Assembly (NCBI RefSeq): GCF_024345395.1
Contig: NZ_JAGQBA010000005.1
Coordinates: forward strand, 124,001-188,000
Direction of reading: 5' to 3'
Length of the DNA: 64,000 nucleotides
Source of the DNA: Cyanobium sp. Tous-M-B4
GTDB lineage: Bacteria; Cyanobacteriota; Cyanobacteriia; PCC-6307; Cyanobiaceae
Shown: piece by piece, positions 1 through 64,000 of the stretch
How positions within the stretch are numbered: position 1 is the stretch's first letter
Layout of the letters: each line of letters opens with the position of its first letter
Program-made: the position numbers and the translations under genes
The notes under the pieces: model-generated
Told to the model about the DNA's origin: nothing
Database searches by the model: none
What the model saw: the letters and a program-made list of their open reading frames with translations, nothing else

Positions 1-22
1 GGCCTCCTCCTCCCACGGCGGC

Positions 23-1525
23 ATGAATCTCTGCCGCCTGGCGCCGATCGCCTATTGGGAGACCCTCTTCCCCTCCAAGACGGGGGTCAACTGGACCGCC
101 GCTGCTTCTGATCTGTTTACGCAGCAGGCCGCCGTTGGGATCTTTGATCTGGACTGCCTGCGCGGTCGCGGCGCCTGGGCCGATGCAGGGCAATCGGTGC
201 TCCACCTCGGTGATCGCCTCGTTGTCGATGGCCGCAGTCAGCCCATCACCCAACCCTTCTGCTCACGCTTTCACTACCAGCGCGGCGCGGCCATCCACGG
301 GCCCGGCGATGCCACTCCCTTGAGCGATCAGGAAGCGTTCATGGTGCTCTCGATTGCCGAGCGGTTTCACTGGGACATCCCGGCGTCCTCCCTGCTGCTT
401 GCAGGTTGGGTGGCCCTGGCGCCGATCTCCGGGGCGCTTAGCTGGCGCCCGCACCTCTGGCTTACAGCCGCTGCAGGCTCGGGCAAGTCGACCTTGCTGG
501 AGCGCTTTGTCGGGGTGTTGCTGGGGGATTTCGCCCTGCCGGTGGTGGGCAACACAACCGAGGCCTTCATCCGCCAGGCCCTGCGCTCCGATGCCCTGCC
601 GGTTGTGATCGACGAGGCCGAGAGCAACGAGAAAGCCGATCAGCAGCGCATCCAGCAGATCCTTGCCCTGGCCCGCTACGCCTCCAGCGAGACACGTGCT
701 TCGATCGGCAAGGGCTCCGCCGCAGGGGAGGTGCAGCGGTTTCGGGTTCGCTCGATGTTCCTGCTCAGCAGCGTTTCAACCGCCCTCAGGCAGGGCGCCG
801 ACAGACGACGCTTCTCCCAGCTCACCCTGCGGGCCCCGGATCACCTCCAGCCATCGGCAAGGCAGCGCCACTGGGAGGAGCTCGACCGTGACCTGGAGGA
901 GCAGATCACTGCCGGCGCCGGCCGTCGCCTGATCGCCCGAACCGTGGTCCTGCTCCCGATGATCCGCCAGGCAGTGCGGGTCTTCTCCCGCGTTGCGGCG
1001 GCCCACTTCGGCTCCCAGCATCAGGGGGATCAGTACGGAACGCTGCTCGCTGGCGCCTGGGCCCTGCAGTCCAGTGAAGTCCCGACAGCTGCCCAGGCCC
1101 AGGCCCTGATCGCTGGCAGTGACTGGAGCACCTTTCAGCAGAGCATCGGTCTGCCCGATGAACGGCGCTGTCTCAATCGCATCCTGCAATTCGAACTGCG
1201 GGTGGAAACCGAGGACCGGATCCATACACGCAACGTCGGCGAGCTGGTCGAGACGGTTGTCACCCCCGGCGGTCTTGATCCCGTGAGCGCTCGCTATGCA
1301 GAGGAGATCCTCTCGCGCCATGGCATTCGCATCCACGAGGGCCACCTGCTGGTGAGCAACACCGCCGAGGCGATCGCCCGCATCCTCGACGGCACCCCGT
1401 GGGCCTCCAGCTGGAGCACGATCCTTTCCAGATTGCCGGGAGCGCAGCCCACCACGAACTCGGTGCGCTTCAAGGGGGCCGGCTCCAAGGCCAGGGCCTG
1501 CGCCATCCCCATCAATAGCCTCTGA
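23..1525 (+). CDS. Phage/plasmid-type P-loop ATPase (primase-helicase-like), possibly 5' partial
   Basis: A predicted P-loop NTPase of about 500 residues. A Walker A motif AAAGSGKST lies near residue 150 and a Walker B-like PVVIDEAES near residue 195, followed by a sensor-like stretch with SMFLLSSVS. This layout resembles the helicase half of phage or plasmid primase-helicases, which unwind DNA at the replication fork. The reading frame stays open to the first base of the window, so the true start may lie upstream and a primase part may be missing. It precedes the packaging genes, which fits a phage replication role. The family assignment is inference from motifs only; another phage ATPase is possible. 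Confidence 0.6.
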   Translation: MNLCRLAPIAYWETLFPSKTGVNWTAAASDLFTQQAAVGIFDLDCLRGRGAWADAGQSVLHLGDRLVVDGRSQPITQPFCSRFHYQRGAAIHGPGDATPLSDQEAFMVLSIAERFHWDIPASSLLLAGWVALAPISGALSWRPHLWLTAAAGSGKSTLLERFVGVLLGDFALPVVGNTTEAFIRQALRSDALPVVIDEAESNEKADQQRIQQILALARYASSETRASIGKGSAAGEVQRFRVRSMFLLSSVSTALRQGADRRRFSQLTLRAPDHLQPSARQRHWEELDRDLEEQITAGAGRRLIARTVVLLPMIRQAVRVFSRVAAAHFGSQHQGDQYGTLLAGAWALQSSEVPTAAQAQALIAGSDWSTFQQSIGLPDERRCLNRILQFELRVETEDRIHTRNVGELVETVVTPGGLDPVSARYAEEILSRHGIRIHEGHLLVSNTAEAIARILDGTPWASSWSTILSRLPGAQPTTNSVRFKGAGSKARACAIPINSL

Positions 1526-1611
1526 ACAGCTCGGCAGCGCAGATCCACTGCAGGGCAGCCATTCTGGCCTGAGACGAGGGCCGGTTACTTCGCGGTGACC
1601 TGAATCCAGGT

Positions 1612-1915
1612 GGAACGCGGCGTTCCGCCCCCCAAACGCCCAGATCCATTGCGCTGCAATGGGTGGAACGGTTGGAACGGGTGGAACGCTCAGCAAGGAC
1701 ATCCCCCTAGATAAATAGGCAGCTAAGCCTCGGCAAGGGATCGGCCCGATCGGTAACCCAATAGCCCCACCAATTGGTATGCAGCTTTAGGCCTCTATCT
1801 ATATCTATATCTGTATTTAGTGTTCCATTTGTTCCACCACCGTGGGAACGCTGCTCTGGCAACCGATCTGGCCGGAACGCGGGCCGTTCCAGCGCCGTTC
1901 CAGCCGTTCCGGGAC
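1612..1915. repeat. Cluster of TGGAAC/GTTCCA repeats in the gap before terminase
   Basis: The gap 1526-2069 holds no convincing gene. It contains many copies of a hexamer-like unit. TGGAAC(G) occurs in direct orientation around 1610-1690 (three closely spaced copies in the phrase ending at 1690), and the reverse form GTTCCA/GTTCC occurs around 1821-1915. Between them lies an ATCTAT microsatellite (about 1795-1815). Such iteron-like clusters next to a replication-type ATPase could bind an initiator or repressor. This is inference; no replication origin has been shown. Confidence 0.5.
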
Positions 1916-2069
1916 CAGCCGCTACAAAGCTGACCCGCGGCCAGAGCGGTGATCAGGCCTGCGGATATGCGAGCGTGGATAAAGCATTTATGCTTTCGCT
2001 GAAACAAATTCCAGCTATGGCACCTGCGTACTCCCCAGCTGGGTCCCTGCGGCTCTGGTTGTCTGGCTG

Positions 2070-2588
2070 ATGTCTTTTCAGCAAGCGCCACCTATCGACG
2101 AGGTCATCGAGGCCCTGCGCTCTGCCCCGCTGGATCAGGACGCCGATGGCCGGTCCCTCCTCCCCTCAGCCGGCGTCGATCCCTCTAGGCCAGTCGGGAA
2201 GGGCAATCCACCCCGGCTCCGCCGTCGCGGCAAGGTGGCGCCCAGGCCCACGGCGATGGAGGTGGAGCGGCGCATCGCCGAGGCGCAGCTGTGGATTGCC
2301 CAGCGCATGCCCCTGCTGCGGATCTACGAAAACGCAGGAGCCAGCTGGGGGGTCACCAACACCCGCACGGTCCGCTCCTATTTGGATGCGGCACGCCAGC
2401 GGATGGTGGAAGACCTGATCAGCAACCGCCTCGAACATCAGGCCCAGCACATCTACGCCCTCTACGACTGCGCCCGCCGGGCGATGGATGCTGAGCAGTT
2501 CTCTGCGGCGGTGGGTGCCTTCCGGGTGATTGCTGAGATCGGCGGCATCCTGCGGGGCCCCATCAAGTCACCGGAGCTGAGGGGATGA
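2070..2588 (+). CDS. Terminase small subunit-like protein
   Basis: A 172-residue protein directly upstream of, and overlapping by four bases, the large terminase gene. The N-terminal 50 residues are basic and proline-rich. The middle contains an HTH-like stretch (YENAGASWGVTNTRTVRSYL), followed by a helical C-terminal part. Small terminases recognise phage DNA and recruit the packaging motor. The assignment rests mainly on position and the HTH; the sequence itself is not diagnostic. Confidence 0.6.
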   Translation: MSFQQAPPIDEVIEALRSAPLDQDADGRSLLPSAGVDPSRPVGKGNPPRLRRRGKVAPRPTAMEVERRIAEAQLWIAQRMPLLRIYENAGASWGVTNTRTVRSYLDAARQRMVEDLISNRLEHQAQHIYALYDCARRAMDAEQFSAAVGAFRVIAEIGGILRGPIKSPELRG

Positions 2589-4231
2589 CGGGCGCTCCCT
2601 CAAGTACGGCACTTGTGCAGGGCCCTGCAGCAGCTAGCAGCGGCCTGCTGCTGAGCGAGCTCGACCCCTGGGGTGACGCCGGCCTGCTGCACCTGCCCAC
2701 AACCACCACAGCCGAGCCATCGGAACCCCAGAGCCTGCGCAGCTTTATCGCTGAGGCCTACCCCCGCTATGGCTTCCACCGCTGGGCTGAGGTGCTGATC
2801 GAGCTGCTCCAGGCCGTAGCCGATGGCCAGCTGAGTCGCCTGATCGTCACCTGTCCTCCCCGACTCGGCAAAAGTCTCCTGGTTTCCAAGCTGTTCCCTG
2901 CCTACTTCCTGCAGCGCTACCCGCACCTCTTTGCGGCGATTGCGTCGTACTCGGCGGAACTGGCCTACGCCCACTCCCGAGAAGCGCGCCACTTCTACCG
3001 GGTGACCGGTCATCTGCTGGCCCGCGATTCAGCGGCGGTGGGCAACTGGCTGACCCGTCAGCGGGGTGGCTGTATCGCTGCTGGTGTGGATGGCCCCTTT
3101 ACGGGCAAGGGTTACAGCCTGGGGATCATCGACGACCCCTACAAGGGCCCAGGTGATGCGGCATCACCGGCGTTGCGTCAGAAGCTGATCGACTGGCTGC
3201 GCTCGGTGTGGCTCACCCGGTCCGAACCGGCCATGGTGCTGGGGCCGGATGGCAAGGAGCAGCCGAACCTCTCAGCCCAGGTGGTGGTGCTCACCCGCTG
3301 GGACCACCAAGACGTGATCGGCTGGCTGTACGAGCAGGAGCTGGGCGAGGCGCCGCAGCAGTGGACCGTGCTGGATCTACCCGCTGTTGCAGAAGAGCCG
3401 ACCGAACGCCCCAAGCTGCCGCCTACCTGCACATTGATACCCGATTGGCGCCAGAGGGGCGAGGCCCTCTGCCCGGAGCGCTTCCCTCTAAGCGAGCTGC
3501 TCAAAATCCGTGCTCGCCTGGGCGCTTACTGGTGGGCGGCGCTGTATCAGCAGCGGCCCAGCCCGGCGTCTGGGTCAATCTTCCTGCGCAACTGGATCAG
3601 GCCGCCCTTTCCGCGGGAGGAGACAGGAGCTAATGCTGGCCGCCAGCGGCAATACGCCCTGCTGGCCCTCTCCTGTGATCTGTCCTTCAAGGGGGAGGCA
3701 GAAAGCGACTACTGCGGCTTCTGCCTGGCGGGCCTGCTGGCACCCCCACCGAGAACGCTCAACCCGCGCAGCGGTGAACCCGAGGGGCCGCCGCACAGCA
3801 CTGCCTTGGAGATGGAGGTGCTTTGGGCCGCCCGGCACCGCTTTGGCTTGCCGGAGGTGATCCGCTTCTTGCTGGGCTGCCTGCAGGCCCTGGAGCAGCA
3901 GGGTCTTCGCCCCAACGCCGTGCTGATTGAGGACGCCGCCAACGGCCCGGCTGTGCTGCAAACCCTCCGGCGCCGCGTACCGGGGATGCTGCCGATCACG
4001 GCGAGAGGCAGCAAGGAGACCCGCGCCCATGCCGTCGCCCCCCTGGTGGAAGCAGGTCAAATTCGTTTTCACCACCGCGCCCAGCCCTTAGTGGAAGAAG
4101 CAATTCGTTTCCCTAAGGGCAGCAAGGATCTGGTGGACGCCTTCTGCCACGGTGCCCTGTGGCTTGAGGGCCGCTACTGGAAGGCTCAGGGGATCCAGCC
4201 GGTGGTGACGCCACTACTGGTGAGCCGGTGA
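2585..4231 (+). CDS. terL: Terminase large subunit
   Basis: The packaging ATPase/nuclease of a tailed phage, 548 residues, a normal family length. An ATPase motif CPPRLGKS sits near residue 95 and a Walker B LGIIDDP near residue 180. The C-terminal nuclease half shows acidic positions in LSCDLSFKG (about residue 362) and VLIEDAANG (about residue 447). It would pump DNA into the capsid through the portal encoded downstream. Its ATG overlaps the preceding stop (ATGA), and its own stop overlaps the next start (GTGA), so the genes are probably translationally coupled. Confidence 0.85.
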   Translation: MTGAPSSTALVQGPAAASSGLLLSELDPWGDAGLLHLPTTTTAEPSEPQSLRSFIAEAYPRYGFHRWAEVLIELLQAVADGQLSRLIVTCPPRLGKSLLVSKLFPAYFLQRYPHLFAAIASYSAELAYAHSREARHFYRVTGHLLARDSAAVGNWLTRQRGGCIAAGVDGPFTGKGYSLGIIDDPYKGPGDAASPALRQKLIDWLRSVWLTRSEPAMVLGPDGKEQPNLSAQVVVLTRWDHQDVIGWLYEQELGEAPQQWTVLDLPAVAEEPTERPKLPPTCTLIPDWRQRGEALCPERFPLSELLKIRARLGAYWWAALYQQRPSPASGSIFLRNWIRPPFPREETGANAGRQRQYALLALSCDLSFKGEAESDYCGFCLAGLLAPPPRTLNPRSGEPEGPPHSTALEMEVLWAARHRFGLPEVIRFLLGCLQALEQQGLRPNAVLIEDAANGPAVLQTLRRRVPGMLPITARGSKETRAHAVAPLVEAGQIRFHHRAQPLVEEAIRFPKGSKDLVDAFCHGALWLEGRYWKAQGIQPVVTPLLVSR

Positions 4232-4929
4232 GCAAGCTGCTGCTGTCCGCGGTGCGGGAATGTTCCACGCCATCCCTGGTGGGGAGCCCAAGCCCTGCCG
4301 TGCTGACTTCGGCAGCCGTGCAGCTGGTGCTGCCGATCACGGTTGTGCTGGTGGGTGATGCCGCAGGTGCGGCGCAAATGCTCAAGCAACGGCTCTACCG
4401 CCGGCCGGCGTGCCATGCCCGGGCACAGCAGCTGGATATCAACCTGCAGGCACCGGTGCATCACCCGGCGAGGCCCAAGTGTCAGCCGACGACGCGCTGC
4501 AGGCCGCAGCGGCAACGGCCAGTGCGGCCCCACGCCGCTGCTGATGCCCTGGCCCTGGAGCACATGGACCTTGCTGAGAAGATCGCCGGCAACTTCGCTC
4601 GCCGCACTGTTCACCCCAAGGAGGACTTGCTGCAGCTGGCGATGATTGGGCTGATCAAGGCGGCGCGCCGCTACGACCCCTCACGGGGGCCTTTTCGGCC
4701 CTACGGGCGCACGTATGCCAATGGGGAGATCACACACTTTCTGCGGGACAACGGCTTTCTGCTCAAGGTGCCGCCGACCTGGCGGGAGCTTCATGCGCGG
4801 GGGCAGCGATTGCTTACATCGGGAGTTGTCGTGGGCGAGATGCTGGAGCGGTTAGGGATCAGCCGGGAGCATTGGATTCAGATTGTCGATGCTTGCTCAG
4901 TTCGGGTGGTGGCCTTCCCTCTCGAGTAA
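4228..4929 (+). CDS. Sigma-70-like protein lacking region 4
   Basis: A 233-residue protein whose second half reads like sigma-70 region 2 (EDLLQLAMIGLIKAARRYDP, with RPYGRTYANGEITHFLRDN) followed by a region-3-like part (PPTWRELHARGQRL, EMLERLGISREHWIQI). It ends at about the point where region 4, which contacts the -35 element, would begin. The N-terminal 110 residues are low-complexity, and a later ATG at 4378 could be the true start. It may redirect host RNA polymerase to phage genes or be a truncated sigma. The next gene downstream is an AT-richer GIY-YIG insert, which may have removed the end. Confidence 0.6.
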   Translation: MSKLLLSAVRECSTPSLVGSPSPAVLTSAAVQLVLPITVVLVGDAAGAAQMLKQRLYRRPACHARAQQLDINLQAPVHHPARPKCQPTTRCRPQRQRPVRPHAAADALALEHMDLAEKIAGNFARRTVHPKEDLLQLAMIGLIKAARRYDPSRGPFRPYGRTYANGEITHFLRDNGFLLKVPPTWRELHARGQRLLTSGVVVGEMLERLGISREHWIQIVDACSVRVVAFPLE

Positions 4930-4957
4930 CGCCGTGCGAATTGGCCGACATTCCTGC

Positions 4958-5356
4958 TTATTTGACATTCCACTCTGGTCGCATCGACCAAATCAATAGT
5001 CTTTCAACTACAGACGCCGTTGGTCGATCGGGAACACAACACCACTTTGCGAGGATGTGCACTCGGAGGTATTCGCGACGTTGATTGCGGTTCGGGTACT
5101 TGACAGCAAACACGCGCTGGAGTGTATGGCCATCGTCACCGCTTAAATGCTTCGACAGCAGGCGGTCCCGCAGCCCTTTGGAGCCGATGGCCTGGCCGAT
5201 GTATTTAATTTTATCTTCGTGTACAAGTGCGTAGATCCCAGGCGACGCTGGTGGATCGGCGGATCCGAGAGGAATAGCCTGTGCTGATATTAAGTCAGAG
5301 ATTATTGCCTCGAACTCAGGGATGCCCAGCCGAAGTTGATTTATAGGGTCGTTCAA
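4958..5356 (-). CDS. GIY-YIG nuclease-domain protein
   Basis: A 132-residue protein with an intact GIY-YIG core: PGIYALV and KIKYIGQAIGS, an arginine in GLRDRLLSKHL, a glutamate in SVVERLLIW and an asparagine near the end (RPEWN). These are the usual catalytic positions of this nuclease superfamily. The start is TTG at 5356, preceded on its strand by a GAGGAAAG-type ribosome site. It lies opposite to the surrounding phage genes and in DNA clearly poorer in GC, which fits a mobile endonuclease insert. No DNA-binding extension is visible. Confidence 0.75.
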   Translation of the reverse strand: MNDPINQLRLGIPEFEAIISDLISAQAIPLGSADPPASPGIYALVHEDKIKYIGQAIGSKGLRDRLLSKHLSGDDGHTLQRVFAVKYPNRNQRREYLRVHILAKWCCVPDRPTASVVERLLIWSMRPEWNVK

Positions 5357-5658
5357 AAGCTTTCCTCAGCTCTCCAGAGATTATTGAGATGGTCATCATT
5401 AAGATCCGAGGCTTCTGACTGCCCCCACAAAAACCGTTGCGTTCGATAGTTCACAACGCAAGACCATTGAAAAGTAATGGGAGTGTTGAATTGCACTTTC
5501 CTCGCCAGCATCTTCACTGCACTCGGATAGTAAGGCGTGGTTTCTATCCAGGCTTTTGCCCCTCATTAGCAGACAGCTCATCACGATGCAGCTCTTGCAT
5601 CCCCACTGCCAGTTTGCCTTTGGCGCCTCTGGCAAGAGCAGGTACCTGTTTTGTCGGT

Positions 5659-7242
5659 GTGCCCACCATCCATCGCCGCAGATCTGCTCGCACCACCAGC
5701 CATTCGCTCACTTCTCCACCGCGATCTGAAGCCCCTGCCCAGCCCCCTTGGCTTGAACACCCCACTCTCTCCGGCCTGAGGGATCGCCTGCAACTGGTCT
5801 ACGACTGCTGGACCCTGCTCGAACTCCCCGACGGCACCAGCCGCCGGCCGCTGTATCTGACCCGCGGCATAGAAGAACCTGAGGCCTGCTACATCAAGCG
5901 GCTGGAGGCCGCCCGCCCCACCGGCTTCTACCGCGATGCCCTGCGCACCTACGCGGGGATGCTGTCTCGATTGTCCTGGCAGGAGCTACCCGATTCCCTG
6001 ACTCGGGTGGCCACCGATGTCGATGGACAAGGCACTGACCTGGGTGTGTTCCTGTTCCTGGCCGACCTGCTCACCCTGCGGGACGGTGGCTGTCTAATCC
6101 TGCAACTGCCGCCCCAGCACCGCTGGCCCTCAGAAGGGGACCGGCTGGAAGCCCTTGCCAAGGGTGACCGGCTCTCCCTGCCGCGGTTGCAGCTGGTGCC
6201 CCGGGGTGACCTGCTCAACTGGCTCCTGCCCACCGACGGCGCCTCAGGCGCTCCTGCATCGGGGCCAGTTGAGATCGTCTGGCGGGAGCCGCGCCGCCAG
6301 GCCCTGCCGCCCCGTTACTCCAGCGGCAATGCCGCGGTGCCCACGGTGCTGATCGACGCCCATGGCGGCTTAGTGCCGGATCCACAGGCCTGGCTGTACC
6401 GCAGCCTTTCAGTGACGGACGACGGCCTGGTGCTGCGTACCTGGCAGGCCAACCCCAATCCCGGAGCTGTTGATGGCTACGACGTGGTGCCGGTGGGTGA
6501 GCCTTCGCTGCTGCCGCAGCGCTTTGACCTGCCAGCCCTCTGGTACTCGGTGGATGGCAGCGCGTTTGGTGAGGGCGATCTGCCCCACCTGGGCCTAGCC
6601 CACCAGTACCTCAACCACTACCGCTGCCGCAGCGACTACGAGGATCTGTTGTCACGAACGGCCCTGCCCGTGGGCGTACGCACCGGGCTGGTGGATGCCT
6701 ACGGCTTCCGGCGCAGTGATGGCGCCCTGGGTTCCGGTGCTGCCACCGGCGGCGCAGAGGGCCAACGCCCCCAGCGCCTGGTGCTCTCCACCTCCTCCTT
6801 TATGGACCTGCCGGAGGGTGCCAAGTTCCAGTGGGTGGAAATAGAAGCTCGCTCACTGGCGGAGCACCGGGCTTATTTGCAGCAGCTGGAAGAAGCCATG
6901 CGCCGCGACGCCCTGATCCCAGCCGGTGGCCACGGTCCAGCCCGCACCGAGCTGGAAATATCCCTGACTGCTGGCCAGAGCTTTGCGGTGCTGCAGTCGC
7001 TGGCGGGCCAGAAGAGTTCGATGCTCAGCACCCTGCTGCGCCAGTGGACCCGCCTGACCGGCGAAAAGCTCTCCGATACCCCTGCCTGCAGCGTGGAGAT
7101 CTGCCCGCTGGTGCCGCCGCAACCACCGCGCAAACCCCAGCCCTCGGTGCAGGAGTGGCTGGTGCTGCATGAGCGGGGGGTGATCGACGGCGTCGAGTTG
7201 CGCCAGCAGCTGGGGCTGGGCGAGATCACTGGGGGCAGCTGA
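5659..7242 (+). CDS. Phage portal protein (DUF4055-like)
   Basis: About 528 residues from a GTG at 5659. The frame is open from 5437, but the first 70 residues there look non-coding. The conserved-looking part begins LRDRLQLVYDCWTLLE and continues with SGAL-free portal-like segments such as PTGFYRDALRTYAGMLSRL, then ends in a helical stretch typical of portal crowns. Portal rings sit at one capsid vertex and form the DNA channel. Its place between terminase and scaffold supports this. Family naming is from memory of the DUF4055 pattern. Confidence 0.6.
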   Translation: MPTIHRRRSARTTSHSLTSPPRSEAPAQPPWLEHPTLSGLRDRLQLVYDCWTLLELPDGTSRRPLYLTRGIEEPEACYIKRLEAARPTGFYRDALRTYAGMLSRLSWQELPDSLTRVATDVDGQGTDLGVFLFLADLLTLRDGGCLILQLPPQHRWPSEGDRLEALAKGDRLSLPRLQLVPRGDLLNWLLPTDGASGAPASGPVEIVWREPRRQALPPRYSSGNAAVPTVLIDAHGGLVPDPQAWLYRSLSVTDDGLVLRTWQANPNPGAVDGYDVVPVGEPSLLPQRFDLPALWYSVDGSAFGEGDLPHLGLAHQYLNHYRCRSDYEDLLSRTALPVGVRTGLVDAYGFRRSDGALGSGAATGGAEGQRPQRLVLSTSSFMDLPEGAKFQWVEIEARSLAEHRAYLQQLEEAMRRDALIPAGGHGPARTELEISLTAGQSFAVLQSLAGQKSSMLSTLLRQWTRLTGEKLSDTPACSVEICPLVPPQPPRKPQPSVQEWLVLHERGVIDGVELRQQLGLGEITGGS

Positions 7243-7258
7243 GCTGGCAACGGAGGGC

Positions 7259-7756
7259 ATGACCCAGTCCTCCCCACCCACCTGCACCTGGCGCCCAAGC
7301 GACGCAGAAGCCCTGCGCATTGCCCTCTCGATTCCTGTCAGCTCACCTTCTCTCTCAGCCCTGAACCGGGAGATGGCCCTGCTCCAGAACCACTACCCCA
7401 CGGGGGTGTGCACCGCCCAGGGCCATCTCGATGCCATCGCCGTTCTGGATCAGCAGCTGGCGGCACTGACCCCAGCCGAGGTGAACAGCCCAATCCGCAG
7501 CAGCCGCAAGGGCGTCGCCGGTGGCGTCGTGCCCAACCCGCTGCCCTTGAGCAAGTTGGCGGTGGTCGAGTACGCCACCGAGCTGCTGCTGGAGGAAACC
7601 GAAAGCGAATGGAACCCTGCTGGCCCATCACCAGCTGTAGTGCTGAACCGGCAGCGCAGCCAGCACATAGGCCAGCTGGCGCTGCTGCTGCCAAGGCTGC
7701 AGAACTGGCGCCAATGCAAAACCGATCCCTTCCAGGGATCACTGGTGCGGGGCTGA
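7259..7756 (+). CDS. Unknown phage head-region protein
   Basis: 165 residues, no recognised motif. It follows the portal gene by 16 bases and is followed 3 bases later by the LysM gene, so it belongs to the same transcription unit. The N-terminus has a helical segment (SDAEALRIALSIP), and a repeated Leu-rich helical pattern is found towards the end. By position it could be a head completion or connector protein, but nothing in the sequence proves this. Confidence 0.55.
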   Translation: MTQSSPPTCTWRPSDAEALRIALSIPVSSPSLSALNREMALLQNHYPTGVCTAQGHLDAIAVLDQQLAALTPAEVNSPIRSSRKGVAGGVVPNPLPLSKLAVVEYATELLLEETESEWNPAGPSPAVVLNRQRSQHIGQLALLLPRLQNWRQCKTDPFQGSLVRG

Positions 7757-7759
7757 GCG

Positions 7760-8929
7760 ATGGAGCAGCTCATCTCGCCGCTGAACCAGGGCCTTAACCC
7801 TGTGCGGGCCGCAGGGCAGTGGGGCCAGCTGGTGGGCTTGCCAGCGGCCTCACCAGCGACCGACAGCCGGGTGGCTCAGCCCCTTGCTGCGCCTCTATGG
7901 CTGGCTTTGCAGCCCTACGCCAATGCTCGCCTCTGCCTGTTTGAAGTCGACCGGCCCGAGAGCCGCAGTCCGGTTCCCATCCGCCGCCACGTGATCGACT
8001 GCTTCCTCGAGCAGCAGGGAATTGTTGGCGGCTACAACGACACCGCCCTTACCGACCCGGGGGATGTGCTGCTGCAGGGCTACCTCTGCCGTGCGGCGAT
8101 CCTGCCGGTGAGCACCAGCAACACCTTTGACTGGCTGGCGGCCGAACTCGATTGGGCTACCCCCGGATTCCGCGACGAGGCACCGCTGCCCTGGGACCCA
8201 GCGCTGCTGGGCACGGTGCAGGCCCCCTGTCAGGGGGTGATGTGGCTTGGGGATCTGGCTCAGCTGCGGTCCGATGGCGGGCTGCCCTCCGGTGGTCGTG
8301 CCCAGTTCGCCGGCTGCCTGGTGCAGCACTTCGGGGCGGACTACGGCCCTGGTGGCATTGGTTTATTGGTGCAGCCACTGCTGGGGGAAGCGATCCAGCT
8401 GGTGCTCAGGCCCCACAGCGTGTTGGTGCTGCGGGATGGCGACACCTTGAACTTGATCGCTGAGCGCTACGGCACCACCGTGGCCACCTTGCGGCGGAGC
8501 AACCCCCAGCTGGAAAGCACCCAAACGATCACCGCAGTTGAGGGCGACTCCCTGGCGGTGCTGGCTGGCCGGCACGGCACCACAGAAAGCAAGCTGCGCA
8601 GCCTCAACACGGTGCTGCAGCAGAGCGAGCCGTATGTCACCAGCGAGGGTGAGACCTTGAGCAGCGTGGCGAGCGCGCAGAACCTCAGCCTCTTTCTGCT
8701 GCGCGAGTTCAACCCGGAGCTGAGCAGCTGGCCCAGCGAGGAACCCCTGCCCTCCGGCACCACCCTGCTTCTGCCTGTCTATCGCTCCACCACGCCGGTC
8801 CCGGCCGGGATGCAACTGCTGGTGCCGGGTTATTTGCCCTCCACCCAGCTGCCAGCTGGAGAGTGGATCTACCTGCCGGCGAGGCGCTCTGCAGCTGTGC
8901 TGGATGAGCTGCCTGAGCAGGGCTTTTGA
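7760..8929 (+). CDS. LysM-repeat phage structural protein
   Basis: 389 residues. The C-terminal half has at least two or three LysM-like units: VLVLRDGDTLNLIAERYGTT, then VEGDSLAVLAGRHGT, then SEGETLSSVASAQNLS, each followed by an asparagine-containing loop. LysM binds peptidoglycan or related glycans. The N-terminal 210 residues are unrelated and unrecognised. Between portal and scaffold one expects a minor head or ejection protein, so this may be a virion protein that engages the cell wall during entry. Confidence 0.65.
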   Translation: MEQLISPLNQGLNPVRAAGQWGQLVGLPAASPATDSRVAQPLAAPLWLALQPYANARLCLFEVDRPESRSPVPIRRHVIDCFLEQQGIVGGYNDTALTDPGDVLLQGYLCRAAILPVSTSNTFDWLAAELDWATPGFRDEAPLPWDPALLGTVQAPCQGVMWLGDLAQLRSDGGLPSGGRAQFAGCLVQHFGADYGPGGIGLLVQPLLGEAIQLVLRPHSVLVLRDGDTLNLIAERYGTTVATLRRSNPQLESTQTITAVEGDSLAVLAGRHGTTESKLRSLNTVLQQSEPYVTSEGETLSSVASAQNLSLFLLREFNPELSSWPSEEPLPSGTTLLLPVYRSTTPVPAGMQLLVPGYLPSTQLPAGEWIYLPARRSAAVLDELPEQGF

Positions 8930-8998
8930 AGAGCTGGCAACAGGGAAAGCGAGCGCAGCCCGGACGGGGCGCCCGCAACACCACAGCCGTGATGGGTG

Positions 8999-9952
8999 AT
9001 GTCCTCTTCCTTCTTCTCTGACTTCAGCCGCACCAGCAGCGGCACCGCTCCAGCGCCTTTGGCCCCTACTGCTCGATGGCAGATCTACCGCCAACAGCAG
9101 CAGCAGCCCAACCAGGGCCCCGCTGGCTCTGCTCCACCTGCTACTGACCCCGACCTTCTCGACAGCGACGGCGCCGCTGACGCTGGCCTGGATTCTGCCG
9201 AGGGCGACGACACCTTCGACCTCTCCCTGCCCCAAGACCCAGGTGTCAGCGGCAGCAGCGACAACGATGACCCCCCTGCTGCCACCACAAGCAGTGCTGA
9301 ACCGTTGCGCGCCGAACGTCGCCGCAGCAACCAGCTCGAAAAAGAGCTGCGCAAGGCCCGCGCCCAGCTGTCGCGCTTCTCTGAGATCAACCCCGATGAA
9401 TACGCCCGCCTGCAGGACGCTGAGCGCAAGCGAGAAGAGTTCGAACGCCAGGTAGGCGACCGTGAACGCCAGCTTAATGAGGCCAACATCCGCCGCGTGC
9501 GCAGCGTTGAAAAAGAACGGGACGAGGCCCGCTCCCAGGTGCAGAACCTGCGCAAGGAGCGCTTGCTGGAGCGCCTGTTCTCAGAAGCTGAGGGCCGGGT
9601 CGGCGGCGATGAACGGGGCACCTTCTTTGACACCTTCGTGACGCTGTGCGGTGGCCACTTCCAGCTGGGGGATGTGGACGGCCGTGAGCGGCTGCTTCCC
9701 GTCGATGGCAAGGGCCAACCCCTCACCGCCGATGGCGTGGCGCTGTGCGATGGCGACTACATGGAGGAGCTGCGCCGTCACCCGGTATTCAGCTTCCTGT
9801 TCCAGCAACGCAGTGGCCTGTATGCGGGCACGGTCGCAGAGGCGGGCCATGACCACAGCGCCGCCCCAAACCTGCAGACCCTGAGCACCGCCGAGCTGTA
9901 TCTAGAGGCCGTCAAGGGCACCACGCCCAGGGCGGCTGCACCACGGCGCTGA
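8999..9952 (+). CDS. Capsid scaffold-like coiled-coil protein
   Basis: 317 residues from ATG 8999 (a GTG lies just before it). The N-terminal 100 residues are disordered and rich in Pro, Asp and Ser. Residues about 105-200 form a long charged coiled coil rich in Glu, Arg and Gln (for example KERDEARSQVQNLRKERLLE). The C-terminal part is globular. This architecture, together with its place after the portal, fits a scaffolding protein that templates capsid assembly. The capsid gene it should serve lies 8.7 kb away, which is unusual. Confidence 0.65.
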   Translation: MSSSFFSDFSRTSSGTAPAPLAPTARWQIYRQQQQQPNQGPAGSAPPATDPDLLDSDGAADAGLDSAEGDDTFDLSLPQDPGVSGSSDNDDPPAATTSSAEPLRAERRRSNQLEKELRKARAQLSRFSEINPDEYARLQDAERKREEFERQVGDRERQLNEANIRRVRSVEKERDEARSQVQNLRKERLLERLFSEAEGRVGGDERGTFFDTFVTLCGGHFQLGDVDGRERLLPVDGKGQPLTADGVALCDGDYMEELRRHPVFSFLFQQRSGLYAGTVAEAGHDHSAAPNLQTLSTAELYLEAVKGTTPRAAAPRR

Positions 9953-9972
9953 TCACACCCGCCCATAGAGCT

Positions 9973-10260
9973 ATGGCCTGGTATCTGGTGTTCTGGCGTA
10001 ACCGCTCCACATCAACCGTGGTGCCAGCCGCCAGCGCCAGCCAGGCCCGCTCCCGTGCCCGCGCCAAACAAAAGCAGGGTTACGGCACGATCGTTGCCGC
10101 ACGCCGCGCCAACGCCCAAGACGCTGGCTTGATCAGAAAAGGGACCTGGGTGCGCCGTCGCCGTGATGGCAGCAGCCCCCAGTTCGGCTCTGCTCGCTCC
10201 AAGGCCAGGGCCCGGCGGCAGCGCAGCCGTTATCGGCGCTGGTTGGGTGCCCATGGCTGA
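9973..10260 (+). CDS. Small very basic phage protein
   Basis: 95 residues with an Arg/Lys content high enough to suggest nucleic-acid binding (RSRARAKQKQGYGTIVAARR and an RRRRDG cluster). It starts 20 bases after the scaffold gene on the same strand. No family is recognised. It may be a DNA-packaging or head protein. Confidence 0.5.
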   Translation: MAWYLVFWRNRSTSTVVPAASASQARSRARAKQKQGYGTIVAARRANAQDAGLIRKGTWVRRRRDGSSPQFGSARSKARARRQRSRYRRWLGAHG

Positions 10261-10388
10261 GCCAGCCAGCGATCAGCAGGACGTCGTGCAGCAAGCCGAT
10301 CTGTAACAGCCGCGAACGGCACTGGCACCGGCAGCGCTGCTCCGCTTTGCTGCGGCCCAGCGCGTCCTACCGCTGCCCCGTCATACCC

Positions 10389-10577
10389 ATGTCCACCGCC
10401 CCAGAGGCCAGCGACTACGTGCTCCTCCATCGGGATACCGGCTCAGCGCTTTACAAAACCCGCGCGACGGAGGAGGAAATCGCTCGCGCCAATTACAGCC
10501 TCAGCCGGGCCGGTCAGCGGTCGCGGTTTGTGACCGCCAGATACCTGATGCATCACCAGCCTGTCCAGGACAGCTAA
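10389..10577 (+). CDS. Small hypothetical protein
   Basis: 62 residues from ATG 10389 (MSTAPEASDYVLLHRDTGSA). The composition is balanced and soluble, with a short basic C-terminal half. It reads like a genuine small phage protein but has no recognised motif. An upstream in-frame start at 10347 exists but adds sequence that looks non-coding. Confidence 0.4.
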   Translation: MSTAPEASDYVLLHRDTGSALYKTRATEEEIARANYSLSRAGQRSRFVTARYLMHHQPVQDS

Positions 10578-10634
10578 AACCGAAGCGGCTGCCTGCTCTG
10601 GGGCAGCGGTGGCGGCCACTGCCAAGGGTTGTGT

Positions 10635-10970
10635 CTATGAGAGGCACCGGAAGCCCAGATCCAGCACGAACGCGCCCTCCTTGCAAAACGGACACTGCAT
10701 CCCCTCCAGCTCAAAGGTGGATCTGATGGTTGCTGCTCCGCACTCTGGGCAGCAGGTGATGGGGGCACGGGAATCAACCCGGAACCCATGGCCGCATTGG
10801 AGGCAGAGATGGGGCGAGTCGTTGCCAATGCAGCGGGCCAGCCCCTCATGGTTGGGGTGGTAGGCGTATTCCTTGCGCCCGCTTGCGTTGATGAAGTAGG
10901 GGTTGCCATCGGACCAGGACTGCACGTCCTTGGAGCAGTGGTTGCAGACGTAGCGGATGCACTCAGCCAT
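10635..10970 (-). CDS. Zinc-ribbon protein with four CxxC pairs
   Basis: 111 residues with CxxC pairs at YVCNHCSKD, HLCLQCGHG, TCCPECGAA and MQCPFCKEG, enough to hold two zinc ions. It starts the run of small genes on the opposite strand to the head genes. Double zinc ribbons often mediate contact with DNA, RNA polymerase or proteins. The exact job is unknown. The Cys spacing makes a real gene very likely. Confidence 0.7.
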   Translation of the reverse strand: MAECIRYVCNHCSKDVQSWSDGNPYFINASGRKEYAYHPNHEGLARCIGNDSPHLCLQCGHGFRVDSRAPITCCPECGAATIRSTFELEGMQCPFCKEGAFVLDLGFRCLS

Positions 10971-11072
10971 TTAGTGCTGTGTCGTGGGGTGTGCGGTGAG
11001 CCATCACGGCCGAGAGCGCAAGAGGCCTTTCTGATGCCCATGTTGACCGCCTCAGCCCGTGGCGACCTGAAA

Positions 11073-11117
11073 GGCCCGGCCACCAAGCGGCAGCCGGGCC
11101 TGAGCCCCAAGGGCTCA
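11073..11117 (-). terminator. Hairpin(s) after the 11115-11333 gene
   Basis: An eight-base-pair GC stem (11073-11080 with 11093-11100), followed on the minus strand by TTTC, lies just beyond the stop of the neighbouring minus-strand gene. A second short stem (TGAGCCC/GGGCTCA) overlaps the stop codon. The arrangement fits a weak intrinsic terminator. Confidence 0.45.
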
Positions 11118-11333
11118 GCAGACCGAGACGGTGCAGCCGGGGGTGCCCTGCAGCTTGCGGGCAAAGGCAAAGGCCTTCTCAGCGGGGATCAGCCGCATCT
11201 TTTTGACGGGCTTACCGCGGCGGCCAAAGAACTCGACCTCACAGGGAGTGGAGCCGAGCTTCTGAACGCCGGGCGCATAGCGGTGAACCACAAGCATGCG
11301 GACTTCACAGACGGGGCCTTGGGGAGTGGCCAT
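11115..11333 (-). CDS. Small hypothetical protein
   Basis: 72 residues from ATG 11333 (MATPQGPVCEVRMLVVHRYA). It contains a mixed beta-like pattern and a basic GRRGKPVKKMR segment, and ends in CTVSVC. A hairpin terminator candidate directly follows. No family recognised. Confidence 0.5.
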   Translation of the reverse strand: MATPQGPVCEVRMLVVHRYAPGVQKLGSTPCEVEFFGRRGKPVKKMRLIPAEKAFAFARKLQGTPGCTVSVC

Positions 11334-11737
11334 GGCTGGGGTGGTGCGGAGAACACCGACCAAGCGCCCCAAAGGTGAGCACTAGCCAGGGGCGAGAGCA
11401 GCGAGCCTTGCGTCAGCCCTTGCTAGTGCGAGCCGCAGGGGCATGCTGCGGAGGGGTTTCGCAACGCCCGGCCAGCCAGCACCCACTGGCCCTGCTGAAA
11501 GACCCGTGCTGCCTCCTCACCGCGTCCGGTGAACAGGACTGCTCTCGACCCTCTGCGATCGAGGCGTGGTCCAGCTGCTCCCATTAGTTCGGATGAGGTC
11601 TGGTTTACCCAGAAGGATCTGACCTTCATCCCAATAAAGGGCAGAAAGCAATCGGGCGGAGTGCAGCAGCGTGCCCTGCGGAACCTGGTGCCAGGGGCTA
11701 TCCCACGCGAACGTGAGCGCATAACGGGCGCACGCGC

Positions 11738-11965
11738 ATGAGCTGGTCTGATCTGGAGCGGTTGGTGGCTGATGCAGAAACCAGCCAGGCGCTCCAGCAG
11801 ACCCTCAGCCAATGCAGTAGCCGCCAAGAGCTGCTTCACACCGCTCGTCAGTTGGGCTATCGGGTGACCAAAGGCGACCTGCTGAATGCCTGGCTGGAGC
11901 ACCACAACGCTCCTGCAGTGAACGGAGCCGGTGGTGCTGATCGATGGGCAGCTGGCGGCAGCTGA
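11738..11965 (+). CDS. Nif11-family leader-like peptide
   Basis: 75 residues. The first 55 match the Nif11 pattern: an N-terminal helix (MSWSDLERLVADAETSQALQ), a central amphipathic part (SSRQELLHTARQLGY) and the typical closing ...VTKGDLLNAW. A short tail with glycine pairs (NGAGGADRWAAGGS) follows. In marine picocyanobacteria Nif11 leaders precede peptides processed by lanthionine synthetases, but many Nif11 proteins stand alone with no known role. No modification enzyme is seen in this window. The tail has no cysteine, so a lanthipeptide core is unlikely. Confidence 0.7.
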   Translation: MSWSDLERLVADAETSQALQQTLSQCSSRQELLHTARQLGYRVTKGDLLNAWLEHHNAPAVNGAGGADRWAAGGS

Positions 11966-12016
11966 GCTGCCTGCAATTAGGCCAACTGGTGCAACACCGG
12001 TTTGGGCCGCAGCCCT

Positions 12017-12047
12017 GGAATCCCCGAGCAGGCGCGAGTGGGTGGAG
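12017..12047. repeat. 27-30 bp repeat, copy 1
   Basis: GGAATCCC followed by CGAGCAGGCGCGAGTGGGTG. Two further copies lie at 12954-12982 and 13020-13050, all in the same orientation. The unit is unrelated to the surrounding genes and could be an operator or iteron. Confidence 0.5.
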
Positions 12048-12075
12048 GGGCGTAGGCCGCCAGCGGGCCTGGGCC

Positions 12076-12252
12076 CTAGACGGCCCAGCGCAGGGGCTGC
12101 TCCCAGGCTTCCTCTGGGCAGATCAGATCCCAGCAGCAGGCGATCGGCTCTGGCAAGGAGAAGAGCACCAGCTGCCGAGCTGCTGTGGTGGCTGGGCCGG
12201 CCTTGCGCTGCCTGGTGCTGCTGGAGCGGAGCAGGGTGGAGGTGGCTTGCAT
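12076..12252 (-). CDS. Small hypothetical protein
   Basis: 58 residues from ATG 12252 with a Ser/Arg-rich start and a distinct C-terminal block (LFSLPEPIACCWDLICPEEA). The block looks constrained, but the overlapping frames here are also open, so the gene is uncertain. Confidence 0.35.
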   Translation of the reverse strand: MQATSTLLRSSSTRQRKAGPATTAARQLVLFSLPEPIACCWDLICPEEAWEQPLRWAV

Positions 12253-12457
12253 CGCAGGAAGGAGAAAAAACGCCCCCACTCGCGCCCATCAAGCCGCCGG
12301 GTCAAGGCCGCCAGTAGGGCGCTCGCCTTGGCTTTGACGCTGCGGCGCTGCCAGCCCGTCAGGTTGCTGGCACTTGGGCGAACCATCGGGGAAGTGCTCT
12401 CCCCTGCGGTGCACCACTACTGACCCTGAACGCCAGCAATCCAACAGGGGGGAGAAA

Positions 12458-12477
12458 GCCGGGATTAGGCCCCCGGC
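12458..12477 (-). terminator. Intrinsic terminator candidate
   Basis: A six-base-pair GCCGGG/CCCGGC stem with an eight-base loop, followed on the minus strand by TTTCT. It lies about 28 bases beyond the stop of the 12505-12810 gene. Confidence 0.45.
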
Positions 12478-12504
12478 CGGGCTTGAGCCTGTGGCTCCTG
12501 AGCC

Positions 12505-12810
12505 TTAGGCCAGAGCGTGACGCTTGGCTTCTAGCTCGCAGCGCAGCACCAGCAACTCATGCTGGGCCAGCAGCCGCTGATCGAGCTCATCAACGCGGGC
12601 CAGACACTTGCGGATGGCGGGCAGGACCTCCTCTTCCAGGCGGGTGATCTCCTCCTCTCCATAGGGCTGCTCGCTCCAGGTGCGGCGCAGCGGCAGATCA
12701 CGCCGAAGCATCAGCACCACCTCGATGGAACGGAGGGTGGATTCGAGCAGCAGGAACGGATCTTCTTCTGGCCTGCAGAACGGTGAGGCGGCAGCAGAGC
12801 GGATGGCCAT
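12505..12810 (-). CDS. Hypothetical helical protein
   Basis: 101 residues, almost entirely predicted helix, with heptad-like Leu spacing (ITRLEEEVLPAIRKCLARVD and LDQRLLAQHELLVLRCELEA), so probably a small coiled coil. No family is recognised. Two of the 30-bp repeats lie upstream of its start and a terminator-like hairpin lies behind its stop, which supports a real transcription unit. Confidence 0.55.
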   Translation of the reverse strand: MAIRSAAASPFCRPEEDPFLLLESTLRSIEVVLMLRRDLPLRRTWSEQPYGEEEITRLEEEVLPAIRKCLARVDELDQRLLAQHELLVLRCELEAKRHALA

Positions 12811-12953
12811 GAAATCGGCGCCAGGTGTGGCGCAGCGACGGGACTTCCCGAAGCGGAGGCATGACGCAGGAATGCCTCAGACTGAGGAAGCCCGGAGCAA
12901 GCCACTGGTGGGCAAGGCAAGAGTTTTGGACCTGGGTCTGATTGGGGTGCAGC

Positions 12954-12982
12954 GGAATCCCTGAGCAGGCGCGAGTGGGTGC
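12954..12982. repeat. 27-30 bp repeat, copy 2
   Basis: GGAATCCC then TGAGCAGGCGCGAGTGGGTG, differing from copy 1 at about one position in the core. It lies 66 bp before copy 3 and upstream of the 12505-12810 gene. Confidence 0.5.
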
Positions 12983-13019
12983 AGCAAAGCCGGATGTGCA
13001 GCGTGTTCAGCGCAGAGCT

Positions 13020-13050
13020 GGAATCCCAGAGCGGGAGCGAACGGGTGGAA
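13020..13050. repeat. 27-30 bp repeat, copy 3 (diverged)
   Basis: GGAATCCCAGAGCGGGAGCG then AACGGGTGGAA: the same frame of the repeat with several substitutions. It lies between the UmuD-like gene and copy 2. Confidence 0.45.
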
Positions 13051-13116
13051 GCTCGGAGCGATCAAACATCCGAATTTCGGTTGTTTGAGTCTGCTTGCTT
13101 CCCTGACTACCCCAGC

Positions 13117-13518
13117 TCAGATCTTTCGCAAACGCGGCTTGTTGAGGTGATGCACCGCATGCACCACCACGCCAAATAGGCCTGAGCGATCAAAGACCTC
13201 CAGGTCCAAAGGAATTGCTACCTCGTTTGGCCGCACGGGTTCAAGTAACCACTGCTCCCCCTGCCGCAAGAGCGGGCGCATCAGGAAGCTGCCCTGGTGG
13301 GCAACGACGACGACATGGCCGGAGCAGGGTTCCACGCTGCGGTCAATCACCATCAGGTCGCCATCATTTATGCCGTGCTGGCGCATCCCATTGCCGCTGG
13401 CCCGCATGTAGAAGGTGCAAACCGGGTTGGGAATCAGGGCTGCCTGGAGATCCAAGCCCTCACCCAATGAACCCAAGCAGAAGGGCACAGGCTCGCCAAT
13501 GGGCAGGTCGGCCAACAT
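13117..13518 (-). CDS. UmuD-like (S24) protein without the catalytic residues
   Basis: 133 residues matching UmuD along its length: FYMRASGNGMRQHGINDGDL, then GHVVVVAHQGSFLMRPL, then LFGVVVHAVHHL at the end. In UmuD and LexA the first motif reads SGDSM, where Ser is the nucleophile; here it is SGNGM, so Ser is Gly. The general-base Lys of the FTVKKL motif is Arg here (FLMRPL). Self-cleavage should therefore be impossible. A perfect match to the cyanobacterial LexA operator lies 19 bases upstream of the ATG at 13518. No umuC is adjacent. It may act as a pre-set or dominant-negative UmuD partner of a host polymerase. Confidence 0.75.
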   Translation of the reverse strand: MLADLPIGEPVPFCLGSLGEGLDLQAALIPNPVCTFYMRASGNGMRQHGINDGDLMVIDRSVEPCSGHVVVVAHQGSFLMRPLLRQGEQWLLEPVRPNEVAIPLDLEVFDRSGLFGVVVHAVHHLNKPRLRKI

Positions 13519-13536
13519 CAAACCAGCAACGGCAGC

Positions 13537-13550
13537 AGTACAGCTGTTCT
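13537..13550. promoter_or_regulatory. LexA (SOS) box candidate
   Basis: AGTACAGCTGTTCT fits the consensus described for cyanobacterial LexA, RGTAC-N3-D-GTWCB, at every position. It sits just upstream of the UmuD-like gene, as expected for an SOS-repressed promoter. Confidence 0.6.
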
Positions 13551-13577
13551 ACTCCTGCCGAGGTGGGTTGGGCCGGC

Positions 13578-13796
13578 TCAGCTGCCGGCTTCTGGCCAGG
13601 GCACCAGCTTCATATCCCCCACCTTGTTCCAGGTTTTGCATTTGGGATCAGCCAGCCGGTAGAGGGCGTTGCCGTCTGGTCCGCTCTTGGTTACCACCAG
13701 CACTGGATTGCCAGGCCAGCCGATCCGCCAAAGCTGCTCACCATCGGCCAACACAATCAAATCGCCAGTGGCAGGGTGCTTGAGGTCTGGGGCCAT
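13578..13796 (-). CDS. Small hypothetical protein
   Basis: 72 residues from ATG 13796 (MAPDLKHPATGDLIVLADGE). It is rich in beta-type residues with LWRIGWPGNPVLVVTKSGPD, like a small SH3-like or KOW-like barrel. That resemblance is only a guess. It lies upstream of the UmuD-like gene on the same strand, with the LexA box between them. Confidence 0.5.
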   Translation of the reverse strand: MAPDLKHPATGDLIVLADGEQLWRIGWPGNPVLVVTKSGPDGNALYRLADPKCKTWNKVGDMKLVPWPEAGS

Positions 13797-14012
13797 CGCA
13801 GCAGGGTAGAAACCCAGGGTTGCCCTACTGGCCACATGCGATCAGGGGCTGACTACCTCTCAGGCATCAGACGCCTGAGCTGTGGTTTCCCTCAGGACAC
13901 GTGAACAGGTACATCCACAGACGTGTTGAAGACTTCAAGGGCTGAGCAGCCATGTTTGGCATGGCGCTCAGCCTCTTCTCCAAGGGGTATCCGGGGGAGG
14001 CAGGCTGGGTGG

Positions 14013-14108
14013 ATGCCCTGGACTCCCTACGCCGATTGGATTTTTACGCTGGTGAGCACCGGCAGCATGCTGCTGATTGCTTGGCTGGTGTTGCGGCCTA
14101 GGCAGTGA
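14013..14108 (+). CDS. Possible 31-residue membrane peptide
   Basis: A short frame starting MPWTPYADWIFTLVSTGSML and ending in a basic tail after one transmembrane helix. It sits beside the lysis cassette on the opposite strand. No strong ribosome site is seen; it could be chance. Confidence 0.3.
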   Translation: MPWTPYADWIFTLVSTGSMLLIAWLVLRPRQ

Positions 14109-14128
14109 GAGCAGGAGCTTGATCGCGC

Positions 14129-14392
14129 TCAAGAGGGAGGTGCCATCCGCGACAGCGCTGCACCGCCCAGCAGCGCCAGCAGCAGCTTGAGGGTGGAATC
14201 AAAGCCGCCCTGCAGCTGCTCCAGCGTGCCGGGGCAGATCTGACCGACAGGACGGCCCTGGAGCGCCCTTTGGCCGCAAACCCCAGCAGCCAGCGAATAG
14301 ATCAGCAGCTGGGTGCCGATCACCACCGCCAGGGTCTTAAAGATGAATCGCTCCCGATCGAAGGGTGGCCGTGGTGCTGGTTCTGGTGTCAC
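14129..14392 (-). CDS. Holin-like membrane protein
   Basis: 87 residues with two hydrophobic segments (LAVVIGTQLLIYSLAAGV and TLKLLLALLGGAAL) separated by a short polar part. The start is GTG at 14392, decided by a strong GGAGG ten bases upstream; an upstream ATG adds an improbable N-terminus. It is the last gene of a minus-strand unit with two wall-degrading or wall-modifying proteins. Size, topology and neighbours suggest a holin that opens the membrane for lysis, but holins have no diagnostic sequence. Confidence 0.55.
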   Translation of the reverse strand: MTPEPAPRPPFDRERFIFKTLAVVIGTQLLIYSLAAGVCGQRALQGRPVGQICPGTLEQLQGGFDSTLKLLLALLGGAALSRMAPPS

Positions 14393-14417
14393 GGTTCTCT
14401 TTCCTCCTGCCGGTTGA

Positions 14418-14999
14418 TCAGCCCCCTGCGGGAGGCAGCACAAGCTCACCGCCCTGCAGCAACCCCCAGATCCTTTGGGCTTCCGCCTGGCGCCGCTCTA
14501 GGTGCGGTGTGCCGGGCCTGAAGTAACCCTCAGCCGCTGCGGCTGAACCGGTCCAGTAGGCCGCTGCCGCTGCTGAATCCATGCCAGAGGGGCGGTCTTC
14601 AAAGACGCGGGTCCAGCCGATCAACGAGCCCTGGGGCGGATCGTGCAGACCGGCGTACTCCTCAGCGAAGTACTGCTGCTGCCAGCTGTTGCTGTTGGGA
14701 TCGATGCCTTCTGCGATGGCCTGTAGCCGTGCTTCGTCATAGGCACTGCGCCGCACGCCGGTGTACTGCATGGCCCCACGGCCAGCGCCACTGCCCGCCT
14801 CGATTACATCGAGGTTCTCCAGCTCCGGCTCACCGGTCTCGATGACCATGCAGCCCAGGAAGCCGCAGGCCTCTTCAGCAGTCAGCGGATTGATGACACC
14901 CAGGCTGGACTTGGTGACGCCGCTGCTGCAGAAGAAGCTGAGCCAGTGCTGCAGGTTGGAGTGGGGCCCGGACTCCTGGTTCACAGGCCCCGCCGTCAC
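14418..14999 (-). CDS. Tail-tip-lysozyme-like endolysin
   Basis: 193 residues from GTG 14999, which overlaps the preceding stop (GTGA). Residues about 15-110 resemble the phage tail-lysozyme family: WLSFFCSSGVTKSSLGVINP, EEACGFLGCMVIETGEPE, and GRGAMQYTGVRRSAYDE, with a conserved-looking Glu in the EAGSGAGRG area. The protein probably cleaves the glycan strands of peptidoglycan. Position between the YkuD protein and the holin-like protein suggests use as the endolysin. Catalytic residues cannot be fixed without an alignment. Confidence 0.6.
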   Translation of the reverse strand: MTAGPVNQESGPHSNLQHWLSFFCSSGVTKSSLGVINPLTAEEACGFLGCMVIETGEPELENLDVIEAGSGAGRGAMQYTGVRRSAYDEARLQAIAEGIDPNSNSWQQQYFAEEYAGLHDPPQGSLIGWTRVFEDRPSGMDSAAAAAYWTGSAAAAEGYFRPGTPHLERRQAEAQRIWGLLQGGELVLPPAGG

Positions 15000-15748
15000 T
15001 TTTTTTCCTGGAACACCCCCACATAGACCGTGCCCTGGCGGTAAAGGGGCAGCACCTTGTCGCGTAGATCGACGTTGTGAATACGGATGCAACCCAAGGT
15101 GGGATGCAGGGGCTGCTGCGCTGCCCAGGCACCAGGCCAGCCGCAGGCGGATCCACCGCCGTGGAGCATGATCCCGGCCCGGCCGGCCTTGATCTCCTGG
15201 CCTTCCAGCTCCTCCAGGTCAAAGGAGTACCAGCCGTAGGCCATAGCGGTATCTGAGCAGGGTGGATTGGGGTTCTGCTCGTAATCGGCATACAGCTGCC
15301 CCAGCTTGTAGAGACCAGGCGGGGTGTCGGTGTTGGTGTGGCTCCAGTCGGTATCAGCGCCCTGCCCCCGGGCCAGACAGGGGATCTTCCAGAGGAACTT
15401 GCCGCTGTGGTCGTAGGCCTCTAGGTCTTCGTCGCGGTCATTCACAAGCAGGTAGGAATCACCCGGTTTGACCGGTGCTGCCATCTGTGGGCCGGCCATG
15501 CCGGCTTCCTCTGAACCGCGGGGATCGAGGCCGCCTGCCGGTGCTGGCGGCAGCGGCTCAGGGGTTGGGGGTGCTGGCGGCTTGCTGCTGTAACTGACGG
15601 CCCAGGGCGCTTGTTCGTCGAGGATCGCGGCGCCCTGGTCGCTGCTGCTGATCACCTCATACAGCTGACCAACGGCGTGGATCTGCTGCTTCTCGGCCAA
15701 GAAGAAGCGGAAGCGATCGAGGAAGCGATCGGCACTCATCGATGTCAT
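14996..15748 (-). CDS. L,D-transpeptidase (YkuD) domain protein
   Basis: About 250 residues from ATG 15748. After a Pro-rich linker (around residue 60) the YkuD fold is seen, with GIMLHGGGSACGWPG and the catalytic TLGCIRIHN, where Cys is the nucleophile and His and Arg complete the site. YkuD enzymes cross-link or remodel peptidoglycan through L,D-bonds. In a phage lysis cassette the role could be wall remodelling or a lytic L,D-carboxypeptidase-type activity. It leads the operon lysozyme - holin. Confidence 0.75.
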   Translation of the reverse strand: MTSMSADRFLDRFRFFLAEKQQIHAVGQLYEVISSSDQGAAILDEQAPWAVSYSSKPPAPPTPEPLPPAPAGGLDPRGSEEAGMAGPQMAAPVKPGDSYLLVNDRDEDLEAYDHSGKFLWKIPCLARGQGADTDWSHTNTDTPPGLYKLGQLYADYEQNPNPPCSDTAMAYGWYSFDLEELEGQEIKAGRAGIMLHGGGSACGWPGAWAAQQPLHPTLGCIRIHNVDLRDKVLPLYRQGTVYVGVFQEKK

Positions 15749-16025
15749 GGCGACTGGGTGGGGAGCTGATCCCCATTGCCAGTGCCAATTGCCTGCCACA
15801 GCACCGCGCTTTTACTGCGGATCTGTCAGGCCTGCTGCCCCATCCCCCCCAGCTGACGTTGCTCACCCTGCAGTGGCGAGTCTTCCGGTGTAGGCGCTGA
15901 GGTCAAATGGATCTCACCGGGACGCCGGCAGGAAGCGCGATAGGCCAGTCACCGTGATGCGCTCAGCCGGCGAAGCAGCATTGCCTTGGCACAGCGGGCA
16001 CGATGGGGAACCAATTACTGACTCC

Positions 16026-16673
16026 ATGATCGGCTGGCTGCAAGGGCAACTCAACCATCCCTGGCAGCAGGACAAGCGCTACGGCCTGCTGCTGGTGTGT
16101 CAGGGGGTGGGTTACGAGGTTCAGGTGAGCCAGCGTCAATGGCAGCAGCTACCGGTGCAGGGCAGTGCTCTGGAGCTGCACATCCACCTGGCTATCCGCG
16201 ACGACGCCTGGATTCTCTACGGCTTTGGTGAGCGCCACGAAAGGGATCTGTTTCGGGAATTGGTTGCCGTCAGCGGCGTAGGGCCCCAAATGGGCCTGGG
16301 ATTACTGGGAGTGATGGATCCCAGGGAGTTGGTGCAGGCCATCGTGCAAACCGATCTACGCCGGCTCTGCCAGGCGCCCGGGGTGGGCAAACGCACCGCC
16401 GAGCGCTTGGCTGTCGAGCTGCGGACCAAACTGCAGCAGCGGTTTCTGGGGCAACTGGAAAACCACGGCGATCCGGATTCGCTGGCAGACGGCCCCCTGC
16501 TGCCGGCAGAAGGCCGTGATGAAGTGCAGCTAACCCTGGCTGCCCTGGGCTACGAAGCCCTTGAAATCCATCGCGCCCTGCGCGCCGTAGCCGCCGTGGG
16601 CATCGGGGAGTCGGCCGGGGCAGAAGATTGGATCCGAGAGTGCCTGCGCTGGCTATCCCGCCCAATGGACTGA
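16026..16673 (+). CDS. ruvA: Holliday junction DNA helicase subunit RuvA
   Basis: 215 residues with the full RuvA layout: N-terminal OB fold (MIGWLQGQLNHPWQQDKRYG), two helix-hairpin-helix motifs (LVAVSGVGPQMGLGLLG and LCQAPGVGKRTAERLAVEL) and the C-terminal domain that contacts RuvB (VQLTLAALGYEALEIHRAL). RuvA tetramers hold Holliday junctions for RuvB branch migration. In picocyanobacteria I would expect rpsO next door, but here the neighbours are phage lysis and capsid genes. It may be a host gene trapped in the block or a phage-borne copy. The start at ATG 16026 was chosen from the conserved MIGWLQG. Confidence 0.9.
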   Translation: MIGWLQGQLNHPWQQDKRYGLLLVCQGVGYEVQVSQRQWQQLPVQGSALELHIHLAIRDDAWILYGFGERHERDLFRELVAVSGVGPQMGLGLLGVMDPRELVQAIVQTDLRRLCQAPGVGKRTAERLAVELRTKLQQRFLGQLENHGDPDSLADGPLLPAEGRDEVQLTLAALGYEALEIHRALRAVAAVGIGESAGAEDWIRECLRWLSRPMD

Positions 16674-16857
16674 GACGGCATGACAGCTGCCCGCTGGAAG
16701 GTATGGAGGGGACTTGCACCGTAGGTCCCCAAATCGGGCCAGCCAGCCAGACCTGCCCGCCTGGGCCCATCGCGAAGGCCACGCTCAGCACCAACGACAA
16801 CCCCACACCGGTAAGTGCGCCAAGCCCCACGGGCCTGAGGCCCTGGTGGAGCAGCAT
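16270..16857 (-). CDS. Possible membrane protein overlapping ruvA antisense
   Basis: Begins at ATG 16857, overlapping the preceding stop (TGATG), with a convincing transmembrane segment (LGALTGVGLSLVLSVAFAMG). After about 60 residues the frame runs antisense through ruvA, where it looks non-coding. Either the gene has lost its true 3' end where ruvA abuts it, or the coupling is accidental. Confidence 0.3.
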   Translation of the reverse strand: MLLHQGLRPVGLGALTGVGLSLVLSVAFAMGPGGQVWLAGPIWGPTVQVPSIPSSGQLSCRLSPLGGIASAGTLGSNLLPRPTPRCPRRLRRAGRDGFQGLRSPGQPGLAALHHGLLPAAGGRLPANPDRRGFPVAPETAAAVWSAARQPSARRCVCPPRAPGRAGVDRFARWPAPTPWDPSLPVIPGPFGALRR

Positions 16858-17342
16858 CAGACGATCCTGGGCATTGGCGCTCTGCAACTGTTGCCTGTGG
16901 CGCAGGGCCCACACCCCAGGCTGAGTCCCGCCGCCAGAAGGGCCGCTTCCAGGCTTTCGATCCCCACCGCCTGCGGCATGCCCTCGGCCAGCAGTGCATC
17001 GATACCGCCATCGAGATGGGCACTGCCGATCTCCCACGGCTCCATCACCGCAGCGCCGCGGGAGCGGTTCCAGCTGGCGGTTTCAAACTGCCAGCCCTGC
17101 GCGGCGGTGCCGCCATCGGCCTGGGGGATCCAGTGGCTGAGGACCTTGTCTGCGAGCCAGCTGCGCAGAGCGACCTCCGGGTAGGGGGTCCGCAGCAAAA
17201 GCTCGGGCAGCTGACCGTTGAGCTCAGCCGCATGGCGGACCAGCCGGTCCTGAAGGATTGAGAAGGCGGCTGGATCGGCCAACGCGTCCCCAAGCCGCGC
17301 GATCAACGCCCCCCAGCGCCCGGCTGGGAGCTGGGGGCTCAT
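16857..17342 (-). CDS. Hypothetical phage-region protein
   Basis: 161 residues, start overlapping the stop of the upstream membrane gene (ATGA), so co-translated. It has a helical N-terminus (LIARLGDALADPAAFSILQD) and a C-terminal part with GIDALLAEGMPQAVGIESLE that resembles virion maturation or D-alanyl type segments only vaguely. Function unknown. Confidence 0.5.
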   Translation of the reverse strand: MSPQLPAGRWGALIARLGDALADPAAFSILQDRLVRHAAELNGQLPELLLRTPYPEVALRSWLADKVLSHWIPQADGGTAAQGWQFETASWNRSRGAAVMEPWEIGSAHLDGGIDALLAEGMPQAVGIESLEAALLAAGLSLGCGPCATGNSCRAPMPRIV

Positions 17343-17857
17343 GCCAGCTGGTTACCCGGTTGGCCCTGCTCGCCATCGAAGAACCGGCGCAGATTCACAC
17401 CAGCCTCGTTGGCAGCGGCCAGGAGCTCAGCCCGCTGCGCCTCATCCAGGCCATCCCAAAAGGCATGGAAGAGATCGAGCGAGGCCTTGCCCATGCCCAC
17501 GAACCCCAGCACTGCCAGAGGCCAACTCAGCCAGGGGAAAACCAGCAGCACCAGGCCGAGCGCCAGGCTTACGACCGCGCCCTGCTTGGTGGAGGCCCAG
17601 ACCGTCTCGCCAATGGCGCGGATTTGGGTGGCACGGTCGATCACGCCGCGTTGGCGCAGGGCCTCGGTGCGCAGGGCGGTGAGCAGGGCCTGGTAGCCGG
17701 CATAGATGACCACCCCACCGAGGGAGGATTCCAGGACGAACTCACCGCCATTGATGGCGCCGCCATTGGCATTGATATCGATCGAGGCCAGCCCAGCGCT
17801 GGGCGCGGCTTCCCAGCCGGCGCGTGGGATCTGGAAGGGATCTTGGTTGCGGCTCAT
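17339..17857 (-). CDS. Membrane protein of the phage block
   Basis: 172 residues from ATG 17857 (MSRNQDPFQIPRAGWEAAPS). Glycine-rich beta-like part around residues 25-50 (INANGGAINGGEFVLESSLG), then two closely spaced transmembrane helices (VVSLALGLVLLVFPWLSW and PLAVLGFVGMGK). It heads a short minus-strand operon. Role unknown; membrane ejection or superinfection proteins are possible. Confidence 0.5.
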   Translation of the reverse strand: MSRNQDPFQIPRAGWEAAPSAGLASIDINANGGAINGGEFVLESSLGGVVIYAGYQALLTALRTEALRQRGVIDRATQIRAIGETVWASTKQGAVVSLALGLVLLVFPWLSWPLAVLGFVGMGKASLDLFHAFWDGLDEAQRAELLAAANEAGVNLRRFFDGEQGQPGNQLA

Positions 17858-18033
17858 GGTCTGATAACCACTGTGAGTTGTAACAGCATTACCCCGGTGG
17901 CAAGCGGTGGCAACGCCAGCGCTGCGAAACACCACTTGGATGCAGACCTGGCAATCCTGTGGGAGGACGAAGCGGCGCGTGCCGTTTACCCTTCCGCACC
18001 GCAGTTCTTTCTCTTTTGCGCTGCACTGCTGCC

Positions 18034-18255
18034 ATGACCACTGTCGATCGCCACTTGGACCCCGTCCATTACGCGGTGTTCTTCTCTGGCTCATTGGGCG
18101 ATGGCATCGAGATGGTGCAGGCCCTTGATGAGCCCCATGCCGTGGATATCGTCCTGGCCCAGCACCCTGACGCTCATGTGAAGGCCGTTCCGGCCGCCTC
18201 CATCGAGGGCATGAATAAGCACCGCCTTCTGTTTTCTTGGCTGGAGTCGCTGTAA
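18034..18255 (+). CDS. Small hypothetical protein
   Basis: 73 residues from ATG 18034 (MTTVDRHLDPVHYAVFFSGS). Soluble, acidic, no known motif. It stands alone on the plus strand between minus-strand genes. Confidence 0.45.
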   Translation: MTTVDRHLDPVHYAVFFSGSLGDGIEMVQALDEPHAVDIVLAQHPDAHVKAVPAASIEGMNKHRLLFSWLESL

Positions 18256-18319
18256 AGCCCAGTGGCCAAAGGCCAGCAATGGTTGGGCGAGAGAGCTCAC
18301 GCTCGCTGGCCCCGGTTGC

Positions 18320-18532
18320 TCAGAGCACGATCACCCGGGCGGCTGCCCCCCAGATCAGCTGCTGATTGCGGGCCAGCAGCAGGGCCTGCTCACGCGGCAG
18401 CCAGTGGGGATCGGCGCAGATCTGACCCTCGCCATCGAGGAATAGCCGCCGCGCCGTAGTGCTGCTCTTGGCGGCCAGACGGAAGGAGATTAAGCGGATC
18501 GGGCAGACCGGCTCAACGGGAATGGTGGCCAT
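18320..18532 (-). CDS. Small hypothetical protein
   Basis: 70 residues from ATG 18532 (MATIPVEPVCPIRLISFRLA). The centre reads RRLFLDGEGQICADPHWLPR and looks globular. It lies 5' to 5' with the capsid gene. Function unknown. Confidence 0.45.
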   Translation of the reverse strand: MATIPVEPVCPIRLISFRLAAKSSTTARRLFLDGEGQICADPHWLPREQALLLARNQQLIWGAAARVIVL

Positions 18533-18732
18533 GGCGGTGTGACAAGCAGGACGCGACCACCGCGCCCCGGTGCTGCCTCGGCCCCTGGGACGAGCAAGCA
18601 AGGGGCAACCTGCGGAGCGACTGCTATTGCCGCCGCCAGCCTCCACCTCATGCCCTGAGCTGAGCATCAACTGACGGTCCAGACGCGACCTGGCAACAGC
18701 TGCTGTTGTCACTGGGGCAAGGCCCCGGGAGA

Positions 18733-19647
18733 GTGCCCTTGGGCCTGACCTTGATTGAGGCGCAGAAATATGCCCGCCGCGCTGAACAGCTGGCGGTGCT
18801 CAAGACCTTTGCTGAGGGGGAGCTGCTGCGCCGCCTGCCCTTTCGCAACCTTGTCGGTGGCTCATTGAGCTTCCCGGCTGAAACCAAGCTGCCCCGCGTT
18901 GGTTTCCGGGCAGTGAATGAGGGCTACCGCCAGAGCTATGGGGTGATCAACTCCGATTCGGAGTTTGTGCACCTCTTTGGCGGTGATCTGGATGTGGACC
19001 GCTCGATCGTTGATCTGCAGGGCCCTGAGGCCCGTGCTGCCCAAACCGAGATGAAGGTGCGCTCCATGCGCCTCACACTGGAAGCCGCAATCATCAATGG
19101 CGATGACACCTTTGATCCGCGGGCCTTCAACGGGCTGAGCAAGCGCCTGGCACCTGGAGACGAGCAGACAATCGACAACGGTGGCAGCACCCTCAACCTG
19201 CTGGCGCTTGAGGCATTGAGCGACAGCGTGATCGGCTACGGCGGCGACAAGGTGCTGATTGCCAGCAAGGCCGCCCGCCGCCAGATCAGCACAGCCTCCC
19301 GTCAGGCCGGCGGCGAGCTGTATGAGGTGATCGACGGCCGCCACTATTTCGAGGGGATCGAAATCCTGCTGGTGGAGGAGGACGCCGAGGGCCATGCCGT
19401 GCTCGGTTACGACGAACCGGCAGGCACCACCTCCATCTACTGCTGCGTACTGGGCGATGCGGCGGTCTGCGGTCTGCAGGGTCCGTTTGAGGGCAGGTAT
19501 GGCATTGCGGTGCGTGATTTCGGGGAGGTGCATGACGCACCGGTGTTCCGCACGCGGGTGGATTGGTACGTGGGCTTTGCCGTCTGCAACCGCAAGGCAG
19601 CGGCCCGCCTCTACAACGTCGCGCCCATGCCGCTGGTGCTGCCCTAA
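18733..19647 (+). CDS. Phage major capsid protein
   Basis: 304 residues from GTG 18733 (a TTG at 18706 is also possible). It starts with a helix (LIEAQKYARRAEQLAVLKTF), then the pattern LPFRNLVGGSLSFPAETKLP and a long central domain with VINGDD-type loops, and ends in a sheet-rich part with VRDFGEVHDAPVFRTRVDW. This matches the overall plan of HK97-fold coat proteins. It begins the plus-strand unit that continues into fibre genes. The scaffold-like gene lies far upstream. Confidence 0.7.
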   Translation: MPLGLTLIEAQKYARRAEQLAVLKTFAEGELLRRLPFRNLVGGSLSFPAETKLPRVGFRAVNEGYRQSYGVINSDSEFVHLFGGDLDVDRSIVDLQGPEARAAQTEMKVRSMRLTLEAAIINGDDTFDPRAFNGLSKRLAPGDEQTIDNGGSTLNLLALEALSDSVIGYGGDKVLIASKAARRQISTASRQAGGELYEVIDGRHYFEGIEILLVEEDAEGHAVLGYDEPAGTTSIYCCVLGDAAVCGLQGPFEGRYGIAVRDFGEVHDAPVFRTRVDWYVGFAVCNRKAAARLYNVAPMPLVLP

Positions 19648-19722
19648 GCGCCGCCTGCTGGGCAACGCAATAACCCTGCCCGCGCCAACTGATTTGTCCC
19701 CCTTTGATCTGGAGCCCTATCC

Positions 19723-20157
19723 ATGACCACCCAAGCCACCCGGCTGCTCGATGCCCAGACGGTGCTCGTCGGCTGGATCAACCATTCAGCAACCGACTGC
19801 TACGAACACAGCCGCAGCAGCGGCGATGTCATCAATCTCGGCACCGATCTCGATGCCTCCTGCTCCTTTGTGCTGGTGGCCTCCCATCCCGGCCACAGCG
19901 ACGCGGTAACGGTGACGCTGGAGCTTGCGCCGCTGCTGGCTGACGGCACTGCCGGCAGCTGGATCACTGCCGCTGCCGTCGCTATCCCCGCCGCTGGCGG
20001 CAAGGTGGAGGCGAGCATCAGTGGTGCTGCCCTTCTGCTCAATCCAGCCGACAGCGAGTTGGTTACGCCGCCCTGCCTGCGCCTGGCGCGCGCTGTGATC
20101 TCCCCGAGCACACCGGTAGGGATGTGCGTGGCGCTGACCGCCAACCAGGGGCTTTGA
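19723..20157 (+). CDS. Hypothetical virion protein (head decoration-like)
   Basis: 144 residues directly after the capsid gene, with a beta-rich pattern (DASCSFVLVASHPGHSDAVT, WITAAAVAIPAAGGKVEASI). Position and composition suggest a capsid decoration protein. No family is recognised. Confidence 0.55.
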   Translation: MTTQATRLLDAQTVLVGWINHSATDCYEHSRSSGDVINLGTDLDASCSFVLVASHPGHSDAVTVTLELAPLLADGTAGSWITAAAVAIPAAGGKVEASISGAALLLNPADSELVTPPCLRLARAVISPSTPVGMCVALTANQGL

Positions 20158-20167
20158 GGTGAGTGCC

Positions 20168-20812
20168 ATGGACACCGCAATGCCCTTGCAACTGCTGCAA
20201 CCCCTGGATAGCAACAACCCCGCCTCCACGCCGGTTCACCTCTCGGGCCCGGAGCAGCGGCTGAGCGTCACCCCGGATCCGGGTGTGGGCGATGACTCCC
20301 TGCTGCCACCCAGCCAGCTGCTGATCGTCAAGGACGGCGAGAGCCGCTCGATCTGGCCGGTGCACCTGGCTGGCTGGCTGGCATTGGGCTGGCAGCTACA
20401 CACGCAGTCGGCAGAAGCTGCGCCCGAGCCCGAGCCGGAGCCAGCGCCGGAGCTGGTGGATGCGCTTGACCTTGAGCCCGAGCAACCGGAAGCGACAGAG
20501 CCCGCCTCAGCACTGGATGAGACCACGCCCACCGGCGAGCTGCTGGAGTCAACGGAAACCCCCACCAGCGACGGAGAAGCCCTGCTGGCTTCTGAGCCCC
20601 CTGATTTCCAGGCGATGACCAAGGCCCAGATCGTCGAATACTGCTCGGCTGTTCATGGCGTAGAGCTCGATGCCAGCCAGACCAAAGCCGAACTGGTCGA
20701 GCAGGCCACGGCACTGGAAGCCCAGGCCAGCGGCAGTACTACAGCCACCAGCGAGGGCAGCAACGATGCCGCGGATCTCGCTGCTCTGGAGCTGGGTGAT
20801 GCCCTGCTCTGA
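20168..20812 (+). CDS. Hypothetical protein with Glu/Pro-rich linker and HeH-like end
   Basis: About 214 residues. A globular N-terminal 75 residues is followed by an acidic, Pro/Glu/Thr-rich linker (residues 80-150). A C-terminal segment, AMTKAQIVEYCSAVHGVELD, continues with SQTKAELVEQA and resembles the HeH/LEM-like helix pair seen in phage virion and tail proteins. The role is probably structural. Confidence 0.55.
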   Translation: MDTAMPLQLLQPLDSNNPASTPVHLSGPEQRLSVTPDPGVGDDSLLPPSQLLIVKDGESRSIWPVHLAGWLALGWQLHTQSAEAAPEPEPEPAPELVDALDLEPEQPEATEPASALDETTPTGELLESTETPTSDGEALLASEPPDFQAMTKAQIVEYCSAVHGVELDASQTKAELVEQATALEAQASGSTTATSEGSNDAADLAALELGDALL

Positions 20813-20889
20813 TCACGGCCAACTGCAACCGAGCCAGCGCATTCCTGGCTGGGGGCTGGCAACAGCTCTGCAGCACTGCCCTGGCGCCG

Positions 20890-21132
20890 ATGGCCACTCC
20901 CGATCCGGCTGTGCTGGCCGAGCTGACGGCCCAGTGCCGCAGCAGCAGCCGGCCCCAGGGGGTGATCTTCTTGGGCCAGGCCCAGCTGCAGGACGGCGGC
21001 ACCCCTGAACCGCCCCCAGCCGGGGGCATCAGTTCGGTGCAAGCTCTAGCGCCGCTCATCAGTGCCGCCGCCAGCAATGGGGTGGTGGTGCTCGCGCTGG
21101 ACCTGCGCCTGCTCAGCCCCCTACCGCCCTGA
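20890..21132 (+). CDS. Small hypothetical protein
   Basis: 80 residues (MATPDPAVLAELTAQCRSSS), ending in a hydrophobic stretch (ASNGVVVLALDLRLLSP). It lies in line with the fibre genes on the same strand. Function unknown. Confidence 0.4.
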   Translation: MATPDPAVLAELTAQCRSSSRPQGVIFLGQAQLQDGGTPEPPPAGGISSVQALAPLISAAASNGVVVLALDLRLLSPLPP

Positions 21133-21175
21133 CGCCAAACCCTGATCCCCCCAACCCTGTTTTCTGCTGATCGTC

Positions 21176-21853
21176 ATGGCTACCACCACCGAGAGCCGCA
21201 CCGCCGGCCGTTCCCTGCCCCAGCCCACCGACCTGCTGCTGGTGCAGCGCGGCAGCACGCCCTACCGGGCCACGGCTGATGAGGTCAAGGCGTTCATGCT
21301 CACTCCCGCCACCGCAGCATCGATCGGTGCAATCAAACCCGGCACCAACCTCTCGGTGGATGCCGATGGCACTCTCCATGCCGCCATCTCCGGTGCCCTC
21401 ACCTACCGAGGTGCGATCGACCCCACCACAAGTGAGGCCCCGGCAGGCGCTGCAGTCGGGGATGTGTACCTGGCCAGCAGCTCCGGCATTGCCCTGGCCA
21501 GCTGGAGCGGCATCGCCGGCCAGGACATCGCCCAGGGGGATCTGCTGCTGTTTGACGGCACGATCTGGAGTGCCAATGCCGCTCTGGGCCCCGATGGCGC
21601 CGGCGTGATCCGCATCCAGGTGGCTGCACCGCTGGCCATCGATGAAAGCGATCCAGCTCAGCCGCTGCTGAGCGTTGAGCCTGCCTCCACCGCTGCTGCA
21701 GGCGTGCTGCGCCTAGCGGCTGCCGAGGACCTCACCGCCGGTACCGAGGGCGCCGCTGTCGATGCTGCAGCCCTCAAGGAAGCGATGGCCACTGCCCAGC
21801 CGGCCGGGGACTACATGCCTCTGGATCTCAGCACCCTCCCAGCTCTGCCCTGA
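21176..21853 (+). CDS. Tail-fibre-like protein
   Basis: 225 residues, low-complexity and rich in Ala, Gly, Ser and Asp, with a fibre-head pattern: TDLLLVQRGSTPYRATADEV at the start and the familiar GTLHAAISGALTYRG and AAGVLRLAAAEDLTAGTEGA segments. Similar modules occur in fibre and baseplate proteins of cyanophages. It is followed by the propeller protein, so the two may form the receptor-binding apparatus. Confidence 0.6.
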   Translation: MATTTESRTAGRSLPQPTDLLLVQRGSTPYRATADEVKAFMLTPATAASIGAIKPGTNLSVDADGTLHAAISGALTYRGAIDPTTSEAPAGAAVGDVYLASSSGIALASWSGIAGQDIAQGDLLLFDGTIWSANAALGPDGAGVIRIQVAAPLAIDESDPAQPLLSVEPASTAAAGVLRLAAAEDLTAGTEGAAVDAAALKEAMATAQPAGDYMPLDLSTLPALP

Positions 21854-21865
21854 TCGCCGCAGCTG

Positions 21866-22915
21866 ATGACCCTCCAACCAGGCGACCTGCTGGCGATCAC
21901 CCGCCCTGCTGGCCCCGCTGCCGGCACCTATCAGCTGCCTGCAGCAGCACTGGCGGAACTGGCTGGCCAGACACCAGTGCTGGGAATCACTGGCGTGCTC
22001 TGGTCAACCGTGCGTTCAGCGGCAGACAACAGCTGGCAGGCGATCTGCTGGGCGCCGGAGCTGCAGCTCTACGCCTGCGTGGCGGGTAGCGGCACGGGCA
22101 ATCGGGTAATGACCTCAAGCGATGGCATCCGCTGGAGCCCCCAACTATCAGCGGCGGATCAGAACTGGGTGGCGCTCTGCTGGGCTGCGGAGCTGGGGCT
22201 GTTCGTCGCCGTCAGCGACAGCGGCCTTGGTAATCGGGTGATGACCTCACCGGATGGCACCAGCTGGACCCTGCGCCAGACGCCGGCCAACAACAACTGG
22301 ACCGGGGTCTGCTGGTCGCCCGAGCTGGGCCTGTTGGTGGCGGTTGCCAGCAGTGGCACAGGCAATCGGGTGATGACCAGCAGCGATGGCTTCACCTGGA
22401 CAGCCAGACCGGCTGCTGCAGATCAGGAATGGCGCTCCATCTGCTGGGCGCAGCAGCTGGGGCTGCTGGTGGCGGTGAGCAGCACCGGCGGCAACCAGCG
22501 GGTGATGACCTCAAGCGATGGCCGCAACTGGACCCTGCGGACAGCTGCCGTAGCCAACAACTGGACAGCGCTCTGCTGGGCGGCGGAGCTGGGTTTGCTG
22601 GTGGCGCTGAGCAGCAGCGGCCGGGGCAACCGGGTGATGACCTCCCCCGATGGGATCAACTGGACGAGCCGGACCTCAGCAGCCGACAACGCCTGGACCT
22701 CCCTCTGCTGGGCGCCGCAGCGGGAGCTGCTCGTGGCGGTGAGTAGCAGCGGCACCGGCAACCGGATCATGACCAGCGGCGATGGCATCAGCTGGACGGT
22801 GCGCAGCTCCCCAGCTGATCTGGGCTGGCGTTCGCTCTGCTGGTCGCCCCAGCGGCGTCAGTTCGCGGCTGTGAGCAACAGCGGCGCTGGCAACCGGGTG
22901 ATGGTGAGCCCCTGA
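21866..22915 (+). CDS. Seven-repeat beta-propeller, probable receptor-binding protein
   Basis: 349 residues. A 45-residue leader is followed by seven tandem units of 44 residues, each with the pattern W..(L/I/V)CW, then L(L/F)VAV.SSG.GNRVMTS.DG..W. The first strand near VLWSTVRSAAD could pair with the last, truncated unit (NRVMVSP) to close a seven-bladed ring. Six-fold and seven-fold propellers of this type bind sugars or proteins. Its place next to the fibre protein suggests host recognition. Repeats are very similar, so they arose recently or are homogenised. Confidence 0.7.
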   Translation: MTLQPGDLLAITRPAGPAAGTYQLPAAALAELAGQTPVLGITGVLWSTVRSAADNSWQAICWAPELQLYACVAGSGTGNRVMTSSDGIRWSPQLSAADQNWVALCWAAELGLFVAVSDSGLGNRVMTSPDGTSWTLRQTPANNNWTGVCWSPELGLLVAVASSGTGNRVMTSSDGFTWTARPAAADQEWRSICWAQQLGLLVAVSSTGGNQRVMTSSDGRNWTLRTAAVANNWTALCWAAELGLLVALSSSGRGNRVMTSPDGINWTSRTSAADNAWTSLCWAPQRELLVAVSSSGTGNRIMTSGDGISWTVRSSPADLGWRSLCWSPQRRQFAAVSNSGAGNRVMVSP

Positions 22916-22918
22916 ACC

Positions 22919-23113
22919 ATGACTGACACCAAGGCACCCCTGCCAGTGATTGGCTCGCGCTGCTGGCGTGACCTGATCAGCCCAGAGAGTGGCGCCACCG
23001 TGCTCAGCCTTGCGCCCGAGTCCCTCAATGCCGATCCGATGGTGGAGCTGGCCTACGACGAAGGCGGCAGCGGCTGGTGGCCGCTCTCCACGCTGGTGTT
23101 CGAGCAGGCATGA
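22919..23113 (+). CDS. Small hypothetical protein
   Basis: 64 residues beginning three bases after the propeller gene (MTDTKAPLPVIGSRCWRDLI). Soluble, acidic, with SGWWPLSTLVF near the end. Probably a small virion or assembly protein. No motif. Confidence 0.5.
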   Translation: MTDTKAPLPVIGSRCWRDLISPESGATVLSLAPESLNADPMVELAYDEGGSGWWPLSTLVFEQA

Positions 23114-23126
23114 GCCAAGGGGGGCC

Positions 23127-23714
23127 TCAGCCCGCCCCCACCAGCTGGTGCCGCAGAGCCTCAAGCGCTTTCTTCTGGGCCCGCTGCACCGACATGGCGC
23201 TGATTTGCAGCTGCTCTGCCGCCTGCCGGAGTGAGAGGCCCTCAAGGATGGTGAGCCTCAGAGCCGTGGCTTGAGCTGCAGGCAGCTGATCTACCAGCTG
23301 CTCCAGCGCCAGATCATCAGCGGGCCCGGCTGCTTCTGGCTCGGGGCTGGCCAGCTGATCGAGCAGGCACGGCTCGCCATCAGCGTGGCCATCAAGGCTG
23401 ATGTGACCCAGGGGGCACTGACCCTGCTCATGCAGCCGGCGTGGGATACGCACCAGCCGCACCCGATCGCGCAGGTGATGCTGCAGGGCACCTGAGATGC
23501 AGCGCCGCAGATAGGGCTCAGCTGGCTCACCTGCTTTGCAGCGCAGGACAGAGTGGAGCAGGGCTTCTCTAGCCACCTGGATCAGATCCTCCCGCTCGAC
23601 CAAAGGGAAGAAGCGGCGGGCTACAGCTGAGGCAACGGCATCAGCCAAAGGCAGGTGCTGGAGCACAAGGGCATCACGGGCGCGGAGAGCAGAGCGGGAA
23701 AGCGGGGCAGCCAT
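23127..23714 (-). CDS. Sigma-70-family factor
   Basis: 195 residues. Region 2-like: DAVASAVARRFFPLVEREDL followed by LRRCISGALQHHLRDRVRL and the linker LVRIPRRLHEQGQ. Region 4-like: LEQLVDQLPAAQATALRLTI followed by GLSLRQAAEQLQISAMSVQR, a clear HTH. It therefore contains both DNA-contacting regions, unlike the sigma-like protein at 4.2 kb. It is convergent to the fibre genes and may switch on late genes. Confidence 0.75.
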   Translation of the reverse strand: MAAPLSRSALRARDALVLQHLPLADAVASAVARRFFPLVEREDLIQVAREALLHSVLRCKAGEPAEPYLRRCISGALQHHLRDRVRLVRIPRRLHEQGQCPLGHISLDGHADGEPCLLDQLASPEPEAAGPADDLALEQLVDQLPAAQATALRLTILEGLSLRQAAEQLQISAMSVQRAQKKALEALRHQLVGAG

Positions 23715-23991
23715 CTGGGGACGGCAGAGAACCCCACCCCCAACGGCCAGCCGCAGGGATGTGACAAGGACGCCCCAACGGGGCGCATGGCTAGATCCTT
23801 GACGCAGCGCGAGGACTGGACGAGGGATTTAGGTGGGTGTTTGACGGCCTGGTGGCGATTACTCCCGTTTGTCGCCAGCAACGCCTTAGGAGCCCACTCC
23901 TGCTGAGCTGCGGCGCCCCCTACAACAGGAGAGCAATGACAGAAGCAGTTGACACTGGTATGACAGAGGTTCGCAACTGCAGCGGCAATCT

Positions 23992-24525
23992 TTGGCCAGC
24001 ATCAAGGAAGCAGCTAGGGACTGGCTACGCCTACCGGTAGTCACCGCGGGATCTGAATACTTGGTGATGGGTTATTTAATGCGTAGAAATATACTTGCCT
24101 ACAAGGCGCCACCTGGAAACGAAGGATACGACCTAATTTGCATTCACCCTGAACCCAGGCATAATCCATCAGAAGTAGAAAAGGCGCAAATCAGGGTCCA
24201 AGTGAAAAGCAGATATGCAACTGATTGCGACCGTGGCTTCCCCGTTAAGGAGAAGAGCCTGGCTGCATTCGACTACCTAATTGTCGCCTTCCTCAACATC
24301 GGCAATTTCTATGGGAAAAACGATGGCAGTACGGGCTCTTGCGAGCCTGAGTTCTACACCCTGCCCCAGTCCTTCGTCAGGGAGCATCACGACTCAAGCT
24401 CTAGCTGGGAGAAGGTCAGACTGAAGAAGCTCCAGGACGAGATAGAGCCCTTCAAGAATGAGAAGGGCTTTGAACTTATCGCTCAAGAGCTTGGCATCGC
24501 CTCTCCAAGAAAAAATCGCATCTAG
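23992..24525 (+). CDS. PD-(D/E)XK-nuclease-like protein
   Basis: 177 residues from TTG 23992. A candidate nuclease core is seen: a helix with Glu (AGSEYLVMGYLMRR), NEGYDLIC with the Asp, and IRVQVKSRY with the (Q/E)xK motif, spaced as in PD-(D/E)XK enzymes. The rest is unrecognised. It lies eight bases upstream of the HNH gene, so they form a pair next to the BREX operon. Function as restriction-type nuclease is inference. Confidence 0.55.
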   Translation: MASIKEAARDWLRLPVVTAGSEYLVMGYLMRRNILAYKAPPGNEGYDLICIHPEPRHNPSEVEKAQIRVQVKSRYATDCDRGFPVKEKSLAAFDYLIVAFLNIGNFYGKNDGSTGSCEPEFYTLPQSFVREHHDSSSSWEKVRLKKLQDEIEPFKNEKGFELIAQELGIASPRKNRI

Positions 24526-24532
24526 GAGCAGC

Positions 24533-25204
24533 ATGAAGTTCCGGCTGATCCAGTCGAATGATCGCGGCTTGCTGACCAAGGTGGGCGATCGAACCTATGC
24601 CCGCCGAAAGCCTGCCAAGGGGGAGGAGCTGCTGGAGCTGCCAACACTCTTCATCTGGGTTAAGAAGCCACAGCGCTACCTAGCCCGCTGCTGGACGCGC
24701 TGGACGGGAGAGGTCCTGGAGCAGGACTTTATCTATGAAGTGACACGCTTTCGGGAGGTCATTGATCTGCAGGGACAAACCTGCTTCCATCAGTGGTGCT
24801 CTCACCAGCTCAGGCAAGAGATGTGGACGATGCGCGGAGAAGTGGTCGATCTCAGCCAGCTGAGCTGCCCTGAGCCCGAGGCTGTCTATGAGGCCAATCG
24901 ACACAAAGGTAGCTCCGGCCTCCAGCGGAGAAAAGCACGCATCATTGCCCAGTCGCCTGCACTTTCGGAGGAAGAGAAGGAGCGGTTGAATCAGATCTAT
25001 GGTCTTCGAGACTCCCTCAATCAGGCCGAGGGGCGCATCAGCTATCACGTCGATCACATTCAGCCACTAGCTGCTGGCGGCCTGCATCATCCTGATAATT
25101 TGCGGGTACTGGCAGCTTTTGAAAACATGCGCAAAGGAGCCAAGCTCCCTGACGCTGCTACTCGCAAGCAAGATGCTTGTGGGAGAAGCAGATCAGACCA
25201 TTAG
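24533..25204 (+). CDS. HNH endonuclease-domain protein
   Basis: 223 residues from ATG 24533 with an AGGAG ribosome site. The C-terminal HNH core is ISYHVDHIQPLAAGGLHHPD followed by NLRVLAAFENMRKGAK, with all three motif residues present. The N-terminal 150 residues are unrecognised (VKKPQRYLARCWTRWTGEV). Coupled to the upstream PD-(D/E)XK-like gene, it may be a DNA-targeting effector at the edge of the defence island. Confidence 0.7.
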   Translation: MKFRLIQSNDRGLLTKVGDRTYARRKPAKGEELLELPTLFIWVKKPQRYLARCWTRWTGEVLEQDFIYEVTRFREVIDLQGQTCFHQWCSHQLRQEMWTMRGEVVDLSQLSCPEPEAVYEANRHKGSSGLQRRKARIIAQSPALSEEEKERLNQIYGLRDSLNQAEGRISYHVDHIQPLAAGGLHHPDNLRVLAAFENMRKGAKLPDAATRKQDACGRSRSDH

Positions 25205-25273
25205 GAACTGACGTAATTTCTGATTGCAGAGATCAGGCACTCCCTTCCTGTCGCCAGGCGGCACAAAAAACAC

Positions 25274-27298
25274 TCAGTTGAGATCAAGCCCCTTGAACGT
25301 CGCCGTCTTCACATCGTTGTAGAAGATCGGATCGATCTTGTCGATCTCATCGGTGTTGATCTCGAGGAAGCTGCGCTTGTTCTCACCCGGGATCAGGGCG
25401 CAGCGGGCGCCGTTATCCATGGCGACCTGGAGCGGCTCCACAAGGGAGCGGGCGGCCTTGATGTTGCCCTGAATGCTCATGTCGCCCATGACCAGCATGC
25501 CGGCCCTGGCGGGGGCACGGCGGATGGCGGAAAAAGCGGCCAGAAAGAATGCCACGCCAACCTCAGCTTCAACCTTGTTGCCCAGGAGGTCGATGGCTTC
25601 GACGTTGTAGTCGTAGCTGTCGGCCTCGTGGCTAATCGAGAAGGCGCTCTTGTTGGCCTGTAGATAGGCGAAAGCGCGCTGGATGGATTCCTTCATCTGG
25701 CCGCTGATGCCACCTGCCGGCTTGAGCTTGCCGTTGCCTGCTGCGATGGAGACCTCCAAGCGGTAGAGGCCAACCGTGCCATCCCCAGTTACGGACGCGG
25801 TGTAGACCGAACCCGGCGCCATCGGCTCCGCGGCGATTAGATCCTGACCGCCCTGCTCGGGCACGCCAACGAAATGCTCCTCGCCCGTGTCGTTGTCTGA
25901 GTAGCTGAAGGAGGTCTGGCTGTACTCGAAGGAGCCCATCTTCTTGAGCTGCTCCTTGACGCGCCTGCGGCACTCGATGGCGAGCTTGACGATGTCTTCC
26001 AGGTCTTCCTTCGACGGTTCCCCATGGGGATGGATGATCTTGACCAGCCCGGAGACGGTGCGGCGCACGGCCTTGCGGTCACGGGTGTTGAGGTGACTGC
26101 CTAAGCCGAAGTGGCTGTCGCAGAGCTCGGTGTAGTTGAGCTTGCGCAGGTCGCGCAGGGCCTCGGCCAGGTAGTCGATCACGAAGCCGTAGTGGTCCGT
26201 GAAGAACTCGTTGCGCATGTTGGGAACTTCCCAGCCCGGCAGGTAGCAGTGCAGCCGGTCGATGAAGGCGCGGTCGTCGCGAATCACATCGGGCATCGGT
26301 GCGAACAGGTGCCCCGTTTGCACCATCACGTCGATCGGCTGCTGGGTGTTGCCGAACATGGCGATGCTGGCGTCGCCGGCAAAGCTCTCGGCACCACGCT
26401 GGAACTGCCCCGACTCGCAGTAGGTCTTCATGGTGGTGATGACCTCCTTGGGCATCTTCTGGAGGTCAGCCACCTCGTCGAAGCCGACCACGTCCCAGAT
26501 CGACACCATCCCTTTGACCTTGCCGCTCATGTGGCCAAACAGGTTGGCCACGGTGGTGGGGCCGGTGAGCAGGGCCGCGTAGGGCGAGAGCTCCTGAACC
26601 GCAAAGCTCTTGCCGGTGCCGCGAGGACCCAGCTCCACCAGGTTGTAGTTGCGCTCGCAGAGCGGGATAAGCCGCAGCAGGAATAGGAGCTTGAGCCGCT
26701 GGCTGAACTGGGAGGGCTCGTAGCCCATCGAACGGATCAGCAGGTCGATCCACTCCTCGGTGCTGAACTGCGTCCGCAGCTTGCGGTATTCATCGAGGTT
26801 GAAGCTGGCCAGCTGGATCGGCGTCAGCTGGCTGATCGAGAAGGGCGCCTTGCTGTCGTTCTCCTCCCACTCCACCTCCACCTGCGCCCACACCCCGCCA
26901 GTGAGCAACCGCTCAAAGGCATGCACGTCGTCATCAGCGATGCGCAGGCTGTTGCTGCCGAAGTTGACGCACTCGGCCACATAGGTGTTGCCGACCAGGC
27001 GCACCTTCACCTTGTCGATGAAGGTGTAGCGGCCCTTCTGCTTGACCTTGCTCTGGGCCTTGGTGGCCTCGTCGGGTCTGATGTAGTTGTTGGACAGGGT
27101 GTCGCGCACCACGGAGAGGCCCAGCTCGATGGCGGCGGCATCGGAGGAGGCGCAGTATTTGCCGAGCAGATACTCGAGCACGAACACCGGCACGTTGGCG
27201 CCGACCTTCACGGCCCGCACCAGGTCCTTGCGGACGCACTTACCCGCAAAGACCTGATTGACCTTGTCGTCGAGGGCGTCGCGGGCGGGGGTGCTCAT
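25274..27298 (-). CDS. brxL: BREX Lon-like ATPase BrxL
   Basis: 674 residues. The N-terminal part is a BrxL-type binding domain. The AAA+ ATPase has Walker A GPRGTGKS (about residue 226), Walker B VGFDEVA (about residue 272) and a sensor NTQQ-type loop. The C-terminal Lon-like domain ends GDMSIQGNIKAARSLVEPLQ and ALIPGENKRSFLEI. Where active Lon has its Ser motif this protein reads VEAEVGVAFFLAAFSA, so I see no Ser-Lys dyad. BrxL forms ring complexes that act on phage DNA. It is the last gene of the BREX operon, separated from pglZ by about 125 bases. Confidence 0.9.
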   Translation of the reverse strand: MSTPARDALDDKVNQVFAGKCVRKDLVRAVKVGANVPVFVLEYLLGKYCASSDAAAIELGLSVVRDTLSNNYIRPDEATKAQSKVKQKGRYTFIDKVKVRLVGNTYVAECVNFGSNSLRIADDDVHAFERLLTGGVWAQVEVEWEENDSKAPFSISQLTPIQLASFNLDEYRKLRTQFSTEEWIDLLIRSMGYEPSQFSQRLKLLFLLRLIPLCERNYNLVELGPRGTGKSFAVQELSPYAALLTGPTTVANLFGHMSGKVKGMVSIWDVVGFDEVADLQKMPKEVITTMKTYCESGQFQRGAESFAGDASIAMFGNTQQPIDVMVQTGHLFAPMPDVIRDDRAFIDRLHCYLPGWEVPNMRNEFFTDHYGFVIDYLAEALRDLRKLNYTELCDSHFGLGSHLNTRDRKAVRRTVSGLVKIIHPHGEPSKEDLEDIVKLAIECRRRVKEQLKKMGSFEYSQTSFSYSDNDTGEEHFVGVPEQGGQDLIAAEPMAPGSVYTASVTGDGTVGLYRLEVSIAAGNGKLKPAGGISGQMKESIQRAFAYLQANKSAFSISHEADSYDYNVEAIDLLGNKVEAEVGVAFFLAAFSAIRRAPARAGMLVMGDMSIQGNIKAARSLVEPLQVAMDNGARCALIPGENKRSFLEINTDEIDKIDPIFYNDVKTATFKGLDLN

Positions 27299-27423
27299 GG
27301 GGGCTGGATTAGGTGGTGCTTGCTGAAGTGCTGTGCTTTGTGAGGCAGGGCGTTTCGTGGATCACGTCTGCCAATCGAGCTGTGGTGGAGGGAAGCCGCC
27401 CAGGTGGTAGGTAACAGGAGCCA

Positions 27424-30096
27424 TCAGCCGAGCAGGTCCACTGGCAGATCGGGGCTGCGGTGCAGCACCAGATCCGTGGCGGCGTCGCGCAGCTCCAGGT
27501 AGAGCTTCTTGCCGCTCCAGTCGCCGGGAATGAGCAGGCCGATGGTGGCGGCCTGGCCGGGGGTGAGGGTGAGGCGGTTTGTGCCTGTGTCGAGCTCAGC
27601 GTCGATGGCCTGGATGGGCGTAGCGACCAGGTCTTCTGTCTTGCAGTCGTAGGCAGCGAGCACGGTCTGGCGGTTTTTGCCCTGGTTGAGCAGGTCGATG
27701 GGTAGCTCGATCGGCACCATCAAGATGCGATTGGTGACCCTCTCAACCAGCGTTCCTGGCCAGGGCTTCTGCTTTTTGGCCTTGCCTGCGACCTCAGGTG
27801 CAGCGCCAGGGGCTGCGCAGCGGAAGCTGAGCAGGGGGATCAGCAGCTCCTGGATGCTGCTGCCGCCGTGGTGAAAGCAGAGACTGCCACCAGCCTTGAG
27901 CACCCCGGAGGAACGGGGCAGCACCACCGAGAGACCGTTTTGTCCGTAGCCAAGGGCAGCGGGCTGGATTTCCACGCAGGAGGGATTGACGGCGGAGGGG
28001 TGGCCAAGCCAGCAGCGCCGCTCCAGCTTGAACAGCTTTCCGTCCGGCGGGTCGATGCGCATGGCGGGCTCTCGGCCCAGCGGTAGATGCAGGAAGCCGT
28101 GATCCGCGGTGATCACGAAGCGCTCCAGCGGCTGCTCCAGCGGCAGGGCAGCCAGGCGGCGCACGGCGTCTTCGATGGTGTCGAGCTCGCGCTGCATGTC
28201 GGTGCGCACATTGGCGAGGTTCTCGTCGGTGTCGCGCTCACCGGCGTGGTCGATGCCGGTGCTGGTGACCACCACTGGACCAGTACCGGCCAGCTTCTCG
28301 AGCAGCACGGCCTCCTTGCTGCGAATCAGCTCCACCAGCGAGATCACTACGGCGGTGGGCACACGCTGCTGCAGGTGGGCGAGGCGCTTGGGCTTGTCAT
28401 TGCTCCAGCCCACCGGCACCCCATCGACCACGGAGCAGGGGCTGCCAGCGACATCGGCCACCGCAAAGCTGCGCTCCGCGCCGGGCAGCAGGGCTGCCAT
28501 GCCAACGGGCGTGATCGAGGGCAGGGCGGCCTGGGCGATCTCCAGCTTGAGGTCGCTGAGCTGCTCGCGGCTCCAGCCGCTGAAGCGCTCATGCAAGGTG
28601 GCGCCCATCTCGTAGCGCAGGGCATCCACCCAGAACACCACCGCCCTGCCGGCGCCGGGCTGCACCCGCTCGCTCCAGGTGCGCGTCTGCGGGAAGGCAC
28701 CAGGGATAAGCCAGCCTGCCTGCTGCAAGGCAGCGGTGAAACGTTGGGCCTGCTGCTCCAGTAGGGCCTCGTAGCGGCCCCGCAGCTGCTCTAGAGCGTC
28801 TCTGATTTCCACTTCGCTGGCGGTGAGCTCAGCCACCTGCTGCTCCAGGCGCCGCTGCAGGCCATCGACCTGCTGGGCGGCCTCTGCCTGATACGGAAGC
28901 CAGGCTTCAACGGCAGCGGCGGCCTTAGGCAGCTGAGCTTGCGCCTGCTCGAGGGCCACCCCGAGGGCGGCGGCGGTGCGGGCCAGCTCCCACTGCAGCC
29001 GGCGCCTGGCTTGCTGGGCATCGGTGGGCTGACCCACCAGCCAGAAGCTGTTGTGACGGGCGGCCACCAGCTCCTGCGCCTTGGCGTACTCGCCCTGGGT
29101 GAGGAAGACGTCGACGCTGCGCAGCAGGAACTGTTCTTCGCAGGGGAAGGTGTCGATCGAGCCGAGCACGCCGGGCCGCTCGCCGCTGATCAGCGAGCGC
29201 AGCTCAAGCTCAGCTTCGATGCGATTAGCGATGACGATGTAGGCGGGCGCGTGGCTGCGGCGCAGGCCCTGCACATCTGCGAGGGCGTTTTCTTCGGCGG
29301 CCTTACCCACCGGCAGCGACTGCCTGGCAAAGGCGCTGAGCTCATCGCCATGCCAGTCGTGCAGGAACTCATGCAGCAGCAGGGCCCGCTGGGCCCGCTG
29401 GCGCCAGTCGGCCAGGGTTGTCTCTACAGGGAAGCCCAGGCCCCAGCGGCTGTGGAGCAGTTCCTGCAGTTCGTTCTCCAGCCCTTTGGCGCTGATGGCG
29501 TCATCGAGCCCATCTGCTGCCAGCCAGAGGCGGGCCAGCTCGGCGTTCTCGGGAGAGCTGTTGCGGCCCAGCTGCTGCTGAAACAGCGCCTTGAGCTGAC
29601 TGAAGCCGCCGCTACCTGCTTGCTCCAAGGCCAGGGCGATGTCGCGGTAGGTGAGATCGGGCCGCTTGAGCAGCTGCTCCACCTTTTCAGGCTCGAGCAC
29701 CTCACGCAGGTAGCCGCGGGCACGGCTCACCAGCTTGATCTCGAAGGTGGAGCCAGCGCGGAGCAGCTCAAGCAGCACAGCGCGGCCTTCGCTCTCCTGG
29801 CGATCCGGTAGGTAGACGAGCAGCGGATCGGGCAGATCTGCTGCGACGTGCGGTTCAAGCTGGCTTCGCAGTTCATAGAGGCTGCTGCCAGCCAGCGCCC
29901 AGCCGGCCTGCTGCTCCCCGAAGCTGAGGCTGCCAAGCTCCCTGGCGCTGGGCGAGGCCGTAGCGACATCGTCGAGAAAGGGCCGCAGCTGCTGGCCCGG
30001 ATCAAAGACCAGCAAAACCCTGTGCTCGCTGAGCTGCTTGGCCAGCTCCTGGCAGAGGCGGCGGTGGAGCTTATTGGGGGCTTCCGCTGCCATCAT
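27424..30096 (-). CDS. pglZ: BREX phosphatase-superfamily protein PglZ
   Basis: 890 residues. The start overlaps the pglX stop (ATGATG), so the two are coupled. Residues about 1-420 are helical with two Glu/Gln-rich coiled-coil segments. The alkaline-phosphatase-like core has VVFWVDALRYEMGA (about residue 485) and FVITADHGFLHLPL (about residue 660), metal-binding motifs of the PglZ family. The last third is beta-rich. PglZ is essential for BREX defence and methylation, with its exact reaction unsettled. Complete and undamaged. Confidence 0.9.
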   Translation of the reverse strand: MMAAEAPNKLHRRLCQELAKQLSEHRVLLVFDPGQQLRPFLDDVATASPSARELGSLSFGEQQAGWALAGSSLYELRSQLEPHVAADLPDPLLVYLPDRQESEGRAVLLELLRAGSTFEIKLVSRARGYLREVLEPEKVEQLLKRPDLTYRDIALALEQAGSGGFSQLKALFQQQLGRNSSPENAELARLWLAADGLDDAISAKGLENELQELLHSRWGLGFPVETTLADWRQRAQRALLLHEFLHDWHGDELSAFARQSLPVGKAAEENALADVQGLRRSHAPAYIVIANRIEAELELRSLISGERPGVLGSIDTFPCEEQFLLRSVDVFLTQGEYAKAQELVAARHNSFWLVGQPTDAQQARRRLQWELARTAAALGVALEQAQAQLPKAAAAVEAWLPYQAEAAQQVDGLQRRLEQQVAELTASEVEIRDALEQLRGRYEALLEQQAQRFTAALQQAGWLIPGAFPQTRTWSERVQPGAGRAVVFWVDALRYEMGATLHERFSGWSREQLSDLKLEIAQAALPSITPVGMAALLPGAERSFAVADVAGSPCSVVDGVPVGWSNDKPKRLAHLQQRVPTAVVISLVELIRSKEAVLLEKLAGTGPVVVTSTGIDHAGERDTDENLANVRTDMQRELDTIEDAVRRLAALPLEQPLERFVITADHGFLHLPLGREPAMRIDPPDGKLFKLERRCWLGHPSAVNPSCVEIQPAALGYGQNGLSVVLPRSSGVLKAGGSLCFHHGGSSIQELLIPLLSFRCAAPGAAPEVAGKAKKQKPWPGTLVERVTNRILMVPIELPIDLLNQGKNRQTVLAAYDCKTEDLVATPIQAIDAELDTGTNRLTLTPGQAATIGLLIPGDWSGKKLYLELRDAATDLVLHRSPDLPVDLLG

Positions 30097-33000
30097 TCGC
30101 CCTCTCCAGCTTGGCTCTCAACAGCCGCAAGACCTGACTCGCTGAGCCGGTACTTGGCTCCACGGGCAGCCCCAAGCTGCTCGATCTGACCGCCTTCCTT
30201 GAGTTGCTTGATCACAGCTGTGAGCGAGGCAGCCTCCACATTCAGCAGCTCGGCAATGGCGTTTCTGCCGAGACCGTCCGCTGGAGCGGCGGTGAGAACC
30301 AGCAGGGTCTGGCGGGAGGTTTCCGCATCTACCTCGGGGGCAGATCCGCGGGGCCGGCGGGTTGTGCCAGTGGAGGATGACTTCGCTACCCGTGGGGTGC
30401 GGGTGCGAGCGGCGGCTACAGGTGGAGAAGCTGCCAGGAAGCGTTCAAGCGCGTTCTGCACCGCAGGCTTGCTGTACTCGGCGAGCAGGGCCTCTAGCTC
30501 AGCTTCCGGCAGCTGACGCTGCAACCAGTTGCCCTTACTGGTCTCCTGCCAGAGGCGCTCTACTAGCCCGTGGGCGATAGCCAAGCTGCGATCGGTGATG
30601 CACTTTCTGATCACCCGCTCGGGCCAGAGATGGAAGGCGAGATGGGCCCAGTCGTAATCGCCTTTAACCAGCTTGTCCCAGCATTCCTTACATTTATTCT
30701 GCCAGGGGGCGTAGGGCGTGACGCGCCAAAGTATGGCGTGATTGATAATCACGCCATCGTTGAGATTTGGGCTCCAGAGGGAAGCCACTAGACCAAGCTC
30801 ACTCTTAAATATGATTAAATCCTGAAGCAGGATCTGTACCTCCCGAAGGCGGCTGGCCGAATCACTCGAGATGGCTCCTTGGGATTCAAGTTCAAACTGT
30901 TCTCGCTCGGCCTCCTGAATACGTGGCTCGACGAAATCACGCAGCACTCGATATAGCGTGTCTTGCGTGAAGCGATGGTAGTAAAGCCAGACTGAATAGC
31001 TGCCGTTGCCAGCGGAGACCTGCCAGTAGATGGGGGCCTGACGTCGGCTCTTGGAGTAGCGTTTGAGGTGATCGGCGAAGAAGCCAGCAGACTTACGAAA
31101 ATAATCACGAAGCGTCTTTACGCCGAGGATTTCGCAAACTTCGTGTTCAACGGACTCGGATGTAAAGCTGCCCTCCTGGCCACCCCAGATAATTGCAATG
31201 ACCTCGCGGATGCGGCGGTCGAGGTCTAGCGGATGATTTGGGTCATCCACGAGGATGCCGTTCCACGGAATTAGGACGGGATACGCGGGGGCCACATCTT
31301 CCTGGAGGGCTGGCAAACCATGGTCATTCTGCAACTGGCCGGGTGGACAGATTGGCAATGGTGCAAATGGATTCAACAAAGCTGGTGCAAGCCGCTTGCC
31401 AATTGCGAAATTGATATCCCATTGCCCCACACATGCTCCAACTGCGTACGAAACTAAGTCTGCTACATCAACGAAATCGGAGCGAAGCTTTACTCTGAAA
31501 CTTTTCACATCATGGCTGTCTGCCGCATTTAATATATTCTCCTCGACTACTGACGCAAGGCGTAAGCCAACTTTCTGAAGCGAGGACCGAACTAAATCAA
31601 GAGTGGATCTGCATGCTTCTGCCCGAGAGGCGACGGCATGAAGCGGCGATACAAATAACGAAGATGGCTCAATAGCCTGCTCAAGCATGTCCATTTCAAG
31701 GTATACATCTGTTGCCAACTCGCTGAGCACAAGCAAGTCATTCGCGGGCCTAGGAAGCAAGCCAATTGAACCTGTTTCATAGTTTCCAAACTTTGACAGG
31801 GCCTCAATTGCGGACAAGTACTCTGACGAAGAGAGCAGCAAAGGCAGGGCACTGGTCCATTTAAATGCATCCTCGCCCGAGGGAAAGATGATGCCATTCT
31901 TATTCGAGAAGCACGCCCCTGCCCGCAATCTCCTACAGCTAAAACCTTTTTGGCTTCTCTTGGAAAACGCAGCACCTGGGGTGCCATAATATTTTGAGGA
32001 TTGCCTCGTTCTTGCGATATTCCCGCTATTGGTCTCGGCAAATGCCGCGATCTCGGCCCCAGCTAAATGTCGCTTAACTACAAGGTGCAAGTCTCCTGAG
32101 TACCAAGAGTAATCACCGCCCTTGGAAAAGATGTGCCAAGTATATCCAATCTCGCCCGCTGAGACTTCCCATTTTAATCGAACGAATCTACTGTCGTCTT
32201 CTGTTGCTAAGCCTTGGGTCGTGCTGGCGAACCCTGCGGAAAAATTGTCACCGGACTGCAGGCGGCTGATCGCTTCAGATTCCAGTTCCAGAAGCAACTG
32301 TAGCCCCGGCAGAGAGCAAATCGTTGATAACAGCGCTACCTTCCATTCGCCTGAACTTATAGCATCAGCACGCTTATGAACCTCTTGAGACCTGACGCTC
32401 TTGTGCAGAAGCTCTCCTTGCTCATTGCTGGAAATGATGTAAGCGGCTGTTTCAACAAGCGCTCCGTCAAGAACCCCTGCGCCTAGATCTGCGAGTATAG
32501 AAATGCGCTTGCCGGTCCCGCCGACTATTTCCTTCCGGAAGTCAAGCAGATCACGCCCAACAGAGAAGGCGCGCGACGTGATTGCGCCAAGCAGCCCTGT
32601 AGTTGACAGTGAAAGATTCATCAATCGTATGATCATCGCTGCATAGATATCATTCTTGCCGCCACTATGTGCCGTACTCATGTAGTCAAGCACGCTCTTG
32701 ATGGGCTCGCCGAAAGGCGGATTCATTAATGTCACGTCGTAGCGCTTACGACAGATATCAATAAAGGCAAAACCCTGCGCCGCATCCTCCGCAAAGAGCC
32801 GACGCTGATAACCTCTTCGGTATTCAGCCTGCTCCGCGTAGTGGCGCAGAGCGGTGTAGATGCGTTCCTCAATACCAACCCAGAAATCCCTGGTGAGGTT
32901 CTGAAGATCAGCATTCAGGGAAGAACCCACCCCTCCCAGTTCTGCAAATTCAGTTGCGCTGAACAGATCCCGCTGCCGAATTGCAAGCTTCTGCCAGTCT

Positions 33001-34478
33001 CTTTGCCCCTGCTCAATCGCATCGCGAACTTCCTCCTCAATCTTGAGCAGTGATCCGGCCTCTCCTGCCAGCTGCATCTTGTCAAAGATCGTCTCCAACA
33101 ACTGCTGAACAAGACCCCTTTCTGCTTCAGGGAACTGCTGATCAACAAAATCAGCCAGTAGTTCCCGCTCACCTGGCATCGGTTCAGCGCACACCACATT
33201 GGAGCGAGTGATTGCTGGGCGAGCTGCAACCTCTACCCCCTGCTCCTGCCAGGCTCGCTGTGCTCTTAGCCAGAGGGTCAGCCTGGCGATTTGGGTAGCC
33301 CGAGGATCAATGTCTACGCCGTGGATGTTGTGCAGCAGGATCAGCCTGGGCACCTCACGCAAGAAGGCTGCCTTGCGGGCAAAGCCAGCTGTATAAGTAA
33401 CAAAGGGTGCAAAGGCTTCTCCTTGCTTGGCCTGCTCATCTGAACCATGGGCGATCTCCCAGGCCTCCTCGTAGATCGCTAGATACAGGTCAAAGGCATA
33501 AAGCCCAAAGTGCATCGAGCCGCAAGCTGGATCCAGCATGCGGATCTCACGCGGATCCTTTAGCGGGCGGTAGGGAATGTGCACCGGCTGGCGCAGCAGC
33601 TCCTCCTGGCTGATGGCTTCATCAGCAACGACCTCCGCTGGCGGCTCTTCCCCAGACTGCAGCCAGATCTCATTAGGCCGCCGCACCTGGTAGCGGCAGC
33701 GCTCTTTTAGGCCGGTATCGCCCTGCCGCATCTCATACCAGATGCGCCCCAGGGTGTTATCGGTGAGGAACTCCACCACATAGCGCGGTGTAAAGAACTG
33801 GTTGCGCACCGCCAGCTCCCGGCTGTTGCGGGGCGCAGAAGACTCCTCGCGCATCTTTTTGCGCTCGGCATCGCCGTTGAAGTACTGATAGATCCAGCCC
33901 AGGGTTTCGTCTTCTCTCCAGAGCTCAGCCAGCTCTGGCCTATTGAGGATGTCCAGCAGCTCCAAGAGCGCTGTGCGCTTTGGCCACAGCAGGCTGGCTG
34001 GATCGCGGGGATCAAATAGGGCCCGCAGCTCGCGGCTTACGTCTTCAAAGATCGTCTCCAGGTACAGCCGGTAGCTGCTCTCTTGCTCCACCAGCAGCCC
34101 TTGGGCAACAGCGGTGAACTCCTGGAAACCCTCGCTCTCTAACCCACCGCTGACGCAGCGCCGCACCAGCTCGCGGGCCTCCATGAGTTTCAAGGCCACA
34201 AAGCGGTTTAACGCCGTGAAGGCCATCTCCCGCAGGGCCAGCAGCAGGGCCTCCTTCTCATCGTTGATCTGCGCAGACCTGTGCTCGATCCAGGCCAGGA
34301 GCTTCTCGCGGAGTAACCGCTGCTCGGCCTGCAGGTGGGCGCCAGGCTCCTCGCTCCAGCGGCCGGCGGCCACATTGATGTCGTAGGTCTCCAGAAGCTG
34401 CCTGCTGAACTCCTCTTCCAGCAGGCGGCGGGCGTCCTGGGTGGCCTTCTGCAGCTTGCTGCGTTGCTCCTTTTCCAT
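30093..34478 (-). CDS. pglX: BREX adenine DNA methyltransferase PglX, with C-terminal extension
   Basis: 1461 residues, longer than the roughly 1200 usual for type 1 PglX. SAM-binding motif MLDPACGSMHFGLYAF lies near residue 313 and catalytic motif LMNPPFGEP near residue 584. PglX methylates adenines in a short asymmetric site and so marks self DNA. DNA coding for about residues 590-1200 is much poorer in GC than the flanks; this includes the target-recognition part and suggests exchange by recombination. The last 130 residues add an Arg/Thr/Pro-rich linker and a winged-helix-like domain (GRNAIAELLNVEAASLTAVI). Start follows the brxC stop by 14 bases. Confidence 0.9.
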   Translation of the reverse strand: MEKEQRSKLQKATQDARRLLEEEFSRQLLETYDINVAAGRWSEEPGAHLQAEQRLLREKLLAWIEHRSAQINDEKEALLLALREMAFTALNRFVALKLMEARELVRRCVSGGLESEGFQEFTAVAQGLLVEQESSYRLYLETIFEDVSRELRALFDPRDPASLLWPKRTALLELLDILNRPELAELWREDETLGWIYQYFNGDAERKKMREESSAPRNSRELAVRNQFFTPRYVVEFLTDNTLGRIWYEMRQGDTGLKERCRYQVRRPNEIWLQSGEEPPAEVVADEAISQEELLRQPVHIPYRPLKDPREIRMLDPACGSMHFGLYAFDLYLAIYEEAWEIAHGSDEQAKQGEAFAPFVTYTAGFARKAAFLREVPRLILLHNIHGVDIDPRATQIARLTLWLRAQRAWQEQGVEVAARPAITRSNVVCAEPMPGERELLADFVDQQFPEAERGLVQQLLETIFDKMQLAGEAGSLLKIEEEVRDAIEQGQRDWQKLAIRQRDLFSATEFAELGGVGSSLNADLQNLTRDFWVGIEERIYTALRHYAEQAEYRRGYQRRLFAEDAAQGFAFIDICRKRYDVTLMNPPFGEPIKSVLDYMSTAHSGGKNDIYAAMIIRLMNLSLSTTGLLGAITSRAFSVGRDLLDFRKEIVGGTGKRISILADLGAGVLDGALVETAAYIISSNEQGELLHKSVRSQEVHKRADAISSGEWKVALLSTICSLPGLQLLLELESEAISRLQSGDNFSAGFASTTQGLATEDDSRFVRLKWEVSAGEIGYTWHIFSKGGDYSWYSGDLHLVVKRHLAGAEIAAFAETNSGNIARTRQSSKYYGTPGAAFSKRSQKGFSCRRLRAGACFSNKNGIIFPSGEDAFKWTSALPLLLSSSEYLSAIEALSKFGNYETGSIGLLPRPANDLLVLSELATDVYLEMDMLEQAIEPSSLFVSPLHAVASRAEACRSTLDLVRSSLQKVGLRLASVVEENILNAADSHDVKSFRVKLRSDFVDVADLVSYAVGACVGQWDINFAIGKRLAPALLNPFAPLPICPPGQLQNDHGLPALQEDVAPAYPVLIPWNGILVDDPNHPLDLDRRIREVIAIIWGGQEGSFTSESVEHEVCEILGVKTLRDYFRKSAGFFADHLKRYSKSRRQAPIYWQVSAGNGSYSVWLYYHRFTQDTLYRVLRDFVEPRIQEAEREQFELESQGAISSDSASRLREVQILLQDLIIFKSELGLVASLWSPNLNDGVIINHAILWRVTPYAPWQNKCKECWDKLVKGDYDWAHLAFHLWPERVIRKCITDRSLAIAHGLVERLWQETSKGNWLQRQLPEAELEALLAEYSKPAVQNALERFLAASPPVAAARTRTPRVAKSSSTGTTRRPRGSAPEVDAETSRQTLLVLTAAPADGLGRNAIAELLNVEAASLTAVIKQLKEGGQIEQLGAARGAKYRLSESGLAAVESQAGEGE

Positions 34479-34492
34479 GGTTTAGGCCCTCC

Positions 34493-37400
34493 TCATTGCA
34501 GTAAGACCTTGCGGTCGTTGCCTAGCTCTGCTTCGCAGCGCTGGCGGATGCGGTTGAGCACGTCGTCGAGGCCCGCCGCATCGAAGGGTTCGCGACACAG
34601 CTCGCGCACACTCACCGTGCTCACCTCCTGCTCGGGGAAGGCCCACTTCTGGGCGATCTGCTCCTGCTGGCGCAGCAAGCCTTCGAGCATCGCCGGCTGA
34701 TCGCGTAGCCGCACCAGATCCAGGGCCTCGGCGTCGCTGGCCTTCTGCTGCAGCGGTGCCTTCAGCTGCTGCTGCCGCTCTGGCTCCAGCGCCGTAAAGC
34801 CAGGGGTCTGCTCCAACTGCTGCACGCGCTGCTGCACCTGAGCAGCAAGGGCCTGCTGGGCTGCCTGGCGCCGCTGCGCGTAGGCCTCCTCCAACTTCCT
34901 GGTGAGCTGGTCGATCTCAGGCAGCTTCTCGTAAAAGCTTGGTGCCTGCAGCCGATCGTCCAGCGCCGCCTGTTCCGCGTGCAGTTCCGCCGGCAGATCA
35001 GCCTCCTGCAGCAGCTGGCCCCAGATCTCAGCGCTCAGGGCTTTTCGAGCACGCTGCAAATCAGCGCTGCGGCTAGCGAGCGTCTCCTGGATTCCCTTGG
35101 CCTTCTGCCAGGCCTCCTTGACGGCTTCTGCGCTGCTCTTGAACGCCAGCACCACCTCCTCATCGTTGTTGTCCTGCCAGGTGGACACCTGCTCACTGGC
35201 CTGCTCCAGCACCTCAATTCCTGGCAGCTGCAGCGGTGCCAGCGCCCGGCTGGCGCTGTTGAGTTCGGCATTGACGCCCACCGCCACTACGCGGATCTCA
35301 CGGGCTAGGGGGCCTGGCTGCACGCCAGCGACGGTTTTGCCCGCAAACTTCTGGAACAGCTGGCTTGCTTGCAGCACGTCTTCTGGCTTCAGCTTGCCGG
35401 CGTGGGCGACAAAAAGCGTGGCGCGGAAGGTGCTGTTGTTGGTGAATAGGGGCCGCACCTGGGGGTTGGCGGTGCCCACAAAGCTCTGGGCGTTGTGGGT
35501 GGCCTTGAACTTGCCTGCCACCTGCAGGGCCGCCACCAGAAACCTCACCGCATCGAGAGTCCAGCCGTAAGGAGCAGCACCAAAGTGATCGGCCAGCTCT
35601 TTGCCGCTCCAGCCGGCACTCTTCACCTGGCTGCGGTTGAGCACCGCCTGCAGCGCTGGGCGGTTGGTGTCGATCACCCACTGGCCGCCTTCCTCCTTGC
35701 AAAGCCGCAGCTTTTCGATTGAGCCGGTGAGGCCCTTGAGGTTGTCGGCGCTGAGCAGCTTGGTGAGCTCCTCGCTGCTGGGGCTCACCTCCGCTTCACC
35801 AAAGCGGGCGTAGATCTTGGCCAGCCCCTCCTTGAGCGCCTCGCGCATCGCATCAACGGCGCTGGCGGGATTGGCTGGAAGCTCACAGATGCCGCCATTG
35901 AGCAGGATCTTGCCGTGGATCAGGGTTTGCTCCAGCAGGCGGCAGGCCTCCTTCTGGAAGCCAGCCAGCTTGCGGCGCTCCTCGCTGACCAGCTGCACCT
36001 GCCCTTTGTCGGTGGCGCCCTTGCCTTTGAGATCGATCACCTTCTGGGAGCGGAACCACTCGCCCAGGGTTCGATCCAGCTCTTGGCTGGCGCACATCGC
36101 CCAGAAGAAGGTATTGGTCTCCTGCTGGCTGGTCTGGCGCAGCTGCTCCACCCGCTCTTCTTGCACCTCGCTGCTAGCAACCCGCTCCACCTTCACGGGC
36201 ACATCACCCTTCACCAGCTCGCTGCCGCGGAAGTTGAGGGCAGCCTTGAAGCTCTTGACGCCACTCCCTAGAGCTGCGCTTGGCACCGGCTCCCAGATCA
36301 GCTTGAGGGCCTCAGCCAGCAGCCCATTGCGCTCTGGCACCGAGGGTGCCTGCTGGTTGCGGGTCTGCTCCCAGTCTTCCTCTTGCGCAGTGGGGATCTT
36401 GTAGGTGCCGTCGGCCGCCTTGCGGATAAGGTTGCGTTCAGCTAGGTGCCGGCAGGCCTCCTGCACCTGGGATTCGAGCGAATCTGCATCGATGGCTGGG
36501 TGCAGCACCACGGCCACATTGCGCTCAGTGGCCGGCACCTGATCGACGAACTGCAGCAGGCAGATCGCCTTGGCCACCGGCACCGCCAGCGGATGATCGG
36601 CCTTGCTGGCGATATCGACGATCTTGCCGCGGTACTGCGAATCGATGTTGTTGCTCTGCAGATCAAACACCCGATCCAGGGTCACAAGCGAGCCCACCTG
36701 CTTGTCAGCCAGCCCGCTTTGGGGATTGGTGAGCAGCTCCTGGGCCAGCTTGATGATCGCCCGGTTGGCACCGCCGAACTGCTTGCTGGCGCCCCCGGAG
36801 AGGCGCAGACCCGACACCACCTGAATGATCAGCTCGATCTGATACGGCAGCAGGGGGTAGAGGGCCGCGAAGCCTTTGGCGCCCAGCTCGGGCAAGCGAA
36901 TCTTGGTGTCGAGCTTTGTGTGGGTGGCCAGGCGGCCCTGATGCTGCTGGAACAGCTCGGTGAGGGTCACCTCTCCCTGGGCGCTCTTGCCCAGAACCCG
37001 CCGGCTGGTCACCTCAGCGATGTCGGAGGGCTCCAGCACCGGCTTGTAGGGGAAGCGATCCTGCAGACGCGCCAGCTCGGTGCGGTTGTCGTCGAGGTAA
37101 CCCACCACATCGGAGAGCTTCTCCTGGGAGGTGACCATCACCCACACCCTGCCGCGGCCCTTAATGCCCAGCTGCTGCACGATCGCCTGTAGATCAAGCA
37201 TCTTCTGGATGTCGCGGGCCACGTACTGGCCCACCTCATCCACCACAAACATCAGCTGCTTACCGGGATGCTTGCGAGCGAGTAGCTCGATGGTGCGCTC
37301 CGCCAGGCTGGCAGGTGTGATCGGCACGTTTTGATCGCGGGCGTTTTTAAGCCAGCTGTCTTTCTCGGCGTAGGTCTGCGGTTCTATGGCCTGCATCACG

Positions 37401-38029
37401 GCACTGGCCCTAGGCATCGCCTGCAGCAGGCGCGTCTTGGCGATCGCCCAGTCTTCTCCTGGGTAGAGCTCAGCAAAGGCAGCAAGGAAGGCCTGCAGCT
37501 GGCCCTGCTCTTCCAGCTCGATTTCTAGTTCGGCCACCTCCAGGCTGCTGGAGTAGCCGAGGTGATCAAGCAGCTTGCGATAGAAGATCTTGGTGAGATC
37601 TTCGCTGGCATTGACGTTGCGATCCGCCGAGACATCAAAGATGATTGCTTCTGTGGGGATCTGCTCCTTGATCGCCCCCAGCAACGCCTTGATCGCCTGA
37701 TTATTAGCTCGCTGCGCCAGTAGGTCGCCTGCACTGACGCCGCCCAGGTCCCGGTTGCTGATCGCTAGGCCCACATATTTGGCGAAGCTCGACTTACCTG
37801 CCCCGAAGAAGCCCGCCACCCAGATCGCAATCGCTTCGCTGGGTTGATTCACCGACTGGCGATAACCCTCCAGCACCTTGAGCATGCTGCTCTCAATCGA
37901 TTCGGTGAGGATGTATTCATCGATCTCCTGGCGCACGATCGCCACATCGTCTTGATCGACCTTGATCACTTCCTCGATCTTGCGATCGATCCGGCCGGAG
38001 AAGAGTTCGCGAATGGTTTGGGTAGTCAT
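34493..38029 (-). CDS. brxC: BREX P-loop ATPase BrxC
   Basis: 1178 residues, normal length. Walker A GFFGAGKSSF near residue 75, Walker B LMFVVDEVGQYVA near residue 262, then a long helical body with a coiled coil rich in Gln and Ala at residues about 960-1100. BrxC is a large ATPase required for defence, probably scaffolding the complex with BrxB, PglX and PglZ. It starts two bases after the brxB stop. Confidence 0.9.
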   Translation of the reverse strand: MTTQTIRELFSGRIDRKIEEVIKVDQDDVAIVRQEIDEYILTESIESSMLKVLEGYRQSVNQPSEAIAIWVAGFFGAGKSSFAKYVGLAISNRDLGGVSAGDLLAQRANNQAIKALLGAIKEQIPTEAIIFDVSADRNVNASEDLTKIFYRKLLDHLGYSSSLEVAELEIELEEQGQLQAFLAAFAELYPGEDWAIAKTRLLQAMPRASAVMQAIEPQTYAEKDSWLKNARDQNVPITPASLAERTIELLARKHPGKQLMFVVDEVGQYVARDIQKMLDLQAIVQQLGIKGRGRVWVMVTSQEKLSDVVGYLDDNRTELARLQDRFPYKPVLEPSDIAEVTSRRVLGKSAQGEVTLTELFQQHQGRLATHTKLDTKIRLPELGAKGFAALYPLLPYQIELIIQVVSGLRLSGGASKQFGGANRAIIKLAQELLTNPQSGLADKQVGSLVTLDRVFDLQSNNIDSQYRGKIVDIASKADHPLAVPVAKAICLLQFVDQVPATERNVAVVLHPAIDADSLESQVQEACRHLAERNLIRKAADGTYKIPTAQEEDWEQTRNQQAPSVPERNGLLAEALKLIWEPVPSAALGSGVKSFKAALNFRGSELVKGDVPVKVERVASSEVQEERVEQLRQTSQQETNTFFWAMCASQELDRTLGEWFRSQKVIDLKGKGATDKGQVQLVSEERRKLAGFQKEACRLLEQTLIHGKILLNGGICELPANPASAVDAMREALKEGLAKIYARFGEAEVSPSSEELTKLLSADNLKGLTGSIEKLRLCKEEGGQWVIDTNRPALQAVLNRSQVKSAGWSGKELADHFGAAPYGWTLDAVRFLVAALQVAGKFKATHNAQSFVGTANPQVRPLFTNNSTFRATLFVAHAGKLKPEDVLQASQLFQKFAGKTVAGVQPGPLAREIRVVAVGVNAELNSASRALAPLQLPGIEVLEQASEQVSTWQDNNDEEVVLAFKSSAEAVKEAWQKAKGIQETLASRSADLQRARKALSAEIWGQLLQEADLPAELHAEQAALDDRLQAPSFYEKLPEIDQLTRKLEEAYAQRRQAAQQALAAQVQQRVQQLEQTPGFTALEPERQQQLKAPLQQKASDAEALDLVRLRDQPAMLEGLLRQQEQIAQKWAFPEQEVSTVSVRELCREPFDAAGLDDVLNRIRQRCEAELGNDRKVLLQ

Positions 38030-38031
38030 GG

Positions 38032-38658
38032 TCAGGCGAACAGCTTGGGGCGGTAGTTGTGGTCGGCATCTGCTTCATCCATAAAGCGCAGCCCTGCTGG
38101 ACCATCCCGCTGGCCGGGGTAGAAGAGCACCACCGGATGCAGCACCCGGTTGCGCAGGTTCTCAAGCAGGGCCGACGGGCGGTGCAGGTCAAAGAGCGAC
38201 CCCACCCGCTCCAGAAACACGAGGTGGCTGCTGGTCGGCTTGGAGGTATCCACCGCCTGCGCCACCAGCTCATCCAAGGGCACCGCTCCAGCTGCCTTGC
38301 CGCTGAGCACATCCCGCAGGGTGTCGCGCACCAGCTCTGGCCCCAGCGAGGCTTCTGCCTCAGCGATCTCCTCCAGCGACAGGCCGGCGGCTTTGATCGC
38401 CTGCTCCAGCAGGGCAGCCAGTGAAAGCCGCTGCACTGTCTTGCCCGCGTTCTCCAGCCGGATGGTGAGATCGCGCAGCTCAGCTCTGAGCTCCCATTCG
38501 TCCTCCGGTGGATACAGAAAAATCCCGAAGGGCATGTCGGTGTAGGTGCTCAGCCCTGCCCCGGAGTCAGCGGCAGTAAGTACGGGCTCAAGTTGCTGCT
38601 GCAGGCAGCGCTGCCACTCCTTCATGCCTGCGCCGCGAGTTCCCAGCGTCTGGCTCAT
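38032..38658 (-). CDS. brxB: BREX protein BrxB (DUF1788)
   Basis: 208 residues from ATG 38658, which overlaps the brxA stop (ATGA). Family-like segments include DMPFGIFLYPPEDEWELRAE, SSHLVFLERVGSLFDLHRPS and the end HPVVLFYPGQRDGPAGLRFM. BrxB is needed for assembly of the BREX complex; its activity is unknown. It is flanked by brxA and brxC in the order standard for types 1 and 6. Confidence 0.85.
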   Translation of the reverse strand: MSQTLGTRGAGMKEWQRCLQQQLEPVLTAADSGAGLSTYTDMPFGIFLYPPEDEWELRAELRDLTIRLENAGKTVQRLSLAALLEQAIKAAGLSLEEIAEAEASLGPELVRDTLRDVLSGKAAGAVPLDELVAQAVDTSKPTSSHLVFLERVGSLFDLHRPSALLENLRNRVLHPVVLFYPGQRDGPAGLRFMDEADADHNYRPKLFA

Positions 38659-39644
38659 GACCACACCTCCTGCACCAGGGCCTCGGCGCTGCTGGCCGGC
38701 AGCTTGAGATCCACCACTGATCCAGCGCGGTAGTAGCTGATCACCTTCGCCTGGTGCAGCAGCAGCAAGCGGTGCTCCAGCTCCGCCTCCGGCAGCCGGA
38801 ACCACAGCCAGCGCGGATCGGCCAGGGCAGCTGCGGTGGTGCGGTTGCTGGCCAGGGCCTGCAGCAGCACATAGAGCAGGGGCTCATCAGCCAGGTAGTA
38901 GGCCGTGAAGCGGCGCTTAACGCGGCCCTGCAGCAGCCCAAGATCCACTCCCGCCTTGAGCAGGCCGCCGGCGACGCGCTTGCGGGTGGCCTCGCTCCAC
39001 TCCGCGACCTCGGGATGACCTTGGGCGCCCGTGCTCTCCAGCCAGGTGAGCACCTGGGCTGTTTGCAGTAGGTCAGCACCGTCGCGATGCACCTGGGCGC
39101 TCCAGCGCAGTCCGTCGCCGAGGAGCTGCTCGCTGTTGGCCAGGTGCCAGAGAAGCAGCGATTTCCAGTGGCGTTGGCCGGTTTCCGTCCGCGCCGCCAG
39201 CACCAGGGCCCGATCACGCCCCGCTGGCTCGAAGCGGGAACTGAGGGCACTGCAGACCTTCTTAAGCCAGGCCTGGGTGGGGGCGCCGATGCTGTTGCTC
39301 TGGCGCAGCTGTTCGAGGTTGGCGCGCTTGCTGGCCACCAGCTCCCAGCCCTGCAGCGCCTGCAGGGTGTCGCTAACTAAGGGACCGCGAATAAGGCCAT
39401 CGCTCCGGTAAGGGGGGATAGCGGCTGTTTTGGCTTTTGACTTGGCCGTGCGCTTGGGCGTGGTCTTGGCTGCTGGTGCCGCTGGCTTGGGCTGGGGTTC
39501 GGCCTTCGCCTTGACAGATGTTTTCTCGCTTGCTTTGCGTGCCGGCTTGGGGGCCGCCGGCTTTGCCGGAGCAGCCGCCGTCTTCTCGGTGGTGGGAGCA
39601 GCCGCTACCGCCGGCTTGCGCCTGGTCTTGGTTGCCGCTGCCAT
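38655..39644 (-). CDS. brxA: BREX protein BrxA (DUF1819) with a histone H1-like N-terminal tail
   Basis: 329 residues from ATG 39644, overlapping the brxE stop (TGATG). Residues about 90-329 look like BrxA: IPPYRSDGLIRGPLVSDTLQ, then GWELVASKRANLEQLRQSNS, LGLLQGRVKRRFTAYYLADE, and a basic-helical end. The preceding 80 to 90 residues are made almost only of Lys, Ala, Pro, Thr and Arg (for example PAKPAAPKPARKASEKTSVK). This resembles eukaryotic H1 or bacterial AlgP-like tails and is absent from the usual roughly 200-residue BrxA. BrxA is a DNA-binding BREX factor, so the tail may strengthen DNA contact. Confidence 0.85.
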   Translation of the reverse strand: MAAATKTRRKPAVAAAPTTEKTAAAPAKPAAPKPARKASEKTSVKAKAEPQPKPAAPAAKTTPKRTAKSKAKTAAIPPYRSDGLIRGPLVSDTLQALQGWELVASKRANLEQLRQSNSIGAPTQAWLKKVCSALSSRFEPAGRDRALVLAARTETGQRHWKSLLLWHLANSEQLLGDGLRWSAQVHRDGADLLQTAQVLTWLESTGAQGHPEVAEWSEATRKRVAGGLLKAGVDLGLLQGRVKRRFTAYYLADEPLLYVLLQALASNRTTAAALADPRWLWFRLPEAELEHRLLLLHQAKVISYYRAGSVVDLKLPASSAEALVQEVWS

Positions 39645-40204
39645 CAGCCTGGCACCTGCAGGTAGGGCACCACCAGCTGGCCGGGCTGGCCGCAGACGAA
39701 CGCTGCTGCCAGCCGCTCTATGTGCCCCTGGTTGATCTCGAAGGGAGCGTCCAACCGCAAGGCCTTGGCGGTCTGTGGGGTCTGGTTCCGTGCCCAGTCG
39801 AGCGCCTCCGAATCCAGCTCGGCCAGCTCGACCAGCGCCTGGGGCCATTGCTCCGTACTCAGGGCCCAGGCCGCCTGGAAGCAGTCCGCCCACTCCTGGG
39901 GTGCATCCAGCCAGCGGTTGCGCTCGTTCTCGTACGCGTCTTCCAGCTGGGGCGTCAGCCGAAATAAATGACAGGTGATCGCTCCTCCCGGGCTGGGCTG
40001 AATCCCCAAGGCCTCGTCGCAGGCCAGCTGGGCCACCCGGAAGCCAGCCCTGGTCTGCGCGAACGGCGAGGAACGCGGAAAGCCCTGCTGGAACAGGAAC
40101 TCCCCAGTGCTCGTCAATACGCCACTGTTCCACCAGCCCAGCCGCTGGGTCTCGCCCAGGGCCGCCACCACCAGGCGAAGCTTGAAGAGCTGGCGGAAGT
40201 CCAT
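39644..40204 (-). CDS. brxE: BREX protein BrxE
   Basis: 186 residues from ATG 40204. Recognised by FKLRLVVAALGETQRLGWWN followed by TSTGEFLFQQGFPRSSPFAQ and the end of the first domain with ITCHLFRL, a pattern I associate with the BrxE family of about 190 residues. BrxE is known as the first gene of type 6 BREX; its activity is not established. It heads this operon, 168 bases downstream of the LysR-like gene. The name is from memory of the family and needs a search. Confidence 0.65.
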   Translation of the reverse strand: MDFRQLFKLRLVVAALGETQRLGWWNSGVLTSTGEFLFQQGFPRSSPFAQTRAGFRVAQLACDEALGIQPSPGGAITCHLFRLTPQLEDAYENERNRWLDAPQEWADCFQAAWALSTEQWPQALVELAELDSEALDWARNQTPQTAKALRLDAPFEINQGHIERLAAAFVCGQPGQLVVPYLQVPG

Positions 40205-40324
40205 CCGGGTGGGGCAGGGTGCGGCTATCTCGCCCCAGGATGATGCCTTAATGGCGCAGCTGGCCAGTGATTGGCAAAACCCTGCAGCACAAGGGGTTTG
40301 CTCGCTGGCCGAGGCAGTTCCACA

Positions 40325-40353
40325 ATTATGCGCTGGGTGCATATTTTTGAAGC
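40325..40353 (-). promoter_or_regulatory. Possible BREX promoter
   Basis: On the minus strand a CATAAT (-10-like) follows TTCAAA (-35-like) with about 15 bases between, in an AT-richer patch of the gap 40205-40372 upstream of brxE. The spacing is shorter than optimal, so this is only a candidate. Confidence 0.3.
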
Positions 40354-40372
40354 CATTGGCTATACAACCCCC

Positions 40373-41278
40373 TCACTCCGCAGCCCCCTCGCCAGCACCC
40401 ACCCCTTCTTCCAACGACCCCTCCAACCCCAGTAGGGCCCCAGCTCCCCGGGCCACGGCCCGGAAGGCGCGTCGCTGGATTACCCGCAGCGTTGCCTTGG
40501 CTGCTGCAGGTGCCTGCAGCTCCTGGGGCAGCAGCAGCCACAACTGTTCTTGCAGAAACAGCCCATCGGCAACCGGCACCAGACCCTGCTCCTGCCACCA
40601 GCTTCTGGGGGCCAAGGCCGGGCAGAGCGGCACCGCTACGGGCCGCTGCTGCAGCTGCTCTAGCCAGGCCTGCGGGTCCTGCCAGACCCGTGAGGCGCGC
40701 TCCAGGTTGCCGATGCAGGACTCGAGCTCCCCATGCAGCAGGGGCATGATCTGGGCAGCGGGCAGCAACACCTGCTCCTTCCACACGTCAGCCCAGCGCT
40801 GATGGGCCACTAGCTGCAGCGGCAAGGTTCCCAGCGGCAGCACCTGCACTCCAGGCCAGTGCGGCAGCTCCCCGCTTGCCAGCTCCTGGTTATGGCAAAG
40901 GGAGGAGACCAGCGCTCCATCGATCACGCCCTGGGCCACCAGCGTTGCCCAGTCGCCGGCGGGATGGAAGCAGGGCGGCACCTGCAACACCCCGGGCAGC
41001 CCAGCAAGCAGCGACTGGTGCAGCGCATCGGTGCCCAGCCGCAACCGGCCGTCTTCTAGGCGATGGGCCCTGCTGGCCAGACGCAGGAAGCGCAGGCTGC
41101 TGCTCCCTCCCCAGCGGCACACCTTGCGGGGACCACGCGCAGGTTGGAGGCGGAACTGCTCAGCCAGCTCCCAGTAGCTGCGGCTCACCGTGGTCTGGTG
41201 CATCGATAGGGAGCGGGCGGCGCGCATCTGACTGCCGCTGACTTCCATCAGATCCAGCACGTGCAGGTTGAGCAGCAT
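40373..41278 (-). CDS. LysR-like transcriptional regulator
   Basis: 301 residues from ATG 41278. N-terminal winged-helix motif: LDLMEVSGSQMRAARSLSMH followed by QTTVSRSYWELAEQF, typical of LysR HTH. The rest resembles a substrate-binding domain, with hydrophobic strands and GVQVLPLGTLPLQLVAHQ. It lies directly upstream of the BREX operon on the same strand and divergent from the kinase/WYL gene. It could control either neighbour; which one is unknown. Confidence 0.6.
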   Translation of the reverse strand: MLLNLHVLDLMEVSGSQMRAARSLSMHQTTVSRSYWELAEQFRLQPARGPRKVCRWGGSSSLRFLRLASRAHRLEDGRLRLGTDALHQSLLAGLPGVLQVPPCFHPAGDWATLVAQGVIDGALVSSLCHNQELASGELPHWPGVQVLPLGTLPLQLVAHQRWADVWKEQVLLPAAQIMPLLHGELESCIGNLERASRVWQDPQAWLEQLQQRPVAVPLCPALAPRSWWQEQGLVPVADGLFLQEQLWLLLPQELQAPAAAKATLRVIQRRAFRAVARGAGALLGLEGSLEEGVGAGEGAAE

Positions 41279-41520
41279 CTCGGGTGGCCTGTAGGACTTG
41301 CGCCGCCGCCGCGCAGGCGGCACAACGGCAGCAGAACGCTGGATTGACACGGCAGCGCGGCAGCAGAACGGGGCAATCAGCCTTGCCCTTTTCCAGCTCC
41401 CGTCCACCCTCCCTCCCGCGAAGAACCCAGCCGGCTGAAACCCCCTGCCAGCACTGAGCCGGCCGCTCCAGTTGGTTGGCGGCTATTGCCGCGGGCCGTA
41501 AGGGCCAGCAACCTGCAGCA

Positions 41521-43701
41521 ATGGAGCCCCTGCGCTGTCACCTACTAATCGGCCCGCCCGCCAGTGGCAAGAGCACCACTGCTACGGCTCTCGCCCCTTT
41601 GCTTGCAGGGCCTGAGGGGCAGCCGGCGGTGGTGCTCGCGACCGATGCGATCCGCGCTGAGGTGTTCGGCGATTCGGCCGTTCAGGGGCCCTGGCCGTCG
41701 ATCCAGCAGCGGCTGCATGAGCGGTTGATCGGTGCGGTGGCAGCCGGTATGCCGGTGATCGTGGATGCCACCCATGCCCAGCGGCCCTGGCGGCTGGCGA
41801 TCACCCAGCAGCTGGCCTTACCCAGGCCAGTGGAGTGGATCGGCTGGTGGCACTTCACACCGGTGAGCACCTGCCTGCGCTGGAACGAGAAACGGGAGCG
41901 CCCCGTTCCCGTCCCGGTGATTCGCCGCATGGCCGCTGCCTTGGCGGATGAGGCCTTTGGTCCGGGGCGGGCGGAAGGCTTTGCCTCGGTGGTGGCGGTG
42001 CAGCCCACCCAGCAGCGCGACCTCACTACTTATTTACGTAGCGAACTCTCCCGTCTCACCCGCCGCATCAGCGCGGCCTGCAATCGCCAGCACCAGTTGC
42101 TGCTCCACGGCCACTCGCGCCTGCTTGATCTAGAGCGGCTGCTCTACCTGCTGCAGCTGCTCGCGGCGCACCCCGATCTGGCGACAACCGATCAGGGCAG
42201 CCGCGAGGCCCTAGAAACGCTCGTTTCACCGCTGCCCAGCGGTGAGCTGCCCCAGCGGGCGGCCGCCCTGCTGCGCACGCTCCATGGCGTCTGCTACGGC
42301 GATGCCGAGGCTGTACGCCGCGATCTGGCCTGGCTGGAGGGCCAGGGCTTCTTCTCCGCCACCCCCGTGACAACGGGGATTCAGCCCCTGCCCCTGCTGG
42401 CTGCCACCTCTGAGGAGCAGGCCCCCCGCAGTGGCGGCGTCCATGGCGGTCAGCCGCCGATGGCTGATGCAGCGGTGTTTGTGCGGGTGATGACGCTGCT
42501 GCGCCATCTGCTGCAGACGCCCTTTGACCGGCCACCGGAAGGTCCGGGGGCACTGGCGATGCAGCGGCACCTGCTGGAGCGTCTCGCTGAGATCCCCGGC
42601 GGCCACGGCTCAGGTGAGCTGGCGACGCTGCGCAAGGACATCGAGAAGACCCTCACCCCTTACGGCTTTCGGCTGCACCACGACAACCCCCGCCATGGCT
42701 ACTGCCTTGGCACCGCCCTGCTCTCAGCGCCGCGGCTGGTGGAAATCCATGGGGTGGTGCAACACGCGGCCCAGCGGCTGGGTGATCCCACTGCGCAGGA
42801 TCTGCTCGATGAGCTGGAGCAACGCCTGGCCTGGGGCGGCATCGAGGTGACGGCCGCGCCGCCGTTACGCACCTATCTCGATGGCGCCCATCCCGGTGCG
42901 GAGACCCTGCAGCGGGGCAGCCTGGCGGAACCAAGGGAAGCTGAGCGGATCGAGACAGCGATCTTGGAGCACCGGCGCGTACGCCTGCTGCGCCAGAGCA
43001 CCTTTGGCGGCGGCGACAACCGCGGCGAGGAGATCCGCGCCTGGCCCCTGCAGCTGGTCTTCTCAGCGGGGCTCTGGCACCTGGCCTGGGAGGACGACGC
43101 CATCGGCCGGCCCCATGGGTTGCTGCAGAGCGAACGACTGGAGCAGCTGGTGTTCCTGCAGGCCGAACCGCGGGGTCGCCGCAACGAATCCGACCACAGC
43201 ACCGCGCTCGCCAGGCTGCAGCGGCTGCTTCATCACTGCGGCGGCATCGAGCTGGGTGATGACCTCACAGCCCAAGAGGGTCTCTGCCAGCCCAGCAGCG
43301 AGCAGCGCCGCCGCCAGCTGCAGACCCTGCGCCTGTCCTGCAAGAGCGAGGCCTACGCCGCCATTCGCCAGGGACAGCTTCCCTTCTCCCTCGACCAGAT
43401 CCGGCTGGAACGGCCGGCTAAGCAAGCAAAGCCCACGGCTGCGGCCCAGGGCACCACAGCCGACTCGGTGCATCCGGAGCTGGCCCAGGTGCTGACGCCC
43501 AACCCCAGCGGCGACAGCCATCCTCATCCGGTGGAGATCGACCTGCCGCCCTGGATCCTGGCCCGCGGCGTCGCCCTGCGCCGCTGGCTCTTCTCCCACG
43601 GCAGTGCCCTACGCATCGAGGCACCGGAAGCGCTGCGCCAGGAGCAGCAGGGCCAGGCGCTGGAGATGCTGGCTTTGGCTCAGCGACGCCCCGGCAGTTG
43701 A
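41521..43701 (+). CDS. P-loop kinase fused to WYL domain
   Basis: 726 residues from ATG 41521. Walker A IGPPASGKSTTATAL at about residue 10 with VIVDATHAQRPW further on marks an AAA_33/zeta-like predicted kinase (residues 1-170). The middle is helical with winged-helix-like segments (DAEAVRRDLAWLEGQGFFSA; TLRKDIEKTLTPYGFRLHHD). A WYL domain follows at about residues 470-555 (WPLQLVFSAGLWHLAWEDDA; LLQSERLEQLVFLQ), plus a C-terminal part. WYL domains sense ligands and regulate phage-defence genes (BrxR is one such). The kinase fusion is unusual. A broken second copy is found at 49.9-50.5 kb. Confidence 0.7.
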   Translation: MEPLRCHLLIGPPASGKSTTATALAPLLAGPEGQPAVVLATDAIRAEVFGDSAVQGPWPSIQQRLHERLIGAVAAGMPVIVDATHAQRPWRLAITQQLALPRPVEWIGWWHFTPVSTCLRWNEKRERPVPVPVIRRMAAALADEAFGPGRAEGFASVVAVQPTQQRDLTTYLRSELSRLTRRISAACNRQHQLLLHGHSRLLDLERLLYLLQLLAAHPDLATTDQGSREALETLVSPLPSGELPQRAAALLRTLHGVCYGDAEAVRRDLAWLEGQGFFSATPVTTGIQPLPLLAATSEEQAPRSGGVHGGQPPMADAAVFVRVMTLLRHLLQTPFDRPPEGPGALAMQRHLLERLAEIPGGHGSGELATLRKDIEKTLTPYGFRLHHDNPRHGYCLGTALLSAPRLVEIHGVVQHAAQRLGDPTAQDLLDELEQRLAWGGIEVTAAPPLRTYLDGAHPGAETLQRGSLAEPREAERIETAILEHRRVRLLRQSTFGGGDNRGEEIRAWPLQLVFSAGLWHLAWEDDAIGRPHGLLQSERLEQLVFLQAEPRGRRNESDHSTALARLQRLLHHCGGIELGDDLTAQEGLCQPSSEQRRRQLQTLRLSCKSEAYAAIRQGQLPFSLDQIRLERPAKQAKPTAAAQGTTADSVHPELAQVLTPNPSGDSHPHPVEIDLPPWILARGVALRRWLFSHGSALRIEAPEALRQEQQGQALEMLALAQRRPGS

Positions 43702-43770
43702 GCTCGAACGTGGGATTGGGCTTAACGTTGAGGTGTGGCTCCGTGTTGTCAGCGCAGGCCACCTGCCGCC

Positions 43771-44001
43771 ATGCCCCCTGCCGATTACGCCACTGAACAG
43801 CCCGAGGCTCCCTTCTCCGTGCGCCGCAGGCAGCGCGGGGGACGACGGATCGTGCAGGTGAGCAGCTCGCTCAGCGCTATGGATGCTCTGCGGGCACGGA
43901 TCCGTTCGCAGAGCAAAGCGGTGGCAGAGCACATCGCCACCGATGCGGAGGCCAGTGACTTCATTGCCGACTGGGGCACGCCTGAACCCCTCAACCGCTG
44001 A
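43771..44001 (+). CDS. Antitoxin of MazF-type pair
   Basis: 76 residues from ATG 43771 (MPPADYATEQPEAPFSVRRR). A basic middle and acidic end (EHIATDAEASDFIADWG) fit a small antitoxin. It is followed nine bases later by the MazF-like toxin gene, which is the main evidence. Confidence 0.6.
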   Translation: MPPADYATEQPEAPFSVRRRQRGGRRIVQVSSSLSAMDALRARIRSQSKAVAEHIATDAEASDFIADWGTPEPLNR

Positions 44002-44009
44002 AGACAGGC

Positions 44010-44390
44010 GTGGACTTGCGGGCTGGGCAGATCATCACCGTTGATTGGCGCAAAGATCCAAATGACCCTGGGCTGGACCCTCAGCCTCCCGAGCCCAACA
44101 AGCTGCGGCCAGCTGTCGTCGTGCAGGACTGCGAGCTGTTTGACCCTGCCTATCCAACAGTGCTGGTGGTGCCGATGACTGGCGACCCCTCGCTGGCGAT
44201 GGCCGATCTGACTGTCGTGCTCCAACCCAACAACACCAACGGCTGCAGGAAGGTGAGCTATCTGCTGCCACAGAACCTGACCTGTGTGGCGAAGACTCGC
44301 ATCACAGATGCCACTGCTTGCTGCGTGACTACCACCGAGCTGCAGCAACTCCGCCAGCTGGTTGTGTTGGTGATCGGTGGCTTCTCTTGA
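44010..44390 (+). CDS. MazF/PemK-family toxin
   Basis: 126 residues from GTG 44010. The start LRAGQIITVDWRKDP and the core LRPAVVVQDCELFD plus VLVVPMTGD match the MazF/PemK barrel of mRNA interferases. Such toxins cut mRNA at short sites until the antitoxin neutralises them. The gene ends convergent with cyAbrB, 31 bases away. Identity as a toxin is strong from the pattern; activity is inferred. Confidence 0.75.
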   Translation: MDLRAGQIITVDWRKDPNDPGLDPQPPEPNKLRPAVVVQDCELFDPAYPTVLVVPMTGDPSLAMADLTVVLQPNNTNGCRKVSYLLPQNLTCVAKTRITDATACCVTTTELQQLRQLVVLVIGGFS

Positions 44391-44421
44391 AGAGCCGCAA
44401 GCAGCTCAACCGAGGAGCAGC

Positions 44422-44790
44422 TCACTCCTCTTCTGCGCTGCCTAGGGGAATCAGCTTGATCTGCTTTTTGCCCAGCTTGATCTCAAACTCATCGCCTGGC
44501 TTGAGGTCGAGCATGGCGGTGTAGGCCTTGCCCACCATGAGATTGCCGTTGAACTGGATCTTGGTGGTGTAGCTCAGCTTGCGGCCACCCTTGCCAGTGC
44601 TCCGGCCGGCGCTATCTGTTCCAAGGTTCACCCCCTTGGCAGTTAGCAGTGCCTCGTAGAACGCAGTGAAGTTGAGGCGCTCGCTGCCATCTTTTTTGGT
44701 GCTCACATAGCCGCACTCGCGCACCAGCTCAGATTTAGAGACATCTCCGAGTTCCTTGACCTTGGCCAGTAGTTCAGGACCGGTGAGCAT
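44422..44790 (-). CDS. AbrB-family regulator (cyAbrB), copy 1
   Basis: 122 residues, clear cyAbrB: LLAKVKELGDVSKSELVREC followed by GYVSTKKDGSERLNFTAFYE and the C-terminal AbrB part KLSYTTKIQFNGNLMVGKAY with DLKPGDEFEIKLGKKQIKLI. cyAbrB proteins bind DNA widely and balance carbon and nitrogen gene expression in cyanobacteria. A second copy, with an almost identical stretch of about 190 bases, lies at 50464-50835 on the other side of the phosphite island. Confidence 0.9.
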   Translation of the reverse strand: MLTGPELLAKVKELGDVSKSELVRECGYVSTKKDGSERLNFTAFYEALLTAKGVNLGTDSAGRSTGKGGRKLSYTTKIQFNGNLMVGKAYTAMLDLKPGDEFEIKLGKKQIKLIPLGSAEEE

Positions 44791-44966
44791 GAGGTATCAA
44801 GGCAAATTCGTTACGACTTCAAATTAGCGATCATCAGTGGGTTTGGCATTAGAGCTCGCAACACCATTGCCGTCTACGCACAATCCTTGCTCTCCTGACC
44901 CGTAGGTTTCCCGTTTAGCGCCATGAGCAGTATTCCTCTTATATCAATGTGCATGAGGCCGGATAC

Positions 44967-45587
44967 TCAGCGCCGCCAGAGCCCCAGCCATTCGTTGTCG
45001 CGCACGAGGGCTGAGCCTTGCTCTGAACCCTGCGCTGGCTCCCAGAGCTCCTGGCGAAATCCTGCTGCCGCCAGCTGCTCCGCCAGCAATGCCGGGTCGC
45101 TGCCCCACGGAGGGCCATCCGGCCGCGGGTGGCACCAGAAGAGCCCCAGCAACCAGCCCTCGGGAGCTAGTAACCGCGCCACGGCGTCGAGATAGGTCTC
45201 GCGCTGAGCGGGATCAATCGCGCAGAAGCAGGTGTGCTCCAGCACGCCCTGCAGGCTGCCGGTTGTGATGCCGGCTGCCGCCAGCGCCGCCCCATCGAAG
45301 AGATCGGCCTGCAGCCAGCGCAGCTGGGTGCGATCAGAACCATGCACCGCCTGGGCGCGCTCAATGGCCTCACCGCTGAAGTCCAACCCGATCACCTCGT
45401 AGCCGAGATCGGCGAGCAAGGCCGCCTCATGGCCCCGGCCGCAGCCGGGTACCAACACCCGACCCGGTGGCTCAGGCGCTCGGCTGTCGGTGCGCAAAAA
45501 GACATTAAGCGGTGGCGCAGGCTTGCCCAGCTCCCAGCGATCATTGCCGTCGCGGTAGCGCTGATCCCAGGCGGAAGCAGTAATCAC
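44967..45587 (-). CDS. TPMT-like class I SAM methyltransferase
   Basis: 206 residues from GTG 45587 (an upstream ATG at 45668 adds an improbable N-terminus). SAM motif RVLVPGCGRGHEAALLADLG, then IGLDFSGEAIERAQAVHG, fit the thiopurine-methyltransferase-like fold; WGSDPALLAEQLAAAGFRQE closes the C-terminal part. Typical of halide/thiol methyltransferases in cyanobacteria. The substrate is unknown. It stands between cyAbrB and the phosphite operon and is GC-rich, so it belongs to the older side of the junction. Confidence 0.75.
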   Translation of the reverse strand: MITASAWDQRYRDGNDRWELGKPAPPLNVFLRTDSRAPEPPGRVLVPGCGRGHEAALLADLGYEVIGLDFSGEAIERAQAVHGSDRTQLRWLQADLFDGAALAAAGITTGSLQGVLEHTCFCAIDPAQRETYLDAVARLLAPEGWLLGLFWCHPRPDGPPWGSDPALLAEQLAAAGFRQELWEPAQGSEQGSALVRDNEWLGLWRR

Positions 45588-45769
45588 AAGAAACTCATCC
45601 GTGAAATATTCGACAGGAGCCCTTCTGTCGCTTAAACACCTAAGATTAAAAAAGTGTACATAAATCAAAATAGCCTAAATTAATTACTAATTACCACGCA
45701 GATGTCGCCCAGGAGACAAAATTTTGTAGCCCTGGAAACATCCAAGAAATAATCAACCAATAAGGGAAC

Positions 45770-45799
45770 CTTAACCCAGTCGTTACACACTCTCAAAAC
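45770..45799 (+). promoter_or_regulatory. Pho box candidate upstream of ptxA
   Basis: Three eight-base units spaced by three bases, CTTAACCC, CGTTACAC and CTCAAAAC, fit the 11-base periodicity of the cyanobacterial Pho box (repeats of CTTAACCT type). The first unit is the closest match. It sits 37 bases before the ptxA start, so phosphate starvation should activate the operon through PhoB/SphR. Confidence 0.55.
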
Positions 45800-45835
45800 A
45801 CGGGATTAAGGTTTATGGAGAAATAATTTTTTTCA

Positions 45836-46618
45836 ATGAATGCTATCGAGTTAAATAATGTATCGGTAAAGTTTAGTAATAAATATGCTGTGCATAACTG
45901 TGATATCAGCTTCAAGACTGGAGAATTTACCGTTTTACTCGGGGCATCTGGCGCTGGTAAATCAACTCTTTTGCGAACACTAAATTTGCTTCAGAAATTA
46001 ACAACTGGCGAAATATTCGTTCCGGGGCTTGGCAAGGTCGAGGGGGTAACAAAAACAAGAAGGCATCGCAAATCAACAGCAATGGTTTTCCAGAGCCACC
46101 AGCTTCTAGAGAGAAAAACAGCACTTGAAAATACGGTATTAGGGAGACTTCCCTACCATCATGGTTTAAGTACACTTCTTCCATTTCCAAATAGAGACCG
46201 GCTATTAGCACTAGAAAACCTCGAACGGGTTGGATTACTAGAAAAAGCATTGACGAAATCTAGCGACCTGAGTGGAGGCCAAAAACAAAGAGTTGGGATT
46301 GCAAGAGCATTGACTCAAGGCCCTAAAATCATCTTGGCAGACGAACCGATCGCAAGCCTTGACCCTGTCACTTCAGACGGAATACTCAAGTTACTAAAAG
46401 ATATTTCAATTGACCTCCAAATAACTACTATTTTAAGTCTCCACCAAATTGATTTTGCATGTAAATATGCAGATCGCTTGATAGGGCTAAATAGCGGATC
46501 AATTATTTTTGATGGCAAGCCAAACGATCTGACGGAATCAGACCTGAAACGGATATATGAAACAGAGTCAAAACAAATCCCAACTACTACACAACTTTTG
46601 GCCACCCTGGCCAACTAA
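45836..46618 (+). CDS. ptxA: Phosphite/phosphonate ABC transporter ATPase
   Basis: 260 residues, PhnC/PtxA family. Walker A LLGASGAGKSTLLR near residue 38, signature LSGGQKQRVGIARAL near residue 145 and Walker B IILADEPIASLDP. It energises uptake through the permease encoded two genes on. The DNA is strongly AT-rich compared with both flanks, evidence of recent transfer. A Pho box candidate precedes it. Named ptxA rather than phnC because of the ptxD at the end of the operon; the transporter could also take methylphosphonate. Confidence 0.85.
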   Translation: MNAIELNNVSVKFSNKYAVHNCDISFKTGEFTVLLGASGAGKSTLLRTLNLLQKLTTGEIFVPGLGKVEGVTKTRRHRKSTAMVFQSHQLLERKTALENTVLGRLPYHHGLSTLLPFPNRDRLLALENLERVGLLEKALTKSSDLSGGQKQRVGIARALTQGPKIILADEPIASLDPVTSDGILKLLKDISIDLQITTILSLHQIDFACKYADRLIGLNSGSIIFDGKPNDLTESDLKRIYETESKQIPTTTQLLATLAN

Positions 46619-47518
<900 letters not shown>

Positions 47519-47538
47519 GTCTATCCAGGCTAATACTT

Positions 47539-47579
47539 AGCCCTAATTTCTCAAAAGCTATTAGGGCTTTTCTCTTTTT
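47539..47579 (+). terminator. Intrinsic terminator between ptxB and ptxC
   Basis: A perfect nine-base-pair stem AGCCCTAAT/ATTAGGGCT with a 12-base loop, followed by a T-rich tail. Being inside the operon, it probably ends most transcripts after the binding-protein gene and lets only some run into ptxC and ptxD. Confidence 0.75.
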
Positions 47580-47587
47580 CGAAACTC

Positions 47588-48385
47588 ATGAATTCCTTTA
47601 AGTCAATTATCAGCCAACAAAAAAGTAGTCAATTAACAACTGCACTCGTTTCAATTGTTATTGCGATTGCAATTCTTTCTAGCTTTTCAGTTGTAGGCTT
47701 ATTTGATAGCCAAAGAATAGCAGAGGGGTTGCCTGCAATAGGAATTCTGGTCAAGGAAATGGTTCCACCAAACTTTTCACGATGGCAGGAGTGGCTGATC
47801 CCCCTGCGTGATTCGGTGGCAATGAGTATAGCCGGTACTGCAATTGCTGTAATAATTTCAGTACCCCTATCAATATTTGCTGCCAGAACAACTACTCCTA
47901 ATAAACTCATCTATTCATTTTCAAGACTACTGTTAAATTGTCTACGATCAGTCCCAGAGCTAATAATGGGCATAATATTTGTAGCTGCAGTCGGCTTTGG
48001 ACAGCTTCCCGGGGCTCTCGCTCTTGGCCTACATTCAGTGGGAATGGTTGGAAAGTTTTACGCTGAATCAATAGAATTACTTGATAAGGATCCAATTGAA
48101 GCAATAACTTCTACAGGCGCAACACATTTTCAAGTAGTGACAAGGTGTATTCTACCCTTAGTATTTCCTCAGATGGCGGATGTTGGACTATATAGATGGG
48201 AGTACAATTTCCGAGCATCTCTAGTTGTAGGAGCCGTTGGCGCTGGTGGTCTCGGACTCGAAATTGTCAGTTCACTCAGAATTATGAACTATCAAGAGGT
48301 TCTAGCACTACTAATGGTTGTACTTATAATGGTCACAATAGTAGATAGCTTGAGCACAGCACTCCGTAAGCGTGTATCTTCTTGA
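47588..48385 (+). CDS. ptxC: Phosphite/phosphonate ABC transporter permease
   Basis: 265 residues with five or six transmembrane segments (for example ALVSIVIAIAILSSFSVVGL and VVGAVGAGGLGLEIVSSLRI) and the permease loop with LRSVPELIMGIIFVAAVGFG. This matches PhnE/PtxC inner-membrane channels. It starts just after the intergenic terminator and ends against ptxD with no gap, so the two are coupled. Confidence 0.85.
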   Translation: MNSFKSIISQQKSSQLTTALVSIVIAIAILSSFSVVGLFDSQRIAEGLPAIGILVKEMVPPNFSRWQEWLIPLRDSVAMSIAGTAIAVIISVPLSIFAARTTTPNKLIYSFSRLLLNCLRSVPELIMGIIFVAAVGFGQLPGALALGLHSVGMVGKFYAESIELLDKDPIEAITSTGATHFQVVTRCILPLVFPQMADVGLYRWEYNFRASLVVGAVGAGGLGLEIVSSLRIMNYQEVLALLMVVLIMVTIVDSLSTALRKRVSS

Positions 48386-48387
48386 AA

Positions 48388-49368
48388 ATGCCTAAAAATT
48401 CCAAGATAGTAGTAACAAACAAAGTTTTTGATGAAACGCTTGAATTTCTCTCTCAATATTGTGAGATCATTGCTAATCAATTTGAGGCACCCTTGTCTCG
48501 TTCTGAACTGTTAAAGAGGTGCGGGGATGCTGAAGGCGTAATCGTTTTCATGCCAGACCACATAGACTCAGATTTTATCAAGCAATGTAAGAATCTCAAG
48601 GCTATTTCTGGCGCTCTAAGAGGTGCAGACAATATTGATGTATCTTTCTGTTCGAATAATGGGATAGCATTTGCTATAATCCCTAATTTGTTAGCACAAC
48701 CAACTGCTGAGCTCGCAGTAGGCCTAATGATAAATCTATCAAGAAATATGCTCCCTGGCGATAAGTATGTAAGAAGACAAGAATTTAAAGGCTGGAGTCC
48801 ACGATTTTATGGCAGCGGCCTCTACAGAAGATCTGTAGGTATTCTTGGAATGGGTCAGCTTGGAAAAGCACTGGTAAAACTGGTTCACGGTTTTGAGTGC
48901 GAAATTAGCTATTTTGACAAAATAGATATTGATTCAAGTTCTGAGGTATATAATGGATTAACGAAGAAAGGACTTGACGAACTACTGTCAGTGTCGGATT
49001 TTGTGGTTAACATGCTTCCTCTTACCAATGATACATACCATCTAATTAATGCCGATAAGCTTAGTCTATTTAAGAATGATTCTTACCTTATTAACGTTGG
49101 AAGAGGTTCTACTGTATGCGAACAGGCTGTCGCTAAAGCGCTTTTAAATAATAAAATATTAGGCTATGCAGCAGATGTCTTCGAATTCGAAGACTGGGCC
49201 TTAAACCATAGGCCATCTTGTATTGAAAGCGGTCTTTTAAGTAATGACTTAAATACTTTCTTGACTCCTCACATTGGATCTGCCGTCACTCAAGCACGCA
49301 AAGAGATAGAAATGTCTGCAGCCAAAAATTTACTTTCGCTCTTGGGAATCTGTCATAGTAAGGGCTAG
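48388..49368 (+). CDS. ptxD: Phosphite dehydrogenase (NAD-dependent)
   Basis: 326 residues of the D-isomer-specific 2-hydroxyacid dehydrogenase family. Segments match Pseudomonas PtxD closely: FKGWSPRFYGSGLYRRSVGI, then GILGMGQLGKALVKL (NAD binding), GRGSTVCEQAVAKALL and GYAADVFEFEDWA near the end, with the catalytic HIGSAV. PtxD oxidises phosphite to phosphate, reducing NAD+. Together with the transporter it lets the cell grow on phosphite. TTG at 48382 overlaps the ptxC stop, but ATG 48388 is likelier. No regulator follows. Confidence 0.9.
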   Translation: MPKNSKIVVTNKVFDETLEFLSQYCEIIANQFEAPLSRSELLKRCGDAEGVIVFMPDHIDSDFIKQCKNLKAISGALRGADNIDVSFCSNNGIAFAIIPNLLAQPTAELAVGLMINLSRNMLPGDKYVRRQEFKGWSPRFYGSGLYRRSVGILGMGQLGKALVKLVHGFECEISYFDKIDIDSSSEVYNGLTKKGLDELLSVSDFVVNMLPLTNDTYHLINADKLSLFKNDSYLINVGRGSTVCEQAVAKALLNNKILGYAADVFEFEDWALNHRPSCIESGLLSNDLNTFLTPHIGSAVTQARKEIEMSAAKNLLSLLGICHSKG

Positions 49369-49939
49369 GAAAAATCTTGTGATTTCTTGCCAATCTTTGT
49401 GTATTCAGGATAGATTATGAGTTGGCTGTGATCAGTGGTAGTATTAACATATGATCGTTCAATTCTGTTGTCAGCCAATCCTGAAACAGGCTTAATACTT
49501 TTAACCATTATTTCAAACCCGAATGAAATATCCCATGTCAGAATAGCAAGCTATTTCAATGTATGATTCATTGCCATGATCGCCAACTGTTGGTGCTGGA
49601 ATGTATTCGACGACACCTCCGGGGTAGGTGTGCCAAGCACCACCGAGGGGATTGTTTGCGTCTTATCTAATCCCGGCTGATGTAAATAACTTGCGTGTAG
49701 ACCTTGATGTGGTTGTTACATAGCAATTCGCCTCCTTATCGCCGCCAGAGATGGGGCTTCCTGCCGGTTCGGATAGCCAGTAGCAGGGTACCTTGTCTGA
49801 AGAGGGGCAGGTCGAGAAGATTTAGACATGGATTCTCGAGCAGCAGAGTGTAAGCCTGCTAAACCGGGGGACTAATTGCGATCAGGGCAGGAGAGAACAG
49901 ATTCGGAGCTGGCCGCTGCATATAGTCTACTGAGATGGG
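49369..49939. other. Gene-free AT-richer junction
   Basis: About 570 bases with no convincing gene. The base composition changes gradually from AT-rich to GC-rich around 49.8-49.9 kb, where the broken WYL copy begins. The boundary of the phosphite island should lie here. Confidence 0.6.
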
Positions 49940-50454
49940 TTGTGGCACCTGGCCCTGTCGGCCGATGGCATCGGTCGACCCCATGGTTTGCTGCAAAGCG
50001 AGCAGCTTGAGCAGCTGGTGTTCCTGCAGGCCCCGGCCCGCGGCCCCCCCCAATTTGAGCGCGCACCAGCTGCAGAACTTGCGCTGCTCTTGCAAGAGCG
50101 AGGTCTACGCCGCCATTCGCCAGGGACAGCTTCTTCTCCCTCGACCAGATTCGGCTGGAACGGCCGGCTAAGCAAGGGGAGCCCAGGTTTGCGGCCCAGG
50201 GCGCCACAGCCGACCGGGTGCATCCGGAGCTGGCCCGGGTGCTGACGCCCAACCCCAGCGGGGACAGCCATCCCCACCCGCTGGAGATCGACCTGCCGCC
50301 CTGGATGCTGGCCCGCGGCGTCGCTCTGCGGCGCTGGCTCTTGTCCCACGGCAGCGCCATACCCTCGAGGCCCCGGAGGCGCTGCGTCAGGAGCAGCAGG
50401 GCCAGGAGCTGGAGATGCTGGCGTTGGCTCAGCGACGCCCCGGCAGCTGAGGGA
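49940..50454 (+). pseudogene. Broken 3' copy of the kinase/WYL gene
   Basis: Matches about 43075-43701, the last third of the kinase/WYL gene. The segments GLLQSEQLEQLVFLQ and, in another frame, HPELARVLTPNPSGDSHPHP and LPPWMLARGVALRRWLLSHG are recognisable, so at least one frameshift lies near 50.2 kb and another near 50.35 kb. The kinase part is missing. It is followed by a second cyAbrB, without the MazEF pair that separates the two genes in the intact copy. Confidence 0.8.
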
Positions 50455-50463
50455 ATGCTTGCT

Positions 50464-50835
50464 TCACACCTCGTCGTCTGTGCTTCCCAGGGGGATCAGC
50501 TTGATCTGCTTTTTGCCCAGCTTGATCTCGAACTCATCGCCGGGCTTGAGGTCGAGCATGGCGGTGTAGGCCTTGCCCACCATGAGATTGCCGTTGAACT
50601 GAATCTTGGTGGTGTAGCTCAGCTTGCGGCCACCCTTGCCAGTGCTCCGGCCGGCGCTATCTGTTCCAAGGTTCACCCCCTTGGCAGTTAGCAGTGCCTC
50701 GTAGAACGCAGTGAAGTTGAGGCGCTCGCTGCCATCTTTCTTGGTGCTCAAGTAACCACATTCGTGCACCAACTCAGATTTTGAGACATCGCCTAGCTCC
50801 TTAACTTTGGCGAGCAGCTCGGGGCCGGTAAACAT
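50464..50835 (-). CDS. AbrB-family regulator (cyAbrB), copy 2
   Basis: 123 residues from ATG 50835, closely matching copy 1. Over about 190 bases (50550-50740) the two genes are nearly identical at the DNA level, while the 5' ends differ more (for example GYLSTKKDGSERLNF against GYVSTKKDGSERLNF). This suggests recent duplication or gene conversion. Both copies are intact and may form mixed complexes. Confidence 0.9.
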   Translation of the reverse strand: MFTGPELLAKVKELGDVSKSELVHECGYLSTKKDGSERLNFTAFYEALLTAKGVNLGTDSAGRSTGKGGRKLSYTTKIQFNGNLMVGKAYTAMLDLKPGDEFEIKLGKKQIKLIPLGSTDDEV

Positions 50836-50972
50836 TGCGAGTTTTGCAGTTGTTTTATAATATGCTAAAGCCACATGATATGTCATTCTACTGCTACAAG
50901 AGGCAAGATCTTGCCTCCAAGGCCTCTGCAACAACCGGTAGTGCAGCTACGAAATACGGGAAAGGATGTCTG

Positions 50973-51644
50973 TCAACGGAGTGATTCGCAAGCTTCTCCA
51001 TCGCCATTGCCATCTAGATAGCTGTGCCCCTGGCGCAGCAGCTCCTGGGCTTTGGCATAGGAGCTGATCTCGCTGCAGCGGTAACGCCGGCCGCCTGGTG
51101 TTGTGCCATCAGGAATAACGGCTGAGCGGCGACCTCGCCTGAAGTCCCAAGGCCGGGTGATGCCGCCCTCCACTTGCCAGACCCCAAAGCGCCGCCGGCT
51201 GGCACGGTATTCCGCGTCCAGATACTCCTTGGCGTTACACCCACTGAGGTACTGGCGGTAGGCAAAGGCTTGGCCGTCTTCCACCATCGCCAGGTTGATG
51301 TTGATCTCTGAGATCACCTCGGCCACCGAGCGGCCATAGAGATCGGTGGTTTTGATGTTGAGGTTTACCTCCCGGCCAATGGGCAGGCGCTGCTGCAAAT
51401 ACGTGCGGGCCTTCAGCCCGTAAGGGGTCTGGGCGGTCTCAGGTGCATCGATGCAGGCCAGCCGCACGGTGAGGGCCTTGCCCGCCTGGCGCACCCGGAT
51501 CGTGTCGCCATCGCCGATGGAGAGCACGGTGGCCTTGACGCCCTGTGCGACTACCTCGCTTGGCCAGGCCAAGGCCGCCAACGCAACCACAACCAGCAGA
51601 AAGTTTCCAGCCATTGCCGGAGTTTGTACCGGCAGCCTTTTCAT
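50973..51644 (-). CDS. Secreted thermonuclease-like protein with excalibur domain
   Basis: 223 residues. Signal peptide (AGNFLLVVVALAALAWPSEV), SNase domain with IGDGDTIRVRQAGKALTVRL, CIDAPETAQTPYGLKAR and DLYGRSVAEV, and a C-terminal excalibur Ca-binding motif YLDGNGDGEACESLR. Such proteins cut nucleic acid outside the cytoplasm, probably for nutrient use. The Asp, Arg and Glu catalytic positions look present. Stands alone on the minus strand. Confidence 0.85.
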   Translation of the reverse strand: MKRLPVQTPAMAGNFLLVVVALAALAWPSEVVAQGVKATVLSIGDGDTIRVRQAGKALTVRLACIDAPETAQTPYGLKARTYLQQRLPIGREVNLNIKTTDLYGRSVAEVISEININLAMVEDGQAFAYRQYLSGCNAKEYLDAEYRASRRRFGVWQVEGGITRPWDFRRGRRSAVIPDGTTPGGRRYRCSEISSYAKAQELLRQGHSYLDGNGDGEACESLR

Positions 51645-51697
51645 GCTGTTCCTGCATGACTTGGTTGCAGCTGGCTCATTCGCGCCAATCTGTACCT

Positions 51698-52042
51698 ATG
51701 CCTAACAAGACGATGGGCCGCAATCGTCTGCTCCTTGCCTGCGCAATTGCAGCTTTGACTGCAGGCAGTGCCCTAGCCCAGCAGCCGGTGCAACCGCTGC
51801 CCAAGGTTGGAGGCTGCCCGCTTGGCTACTACAGCTCTGGCGGCTACTGCGTGCCGAGCTCTGGTGGTAACAGCCGTGGCGCCATCGAGAAAAGCGGCGC
51901 TGGCTGTCCGCTGGGTTTCTATTCCTCTGGCAACTACTGCCTCAGCAGCCCCAGTAACGACCGTGAGGCAATTCAAAAGAGCGGCAAGGGATGCCCGCTG
52001 GGTTGGTATTCATCCGGCAGCTATTGCGTCAAGAGCCGCTGA
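51698..52042 (+). CDS. Secreted protein with three Cys repeats
   Basis: 114 residues from ATG 51698 with a signal peptide (NRLLLACAIAALTAGSALAQ). Three tandem units follow, each GCPLG(Y/F/W)YSSG.YC, separated by spacers with AIEKSGAG or AIQKSGKG. Each unit has two cysteines nine residues apart, likely a disulphide-held loop. Function unknown. Divergent from the nuclease gene and directly followed by the DUF4236 gene. Confidence 0.65.
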   Translation: MPNKTMGRNRLLLACAIAALTAGSALAQQPVQPLPKVGGCPLGYYSSGGYCVPSSGGNSRGAIEKSGAGCPLGFYSSGNYCLSSPSNDREAIQKSGKGCPLGWYSSGSYCVKSR

Positions 52043-52047
52043 TTGCC

Positions 52048-52602
52048 ATGGGCTTCCGCTTTCGACGCTCCACCCGCCTGGGCCCGCTGCGCTTCAATTT
52101 CAGCAAGAGTGGATTGAGCTCCATTTCCGTTGGTGGGCGGGGCGCCTCGTTCAACATCCCGGTAAACCGCAGCGGCGGCACCCGGTCAACAGTGGGGCTA
52201 CCGGGCACCGGTCTGAGCTGGAGCGTGGAGCACACGCCGGATCGTGCAGCCGTGATCCCTGCAGGGGAAGCGGCGGGCCTGCCCAACAGCCGCCGGCTAA
52301 GGCCAGGGCAGCTCGATGCCTTTAAGCAGTCACTGCTAGCGGTGCTGCACAAGGAGCTTTTTGCGCCAGGCTCCACCGGGGAGCAGCTCTGGGACCTGGG
52401 CTTGGTGAGCCGCCTGCTTGCTGCTGGCTCCTTAGCTGCACGAACCGCTGGCCTGCTGGCTCTGATCGAAACGCCCGAGGCAATGGAGGCATATGTACTG
52501 CGGGCCCAGGGGCAGGACGATGCCAAACGTCGCGCCCACCGCTGCATCGAGGCGGGGCAGGAAGCCTCACGGCTGGCGACGGCCAGGGGCTGGTTGCGCT
52601 GA
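52048..52602 (+). CDS. DUF4236 protein
   Basis: 184 residues from ATG 52048. The N-terminal 50 residues (MGFRFRRSTRLGPLRFNFSK followed by SGLSSISVGGRGASFN and GTRSTVGLPGTGLSWS) are a clear DUF4236 beta-domain of unknown function. The rest is helical. It starts five bases after the Cys-repeat gene, so they share an operon. It is convergent with the coiled-coil membrane protein. Confidence 0.8.
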   Translation: MGFRFRRSTRLGPLRFNFSKSGLSSISVGGRGASFNIPVNRSGGTRSTVGLPGTGLSWSVEHTPDRAAVIPAGEAAGLPNSRRLRPGQLDAFKQSLLAVLHKELFAPGSTGEQLWDLGLVSRLLAAGSLAARTAGLLALIETPEAMEAYVLRAQGQDDAKRRAHRCIEAGQEASRLATARGWLR

Positions 52603-52606
52603 CGGC

Positions 52607-53458
52607 TCAGGCCAAGCGATCTTCTGAAAGCTGGCGGAAGGCATCGTTCAGCAACACCACCTCGGAGAACGACTGCTCGAGGTCAGAGAAGCGCTGAGGG
52701 TCAAACAGTTGATCGAGATCGAAGTTGAGGATCGGCCGGATGCTGGCCGGCACGCTGAGAAAGTCATTGAGCTTGCGCAGCATCTCGGCAGCGCTGGCAT
52801 GGGCCTGCTGCAGCTTGTACTCCTCCGCCTCAAAGGCAGTCAGCGCTTGCTGCAACTGGGGAATCGCCGATTCGAGCAATTCATTGCCCTCTGCTTTCTC
52901 CAGTGTTTCCACCAGCGCTGACGTCAGCCCAGCCAGCTTGGTGAGCGCATCGGCGGTCCAATGGCGCTCCTTGAGGCAAGCCATGGCAGCGCGCACCGCC
53001 TTGGCCTCCACCGAGAGGTCATCGAGCAGGCTGATCCCAGCGCTCTGCAGCCAGGTAGTAACACCACTGGCTGCCCGCAACCGGCTGCGTTCCACCGGCG
53101 GGTTGATGCTGGTGGAGATAACGCTCGAATGGCGATAGTTGCTATCTGAGTCAAGCGTGCGGCACACCACATTGATCCTGGGGGTGTAAAGATCACCGGC
53201 CACGTTGAGGGAGTCGATTGCCCCAAACCGCTGTTGAACCATGCAGGGGTCATGGCGAAAACGTTGTTCCACCTGTTGCATGAGCAGCTTGAGCTGTTGC
53301 TGGTTGTGGAGCAGAGCGGCATAGACCACCGCTGCGATGGCTGCCACCAGCACGGCTGCAATCAAAAAGAAATGCCAGTAGGCCAGCACAAACCCCAGGG
53401 CCACCAAAGCCAGCAGGCCACCGCAACCGATACCGCATCCATTGTTCTGCTGGGCCAT
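52607..53458 (-). CDS. Membrane-anchored coiled-coil protein (inverted-repeat copy, complete)
   Basis: 283 residues. Gly/Cys-rich start (MAQQNNGCGIGCGG), a transmembrane segment (LVALGFVLAYWHFFLIAAVL) and a short second helix, then a mostly helical cytoplasmic part (LVETLEKAEGNELLESAIPQ). Family unknown. The first 70 residues and about 70 upstream bases recur in inverted orientation from 63722 to the window end with only two amino-acid differences, so this is the outer arm of the large inverted duplication. Confidence 0.65.
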   Translation of the reverse strand: MAQQNNGCGIGCGGLLALVALGFVLAYWHFFLIAAVLVAAIAAVVYAALLHNQQQLKLLMQQVEQRFRHDPCMVQQRFGAIDSLNVAGDLYTPRINVVCRTLDSDSNYRHSSVISTSINPPVERSRLRAASGVTTWLQSAGISLLDDLSVEAKAVRAAMACLKERHWTADALTKLAGLTSALVETLEKAEGNELLESAIPQLQQALTAFEAEEYKLQQAHASAAEMLRKLNDFLSVPASIRPILNFDLDQLFDPQRFSDLEQSFSEVVLLNDAFRQLSEDRLA

Positions 53459-53919
53459 GGCTGCCTACAACCCACCACCAGCTTGGCCTGCTGGGCAATG
53501 ATCACCAGAGAGCTGTCGCAGGAAAGCCCAGCGGCAGGGGCAGCGGCACACTCCGCCTCCTCGCTCTCCTGCTGCGCAAGGCGATCTGCGCGCCAGAGAG
53601 CATCAACGGGGTAGCAGAGCAGGTGGTGGCGTCCACTGGGGCTGACAGACCTGCCAGCCAGCCTTCCGCTTCTCGGCCCAGAGCTTGATCGCCTCGTCCC
53701 GTCTGATCTCCTTGCGGCACTACCGCTTAGCGGAAGGCTGCGCCTAGAGCAGGCGCCTGGCCGGGGATCAGTTCGCCGGTGGTGAGCTCCAGGGCCTGGG
53801 AGTAGCGGCTGTAGCGAACCGGGTTGAAATGGAGCACCTGACGGCTATCGCTGATCCAGCCTTCTTGAGGAGAGAGAGGTGGCCGCTTGCCGGTGACAGC
53901 GCTTGGGTGCATGGGCGGC
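53459..53919. other. Inverted-repeat edge and small candidate gene region
   Basis: 53459-53527 continues the inverted repeat shared with 63722-63794. Beyond 53527 the two arms differ. No clear gene lies in 53528-53726. Confidence 0.5.
53727..53912 (-). CDS. Small hypothetical protein
   Basis: 61 residues (MHPSAVTGKRPPLSPQEGWI) with a patterned centre SDSRQVLHFNPVRYSRYSQA. It follows the Cys-containing gene by seven bases on the same strand. Its codon pattern looks real, but support is thin. Confidence 0.4.
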   Translation of the reverse strand: MHPSAVTGKRPPLSPQEGWISDSRQVLHFNPVRYSRYSQALELTTGELIPGQAPALGAAFR

Positions 53920-54210
53920 TCAGGCCACCTCCGGCGCCCAGCCTTGGCTCCGGGTCATGTCATCAGTCCAACCCTGGCAGCGGCTGGTCAGGTGCTCGCC
54001 GTGGGCGATCAGCCCCTGATTGAGCTGACAGGTGAGCACCGGGATGCAATTCACCCCGGCGTGGTGCCTGAACCAGTGGCAGGTCATGCAGACCTTGCGG
54101 CTGCGGGTTTTCAGCATGGTGCCCTCATCGAGGTAGGGCCACTCTTCGATCGGGAGATCGAGCCGGGCATTCAGTGCTGCGGGCCGGGGGAGAGGGGCAC
54201 CCATGACCAA
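53920..54210 (-). CDS. Small Cys-containing protein
   Basis: 96 residues. Four cysteines and two histidines are arranged VCMTCHWFRHHAGVNCIPVL followed by TCQLNQGLIAHGEHLTSRCQ, as in a small zinc site. I recall similar short cyanobacterial proteins but no named family. Divergent from the 41-residue membrane peptide, with the LexA box between, so the box could control both. Confidence 0.6.
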   Translation of the reverse strand: MVMGAPLPRPAALNARLDLPIEEWPYLDEGTMLKTRSRKVCMTCHWFRHHAGVNCIPVLTCQLNQGLIAHGEHLTSRCQGWTDDMTRSQGWAPEVA

Positions 54211-54219
54211 TGACCAATG

Positions 54220-54238
54220 CGTACGTGTGTACTAGTAC
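54220..54238. promoter_or_regulatory. LexA (SOS) box candidate
   Basis: GTACGTGTGTACT, preceded by C instead of the preferred purine, fits the cyanobacterial LexA consensus otherwise. An overlapping GTACTAGTAC gives a second palindrome. Lies between two divergent small genes. Confidence 0.55.
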
Positions 54239-54303
54239 GATTGGCGGGCTTTGCTGCCGAGGCGCTTGGAGCTGGATACGGTTCAGTCAGAGGAGAGGTG
54301 CCG

Positions 54304-54429
54304 ATGCTTCGCGAGCTTGTTCTGGCAATCGGCATCCCCCTGGTCCTGCTGCTGCTGGCGGTGCTGGCAATGGAGCAGTGGCGTGATCAGCTGCCGGGGT
54401 GGCTGCAGCGGTTGGCCGAGCGGCCGTAA
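54304..54429 (+). CDS. 41-residue single-helix membrane peptide under SOS-type box
   Basis: 41 residues from ATG 54304 with a GGAGAG ribosome site. One transmembrane helix (LAIGIPLVLLLLAVLAMEQW) followed by a basic, amphipathic tail (LPGWLQRLAERP). Short membrane peptides behind LexA boxes (TisB, YneA-like proteins) slow growth or division after DNA damage. Similar function here is inference. The LexA-type box lies about 65 bases upstream. Confidence 0.6.
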   Translation: MLRELVLAIGIPLVLLLLAVLAMEQWRDQLPGWLQRLAERP

Positions 54430-54501
54430 TGACTTTGGAACGCCGGCATCGGATTGATCATCGGCTTATCGCTACTGCGCTGGCTGCTGCAGCGCTGAGG
54501 C

Positions 54502-54822
54502 TCAGGGAATGGGCAGCTCCTGGTAGTCGCCCGCTGTAATAGCGGCGACTGCCGCCTGAATTTCGCCAGTGACCTGGCGAATCCGTGGCCAGCTGGTGGT
54601 GGTCAGCACCAAGATCGCGATGCTGCGACCCTGCAGGTTCTGCTGGTAGCGGAGGTTGGTGTCGGTGGTGAGCAGGAGCTCGTAGCCCTCCTGTTCCGCC
54701 AGGCGAATCAAATCCCCATTGGTGACGGTGGACCAGCCGAGCTCATAGGCCGTTGCCACGACATGGCCGGTCAGGGAGCGGCGTAGGGGAACCGGCGTTC
54801 CCTGGTCAAACAGGATCCGCAC
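54502..54822 (-). CDS. DUF5615 PIN-like toxin
   Basis: 106 residues: MRILFDQGTPVPLRRSLTGH, TAYELGWSTVTNGDLI and LLTTDTNLRYQQNL show the DUF5615/Mut7-C PIN-like fold, with Asp residues at the nuclease positions. It begins directly at the stop of the DUF433 antitoxin gene, the usual pair. Probably an RNA-cutting toxin. Confidence 0.8.
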   Translation of the reverse strand: MRILFDQGTPVPLRRSLTGHVVATAYELGWSTVTNGDLIRLAEQEGYELLLTTDTNLRYQQNLQGRSIAILVLTTTSWPRIRQVTGEIQAAVAAITAGDYQELPIP

Positions 54823-55125
54823 TCAGGCGACAGCTGCCGCCGTGCTGCGGGCGACATGCTCCAGCACCGAGCGGGCTTGCTCCGGTGTGACCCCGGGGAA
54901 GAGCTCTACAAATTCAGCCAGGGAGACTCCGTCTTCCAGGTTTTCGAACAGAGCCGCCACCGGGATCCGCGTGCCGCGGAACACCCAGGCACCACTGATG
55001 CGCTGCGGATCCTGCTCCACCGCGGTGCAGCCAGCCCAGCCGAGTTCGGTTTGCGTGCGCATGGCCCCATCGTGGCCGATCTCTTTCAGGGTAAGCCGCT
55101 CGATGACATTGAGCTGCTTCCTCAT
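54823..55125 (-). CDS. DUF433 antitoxin
   Basis: 100 residues. The DUF433 HTH-like core is WVFRGTRIPVAALFENLEDG followed by SLAEFVELFPGVTPEQARSV. The preceding VEQDPQRISG matches the family start. It precedes the DUF5615 toxin with no gap and follows the Rad52-like gene by six bases, so toxin and recombination genes may be transcribed together. Confidence 0.8.
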   Translation of the reverse strand: MRKQLNVIERLTLKEIGHDGAMRTQTELGWAGCTAVEQDPQRISGAWVFRGTRIPVAALFENLEDGVSLAEFVELFPGVTPEQARSVLEHVARSTAAAVA

Positions 55126-55131
55126 CAGCGC

Positions 55132-56076
55132 TTAAGCCGCAGCTTGGTGTTGCACCAGAAACGTCTCGATCCAGTCGTGATGCCTGCGCTGGCAGATCCG
55201 ATCGGCGATGGAAGGCGCATCAGCCGGCACCTGGAACCGCTTGCGGAATGCCTTGGTAAACCCCTCCAGAGCAGGGCGGGGCAGGCCCCGAACGGTGGCG
55301 AGGATCTGCTGGATGGTGCCTGGATCGAGCGGGTCAAGGCTTGGATCTTTCTCTTGCTGCACAGGCGATTGGGACTGCTGCCGGGGAGCCGCTTCTGCTG
55401 GCCTGTTTCTGGTGTTTGCGGCGGGGGCCGTAGTGGCTGAACTGGTGACCTCCCTCTGCTGCTTGTCGTAGAGCGCCAGACCAAACGGATTGCCAAAGGT
55501 CATCAGCGCTCTTTTCATCGCATCGGTCTCGGCCTCCTTGATGGCGGACTCATGGCCCTGGCCCAAGTCGATGTCGATGCCATGGCCGGCGCCAGTGCCT
55601 TCCCGAACCAGTGGAGTCATGCCTCCGGCTGTGACGGTGATGCGTACGCGGGCGGTGTAGGTGACGCCCCAGCCGGGCTTCTGGTCCCGACCAATCAATC
55701 GCTCAGCCTGTGCAACGCAGCGAACGGCGATGGTTTGGCGCTGCCAGCCGTCAAAACCAAAGATTCGGTTGGCTTCTGCGATTACCTGCCAACCCTCCAA
55801 ATAGCTCACGCGGCTGCGGCCCTGCTCCCGCAGGCGGACTTTGGCCCGATCAAGCGGGGCGGCCAGGGCGGCGAGCTGCTCGGGGGAGAAGCCAAGGGGC
55901 TGAGCCTGGAGAACTTGCGGCGCCGCGGCTGATGGCGGGTTTGCTGAGGTCTCCATATCGGACCGGTCAGCAGAGCCGATCACCTCCAGAGCGGAGTGCG
56001 GCCGCTGGGCCGGACGAGGAGCTGCGGGGCGGCTGCTGGTGCTGGACCCATTGGTGGAAGGGGCGGCGACTGTCAT
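55132..56076 (-). CDS. Rad52-like single-strand annealing protein, left copy
   Basis: 314 residues from ATG 56076. The Rad52/22-like core is PLDRAKVRLREQGRSRVSYL, GWQVIAEANRIFGFDGWQRQ, GWGVTYTARVRITVTAGG and ESAIKEAETDAMKRALMTFG. It should bind single-stranded DNA and anneal complementary strands. A Ser/Pro/Ala-rich N-terminal 70 residues and a variable linker before the C-terminal helix part (LEGFTKAFRKRFQVPADAPS) differ from the right copy. Last gene of the SLOG-Gp157-Rad52 cassette. Confidence 0.85.
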   Translation of the reverse strand: MTVAAPSTNGSSTSSRPAAPRPAQRPHSALEVIGSADRSDMETSANPPSAAAPQVLQAQPLGFSPEQLAALAAPLDRAKVRLREQGRSRVSYLEGWQVIAEANRIFGFDGWQRQTIAVRCVAQAERLIGRDQKPGWGVTYTARVRITVTAGGMTPLVREGTGAGHGIDIDLGQGHESAIKEAETDAMKRALMTFGNPFGLALYDKQQREVTSSATTAPAANTRNRPAEAAPRQQSQSPVQQEKDPSLDPLDPGTIQQILATVRGLPRPALEGFTKAFRKRFQVPADAPSIADRICQRRHHDWIETFLVQHQAAA

Positions 56077-56185
56077 GGCGATGGGAAGCGATGGAGCGAG
56101 AAGAAGAAAGAAGCGAAATCGGATCAGAAAGAAAGGGCCCGCCACTGCAGCGGGCCATGTCGCGGGGGCCTTTGCCCCCCTCCGG

Positions 56186-56812
56186 TCAGTGGATGCGCCA
56201 GGAGCGGCGGTTGAGCAGCTGGGCCCCAGCGATCTGGCGGCCGGCTTTGAGGGCTTCCTTGATGGCGTTCTTGTCTGGCTTGCTGGTGGTGGAAAAAGTG
56301 AGCCACTCGGCATCGAGGGCCTCTTCGTCGTCGATCACGACGGCCTGGGACTTGCGGGAGGTGAGCTCGTGATCAGGGAAGGAGAAGCGCGTAGCCGCCG
56401 GCTGCAGCTGGGTGAGAACAAAGATCAGCGATTCCTCCAGGGCATCAGCCCGGCCGGCATCGCTGCGGGCCAGATCGGCGAGCCGCTTGGCCTGCTGGCT
56501 CCGGTAAGTGGCCTGACCACGCAGGTGCTCGATCACCCAGCAGGTGGCATCGGCCTTGGCGGCGAGGGCCTGCTTATTGCCCTCTTCTGCAAGTAGGGCT
56601 GCCTCCAGCTCGGCGAGGGCTGAGGCGCGCTGCTCGGGATCATCAGCTTCCAGCTGCTCGGCTAGCTGGGAGATGACGGTGGTGAGCTCCTGGGCCTCGC
56701 TGCCCAGCTGCCAAAGAGAACCCGATCGCCTAAGTGAGCAGGCAGGGCCTGCAGCTGGAGGATCCGAATTGACTACAGGAATGGCGGCGGAAATAGCGGT
56801 GAGAACAGGCAT
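56186..56812 (-). CDS. Siphovirus Gp157-family protein, left copy
   Basis: 208 residues from ATG 56812. The Gp157 pattern is plain: RRSGSLWQLGSEAQELTTVI, AEEGNKQALAAKADATCWVI, RLADLARSDAGRADALEESL and RFSFPDHELTSRKSQAVVID, ending in a Lys/Arg-rich tail. The family comes from phages and has been linked to phage resistance. It lies between SLOG and Rad52, suggesting a recombination role. The N-terminal 30 residues differ from the right copy. Confidence 0.8.
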   Translation of the reverse strand: MPVLTAISAAIPVVNSDPPAAGPACSLRRSGSLWQLGSEAQELTTVISQLAEQLEADDPEQRASALAELEAALLAEEGNKQALAAKADATCWVIEHLRGQATYRSQQAKRLADLARSDAGRADALEESLIFVLTQLQPAATRFSFPDHELTSRKSQAVVIDDEEALDAEWLTFSTTSKPDKNAIKEALKAGRQIAGAQLLNRRSWRIH

Positions 56813-56888
56813 GACAGTGAGAAGGCGATGGGGATGGAAAGAACGGAACGGAGCGCCAAGGGCGCGAAAGGCTTGTGGTGCTGGGGGA

Positions 56889-57386
56889 TCAGGAGAAGCC
56901 GGCGCCAACCGGCACGGCGCAGAGCCCGGCAGCTGGGCTGACCTCGACCACGGCAATCGGCACCGGGGAGCGGGTCGCCATGCGGCGGGCTTCTCTCACC
57001 AGCGAGGCGGTGCCTGGGCCGCCGGGGAAAGCCACCACCAACACCGAGGCGAGCGAGCCCGGGGAGTTGTGGGCCACGGCTTTGGCAATGGCCTGCTCGA
57101 GTAGCTCCCGATTACGGATTGGCCCAGCGGCCCGGCCATGGAGCTGCCATTGAGCTGGCATAACCAGGGCTGACCAACCCAGCTGCTGGGCAGCGCGACC
57201 AATGGCGGCATCAGCGCCGCGGGCACCGCCGTGGAGAAGCAGATGCACCAGCCGGCCACCGCTGCGAGCGAGCAGCTCAGCGGCCACGCGCTGCTGAGGC
57301 CAGGCCAGATCACGGCCGCCTCCGGCCGCGATCACAAGCGAATGGGATGGGGCCACTGCGGGCCCAGAAGGAATACAAAGATCCAT
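56889..57386 (-). CDS. SLOG-family (DUF2493-like) nucleotide-binding protein, left copy
   Basis: 165 residues with the SLOG Rossmann pattern: SLVIAAGGGRDLAWPQQRVA, LLLHGGARGADAAIGR, GPIRNRELLEQAIAKAVA and LVVAFPGGPGTASLVREARR. SLOG proteins bind nucleotides or sense damage-type ligands in phage and defence loci. It is the first gene of the cassette, about 135 bases behind a LexA-like box. Nearly the same protein is encoded at 60171 on the other strand. Confidence 0.85.
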   Translation of the reverse strand: MDLCIPSGPAVAPSHSLVIAAGGGRDLAWPQQRVAAELLARSGGRLVHLLLHGGARGADAAIGRAAQQLGWSALVMPAQWQLHGRAAGPIRNRELLEQAIAKAVAHNSPGSLASVLVVAFPGGPGTASLVREARRMATRSPVPIAVVEVSPAAGLCAVPVGAGFS

Positions 57387-57520
57387 GAATCAGCTGCCAG
57401 AGGTGACAACTGATCGGGGCATCACAGCTTCTTAAAGCAATAGAGCAGTGATGGCGAGATCAGAGATTGGATTACCGCAGGCGATGGGCTAGGGGCCTTT
57501 GGCGCAGCCCTTATTCTAGC

Positions 57521-57534
57521 AGTACAAACGCACT
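57521..57534. promoter_or_regulatory. LexA-box-like operator, left SLOG cassette
   Basis: On the minus strand AGTGCGTTTGTACT, matching RGTAC-N3-D-GTWCB except G for A at one position. A TAGAAT (-10) follows two bases later on that strand. The same arrangement is repeated at 60023 in the right arm. Confidence 0.5.
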
Positions 57535-57651
57535 CTAAAGCGGGAAGAACCCTTGCAGGGCAATGGATCTATGCAAAACCTGGCCATGCTCGGAGGGGTC
57601 TGCAATTGATAAGCAGGCCAACCAGATTCAGCTCTGAATAGCCAGCCGGCC

Positions 57652-57862
57652 GCGCAGCCGCGCGAGGAGACTTGGGGCCTTCCCCTTCCCCATCAACGCG
57701 GGCGAAGGTCCGGCCACCGCAGCCGCGGGGAAGTGCCTATGCCCACCATCCCCAAATCACCGGCCCCGGAGCGGAGGGCGGCAGCGGCTGGCCGATGCAC
57801 GCCACGGCGCAGCCGTGGCACGCTGAAGGACGGCCGCTGCCGGACGTAGCCGTGCGGTCCGT
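57652..57862. repeat. Structured GC-rich inverted-repeat element, left copy
   Basis: About 210 bases repeated in inverted orientation at 59707-59908. Both copies keep internal palindromes (GCCACGGC with GCCGTGGC) and short CG-rich stems. No gene is convincing in the rest of 57387-58037. Confidence 0.65.
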
Positions 57863-58037
57863 GATCAGCCGTAAGCCAACCGCTCCGCAGATCTCAGACG
57901 CCCTGCAACACATCGGGCCGCTCAGAGCCACCTTGAATCGATGAGGTTTGCCCTGCCAGCCTGAACGAGGTCCTGCTTCTCCTGCGCCACGGTTGCCAGA
58001 CCCGCTGCTGGTGGACGTGTTCGATGCTGGCCCTTAG

Positions 58038-59288
58038 CTACTGGGCAGCAGAAAGATCAACCCCGAGGAGTGCTGCGTTCGCCCGCTCGAAGGCCGCAGC
58101 CGTTCCTGAGTGGCTTGCCCAGGGATATGAGCGGCAGTGGACCTCGAAGCTGTGACCCATGCTCAATGCCACCGACCCGGCATCGATGCCGCGCAGGTGG
58201 CCACGCAGGCTGTAGCTGTGCCGGAAGCTGTAGGGCACTAGCCGCTCACCTTTGGCAGCCAGGAGCGCTTTGAGGCTGCACCAGCCGTGCTGGCGGTTGA
58301 GGTAGGTGCCGATCGCATCCCCAGCGCCGGTTCCGCTACTTAGCGGCGGGAGCTCGATCAAGCCCGCCTGCCACCGCCCCATCAGGTTCCACTGCTGCAC
58401 CGTGCCTTCTGAATCCACCAACGGCAGCGGATGCACTCGCCGCGGTTCAGTGTCGCCGCCGCCGCTGCGCTTCCGATAGCTGCACCACCAGTAGGGCTGG
58501 CCGGTGCTGCGGTCCTTTTGCACCGAGAGGTGCAGCAGCTCGATCGGTCTCAGGCCGAGTTCGGCTAGAAGCCGCAGCGCTTCTGCCCATCGCCCACCCG
58601 CCGCATCGACGGGCAAGGATGCCAGGAGGTTGATGATCTGTTGATCCTCGATTGGATCCCCCTTGCTGCGGTTGAGATCTTGTGTGGGCCTGCTGCCAAT
58701 GTGCGAACGGAGATCGCTGGGAGGCAGCCACATCGCCGGGAAGCCCTCGCGGTTAACGCAGTAGCGCAGAAACTGCGATAAGGACTGAGCTCGAATCTGT
58801 CTCATCCGACTTCCCGTAGCCCACTGCCGGATCATCTGATCCAGCAAATTGGCGGGGGACGTTGGTGCCTTCTGGCTGGTAAGCGCCGCAACGGCATCGG
58901 CAATCACAGGCGCGTAGCTGTGGTCCCACGTGACCTGCTTGACCGCACGGCCGTGCTCCATCTTTTGCACTCGGAACCGCTCAACGGCGCCAGCCCAGTC
59001 CATCACTGGCTTTGGTGCTTTGCCATCAGCAATCTCAGCTGCGGCCTTCAGGGTGTGCCCCTCTGCAACCAGTGGGTAGATATTGCGTACACGGGTGAGA
59101 ACATCACCAACTGACGCTTTGGCCCAGTCGAAAGGAAGGAAGACGGTCTGCTTTGGCTGGCCGGGGTAACGGAGCTCTAGTCGCACCTGGCCGCGGAACT
59201 CGTAAACGTTCCAGCCCTTGGCGGTGCTGCTGCGCACCGATGTCCTTAGAGCTTCTGACCAGGACTCCTGGCGACGTATCGCTGGCAT
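58038..59288 (-). CDS. int: Tyrosine recombinase (integrase)
   Basis: 416 residues from ATG 59288. Catalytic pattern: LAELGLRPIELLHLS (first Arg, about residue 246), YSFRHSYSLRGHLRG (His-x-x-Arg, about residue 358), MGHSFEVHCRSYPWAS (His and the Tyr nucleophile, about residue 387). The N-terminal half has a SAM-like core-binding domain. Its start faces an att-like tRNA-Pro fragment 138 bases away, the usual place for an integrase of a tRNA-inserted element. Confidence 0.9.
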   Translation of the reverse strand: MPAIRRQESWSEALRTSVRSSTAKGWNVYEFRGQVRLELRYPGQPKQTVFLPFDWAKASVGDVLTRVRNIYPLVAEGHTLKAAAEIADGKAPKPVMDWAGAVERFRVQKMEHGRAVKQVTWDHSYAPVIADAVAALTSQKAPTSPANLLDQMIRQWATGSRMRQIRAQSLSQFLRYCVNREGFPAMWLPPSDLRSHIGSRPTQDLNRSKGDPIEDQQIINLLASLPVDAAGGRWAEALRLLAELGLRPIELLHLSVQKDRSTGQPYWWCSYRKRSGGGDTEPRRVHPLPLVDSEGTVQQWNLMGRWQAGLIELPPLSSGTGAGDAIGTYLNRQHGWCSLKALLAAKGERLVPYSFRHSYSLRGHLRGIDAGSVALSMGHSFEVHCRSYPWASHSGTAAAFERANAALLGVDLSAAQ

Positions 59289-59425
59289 AGCAGGGGCCCT
59301 CGACAGCCCGCTTGTGGGCAAGATGTGGGCAAAACTAGCCCAGCCTGACCGGACAAGGCCACCCAGCGTCGACCAAAACCCTGATCAACACTGAAACGGC
59401 CTTATGGGGGCTGAACCCAATAGCC

Positions 59426-59469
59426 GCTTTGGGAGCACTAGGTCGCAGGTTCGAATCCTGTCGCCCCGA
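59426..59469 (+). repeat. 3' part of tRNA-Pro(UGG): attachment-site candidate
   Basis: Contains the anticodon loop CTTTGGGAG with UGG, the T arm GCAGG TTCGAAT CCTGT and the acceptor 3' strand CGCCCCG plus discriminator A. The 5' half (a CGGGGCG acceptor strand and D arm) is absent from the preceding bases, so this is not an intact tRNA. A tRNA 3' end next to an integrase is the classical trace of site-specific integration (attL or attR). Confidence 0.7.
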
Positions 59470-59480
59470 CTAGTCACCGC

Positions 59481-59514
59481 AAGGGTTCTCGGCAATACCG
59501 GGAACCCTTTTTTC
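59481..59514 (+). terminator. Intrinsic terminator after the tRNA fragment
   Basis: AAGGGTTC with GAACCCTT around a 13-base loop, followed by six T's. It would terminate a tRNA-Pro transcript and appears to have been carried along with the tRNA 3' end. Confidence 0.7.
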
Positions 59515-59706
59515 TTGTCTGCAAGAGAAAGTGCAAGAGAACAAGGAGCTTCAGGCCTTGCGTTGCTCACGTGCGGACATGGGTCGGTGGTGGCTGGAGT
59601 CAGGACCATCCGGCAGGAGATGGGGCCAGAGCCCGAGTTTCTCTTGCATCTCTTGCAAACCATCGCCGATGCGCAGCCCTGCGGCAGAACAGCAAGCTCC
59701 GCTGGG

Positions 59707-59908
59707 CTACGGCCGGCAGCGGCCGTCCTTCAACGTGCCACGGCTCTGCCGTGGCGTGCATCGGCCAGCCGCCGCCGCCCTCCGCTCCGGGGCCGGCGGT
59801 GTGGGGGTTGTGGGCATGGCCGCTCTCCCGCGGCTGCGGTGGCTTAGCGGCCAGCCGCCGGTGGGTGGCTGGGGTGAGGCCCCAGCTTCCCTCGCGCGGC
59901 TGCGCGGG
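59707..59908. repeat. Structured GC-rich inverted-repeat element, right copy
   Basis: Inverted counterpart of 57652-57862, starting CCGGCAGCGGCCGTCCTTCA and containing GCCACGGC/GCCGTGGC. The gap 59470-60170 otherwise shows no gene. Confidence 0.65.
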
Positions 59909-60022
59909 CACTGGTCAATTTTGAGCGGATCTGGTGGTCTTAATTCTTAGTAAGCCGAGGCCGCTGCGCATGGGCTTGCTTTGTGCAGATCAATTGCCTT
60001 GCAGTGGTTTTACTGGCTCATA

Positions 60023-60044
60023 AGTGCACTTGTACTGCTAGAAT
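60023..60044 (+). promoter_or_regulatory. LexA-box-like operator and -10, right SLOG cassette
   Basis: AGTGCACTTGTACT (60023-60036), one mismatch to the cyanobacterial LexA consensus, followed by TAGAAT (60039-60044). The box would block RNA polymerase at the -10 element. Conserved in the left arm. Confidence 0.5.
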
Positions 60045-60170
60045 ATGGGCTGCGCCAAAGGCCCCTAGCCCATCGCCTGCGGTAATCCAATCCCCTGATC
60101 TCGCCAGCGCTTCCGCTCTTTTATTTGCGGTGTGTTGCCCCGGTCAGTTGTCACCTCTGGCAGCTGATTC

Positions 60171-60668
60171 ATGGATCTTTGTATTCCTTCTGGGCCCGCA
60201 GTGGCCCCATCCCATTCGCTTGTGATCGCGGCCGGTGGTGGCCGTGATCTGGCCTGGTCCCAGCAGCGGGTTGCTTCTGAGCTGCTGGCCCGCAGCGGTG
60301 GCCGCCTTGTTCACCTGTTGCTCCACGGCGGTGCCCGCGGCGCTGATGCCGCCATTGGTCGCGCTGCCCAGCAGCTGGGTTGGTCAGCCCTGGTGATGCC
60401 GGCCCAATGGAAGCTCCATGGCCGGGCCGCTGGGCCAATCCGTAATCGGGAGCTACTCGAGCAGGCCATTGCCCGGGCTGTTGCCCACAGCTCTCCTGGC
60501 TGCCTCACCTCTGTGCTGGTAGTCGCCTTCCCCGGTGGTGCCGGCACGGCCTCGCTGGTGAGAGAAGCCCGCCGCATGGCGTCGCGTTCTCCGGTGCCGA
60601 TTGCCGTGGCCGAGGTCAGCCCAGCAGCCGGGCTTTGGGCAGTGTCGGCTGGCGTCGGCCGCTCCTGA
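60171..60668 (+). CDS. SLOG-family (DUF2493-like) nucleotide-binding protein, right copy
   Basis: 165 residues, nearly identical to the left copy, with LLLHGGARGADAAIGR and GPIRNRELLEQAIARAVA preserved and most changes in the last 30 residues. It opens the right cassette on the plus strand. Keeping all key motifs suggests that both copies are functional. Confidence 0.85.
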   Translation: MDLCIPSGPAVAPSHSLVIAAGGGRDLAWSQQRVASELLARSGGRLVHLLLHGGARGADAAIGRAAQQLGWSALVMPAQWKLHGRAAGPIRNRELLEQAIARAVAHSSPGCLTSVLVVAFPGGAGTASLVREARRMASRSPVPIAVAEVSPAAGLWAVSAGVGRS

Positions 60669-60744
60669 TCTCCCAGCGCCACAAGCCTTTGGTGCCCCTG
60701 GCGCTCCGTTCCGTTCTTTACATCCCCATCGCCTTCTCACCGTC

Positions 60745-61377
60745 ATGGCTGTTCTCACCCCCATCCCTGCTCTAGTCGCTGCACCTGCCCCAGCGGCAGC
60801 CCCCTCGGTATCAGGCCCTGCCTGCTCCCTCCAGCGCTCCGGCTCCATCTGGCAGCTGGGCAGTGAGGCTCAAGAGCTCACCACCGCCATCGGCCAGCTG
60901 GCCGAGCAGCTGGAAGCTGATGATCCCGAGCAGCGGGCACTGGCCCTCGCCGAGCTGGAGGCCGCTCTTCTGGCAGAAGAAGGCAACAAAGCTGCCCTCG
61001 CCGCTAAGGCCGATGCAACCTGCTGGGTGATCGAGCACCTGCGCGGTCAGGCCGCCTACCGCAGCCAGCAGGCCAAGCGGCTCGCCGATCTGGCCCGTGG
61101 TGATGCCGGCCGGGCTGATGCGCTGGAGGAATCGCTGATCTTTGTCCTCACCCAGCTGCAGCCGGCTGCAACACGCTTCTCCTTCCCCGATCACGAGCTC
61201 TCAAGCCGCAAGTCCTCCGCCGTTGTGATCGACGACGAGCAGGCCCTCGATGCCGAGTGGCTCACTTTCTCCACCACCAGCAAGCCGGACAAGAACGCCA
61301 TCAAGGAAGCCCTCAAGGCTGGCCGCCAGATCACCGGCGCCCAGCTGCTCAACCGCCGCTCTTGGCGCATCCACTGA
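60745..61377 (+). CDS. Siphovirus Gp157-family protein, right copy
   Basis: 210 residues from ATG 60745, matching the left copy from QRSGSIWQLGSEAQELTTAI onwards, with RFSFPDHELSSRKSSAVVID and a changed N-terminal 30 residues. Same position between SLOG and Rad52. Confidence 0.8.
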   Translation: MAVLTPIPALVAAPAPAAAPSVSGPACSLQRSGSIWQLGSEAQELTTAIGQLAEQLEADDPEQRALALAELEAALLAEEGNKAALAAKADATCWVIEHLRGQAAYRSQQAKRLADLARGDAGRADALEESLIFVLTQLQPAATRFSFPDHELSSRKSSAVVIDDEQALDAEWLTFSTTSKPDKNAIKEALKAGRQITGAQLLNRRSWRIH

Positions 61378-61473
61378 GGGGGCAGAGCCCCCCTCGATAT
61401 GGGTCTGTTGCAAGAGCCGTCCCAACTCACTTCATCACCACTCCAGCGCAATTCATTCACCCGGTTCATCACC

Positions 61474-62313
61474 ATGACCACAACTGTTTCCTCCAGCTCA
61501 CCTAGCTGTGTTTCTCCGTCCAGCGCACCTGGCGGTGCGACCTTCTCCGCTGAGCAGATCGCTGCCCTCTCAGCCCCGCTCGATCGCGCCAAGGTCAAGC
61601 AGCGCGAGCAGGGCCGCTCCAAGGTTTCCTACCTAGAAGGCTGGCAAGCAATTGCAGAAGCGAACCGCATCTTTGGTTTTGACGGCTGGCAGCGCGAAAC
61701 CGTCACCCTCCGCTGCGTCAACCAGAGCGAACGCACCATCGGCCGCGACAACCGCCCTGGCTGGGGTGTCACCTACACCGCCCGCGTACGCATCAGCATC
61801 AGCACCGCCGGCCAGCCGGCCCTGATCCGAGAAGGCAGTGGGGCTGGCCACGGCATCGATGTGGACCTGGGCCAGGCCCATGAATCTGCCCTCAAGGAGG
61901 CCGAAACCGATGCCATGAAGCGCGCCCTGATGACCTTTGGCAATCCCTTTGGCTTGGCGCTCTACGACAAGCAGCAGAGGGAGGTCACCAGCTCGGCAGG
62001 GGAAAGCAGCACTCCTCCCCCGACCAGCGCCAGCAACGGCACGCGATCAATCCATCGCCGCCCCTCGCTAGCAGCTCCTATCCCCACCAACGACCCAAGC
62101 CTGATACCCCTCGATCCAGCCATCACCCGCCAAATCCTCGCCACCTTGCGCGGTCTGCCCCGGCCGGTGCTGGAGGGGTTCACCAAAGCCTTCCGCAAGC
62201 GGTTTCAGGTGCCGGAGGAGGCCACATCAATCGCCGATCGGATCCTGCAGAAGCAGCATCACGACTGGATCGAGGCCTACCTGGTGCAACACCAGCAGGT
62301 GGTGGCTACATAG
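61474..62313 (+). CDS. Rad52-like single-strand annealing protein, right copy
   Basis: 279 residues from ATG 61474. Core motifs PLDRAKVKQREQGRSKVSYL, GWQAIAEANRIFGFDGWQRE and ESALKEAETDAMKRALMTFG match the left copy, but the N-terminus is about 45 residues shorter and the linker before the C-terminal helices differs. Inner and core parts are conserved while the disordered parts have drifted, so the duplication is not very recent or has been under selection. Confidence 0.85.
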   Translation: MTTTVSSSSPSCVSPSSAPGGATFSAEQIAALSAPLDRAKVKQREQGRSKVSYLEGWQAIAEANRIFGFDGWQRETVTLRCVNQSERTIGRDNRPGWGVTYTARVRISISTAGQPALIREGSGAGHGIDVDLGQAHESALKEAETDAMKRALMTFGNPFGLALYDKQQREVTSSAGESSTPPPTSASNGTRSIHRRPSLAAPIPTNDPSLIPLDPAITRQILATLRGLPRPVLEGFTKAFRKRFQVPEEATSIADRILQKQHHDWIEAYLVQHQQVVAT

Positions 62314-62332
62314 CCCTGAGTGGGCTTTCGCG

Positions 62333-62893
62333 TCAGGGCGCGAAGTGTCTGGAATGGGGGCTGGTTGTGCGCCGTGGAGCAACGGTGCAGCTCAGAGATT
62401 GATGGTCCTGTCGACCAGGCAGGTGGAACCAGATAACGGTGGGCAGGTTCAGATCCCGAGCCAAGTAGGCCACAGTTGTGGCGACCTCCTGCACAGCTCG
62501 AGTTGTGCTGCAGCCCTGACTGAGGGCGGATTCTTCGGCGATCGGCTCGGGCGGGAAGAAAGGTGACTCTGAATCCATCACGGAACCTTCTGATGCCCAG
62601 CCGTGGTGATGACCGGAAGCGGCACATGGTTCCAGGCCTGGTGTGGCCTGCTCTGCAATGGGCCCGAGCTGAAGACCTGTGGGTGACAACTGCACGCTCA
62701 CCTCAGCACCCTCGTAGGTATGCAGCTCATTGAGGTCGCCGAAGCATCTGCTGAAGGCCTTGGCCTTGCAGGTTCCGCCCTGTGGATGGATCAGCAATAC
62801 GTCGGCATAGGGGTCACCCGTTGCGGAGACCCCGTATGCCTCGACCCTGTTCAGCAGATAGCGGTTTGGCTGGGGCGCAGGCATCACCGCCAC
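62333..62893 (-). CDS. Hypothetical protein
   Basis: 186 residues from ATG 62893 (MAVMPAPQPNRYLLNRVEAY). The first 60 residues contain DVLLIHPQGGTCKAKAFSRC and look like a globular domain; the remainder is low-complexity. It is convergent to the right Rad52 copy. No family recognised. Confidence 0.45.
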   Translation of the reverse strand: MAVMPAPQPNRYLLNRVEAYGVSATGDPYADVLLIHPQGGTCKAKAFSRCFGDLNELHTYEGAEVSVQLSPTGLQLGPIAEQATPGLEPCAASGHHHGWASEGSVMDSESPFFPPEPIAEESALSQGCSTTRAVQEVATTVAYLARDLNLPTVIWFHLPGRQDHQSLSCTVAPRRTTSPHSRHFAP

Positions 62894-63794
62894 CCCATTA
62901 CTGAAGCGACCAAGCGCTGTTCAGAAGAGCAGGAGCTGCCCACCGAACAAGCCACGGAAGGCATCAAGCTCGTTGCGGGAACCGTCAAGGCGCCATGAGC
63001 CACTGACAAGTTGTGTACGCCGGACTCGCCGTCCGGCTTCTGATGAGTCACCATTAAGCAGCTCTTGTTAGGGAGCACCCTTCAAGGGGAGGCTCAGGGA
63101 GGTAGAAGCCCCTGGGCCTTTCCTTTTGGAAAGACCCAGGGCTCCCTGCCCGGAAGACCGAGCGAAGCCAGTCCCTGTCGGGTGTCAAATCAGTTTGGCA
63201 GCACCGGTGGGGTGTGCAACGCGTGACTAGCACCAGGGACAGCGCAAGCGCGCATGGGGTTGCGAAATGTTGCAAAAATTTGGGGGTTGTGCATAGACTC
63301 GCGCGTTGTGAATGTCTTGCGCACGAGTTCTTCAGGGCTGCGCACTACGGGCCCGTGTATCCCGAAATATCACGAATCCCCGAGACCGTCTGCGGCGCAA
63401 CGGGTCTTAAAATGTTCTCATTAGACTTTCCTTGGGACAATGTGACGATTGAGGAAGTGTCCTCGTGGGTGCGGCGAGGGGCTGGGCCTGCCTCTCTGCC
63501 TCGTCGTTTTTATGCGGCGGCTGCATAAATCGGTCGATTGGACGCAGTACGGCAGGCAGGTCATGCCTTTAGCCAGCGGCTACCCATTGGATGGTTTGTG
63601 GGCCCATGGCGCTGGCGATCACGCCACACGGTCTGCCCTGGCTTGCAGGCTGCTGGCTTCTGCGGGGCGCAACGGCCGGTCTGCCAGCCCAGCCATTACC
63701 GCCATCCTTCTTTCGCTCCCGCCTGGCTTTCCTGCGATAGCTAACTGGTGATCATTGCCCAGCAGGCCAAGCTGGTGGTTGGTTATAGGCAGCC
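62894..63794. other. Long gap with hairpins; no clear gene
   Basis: About 900 bases without a convincing gene. Two palindromes are seen: GCCGGAC/GTCCGGC (63019-63037) and a 14-base-pair stem (63109-63141). A short frame at 63412-63528 starting MFSLDFPWDNVTIEEV could be real but lacks support. From 63722 the inverted repeat with the left arm resumes. Confidence 0.45.
63109..63141. other. Strong 14-bp hairpin
   Basis: CCCTGGGCCTTTCC and GGAAAGACCCAGGG pair around a four-T loop with one mismatch. No T-tract follows on the plus strand, so it may be a regulatory or REP-like stem rather than a terminator. Confidence 0.5.
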
Positions 63795-64000
63795 ATGGCC
63801 CAGCAGAACAATGGTTGCGGTATCGGTTGCGGTGGCCTGCTGGCTTTGCTGGCCCTGGGGTTTGTGCTGGCCTACTGGCATTTCTTTCTGATTGCGGCCG
63901 TGCTGGTGGCAGCCATCGCAGCGGTGGTCTATGCCGCTCTGCTCCACAACCAGCAACAGCTCAAGCTGCTCATGCAACAGGTGGAACGACGTTTTCGCCA
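63795..64000 (+). CDS. Membrane-anchored coiled-coil protein (inverted-repeat copy, cut by window end)
   Basis: First 68 residues only, matching the start of the 52607-53458 protein (MAQQNNGCGIGCGG and the helix FVLAYWHFFLIAAVLVAAIA) with two substitutions. The gene continues beyond the window. With about 70 conserved upstream bases it forms the outer right arm of the inverted duplication. Confidence 0.6.
   Translation, partial: MAQQNNGCGIGCGGLLALLALGFVLAYWHFFLIAAVLVAAIAAVVYAALLHNQQQLKLLMQQVERRFR

What the first reader, a model, noticed from the sequence alone, without database searches (positions are those of the whole stretch)
25274..40204. BREX operon with type 6 head (brxE) and type 1 tail (brxL)
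Published types give brxE with brxD and brxHI in type 6, and brxL in type 1 or 4. Here the order is brxE-brxA-brxB-brxC-pglX-pglZ-brxL with overlapping or near-overlapping starts throughout. That makes it a hybrid or an unlisted subtype. All seven genes are intact.
Basis: partly seen in the sequence, partly recalled or inferred. Interest (0 to 1): 0.75.

Follow-up and report, generated by a model that had tools for sequence, protein, structure and literature searches.

The report
BREX operon headed by brxE
This is an intact seven-gene anti-phage (BREX) operon that starts with a gene so far reported for type 6 and ends with the type 1 effector; the same set recurs in cyanobacteria, haloarchaea and a few other bacteria, so it looks like an overlooked lineage and not a local mix of two types.

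Summary
On the minus strand (25274-40204) lie seven intact genes, brxE-brxA-brxB-brxC-pglX-pglZ-brxL. The first protein passes NCBIfam BrxE_fam (109 bits, cut-off 40) but fails the BREX-6 BrxE equivalog (38 of 80). The genome has no brxD match and only generic helicases for brxHI.

A local hybrid is unlikely. Six complete sets (window included) were found in Cyanobiaceae and five on plasmids (four haloarchaea, one Hymenobacter), besides broken or altered ones. In BrxC, PglX, PglZ and BrxB trees, sampled type 1 and type 6 each form one side of a branch and the brxE+brxL systems nest in neither. In BrxC, type 6 branches among them (AU p = 8e-5 against one clade). Simplest reading: an old brxE+brxL stock in which type 6 replaced brxL by brxD-brxHI; root and direction are unresolved.

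Also new: a 17-base inverted repeat starts 123 bases upstream of brxE and also precedes a type I RM operon; brxE-like heads stand before two non-BREX restriction-type gene sets. BrxE may be an exchangeable operon head.

Verdict: new variant of a known kind. All function is inferred.

The parts
39644..40204 (-). brxE, 186 aa, BrxE-family protein of the non-type-6 branch
   Evidence: NCBIfam BrxE_fam 109.2 bits over cut-off 40; BREX_6_BrxE 38.2 under cut-off 80; PADLOC BrxE 8.6e-5; BrxE tree
38655..39644 (-). brxA, 329 aa, with an Ala/Lys/Pro-rich N-terminal stretch
   Evidence: PADLOC BrxA 2.6e-42; Pfam BrxA 41.4 over 23; coordinates
38032..38658 (-). brxB, 208 aa
   Evidence: PADLOC BrxB 7.1e-37; Pfam BrxB 61.8 over 26.8
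34493..38029 (-). brxC, 1178 aa, P-loop ATPase
   Evidence: NCBIfam BREX_BrxC 771.9 over 400; Walker A GFFGAGKS at residue 73
30093..34478 (-). pglX, 1461 aa, adenine-specific DNA methyltransferase
   Evidence: BREX_1_MTaseX 614.9 over 500; BREX_6_MTaseX 344.3 under 900; BrxX/PglX structures 8c45, 9ewz and 8zek at E 2e-33 to 6e-30
27424..30096 (-). pglZ, 890 aa, PglZ-domain protein
   Evidence: Pfam PglZ 57.1 over 25; no NCBIfam type-specific PglZ model reaches its cut-off; PDB 9nv3 and 9zn5
25274..27298 (-). brxL, 674 aa, AAA+ protein with Lon-like C-terminal domain
   Evidence: TIGR02653 931.4 over 628; PDB 8emc/8emh BrxL E 1e-180 over residues 8-672
40327..40343 (-). inverted repeat TATGC-ACCCAGC-GCATA (5-base arms here), starting 123 bases upstream of the brxE start; operator-like
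   Evidence: single copy in the genome with up to 2 mismatches allowed; upstream of brxE in several relatives, with longer arms in some
40205..40348 (-). leader shared upstream of brxE in several Cyanobiaceae brxE loci
   Evidence: blastn matches of 81-93% that run from brxE to 40343-40348 and stop there in G459, HJ21 and BSA11S; in others they end earlier, in bin-1412 they extend further

Best explanation
It is an intact BREX system of a distinct, so far undefined lineage group, 'brxE-headed, brxL-tailed'. Inferred working from relatives: PglX, helped by other Brx proteins, marks the host's own DNA by adenine N6 methylation; a BrxB-BrxC-PglZ core, with BrxA, meets unmarked incoming DNA; BrxL, an MCM-like ring, loads on that DNA and with the PglZ nuclease stops phage replication. 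BrxE is most likely an accessory protein at the head of the operon that sets its level or switches its state, as BrxR does in some type 1 systems. Shown here: gene content, order, intactness, family membership, recurrence, tree positions, the upstream repeat. Inferred from work on type 1 systems of other bacteria: every biochemical step. Inferred with little support: the role of BrxE, and that type 6 arose from this stock by replacing brxL with brxD-brxHI.
For: Gene models and matches. Complete seven-gene sets: six in Cyanobiaceae (window, G270, Synechococcus CCY 0621, Synechococcus HJ21, G657, 'Microcystis elabens' FACHB-917) and five on plasmids (Halomarina, Halobaculum, Natronosalvus, Halomontanus, Hymenobacter monticola); altered copies in Haloarcula, Thioflavicoccus and Hymenobacter BRD67. 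Presence table of 39 loci: of 16 labelled brxE+brxL, 13 show brxE (3 end before it) and none shows brxD or a convincing brxHI; none of 8 type 6 loci shows brxL in the stretch fetched; of 12 type 1 loci none shows brxE, but only 8 of the 12 stretches reach brxA. Trees: type 1 one side (98-100) and type 6 one side (99-100) in BrxC, PglZ, PglX, BrxB, the brxE+brxL rows in neither; AU test rejects these rows as one clade in BrxC, p 8.3e-5, type 6 branching among them. The Cyanobiaceae BrxL rows are one clade (100) that nests in neither of the two groups into which type 1 BrxL falls. In 6 of 6 comparisons with the window, fourfold-site identity of brxL and brxC differs by at most 0.08, while BrxL protein identity is 0.92-0.97 and BrxC 0.63-0.81: slow BrxL evolution, not recent import. 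Mechanism papers, abstracts seen: PMC13326643, PMC11974810, PMC10164562, PMC9122589.
Against: PglX passes the BREX-1 model, so annotation may simply call it type 1 plus one gene. Haloarchaeal rows fall on the type 1 side in PglZ (92), BrxB (80), in BrxC when the two long Tq rows are kept (90), and in BrxL, where they are sister to the type 1 rows from outside Cyanobiaceae (95). The Hymenobacter and Thioflavicoccus BrxL join the Cyanobiaceae type 1 BrxL, weakly (77). With a type 2 outgroup the order of haloarchaeal rows, type 1 and the rest is open. So the direction of the brxL/brxD-brxHI exchange is not settled. BrxE and BrxA trees put all brxE+brxL rows on one side (99, 82), unlike BrxC. Trees are 'quick' ones, most with long-branch warnings, with 7-8 type 6 rows and at most 7 rows of this group from outside cyanobacteria. 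No BrxE function is shown. Writing out the BrxL tree fully made me lower this confidence by 0.02.
Confidence: 0.7

Rival explanations
1. A true hybrid: a type 6 operon (brxE...) recombined with a type 1 operon and took its brxL, recently or in this lineage.
For: Both parent types exist in Cyanobiaceae (type 6 as far as brxHI: G573, G589, G679; type 1: G421, G446, G457, G402). A pglZ and broken brxL of the brxE+brxL kind lie 9-13 kb from a type 6 operon in Cyanobium FGCU6, so the types do meet.
Against: BrxE is not the BREX-6 equivalog; BrxC, PglZ, PglX and BrxB are outside type 6, and the Cyanobiaceae BrxL nests in neither type 1 group; the same set occurs in archaea and Bacteroidota, and altered in a gammaproteobacterium.
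Confidence: 0.07
2. Ordinary type 1 BREX that picked up an accessory brxE gene, perhaps more than once.
For: All six type 1 genes in type 1 order; PglX over the BREX-1 cut-off; NCBI labels relatives' PglX as BREX-1; PMC12839542 folds types 5 and 6 into type 1; haloarchaeal BrxL and, less firmly, PglZ and BrxB lie next to type 1.
Against: None of the 4 unrooted core trees puts these rows inside type 1; PglZ is under both type 1 PglZ cut-offs; brxE is the first gene in every complete set seen, as in type 6.
Confidence: 0.22
3. A decayed or inactive locus kept by chance.
For: brxE relics, and split or broken brxL, occur in relatives (G551, G619, G589; G631, G697).
Against: Seven intact genes in the window with motifs present and conserved proteins despite diverged fourfold sites in relatives.
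Confidence: 0.05

Closest known systems
Type 1 BREX (brxA-brxB-brxC-pglX-pglZ-brxL; here the E. coli plasmid copy in NZ_CP010234 and others)
   Same: Same six genes in the same order; PglX over NCBIfam BREX_1 cut-off; BrxL with Lon-like C-terminal domain.
   Different: Extra first gene brxE; PglZ fails both BREX-1 PglZ models; BrxC, PglX, PglZ, BrxB fall outside the sampled type 1 branch.
Type 6 BREX (brxE-brxA-brxB-brxC-pglX-pglZ-brxD-brxHI; here G376, Pseudanabaena, Azospirillum, Aulosira)
   Same: brxE first, then the same order of core genes; in the BrxC tree type 6 branches among the brxE+brxL rows.
   Different: No brxD or brxHI but brxL; BrxE, PglX and PglZ all fail the BREX-6 models that the type 6 reference G376 passes.
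brxE-headed, brxL-tailed BREX on haloarchaeal, Hymenobacter and Thioflavicoccus plasmids
   Same: Same gene set and order, annotated by NCBI as 'BrxE family protein' near a methyltransferase, a PglZ-domain protein and BrxL.
   Different: 20-29% BrxE identity to the window and 26-28% in the aligned part of BrxC; often extra genes between core genes; Haloarcula has split brxC and pglX, Thioflavicoccus a 663-aa methyltransferase in place of a long pglX.

Membership tests
BREX (any type) | PglZ-domain protein plus BrxC ATPase in one operon | tested here: met
BREX type 1 | brxA, brxB, brxC, pglX, pglZ, brxL present in order | tested here: met
BREX type 1 | no brxE in the operon | tested here: not met
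   BrxE_fam 109.2 over 40
BREX type 1 | PglX over the NCBIfam BREX-1 cut-off | tested here: met
   614.9 over 500; the type 6 reference PglX passes it too, 617.4, so it does not discriminate
BREX type 1 | PglZ over a NCBIfam BREX-1 PglZ cut-off | tested here: not met
   102.8 of 270 and 56.1 of 400
BREX type 1 | core proteins inside the type 1 branch | tested here: not met
   BrxC, PglZ, PglX, BrxB trees
BREX type 6 | BREX-6 BrxE equivalog | tested here: not met
   38.2 of 80; type 6 reference 227.5
BREX type 6 | brxD and brxHI after pglZ | tested here: not met
   BrxD model 0 matches in the genome; BrxHI model best 133.6 bits, and it also rings in all 14 control genomes, against 923.8 for a real BrxHI
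BREX type 6 | BREX-6 PglX and PglZ models | tested here: not met
   344 of 900 and 231 of 400
BREX type 6 | core proteins inside the type 6 branch | tested here: not met
   type 6 is one side without the window in BrxC, PglZ, PglX, BrxB
BREX type 4 | PAPS reductase (brxP) in place of pglX | tested here: not met
   all seven genes of the operon are assigned and one is pglX; no PAPS reductase search of the genome was made
Active BREX | phage restriction and m6A at a fixed motif | not testable with these tools
   needs bench work or single-molecule reads

The most novel reading that the evidence does not exclude
BrxE with its leader is an exchangeable regulatory head of defence operons. The inverted repeat upstream is its operator, or that of a partner, and the same head is spliced in front of BREX, type I RM and SNF2-methyltransferase-ResIII systems. 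Type 6 BREX is one product of a brxE-headed stock that exchanged its tail.
Probability: 0.28. Interest if true: 0.72.

Novelty: new variant of a known kind. Interest (0 to 1): 0.5.

Why it matters
The current scheme ties brxE to type 6 and brxL to types 1 and 4. Here both sit together, as complete sets in haloarchaea, Cyanobiaceae and a Hymenobacter and in altered form in a gammaproteobacterium, in systems that branch from neither sampled type. This offers a natural link between types 1 and 6, suggests that the DNA-acting tail (brxL or brxD-brxHI) is the exchangeable part, and makes the unknown role of BrxE testable in an operon several of whose parts have solved relatives. The shared leader and brxE head in front of restriction-type genes hints at a way in which cells swap defence systems behind one control region.

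Tried and rejected
AlphaFold2 of BrxE with the eight close sequences allowed: mean pLDDT 62.7, mostly helical; too weak, so no fold search was run. A profile of 12 diverse BrxE proteins found no PDB relative at E up to 1. Window BrxE found no relative in viral contigs and no match in plasmids; the plasmid relatives came through BrxL, BrxC and other BrxE queries. The scan of genome contigs with a BrxE alignment gave nine loci, all titled as cyanobacteria; its confirmation step uses the window protein and so misses distant BrxE. I could not survey other phyla with the BrxE model, so non-cyanobacterial copies are known only from plasmids.

Recent import of brxL was considered because BrxL is 92-97% identical in relatives whose BrxC is 63-81% identical. 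Fourfold sites are about as diverged in brxL as in brxC, so slow protein evolution explains most of it. Exceptions: G657-G479 brxL (0.73 against 0.55 in brxC) suggests local exchange; in G443 the GC drops from about 0.62 to 0.41 at brxL, but that contig holds scattered Ns and may be chimeric, so nothing is built on it.

The upstream ORF 40373-41407 (LysR-like by eye; no hit in PADLOC, NCBIfam or Pfam) as part of the system: a match was found only in bin-1412 (49 residues at a contig end) among the 29 loci compared (several stretches hold little upstream DNA), so it was left out. A terminator reading of the upstream repeat was put aside by eye only (no T-run seen, one copy flipped); no terminator scan was run. 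Two divergent Cyanobiaceae systems (Tq rows G542, G372; type not determined) were dropped from the repeat BrxC tree and from the BrxA, BrxB, BrxE and rooted trees because of very long branches; EL_G443 and EL_G631 were also dropped from the rooted PglZ tree. Rows too short for a tree were left out (for example Thioflavicoccus and Haloarcula in PglX). The Natronosalvus BrxE row is cut by the locus start (162 aa).

Literature: 9 searches of the held open-access library; in the listings and in the passages I read I saw no definition of brxE with brxL. [quoted passage not shown] brxE was among the genes searched for, and the passages do not report it), PMC12926258 (names BrxE among regulatory and structural proteins, no test), PMC7988955, PMC12458937, PMC10609329, PMC10696648; PMC9009780 has no mention of BrxE. 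Goldfarb et al. 2015 is not held, so its type definitions come from PMC12839542 and recall. Supplements could not be read.
Full report
What is there. The window is part of contig C5 of a 2.74-Mb genome. The nearest brxE carriers found are Cyanobiaceae-type genomes titled Synechococcus, Cyanobium, or Microcystis elabens. On the minus strand seven intact genes follow one another: brxE, brxA, brxB, brxC, pglX, pglZ, brxL.

Family calls. The first protein reaches NCBIfam BrxE_fam (109.2 bits, cut-off 40) but not the BREX-6 BrxE equivalog (38.2, cut-off 80); PADLOC BrxE is weak, 8.6e-5. PglX passes the BREX-1 model (614.9, cut-off 500) and fails BREX-6 (344, cut-off 900). A true type 6 PglX also passes BREX-1 (617.4), so this does not discriminate. 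PglZ passes no type-specific NCBIfam model, its best being BREX-6 at 231 of 400. BrxL is full length with a Lon-like C-terminal domain and matches solved BrxL over residues 8-672. The genome has no BrxD match, one PglZ match and only generic helicases with the BrxHI model (best 133.6 bits; that model rings in all 14 control genomes).

Recurrence. BrxE_fam rings in 4 of 386 cyanobacterial genomes and 17 of 400 Cyanobiaceae genomes, window included in both. I sorted those 17 by neighbourhood. Six, window included, have the complete brxE...brxL set. Four have the same kind of brxE at or near contig ends (G440, G486, G559, G691). Six have type 6-like core genes: three are seen as far as brxHI (G573, G589, G679), three are partial and assigned by similarity of the core alone (G495, G579, G682; G682 looks broken). 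One (G459) has brxE before a type I RM gene. G579 also holds a third, divergent brxE-A-B-C stretch cut by a contig end. Among plasmids, the BrxL hit list (326 records, 40 listed) led to Halomarina, and BrxE and BrxC searches to the rest. Complete brxE-A-B-C-X-Z-L: Halomarina, Halobaculum, Natronosalvus, Halomontanus, Hymenobacter monticola. Altered: Haloarcula (split brxC and pglX), Thioflavicoccus (663-aa methyltransferase), Hymenobacter BRD67 (decayed). Type 6 references on plasmids are Pseudanabaena, Azospirillum and Aulosira. In the presence table of 39 loci the three patterns do not mix, within these limits: 3 of 16 brxE+brxL loci end before brxE and were labelled by similarity; 4 of 12 type 1 stretches do not reach brxA; several type 6 stretches end within or before brxHI. 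The one weak BrxHI hit in Halomontanus (2e-4) is a helicase annotated upstream of the operon.

BrxL in the family. 46 of 400 Cyanobiaceae genomes match window BrxL. Near full-length matches fall into two bands, 85-100% and 36-44% identity. In the upper band, pglZ of the window kind lies beside brxL where the contig allows. Of five lower-band loci that I named type 1, three (G421, G446, G457) were seen through brxA and show no brxE; in G402 and G531 the stretch ends before brxA.

Trees (quick IQ-TREE with mixture model). BrxC, PglZ, PglX and BrxB: type 1 one side (98-100), type 6 one side (99-100), brxE+brxL rows in neither. They form three deep branches in BrxC and PglZ: haloarchaea; Hymenobacter with Thioflavicoccus; Cyanobiaceae. 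In BrxC without the two longest rows, brxE-bearing systems (type 6 and brxE+brxL) are split from type 1 at 100, type 6 sits among them, and one clade for the brxE+brxL rows is rejected (p 8.3e-5). Against this: with the two long rows kept, the haloarchaeal BrxC goes to the type 1 side (90); so does it in PglZ (92) and BrxB (80); in BrxL the type 1 rows fall into two groups, the haloarchaeal rows are sister to one (95), the Hymenobacter-Thioflavicoccus pair joins the other weakly (77), and the Cyanobiaceae rows stand apart as a clade (100). In BrxA (82) and BrxE (99) all brxE+brxL rows sit together. With type 2 as outgroup the deepest order is open in PglZ and PglX. So: a stock distinct from sampled type 1 and type 6 is well supported; the direction of the tail exchange is not.

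Slow BrxL. BrxL is far more conserved than BrxC within Cyanobiaceae, but fourfold-site identity is about the same in brxL and brxC (window-G657: 0.53 and 0.52; window-CCY0621: 0.60 and 0.59; window-HJ21: 0.73 and 0.65; window-G479: 0.55 and 0.63), so this is mostly selection on the protein.

How it likely works. By analogy with type 1 systems (abstracts seen): BrxB, BrxC and PglZ form a core complex whose assemblies shift between idling and restriction (PMC13326643); PglZ is a metal-dependent nuclease bound to BrxB (PMC11974810); BrxL is an ATP-dependent ring on DNA, similar to MCM (PMC10164562); PglX marks the host DNA. BrxE has no assigned function (PMC12839542). In an Acinetobacter type 1 system the regulator BrxR forms a dimer that binds a site upstream of its own transcription start (PMC9122589, abstract). 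BrxE holds the first place here, and a TATGC-ACCCAGC-GCATA repeat starts 123 bases upstream of it.

The head module. The repeat is unique in the genome with two mismatches allowed. In 400 Cyanobiaceae genomes the exact 15-mer occurs 9 times in 8 genomes, the reversed control 0 times. Five of the 9 sit upstream of brxE. One sits 248 bases before an operon with hsdM, nucleotidyltransferase, HEPN, RhuM, hsdS and hsdR genes (G679). Three are not followed directly by a defence gene that I recognised (read by eye; two of the nearby proteins were tested in Pfam, no hit); two of the three lie in similar sequence. Because the brxE loci are related, five of nine partly reflects common descent. The arms are 5 bases in the window, 8 in G459, 17 in HJ21; in Cyanobium FGCU6 a near-copy (9-base arms) stands in the opposite orientation; in CCY0621, G657, M. 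elabens and UW140 this form was not found. In G459 a 274-aa ORF (BrxE residues 1-171 at 98% plus a new tail) is followed after 3 bases by hsdM. In FGCU6 contig 41 a 131-aa BrxE-headed ORF with a TTG start overlaps by 4 bases the start of an SNF2 helicase gene, followed by a DNA methylase and a ResIII gene. These may be scars of operon replacement within brxE, or a reused head.

Known or new. I saw no definition of brxE with brxL in what the held library showed me (9 searches, listed in Tried and rejected; supplements not readable; the survey PMC12839542 says only that helicases 'frequently' replace BrxL in types 5 and 6). NCBI's automatic names already put 'BrxE family protein' beside BREX-1 PglX and BrxL. 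It is a new variant of a known kind.

Noticed in passing
window 45836-49368 (+): phnC, phnD-like, phnE and a D-2-hydroxyacid dehydrogenase in a row, at about 41-43% GC in a 62% GC window; looks like a ptxABCD phosphite cluster (name recalled), probably acquired.
   Followed up: partly
L052 (G459) 14774-18010 (-): BrxE residues 1-171 at 98% identity continue in frame into a new tail (274 aa), followed 3 bases later by hsdM of a type I RM system.
   Followed up: partly
L055 (Cyanobium FGCU6, contig 41) 10069-18009 (-): 131-aa BrxE-headed ORF overlapping by 4 bases an SNF2 helicase gene, then N6/N4 methylase and ResIII genes; inverted repeat upstream in flipped orientation.
   Followed up: partly
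L112 7421-11347 and L040 (Cyanobium FGCU6, contig 58): A pglZ and broken brxL of the brxE+brxL kind lie 9-13 kb from the start of a type 6 operon.
   Followed up: no
L151 (G679:C153) 1986-12821: The same inverted repeat 248 bases before a type I RM operon with nucleotidyltransferase, HEPN and RhuM genes inside.
   Followed up: partly
L048, L046, L008, L050, L099, L101, L111: Auxiliary genes between pglX and pglZ or pglZ and brxL in relatives: Schlafen/AlbA_2-HATPase proteins, an AAA_21 ATPase, a Fic protein, a Gp49-HTH pair; the window copy has none.
   Followed up: partly
L100 (G443:C270) 5500-5709: GC falls from about 0.62 to 0.41 between a Fic-like ORF and brxL; brxL there keeps 88% protein identity with GC3 of 0.30. 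Low-GC donor or chimeric contig with Ns.
   Followed up: partly
L041 (G579:C41) 1992-4960: A third brxE-brxA-brxB-brxC variant, sister to the Cyanobiaceae group in BrxE, BrxA and BrxB trees; its brxC match changes frame once and ends at residue 349.
   Followed up: no
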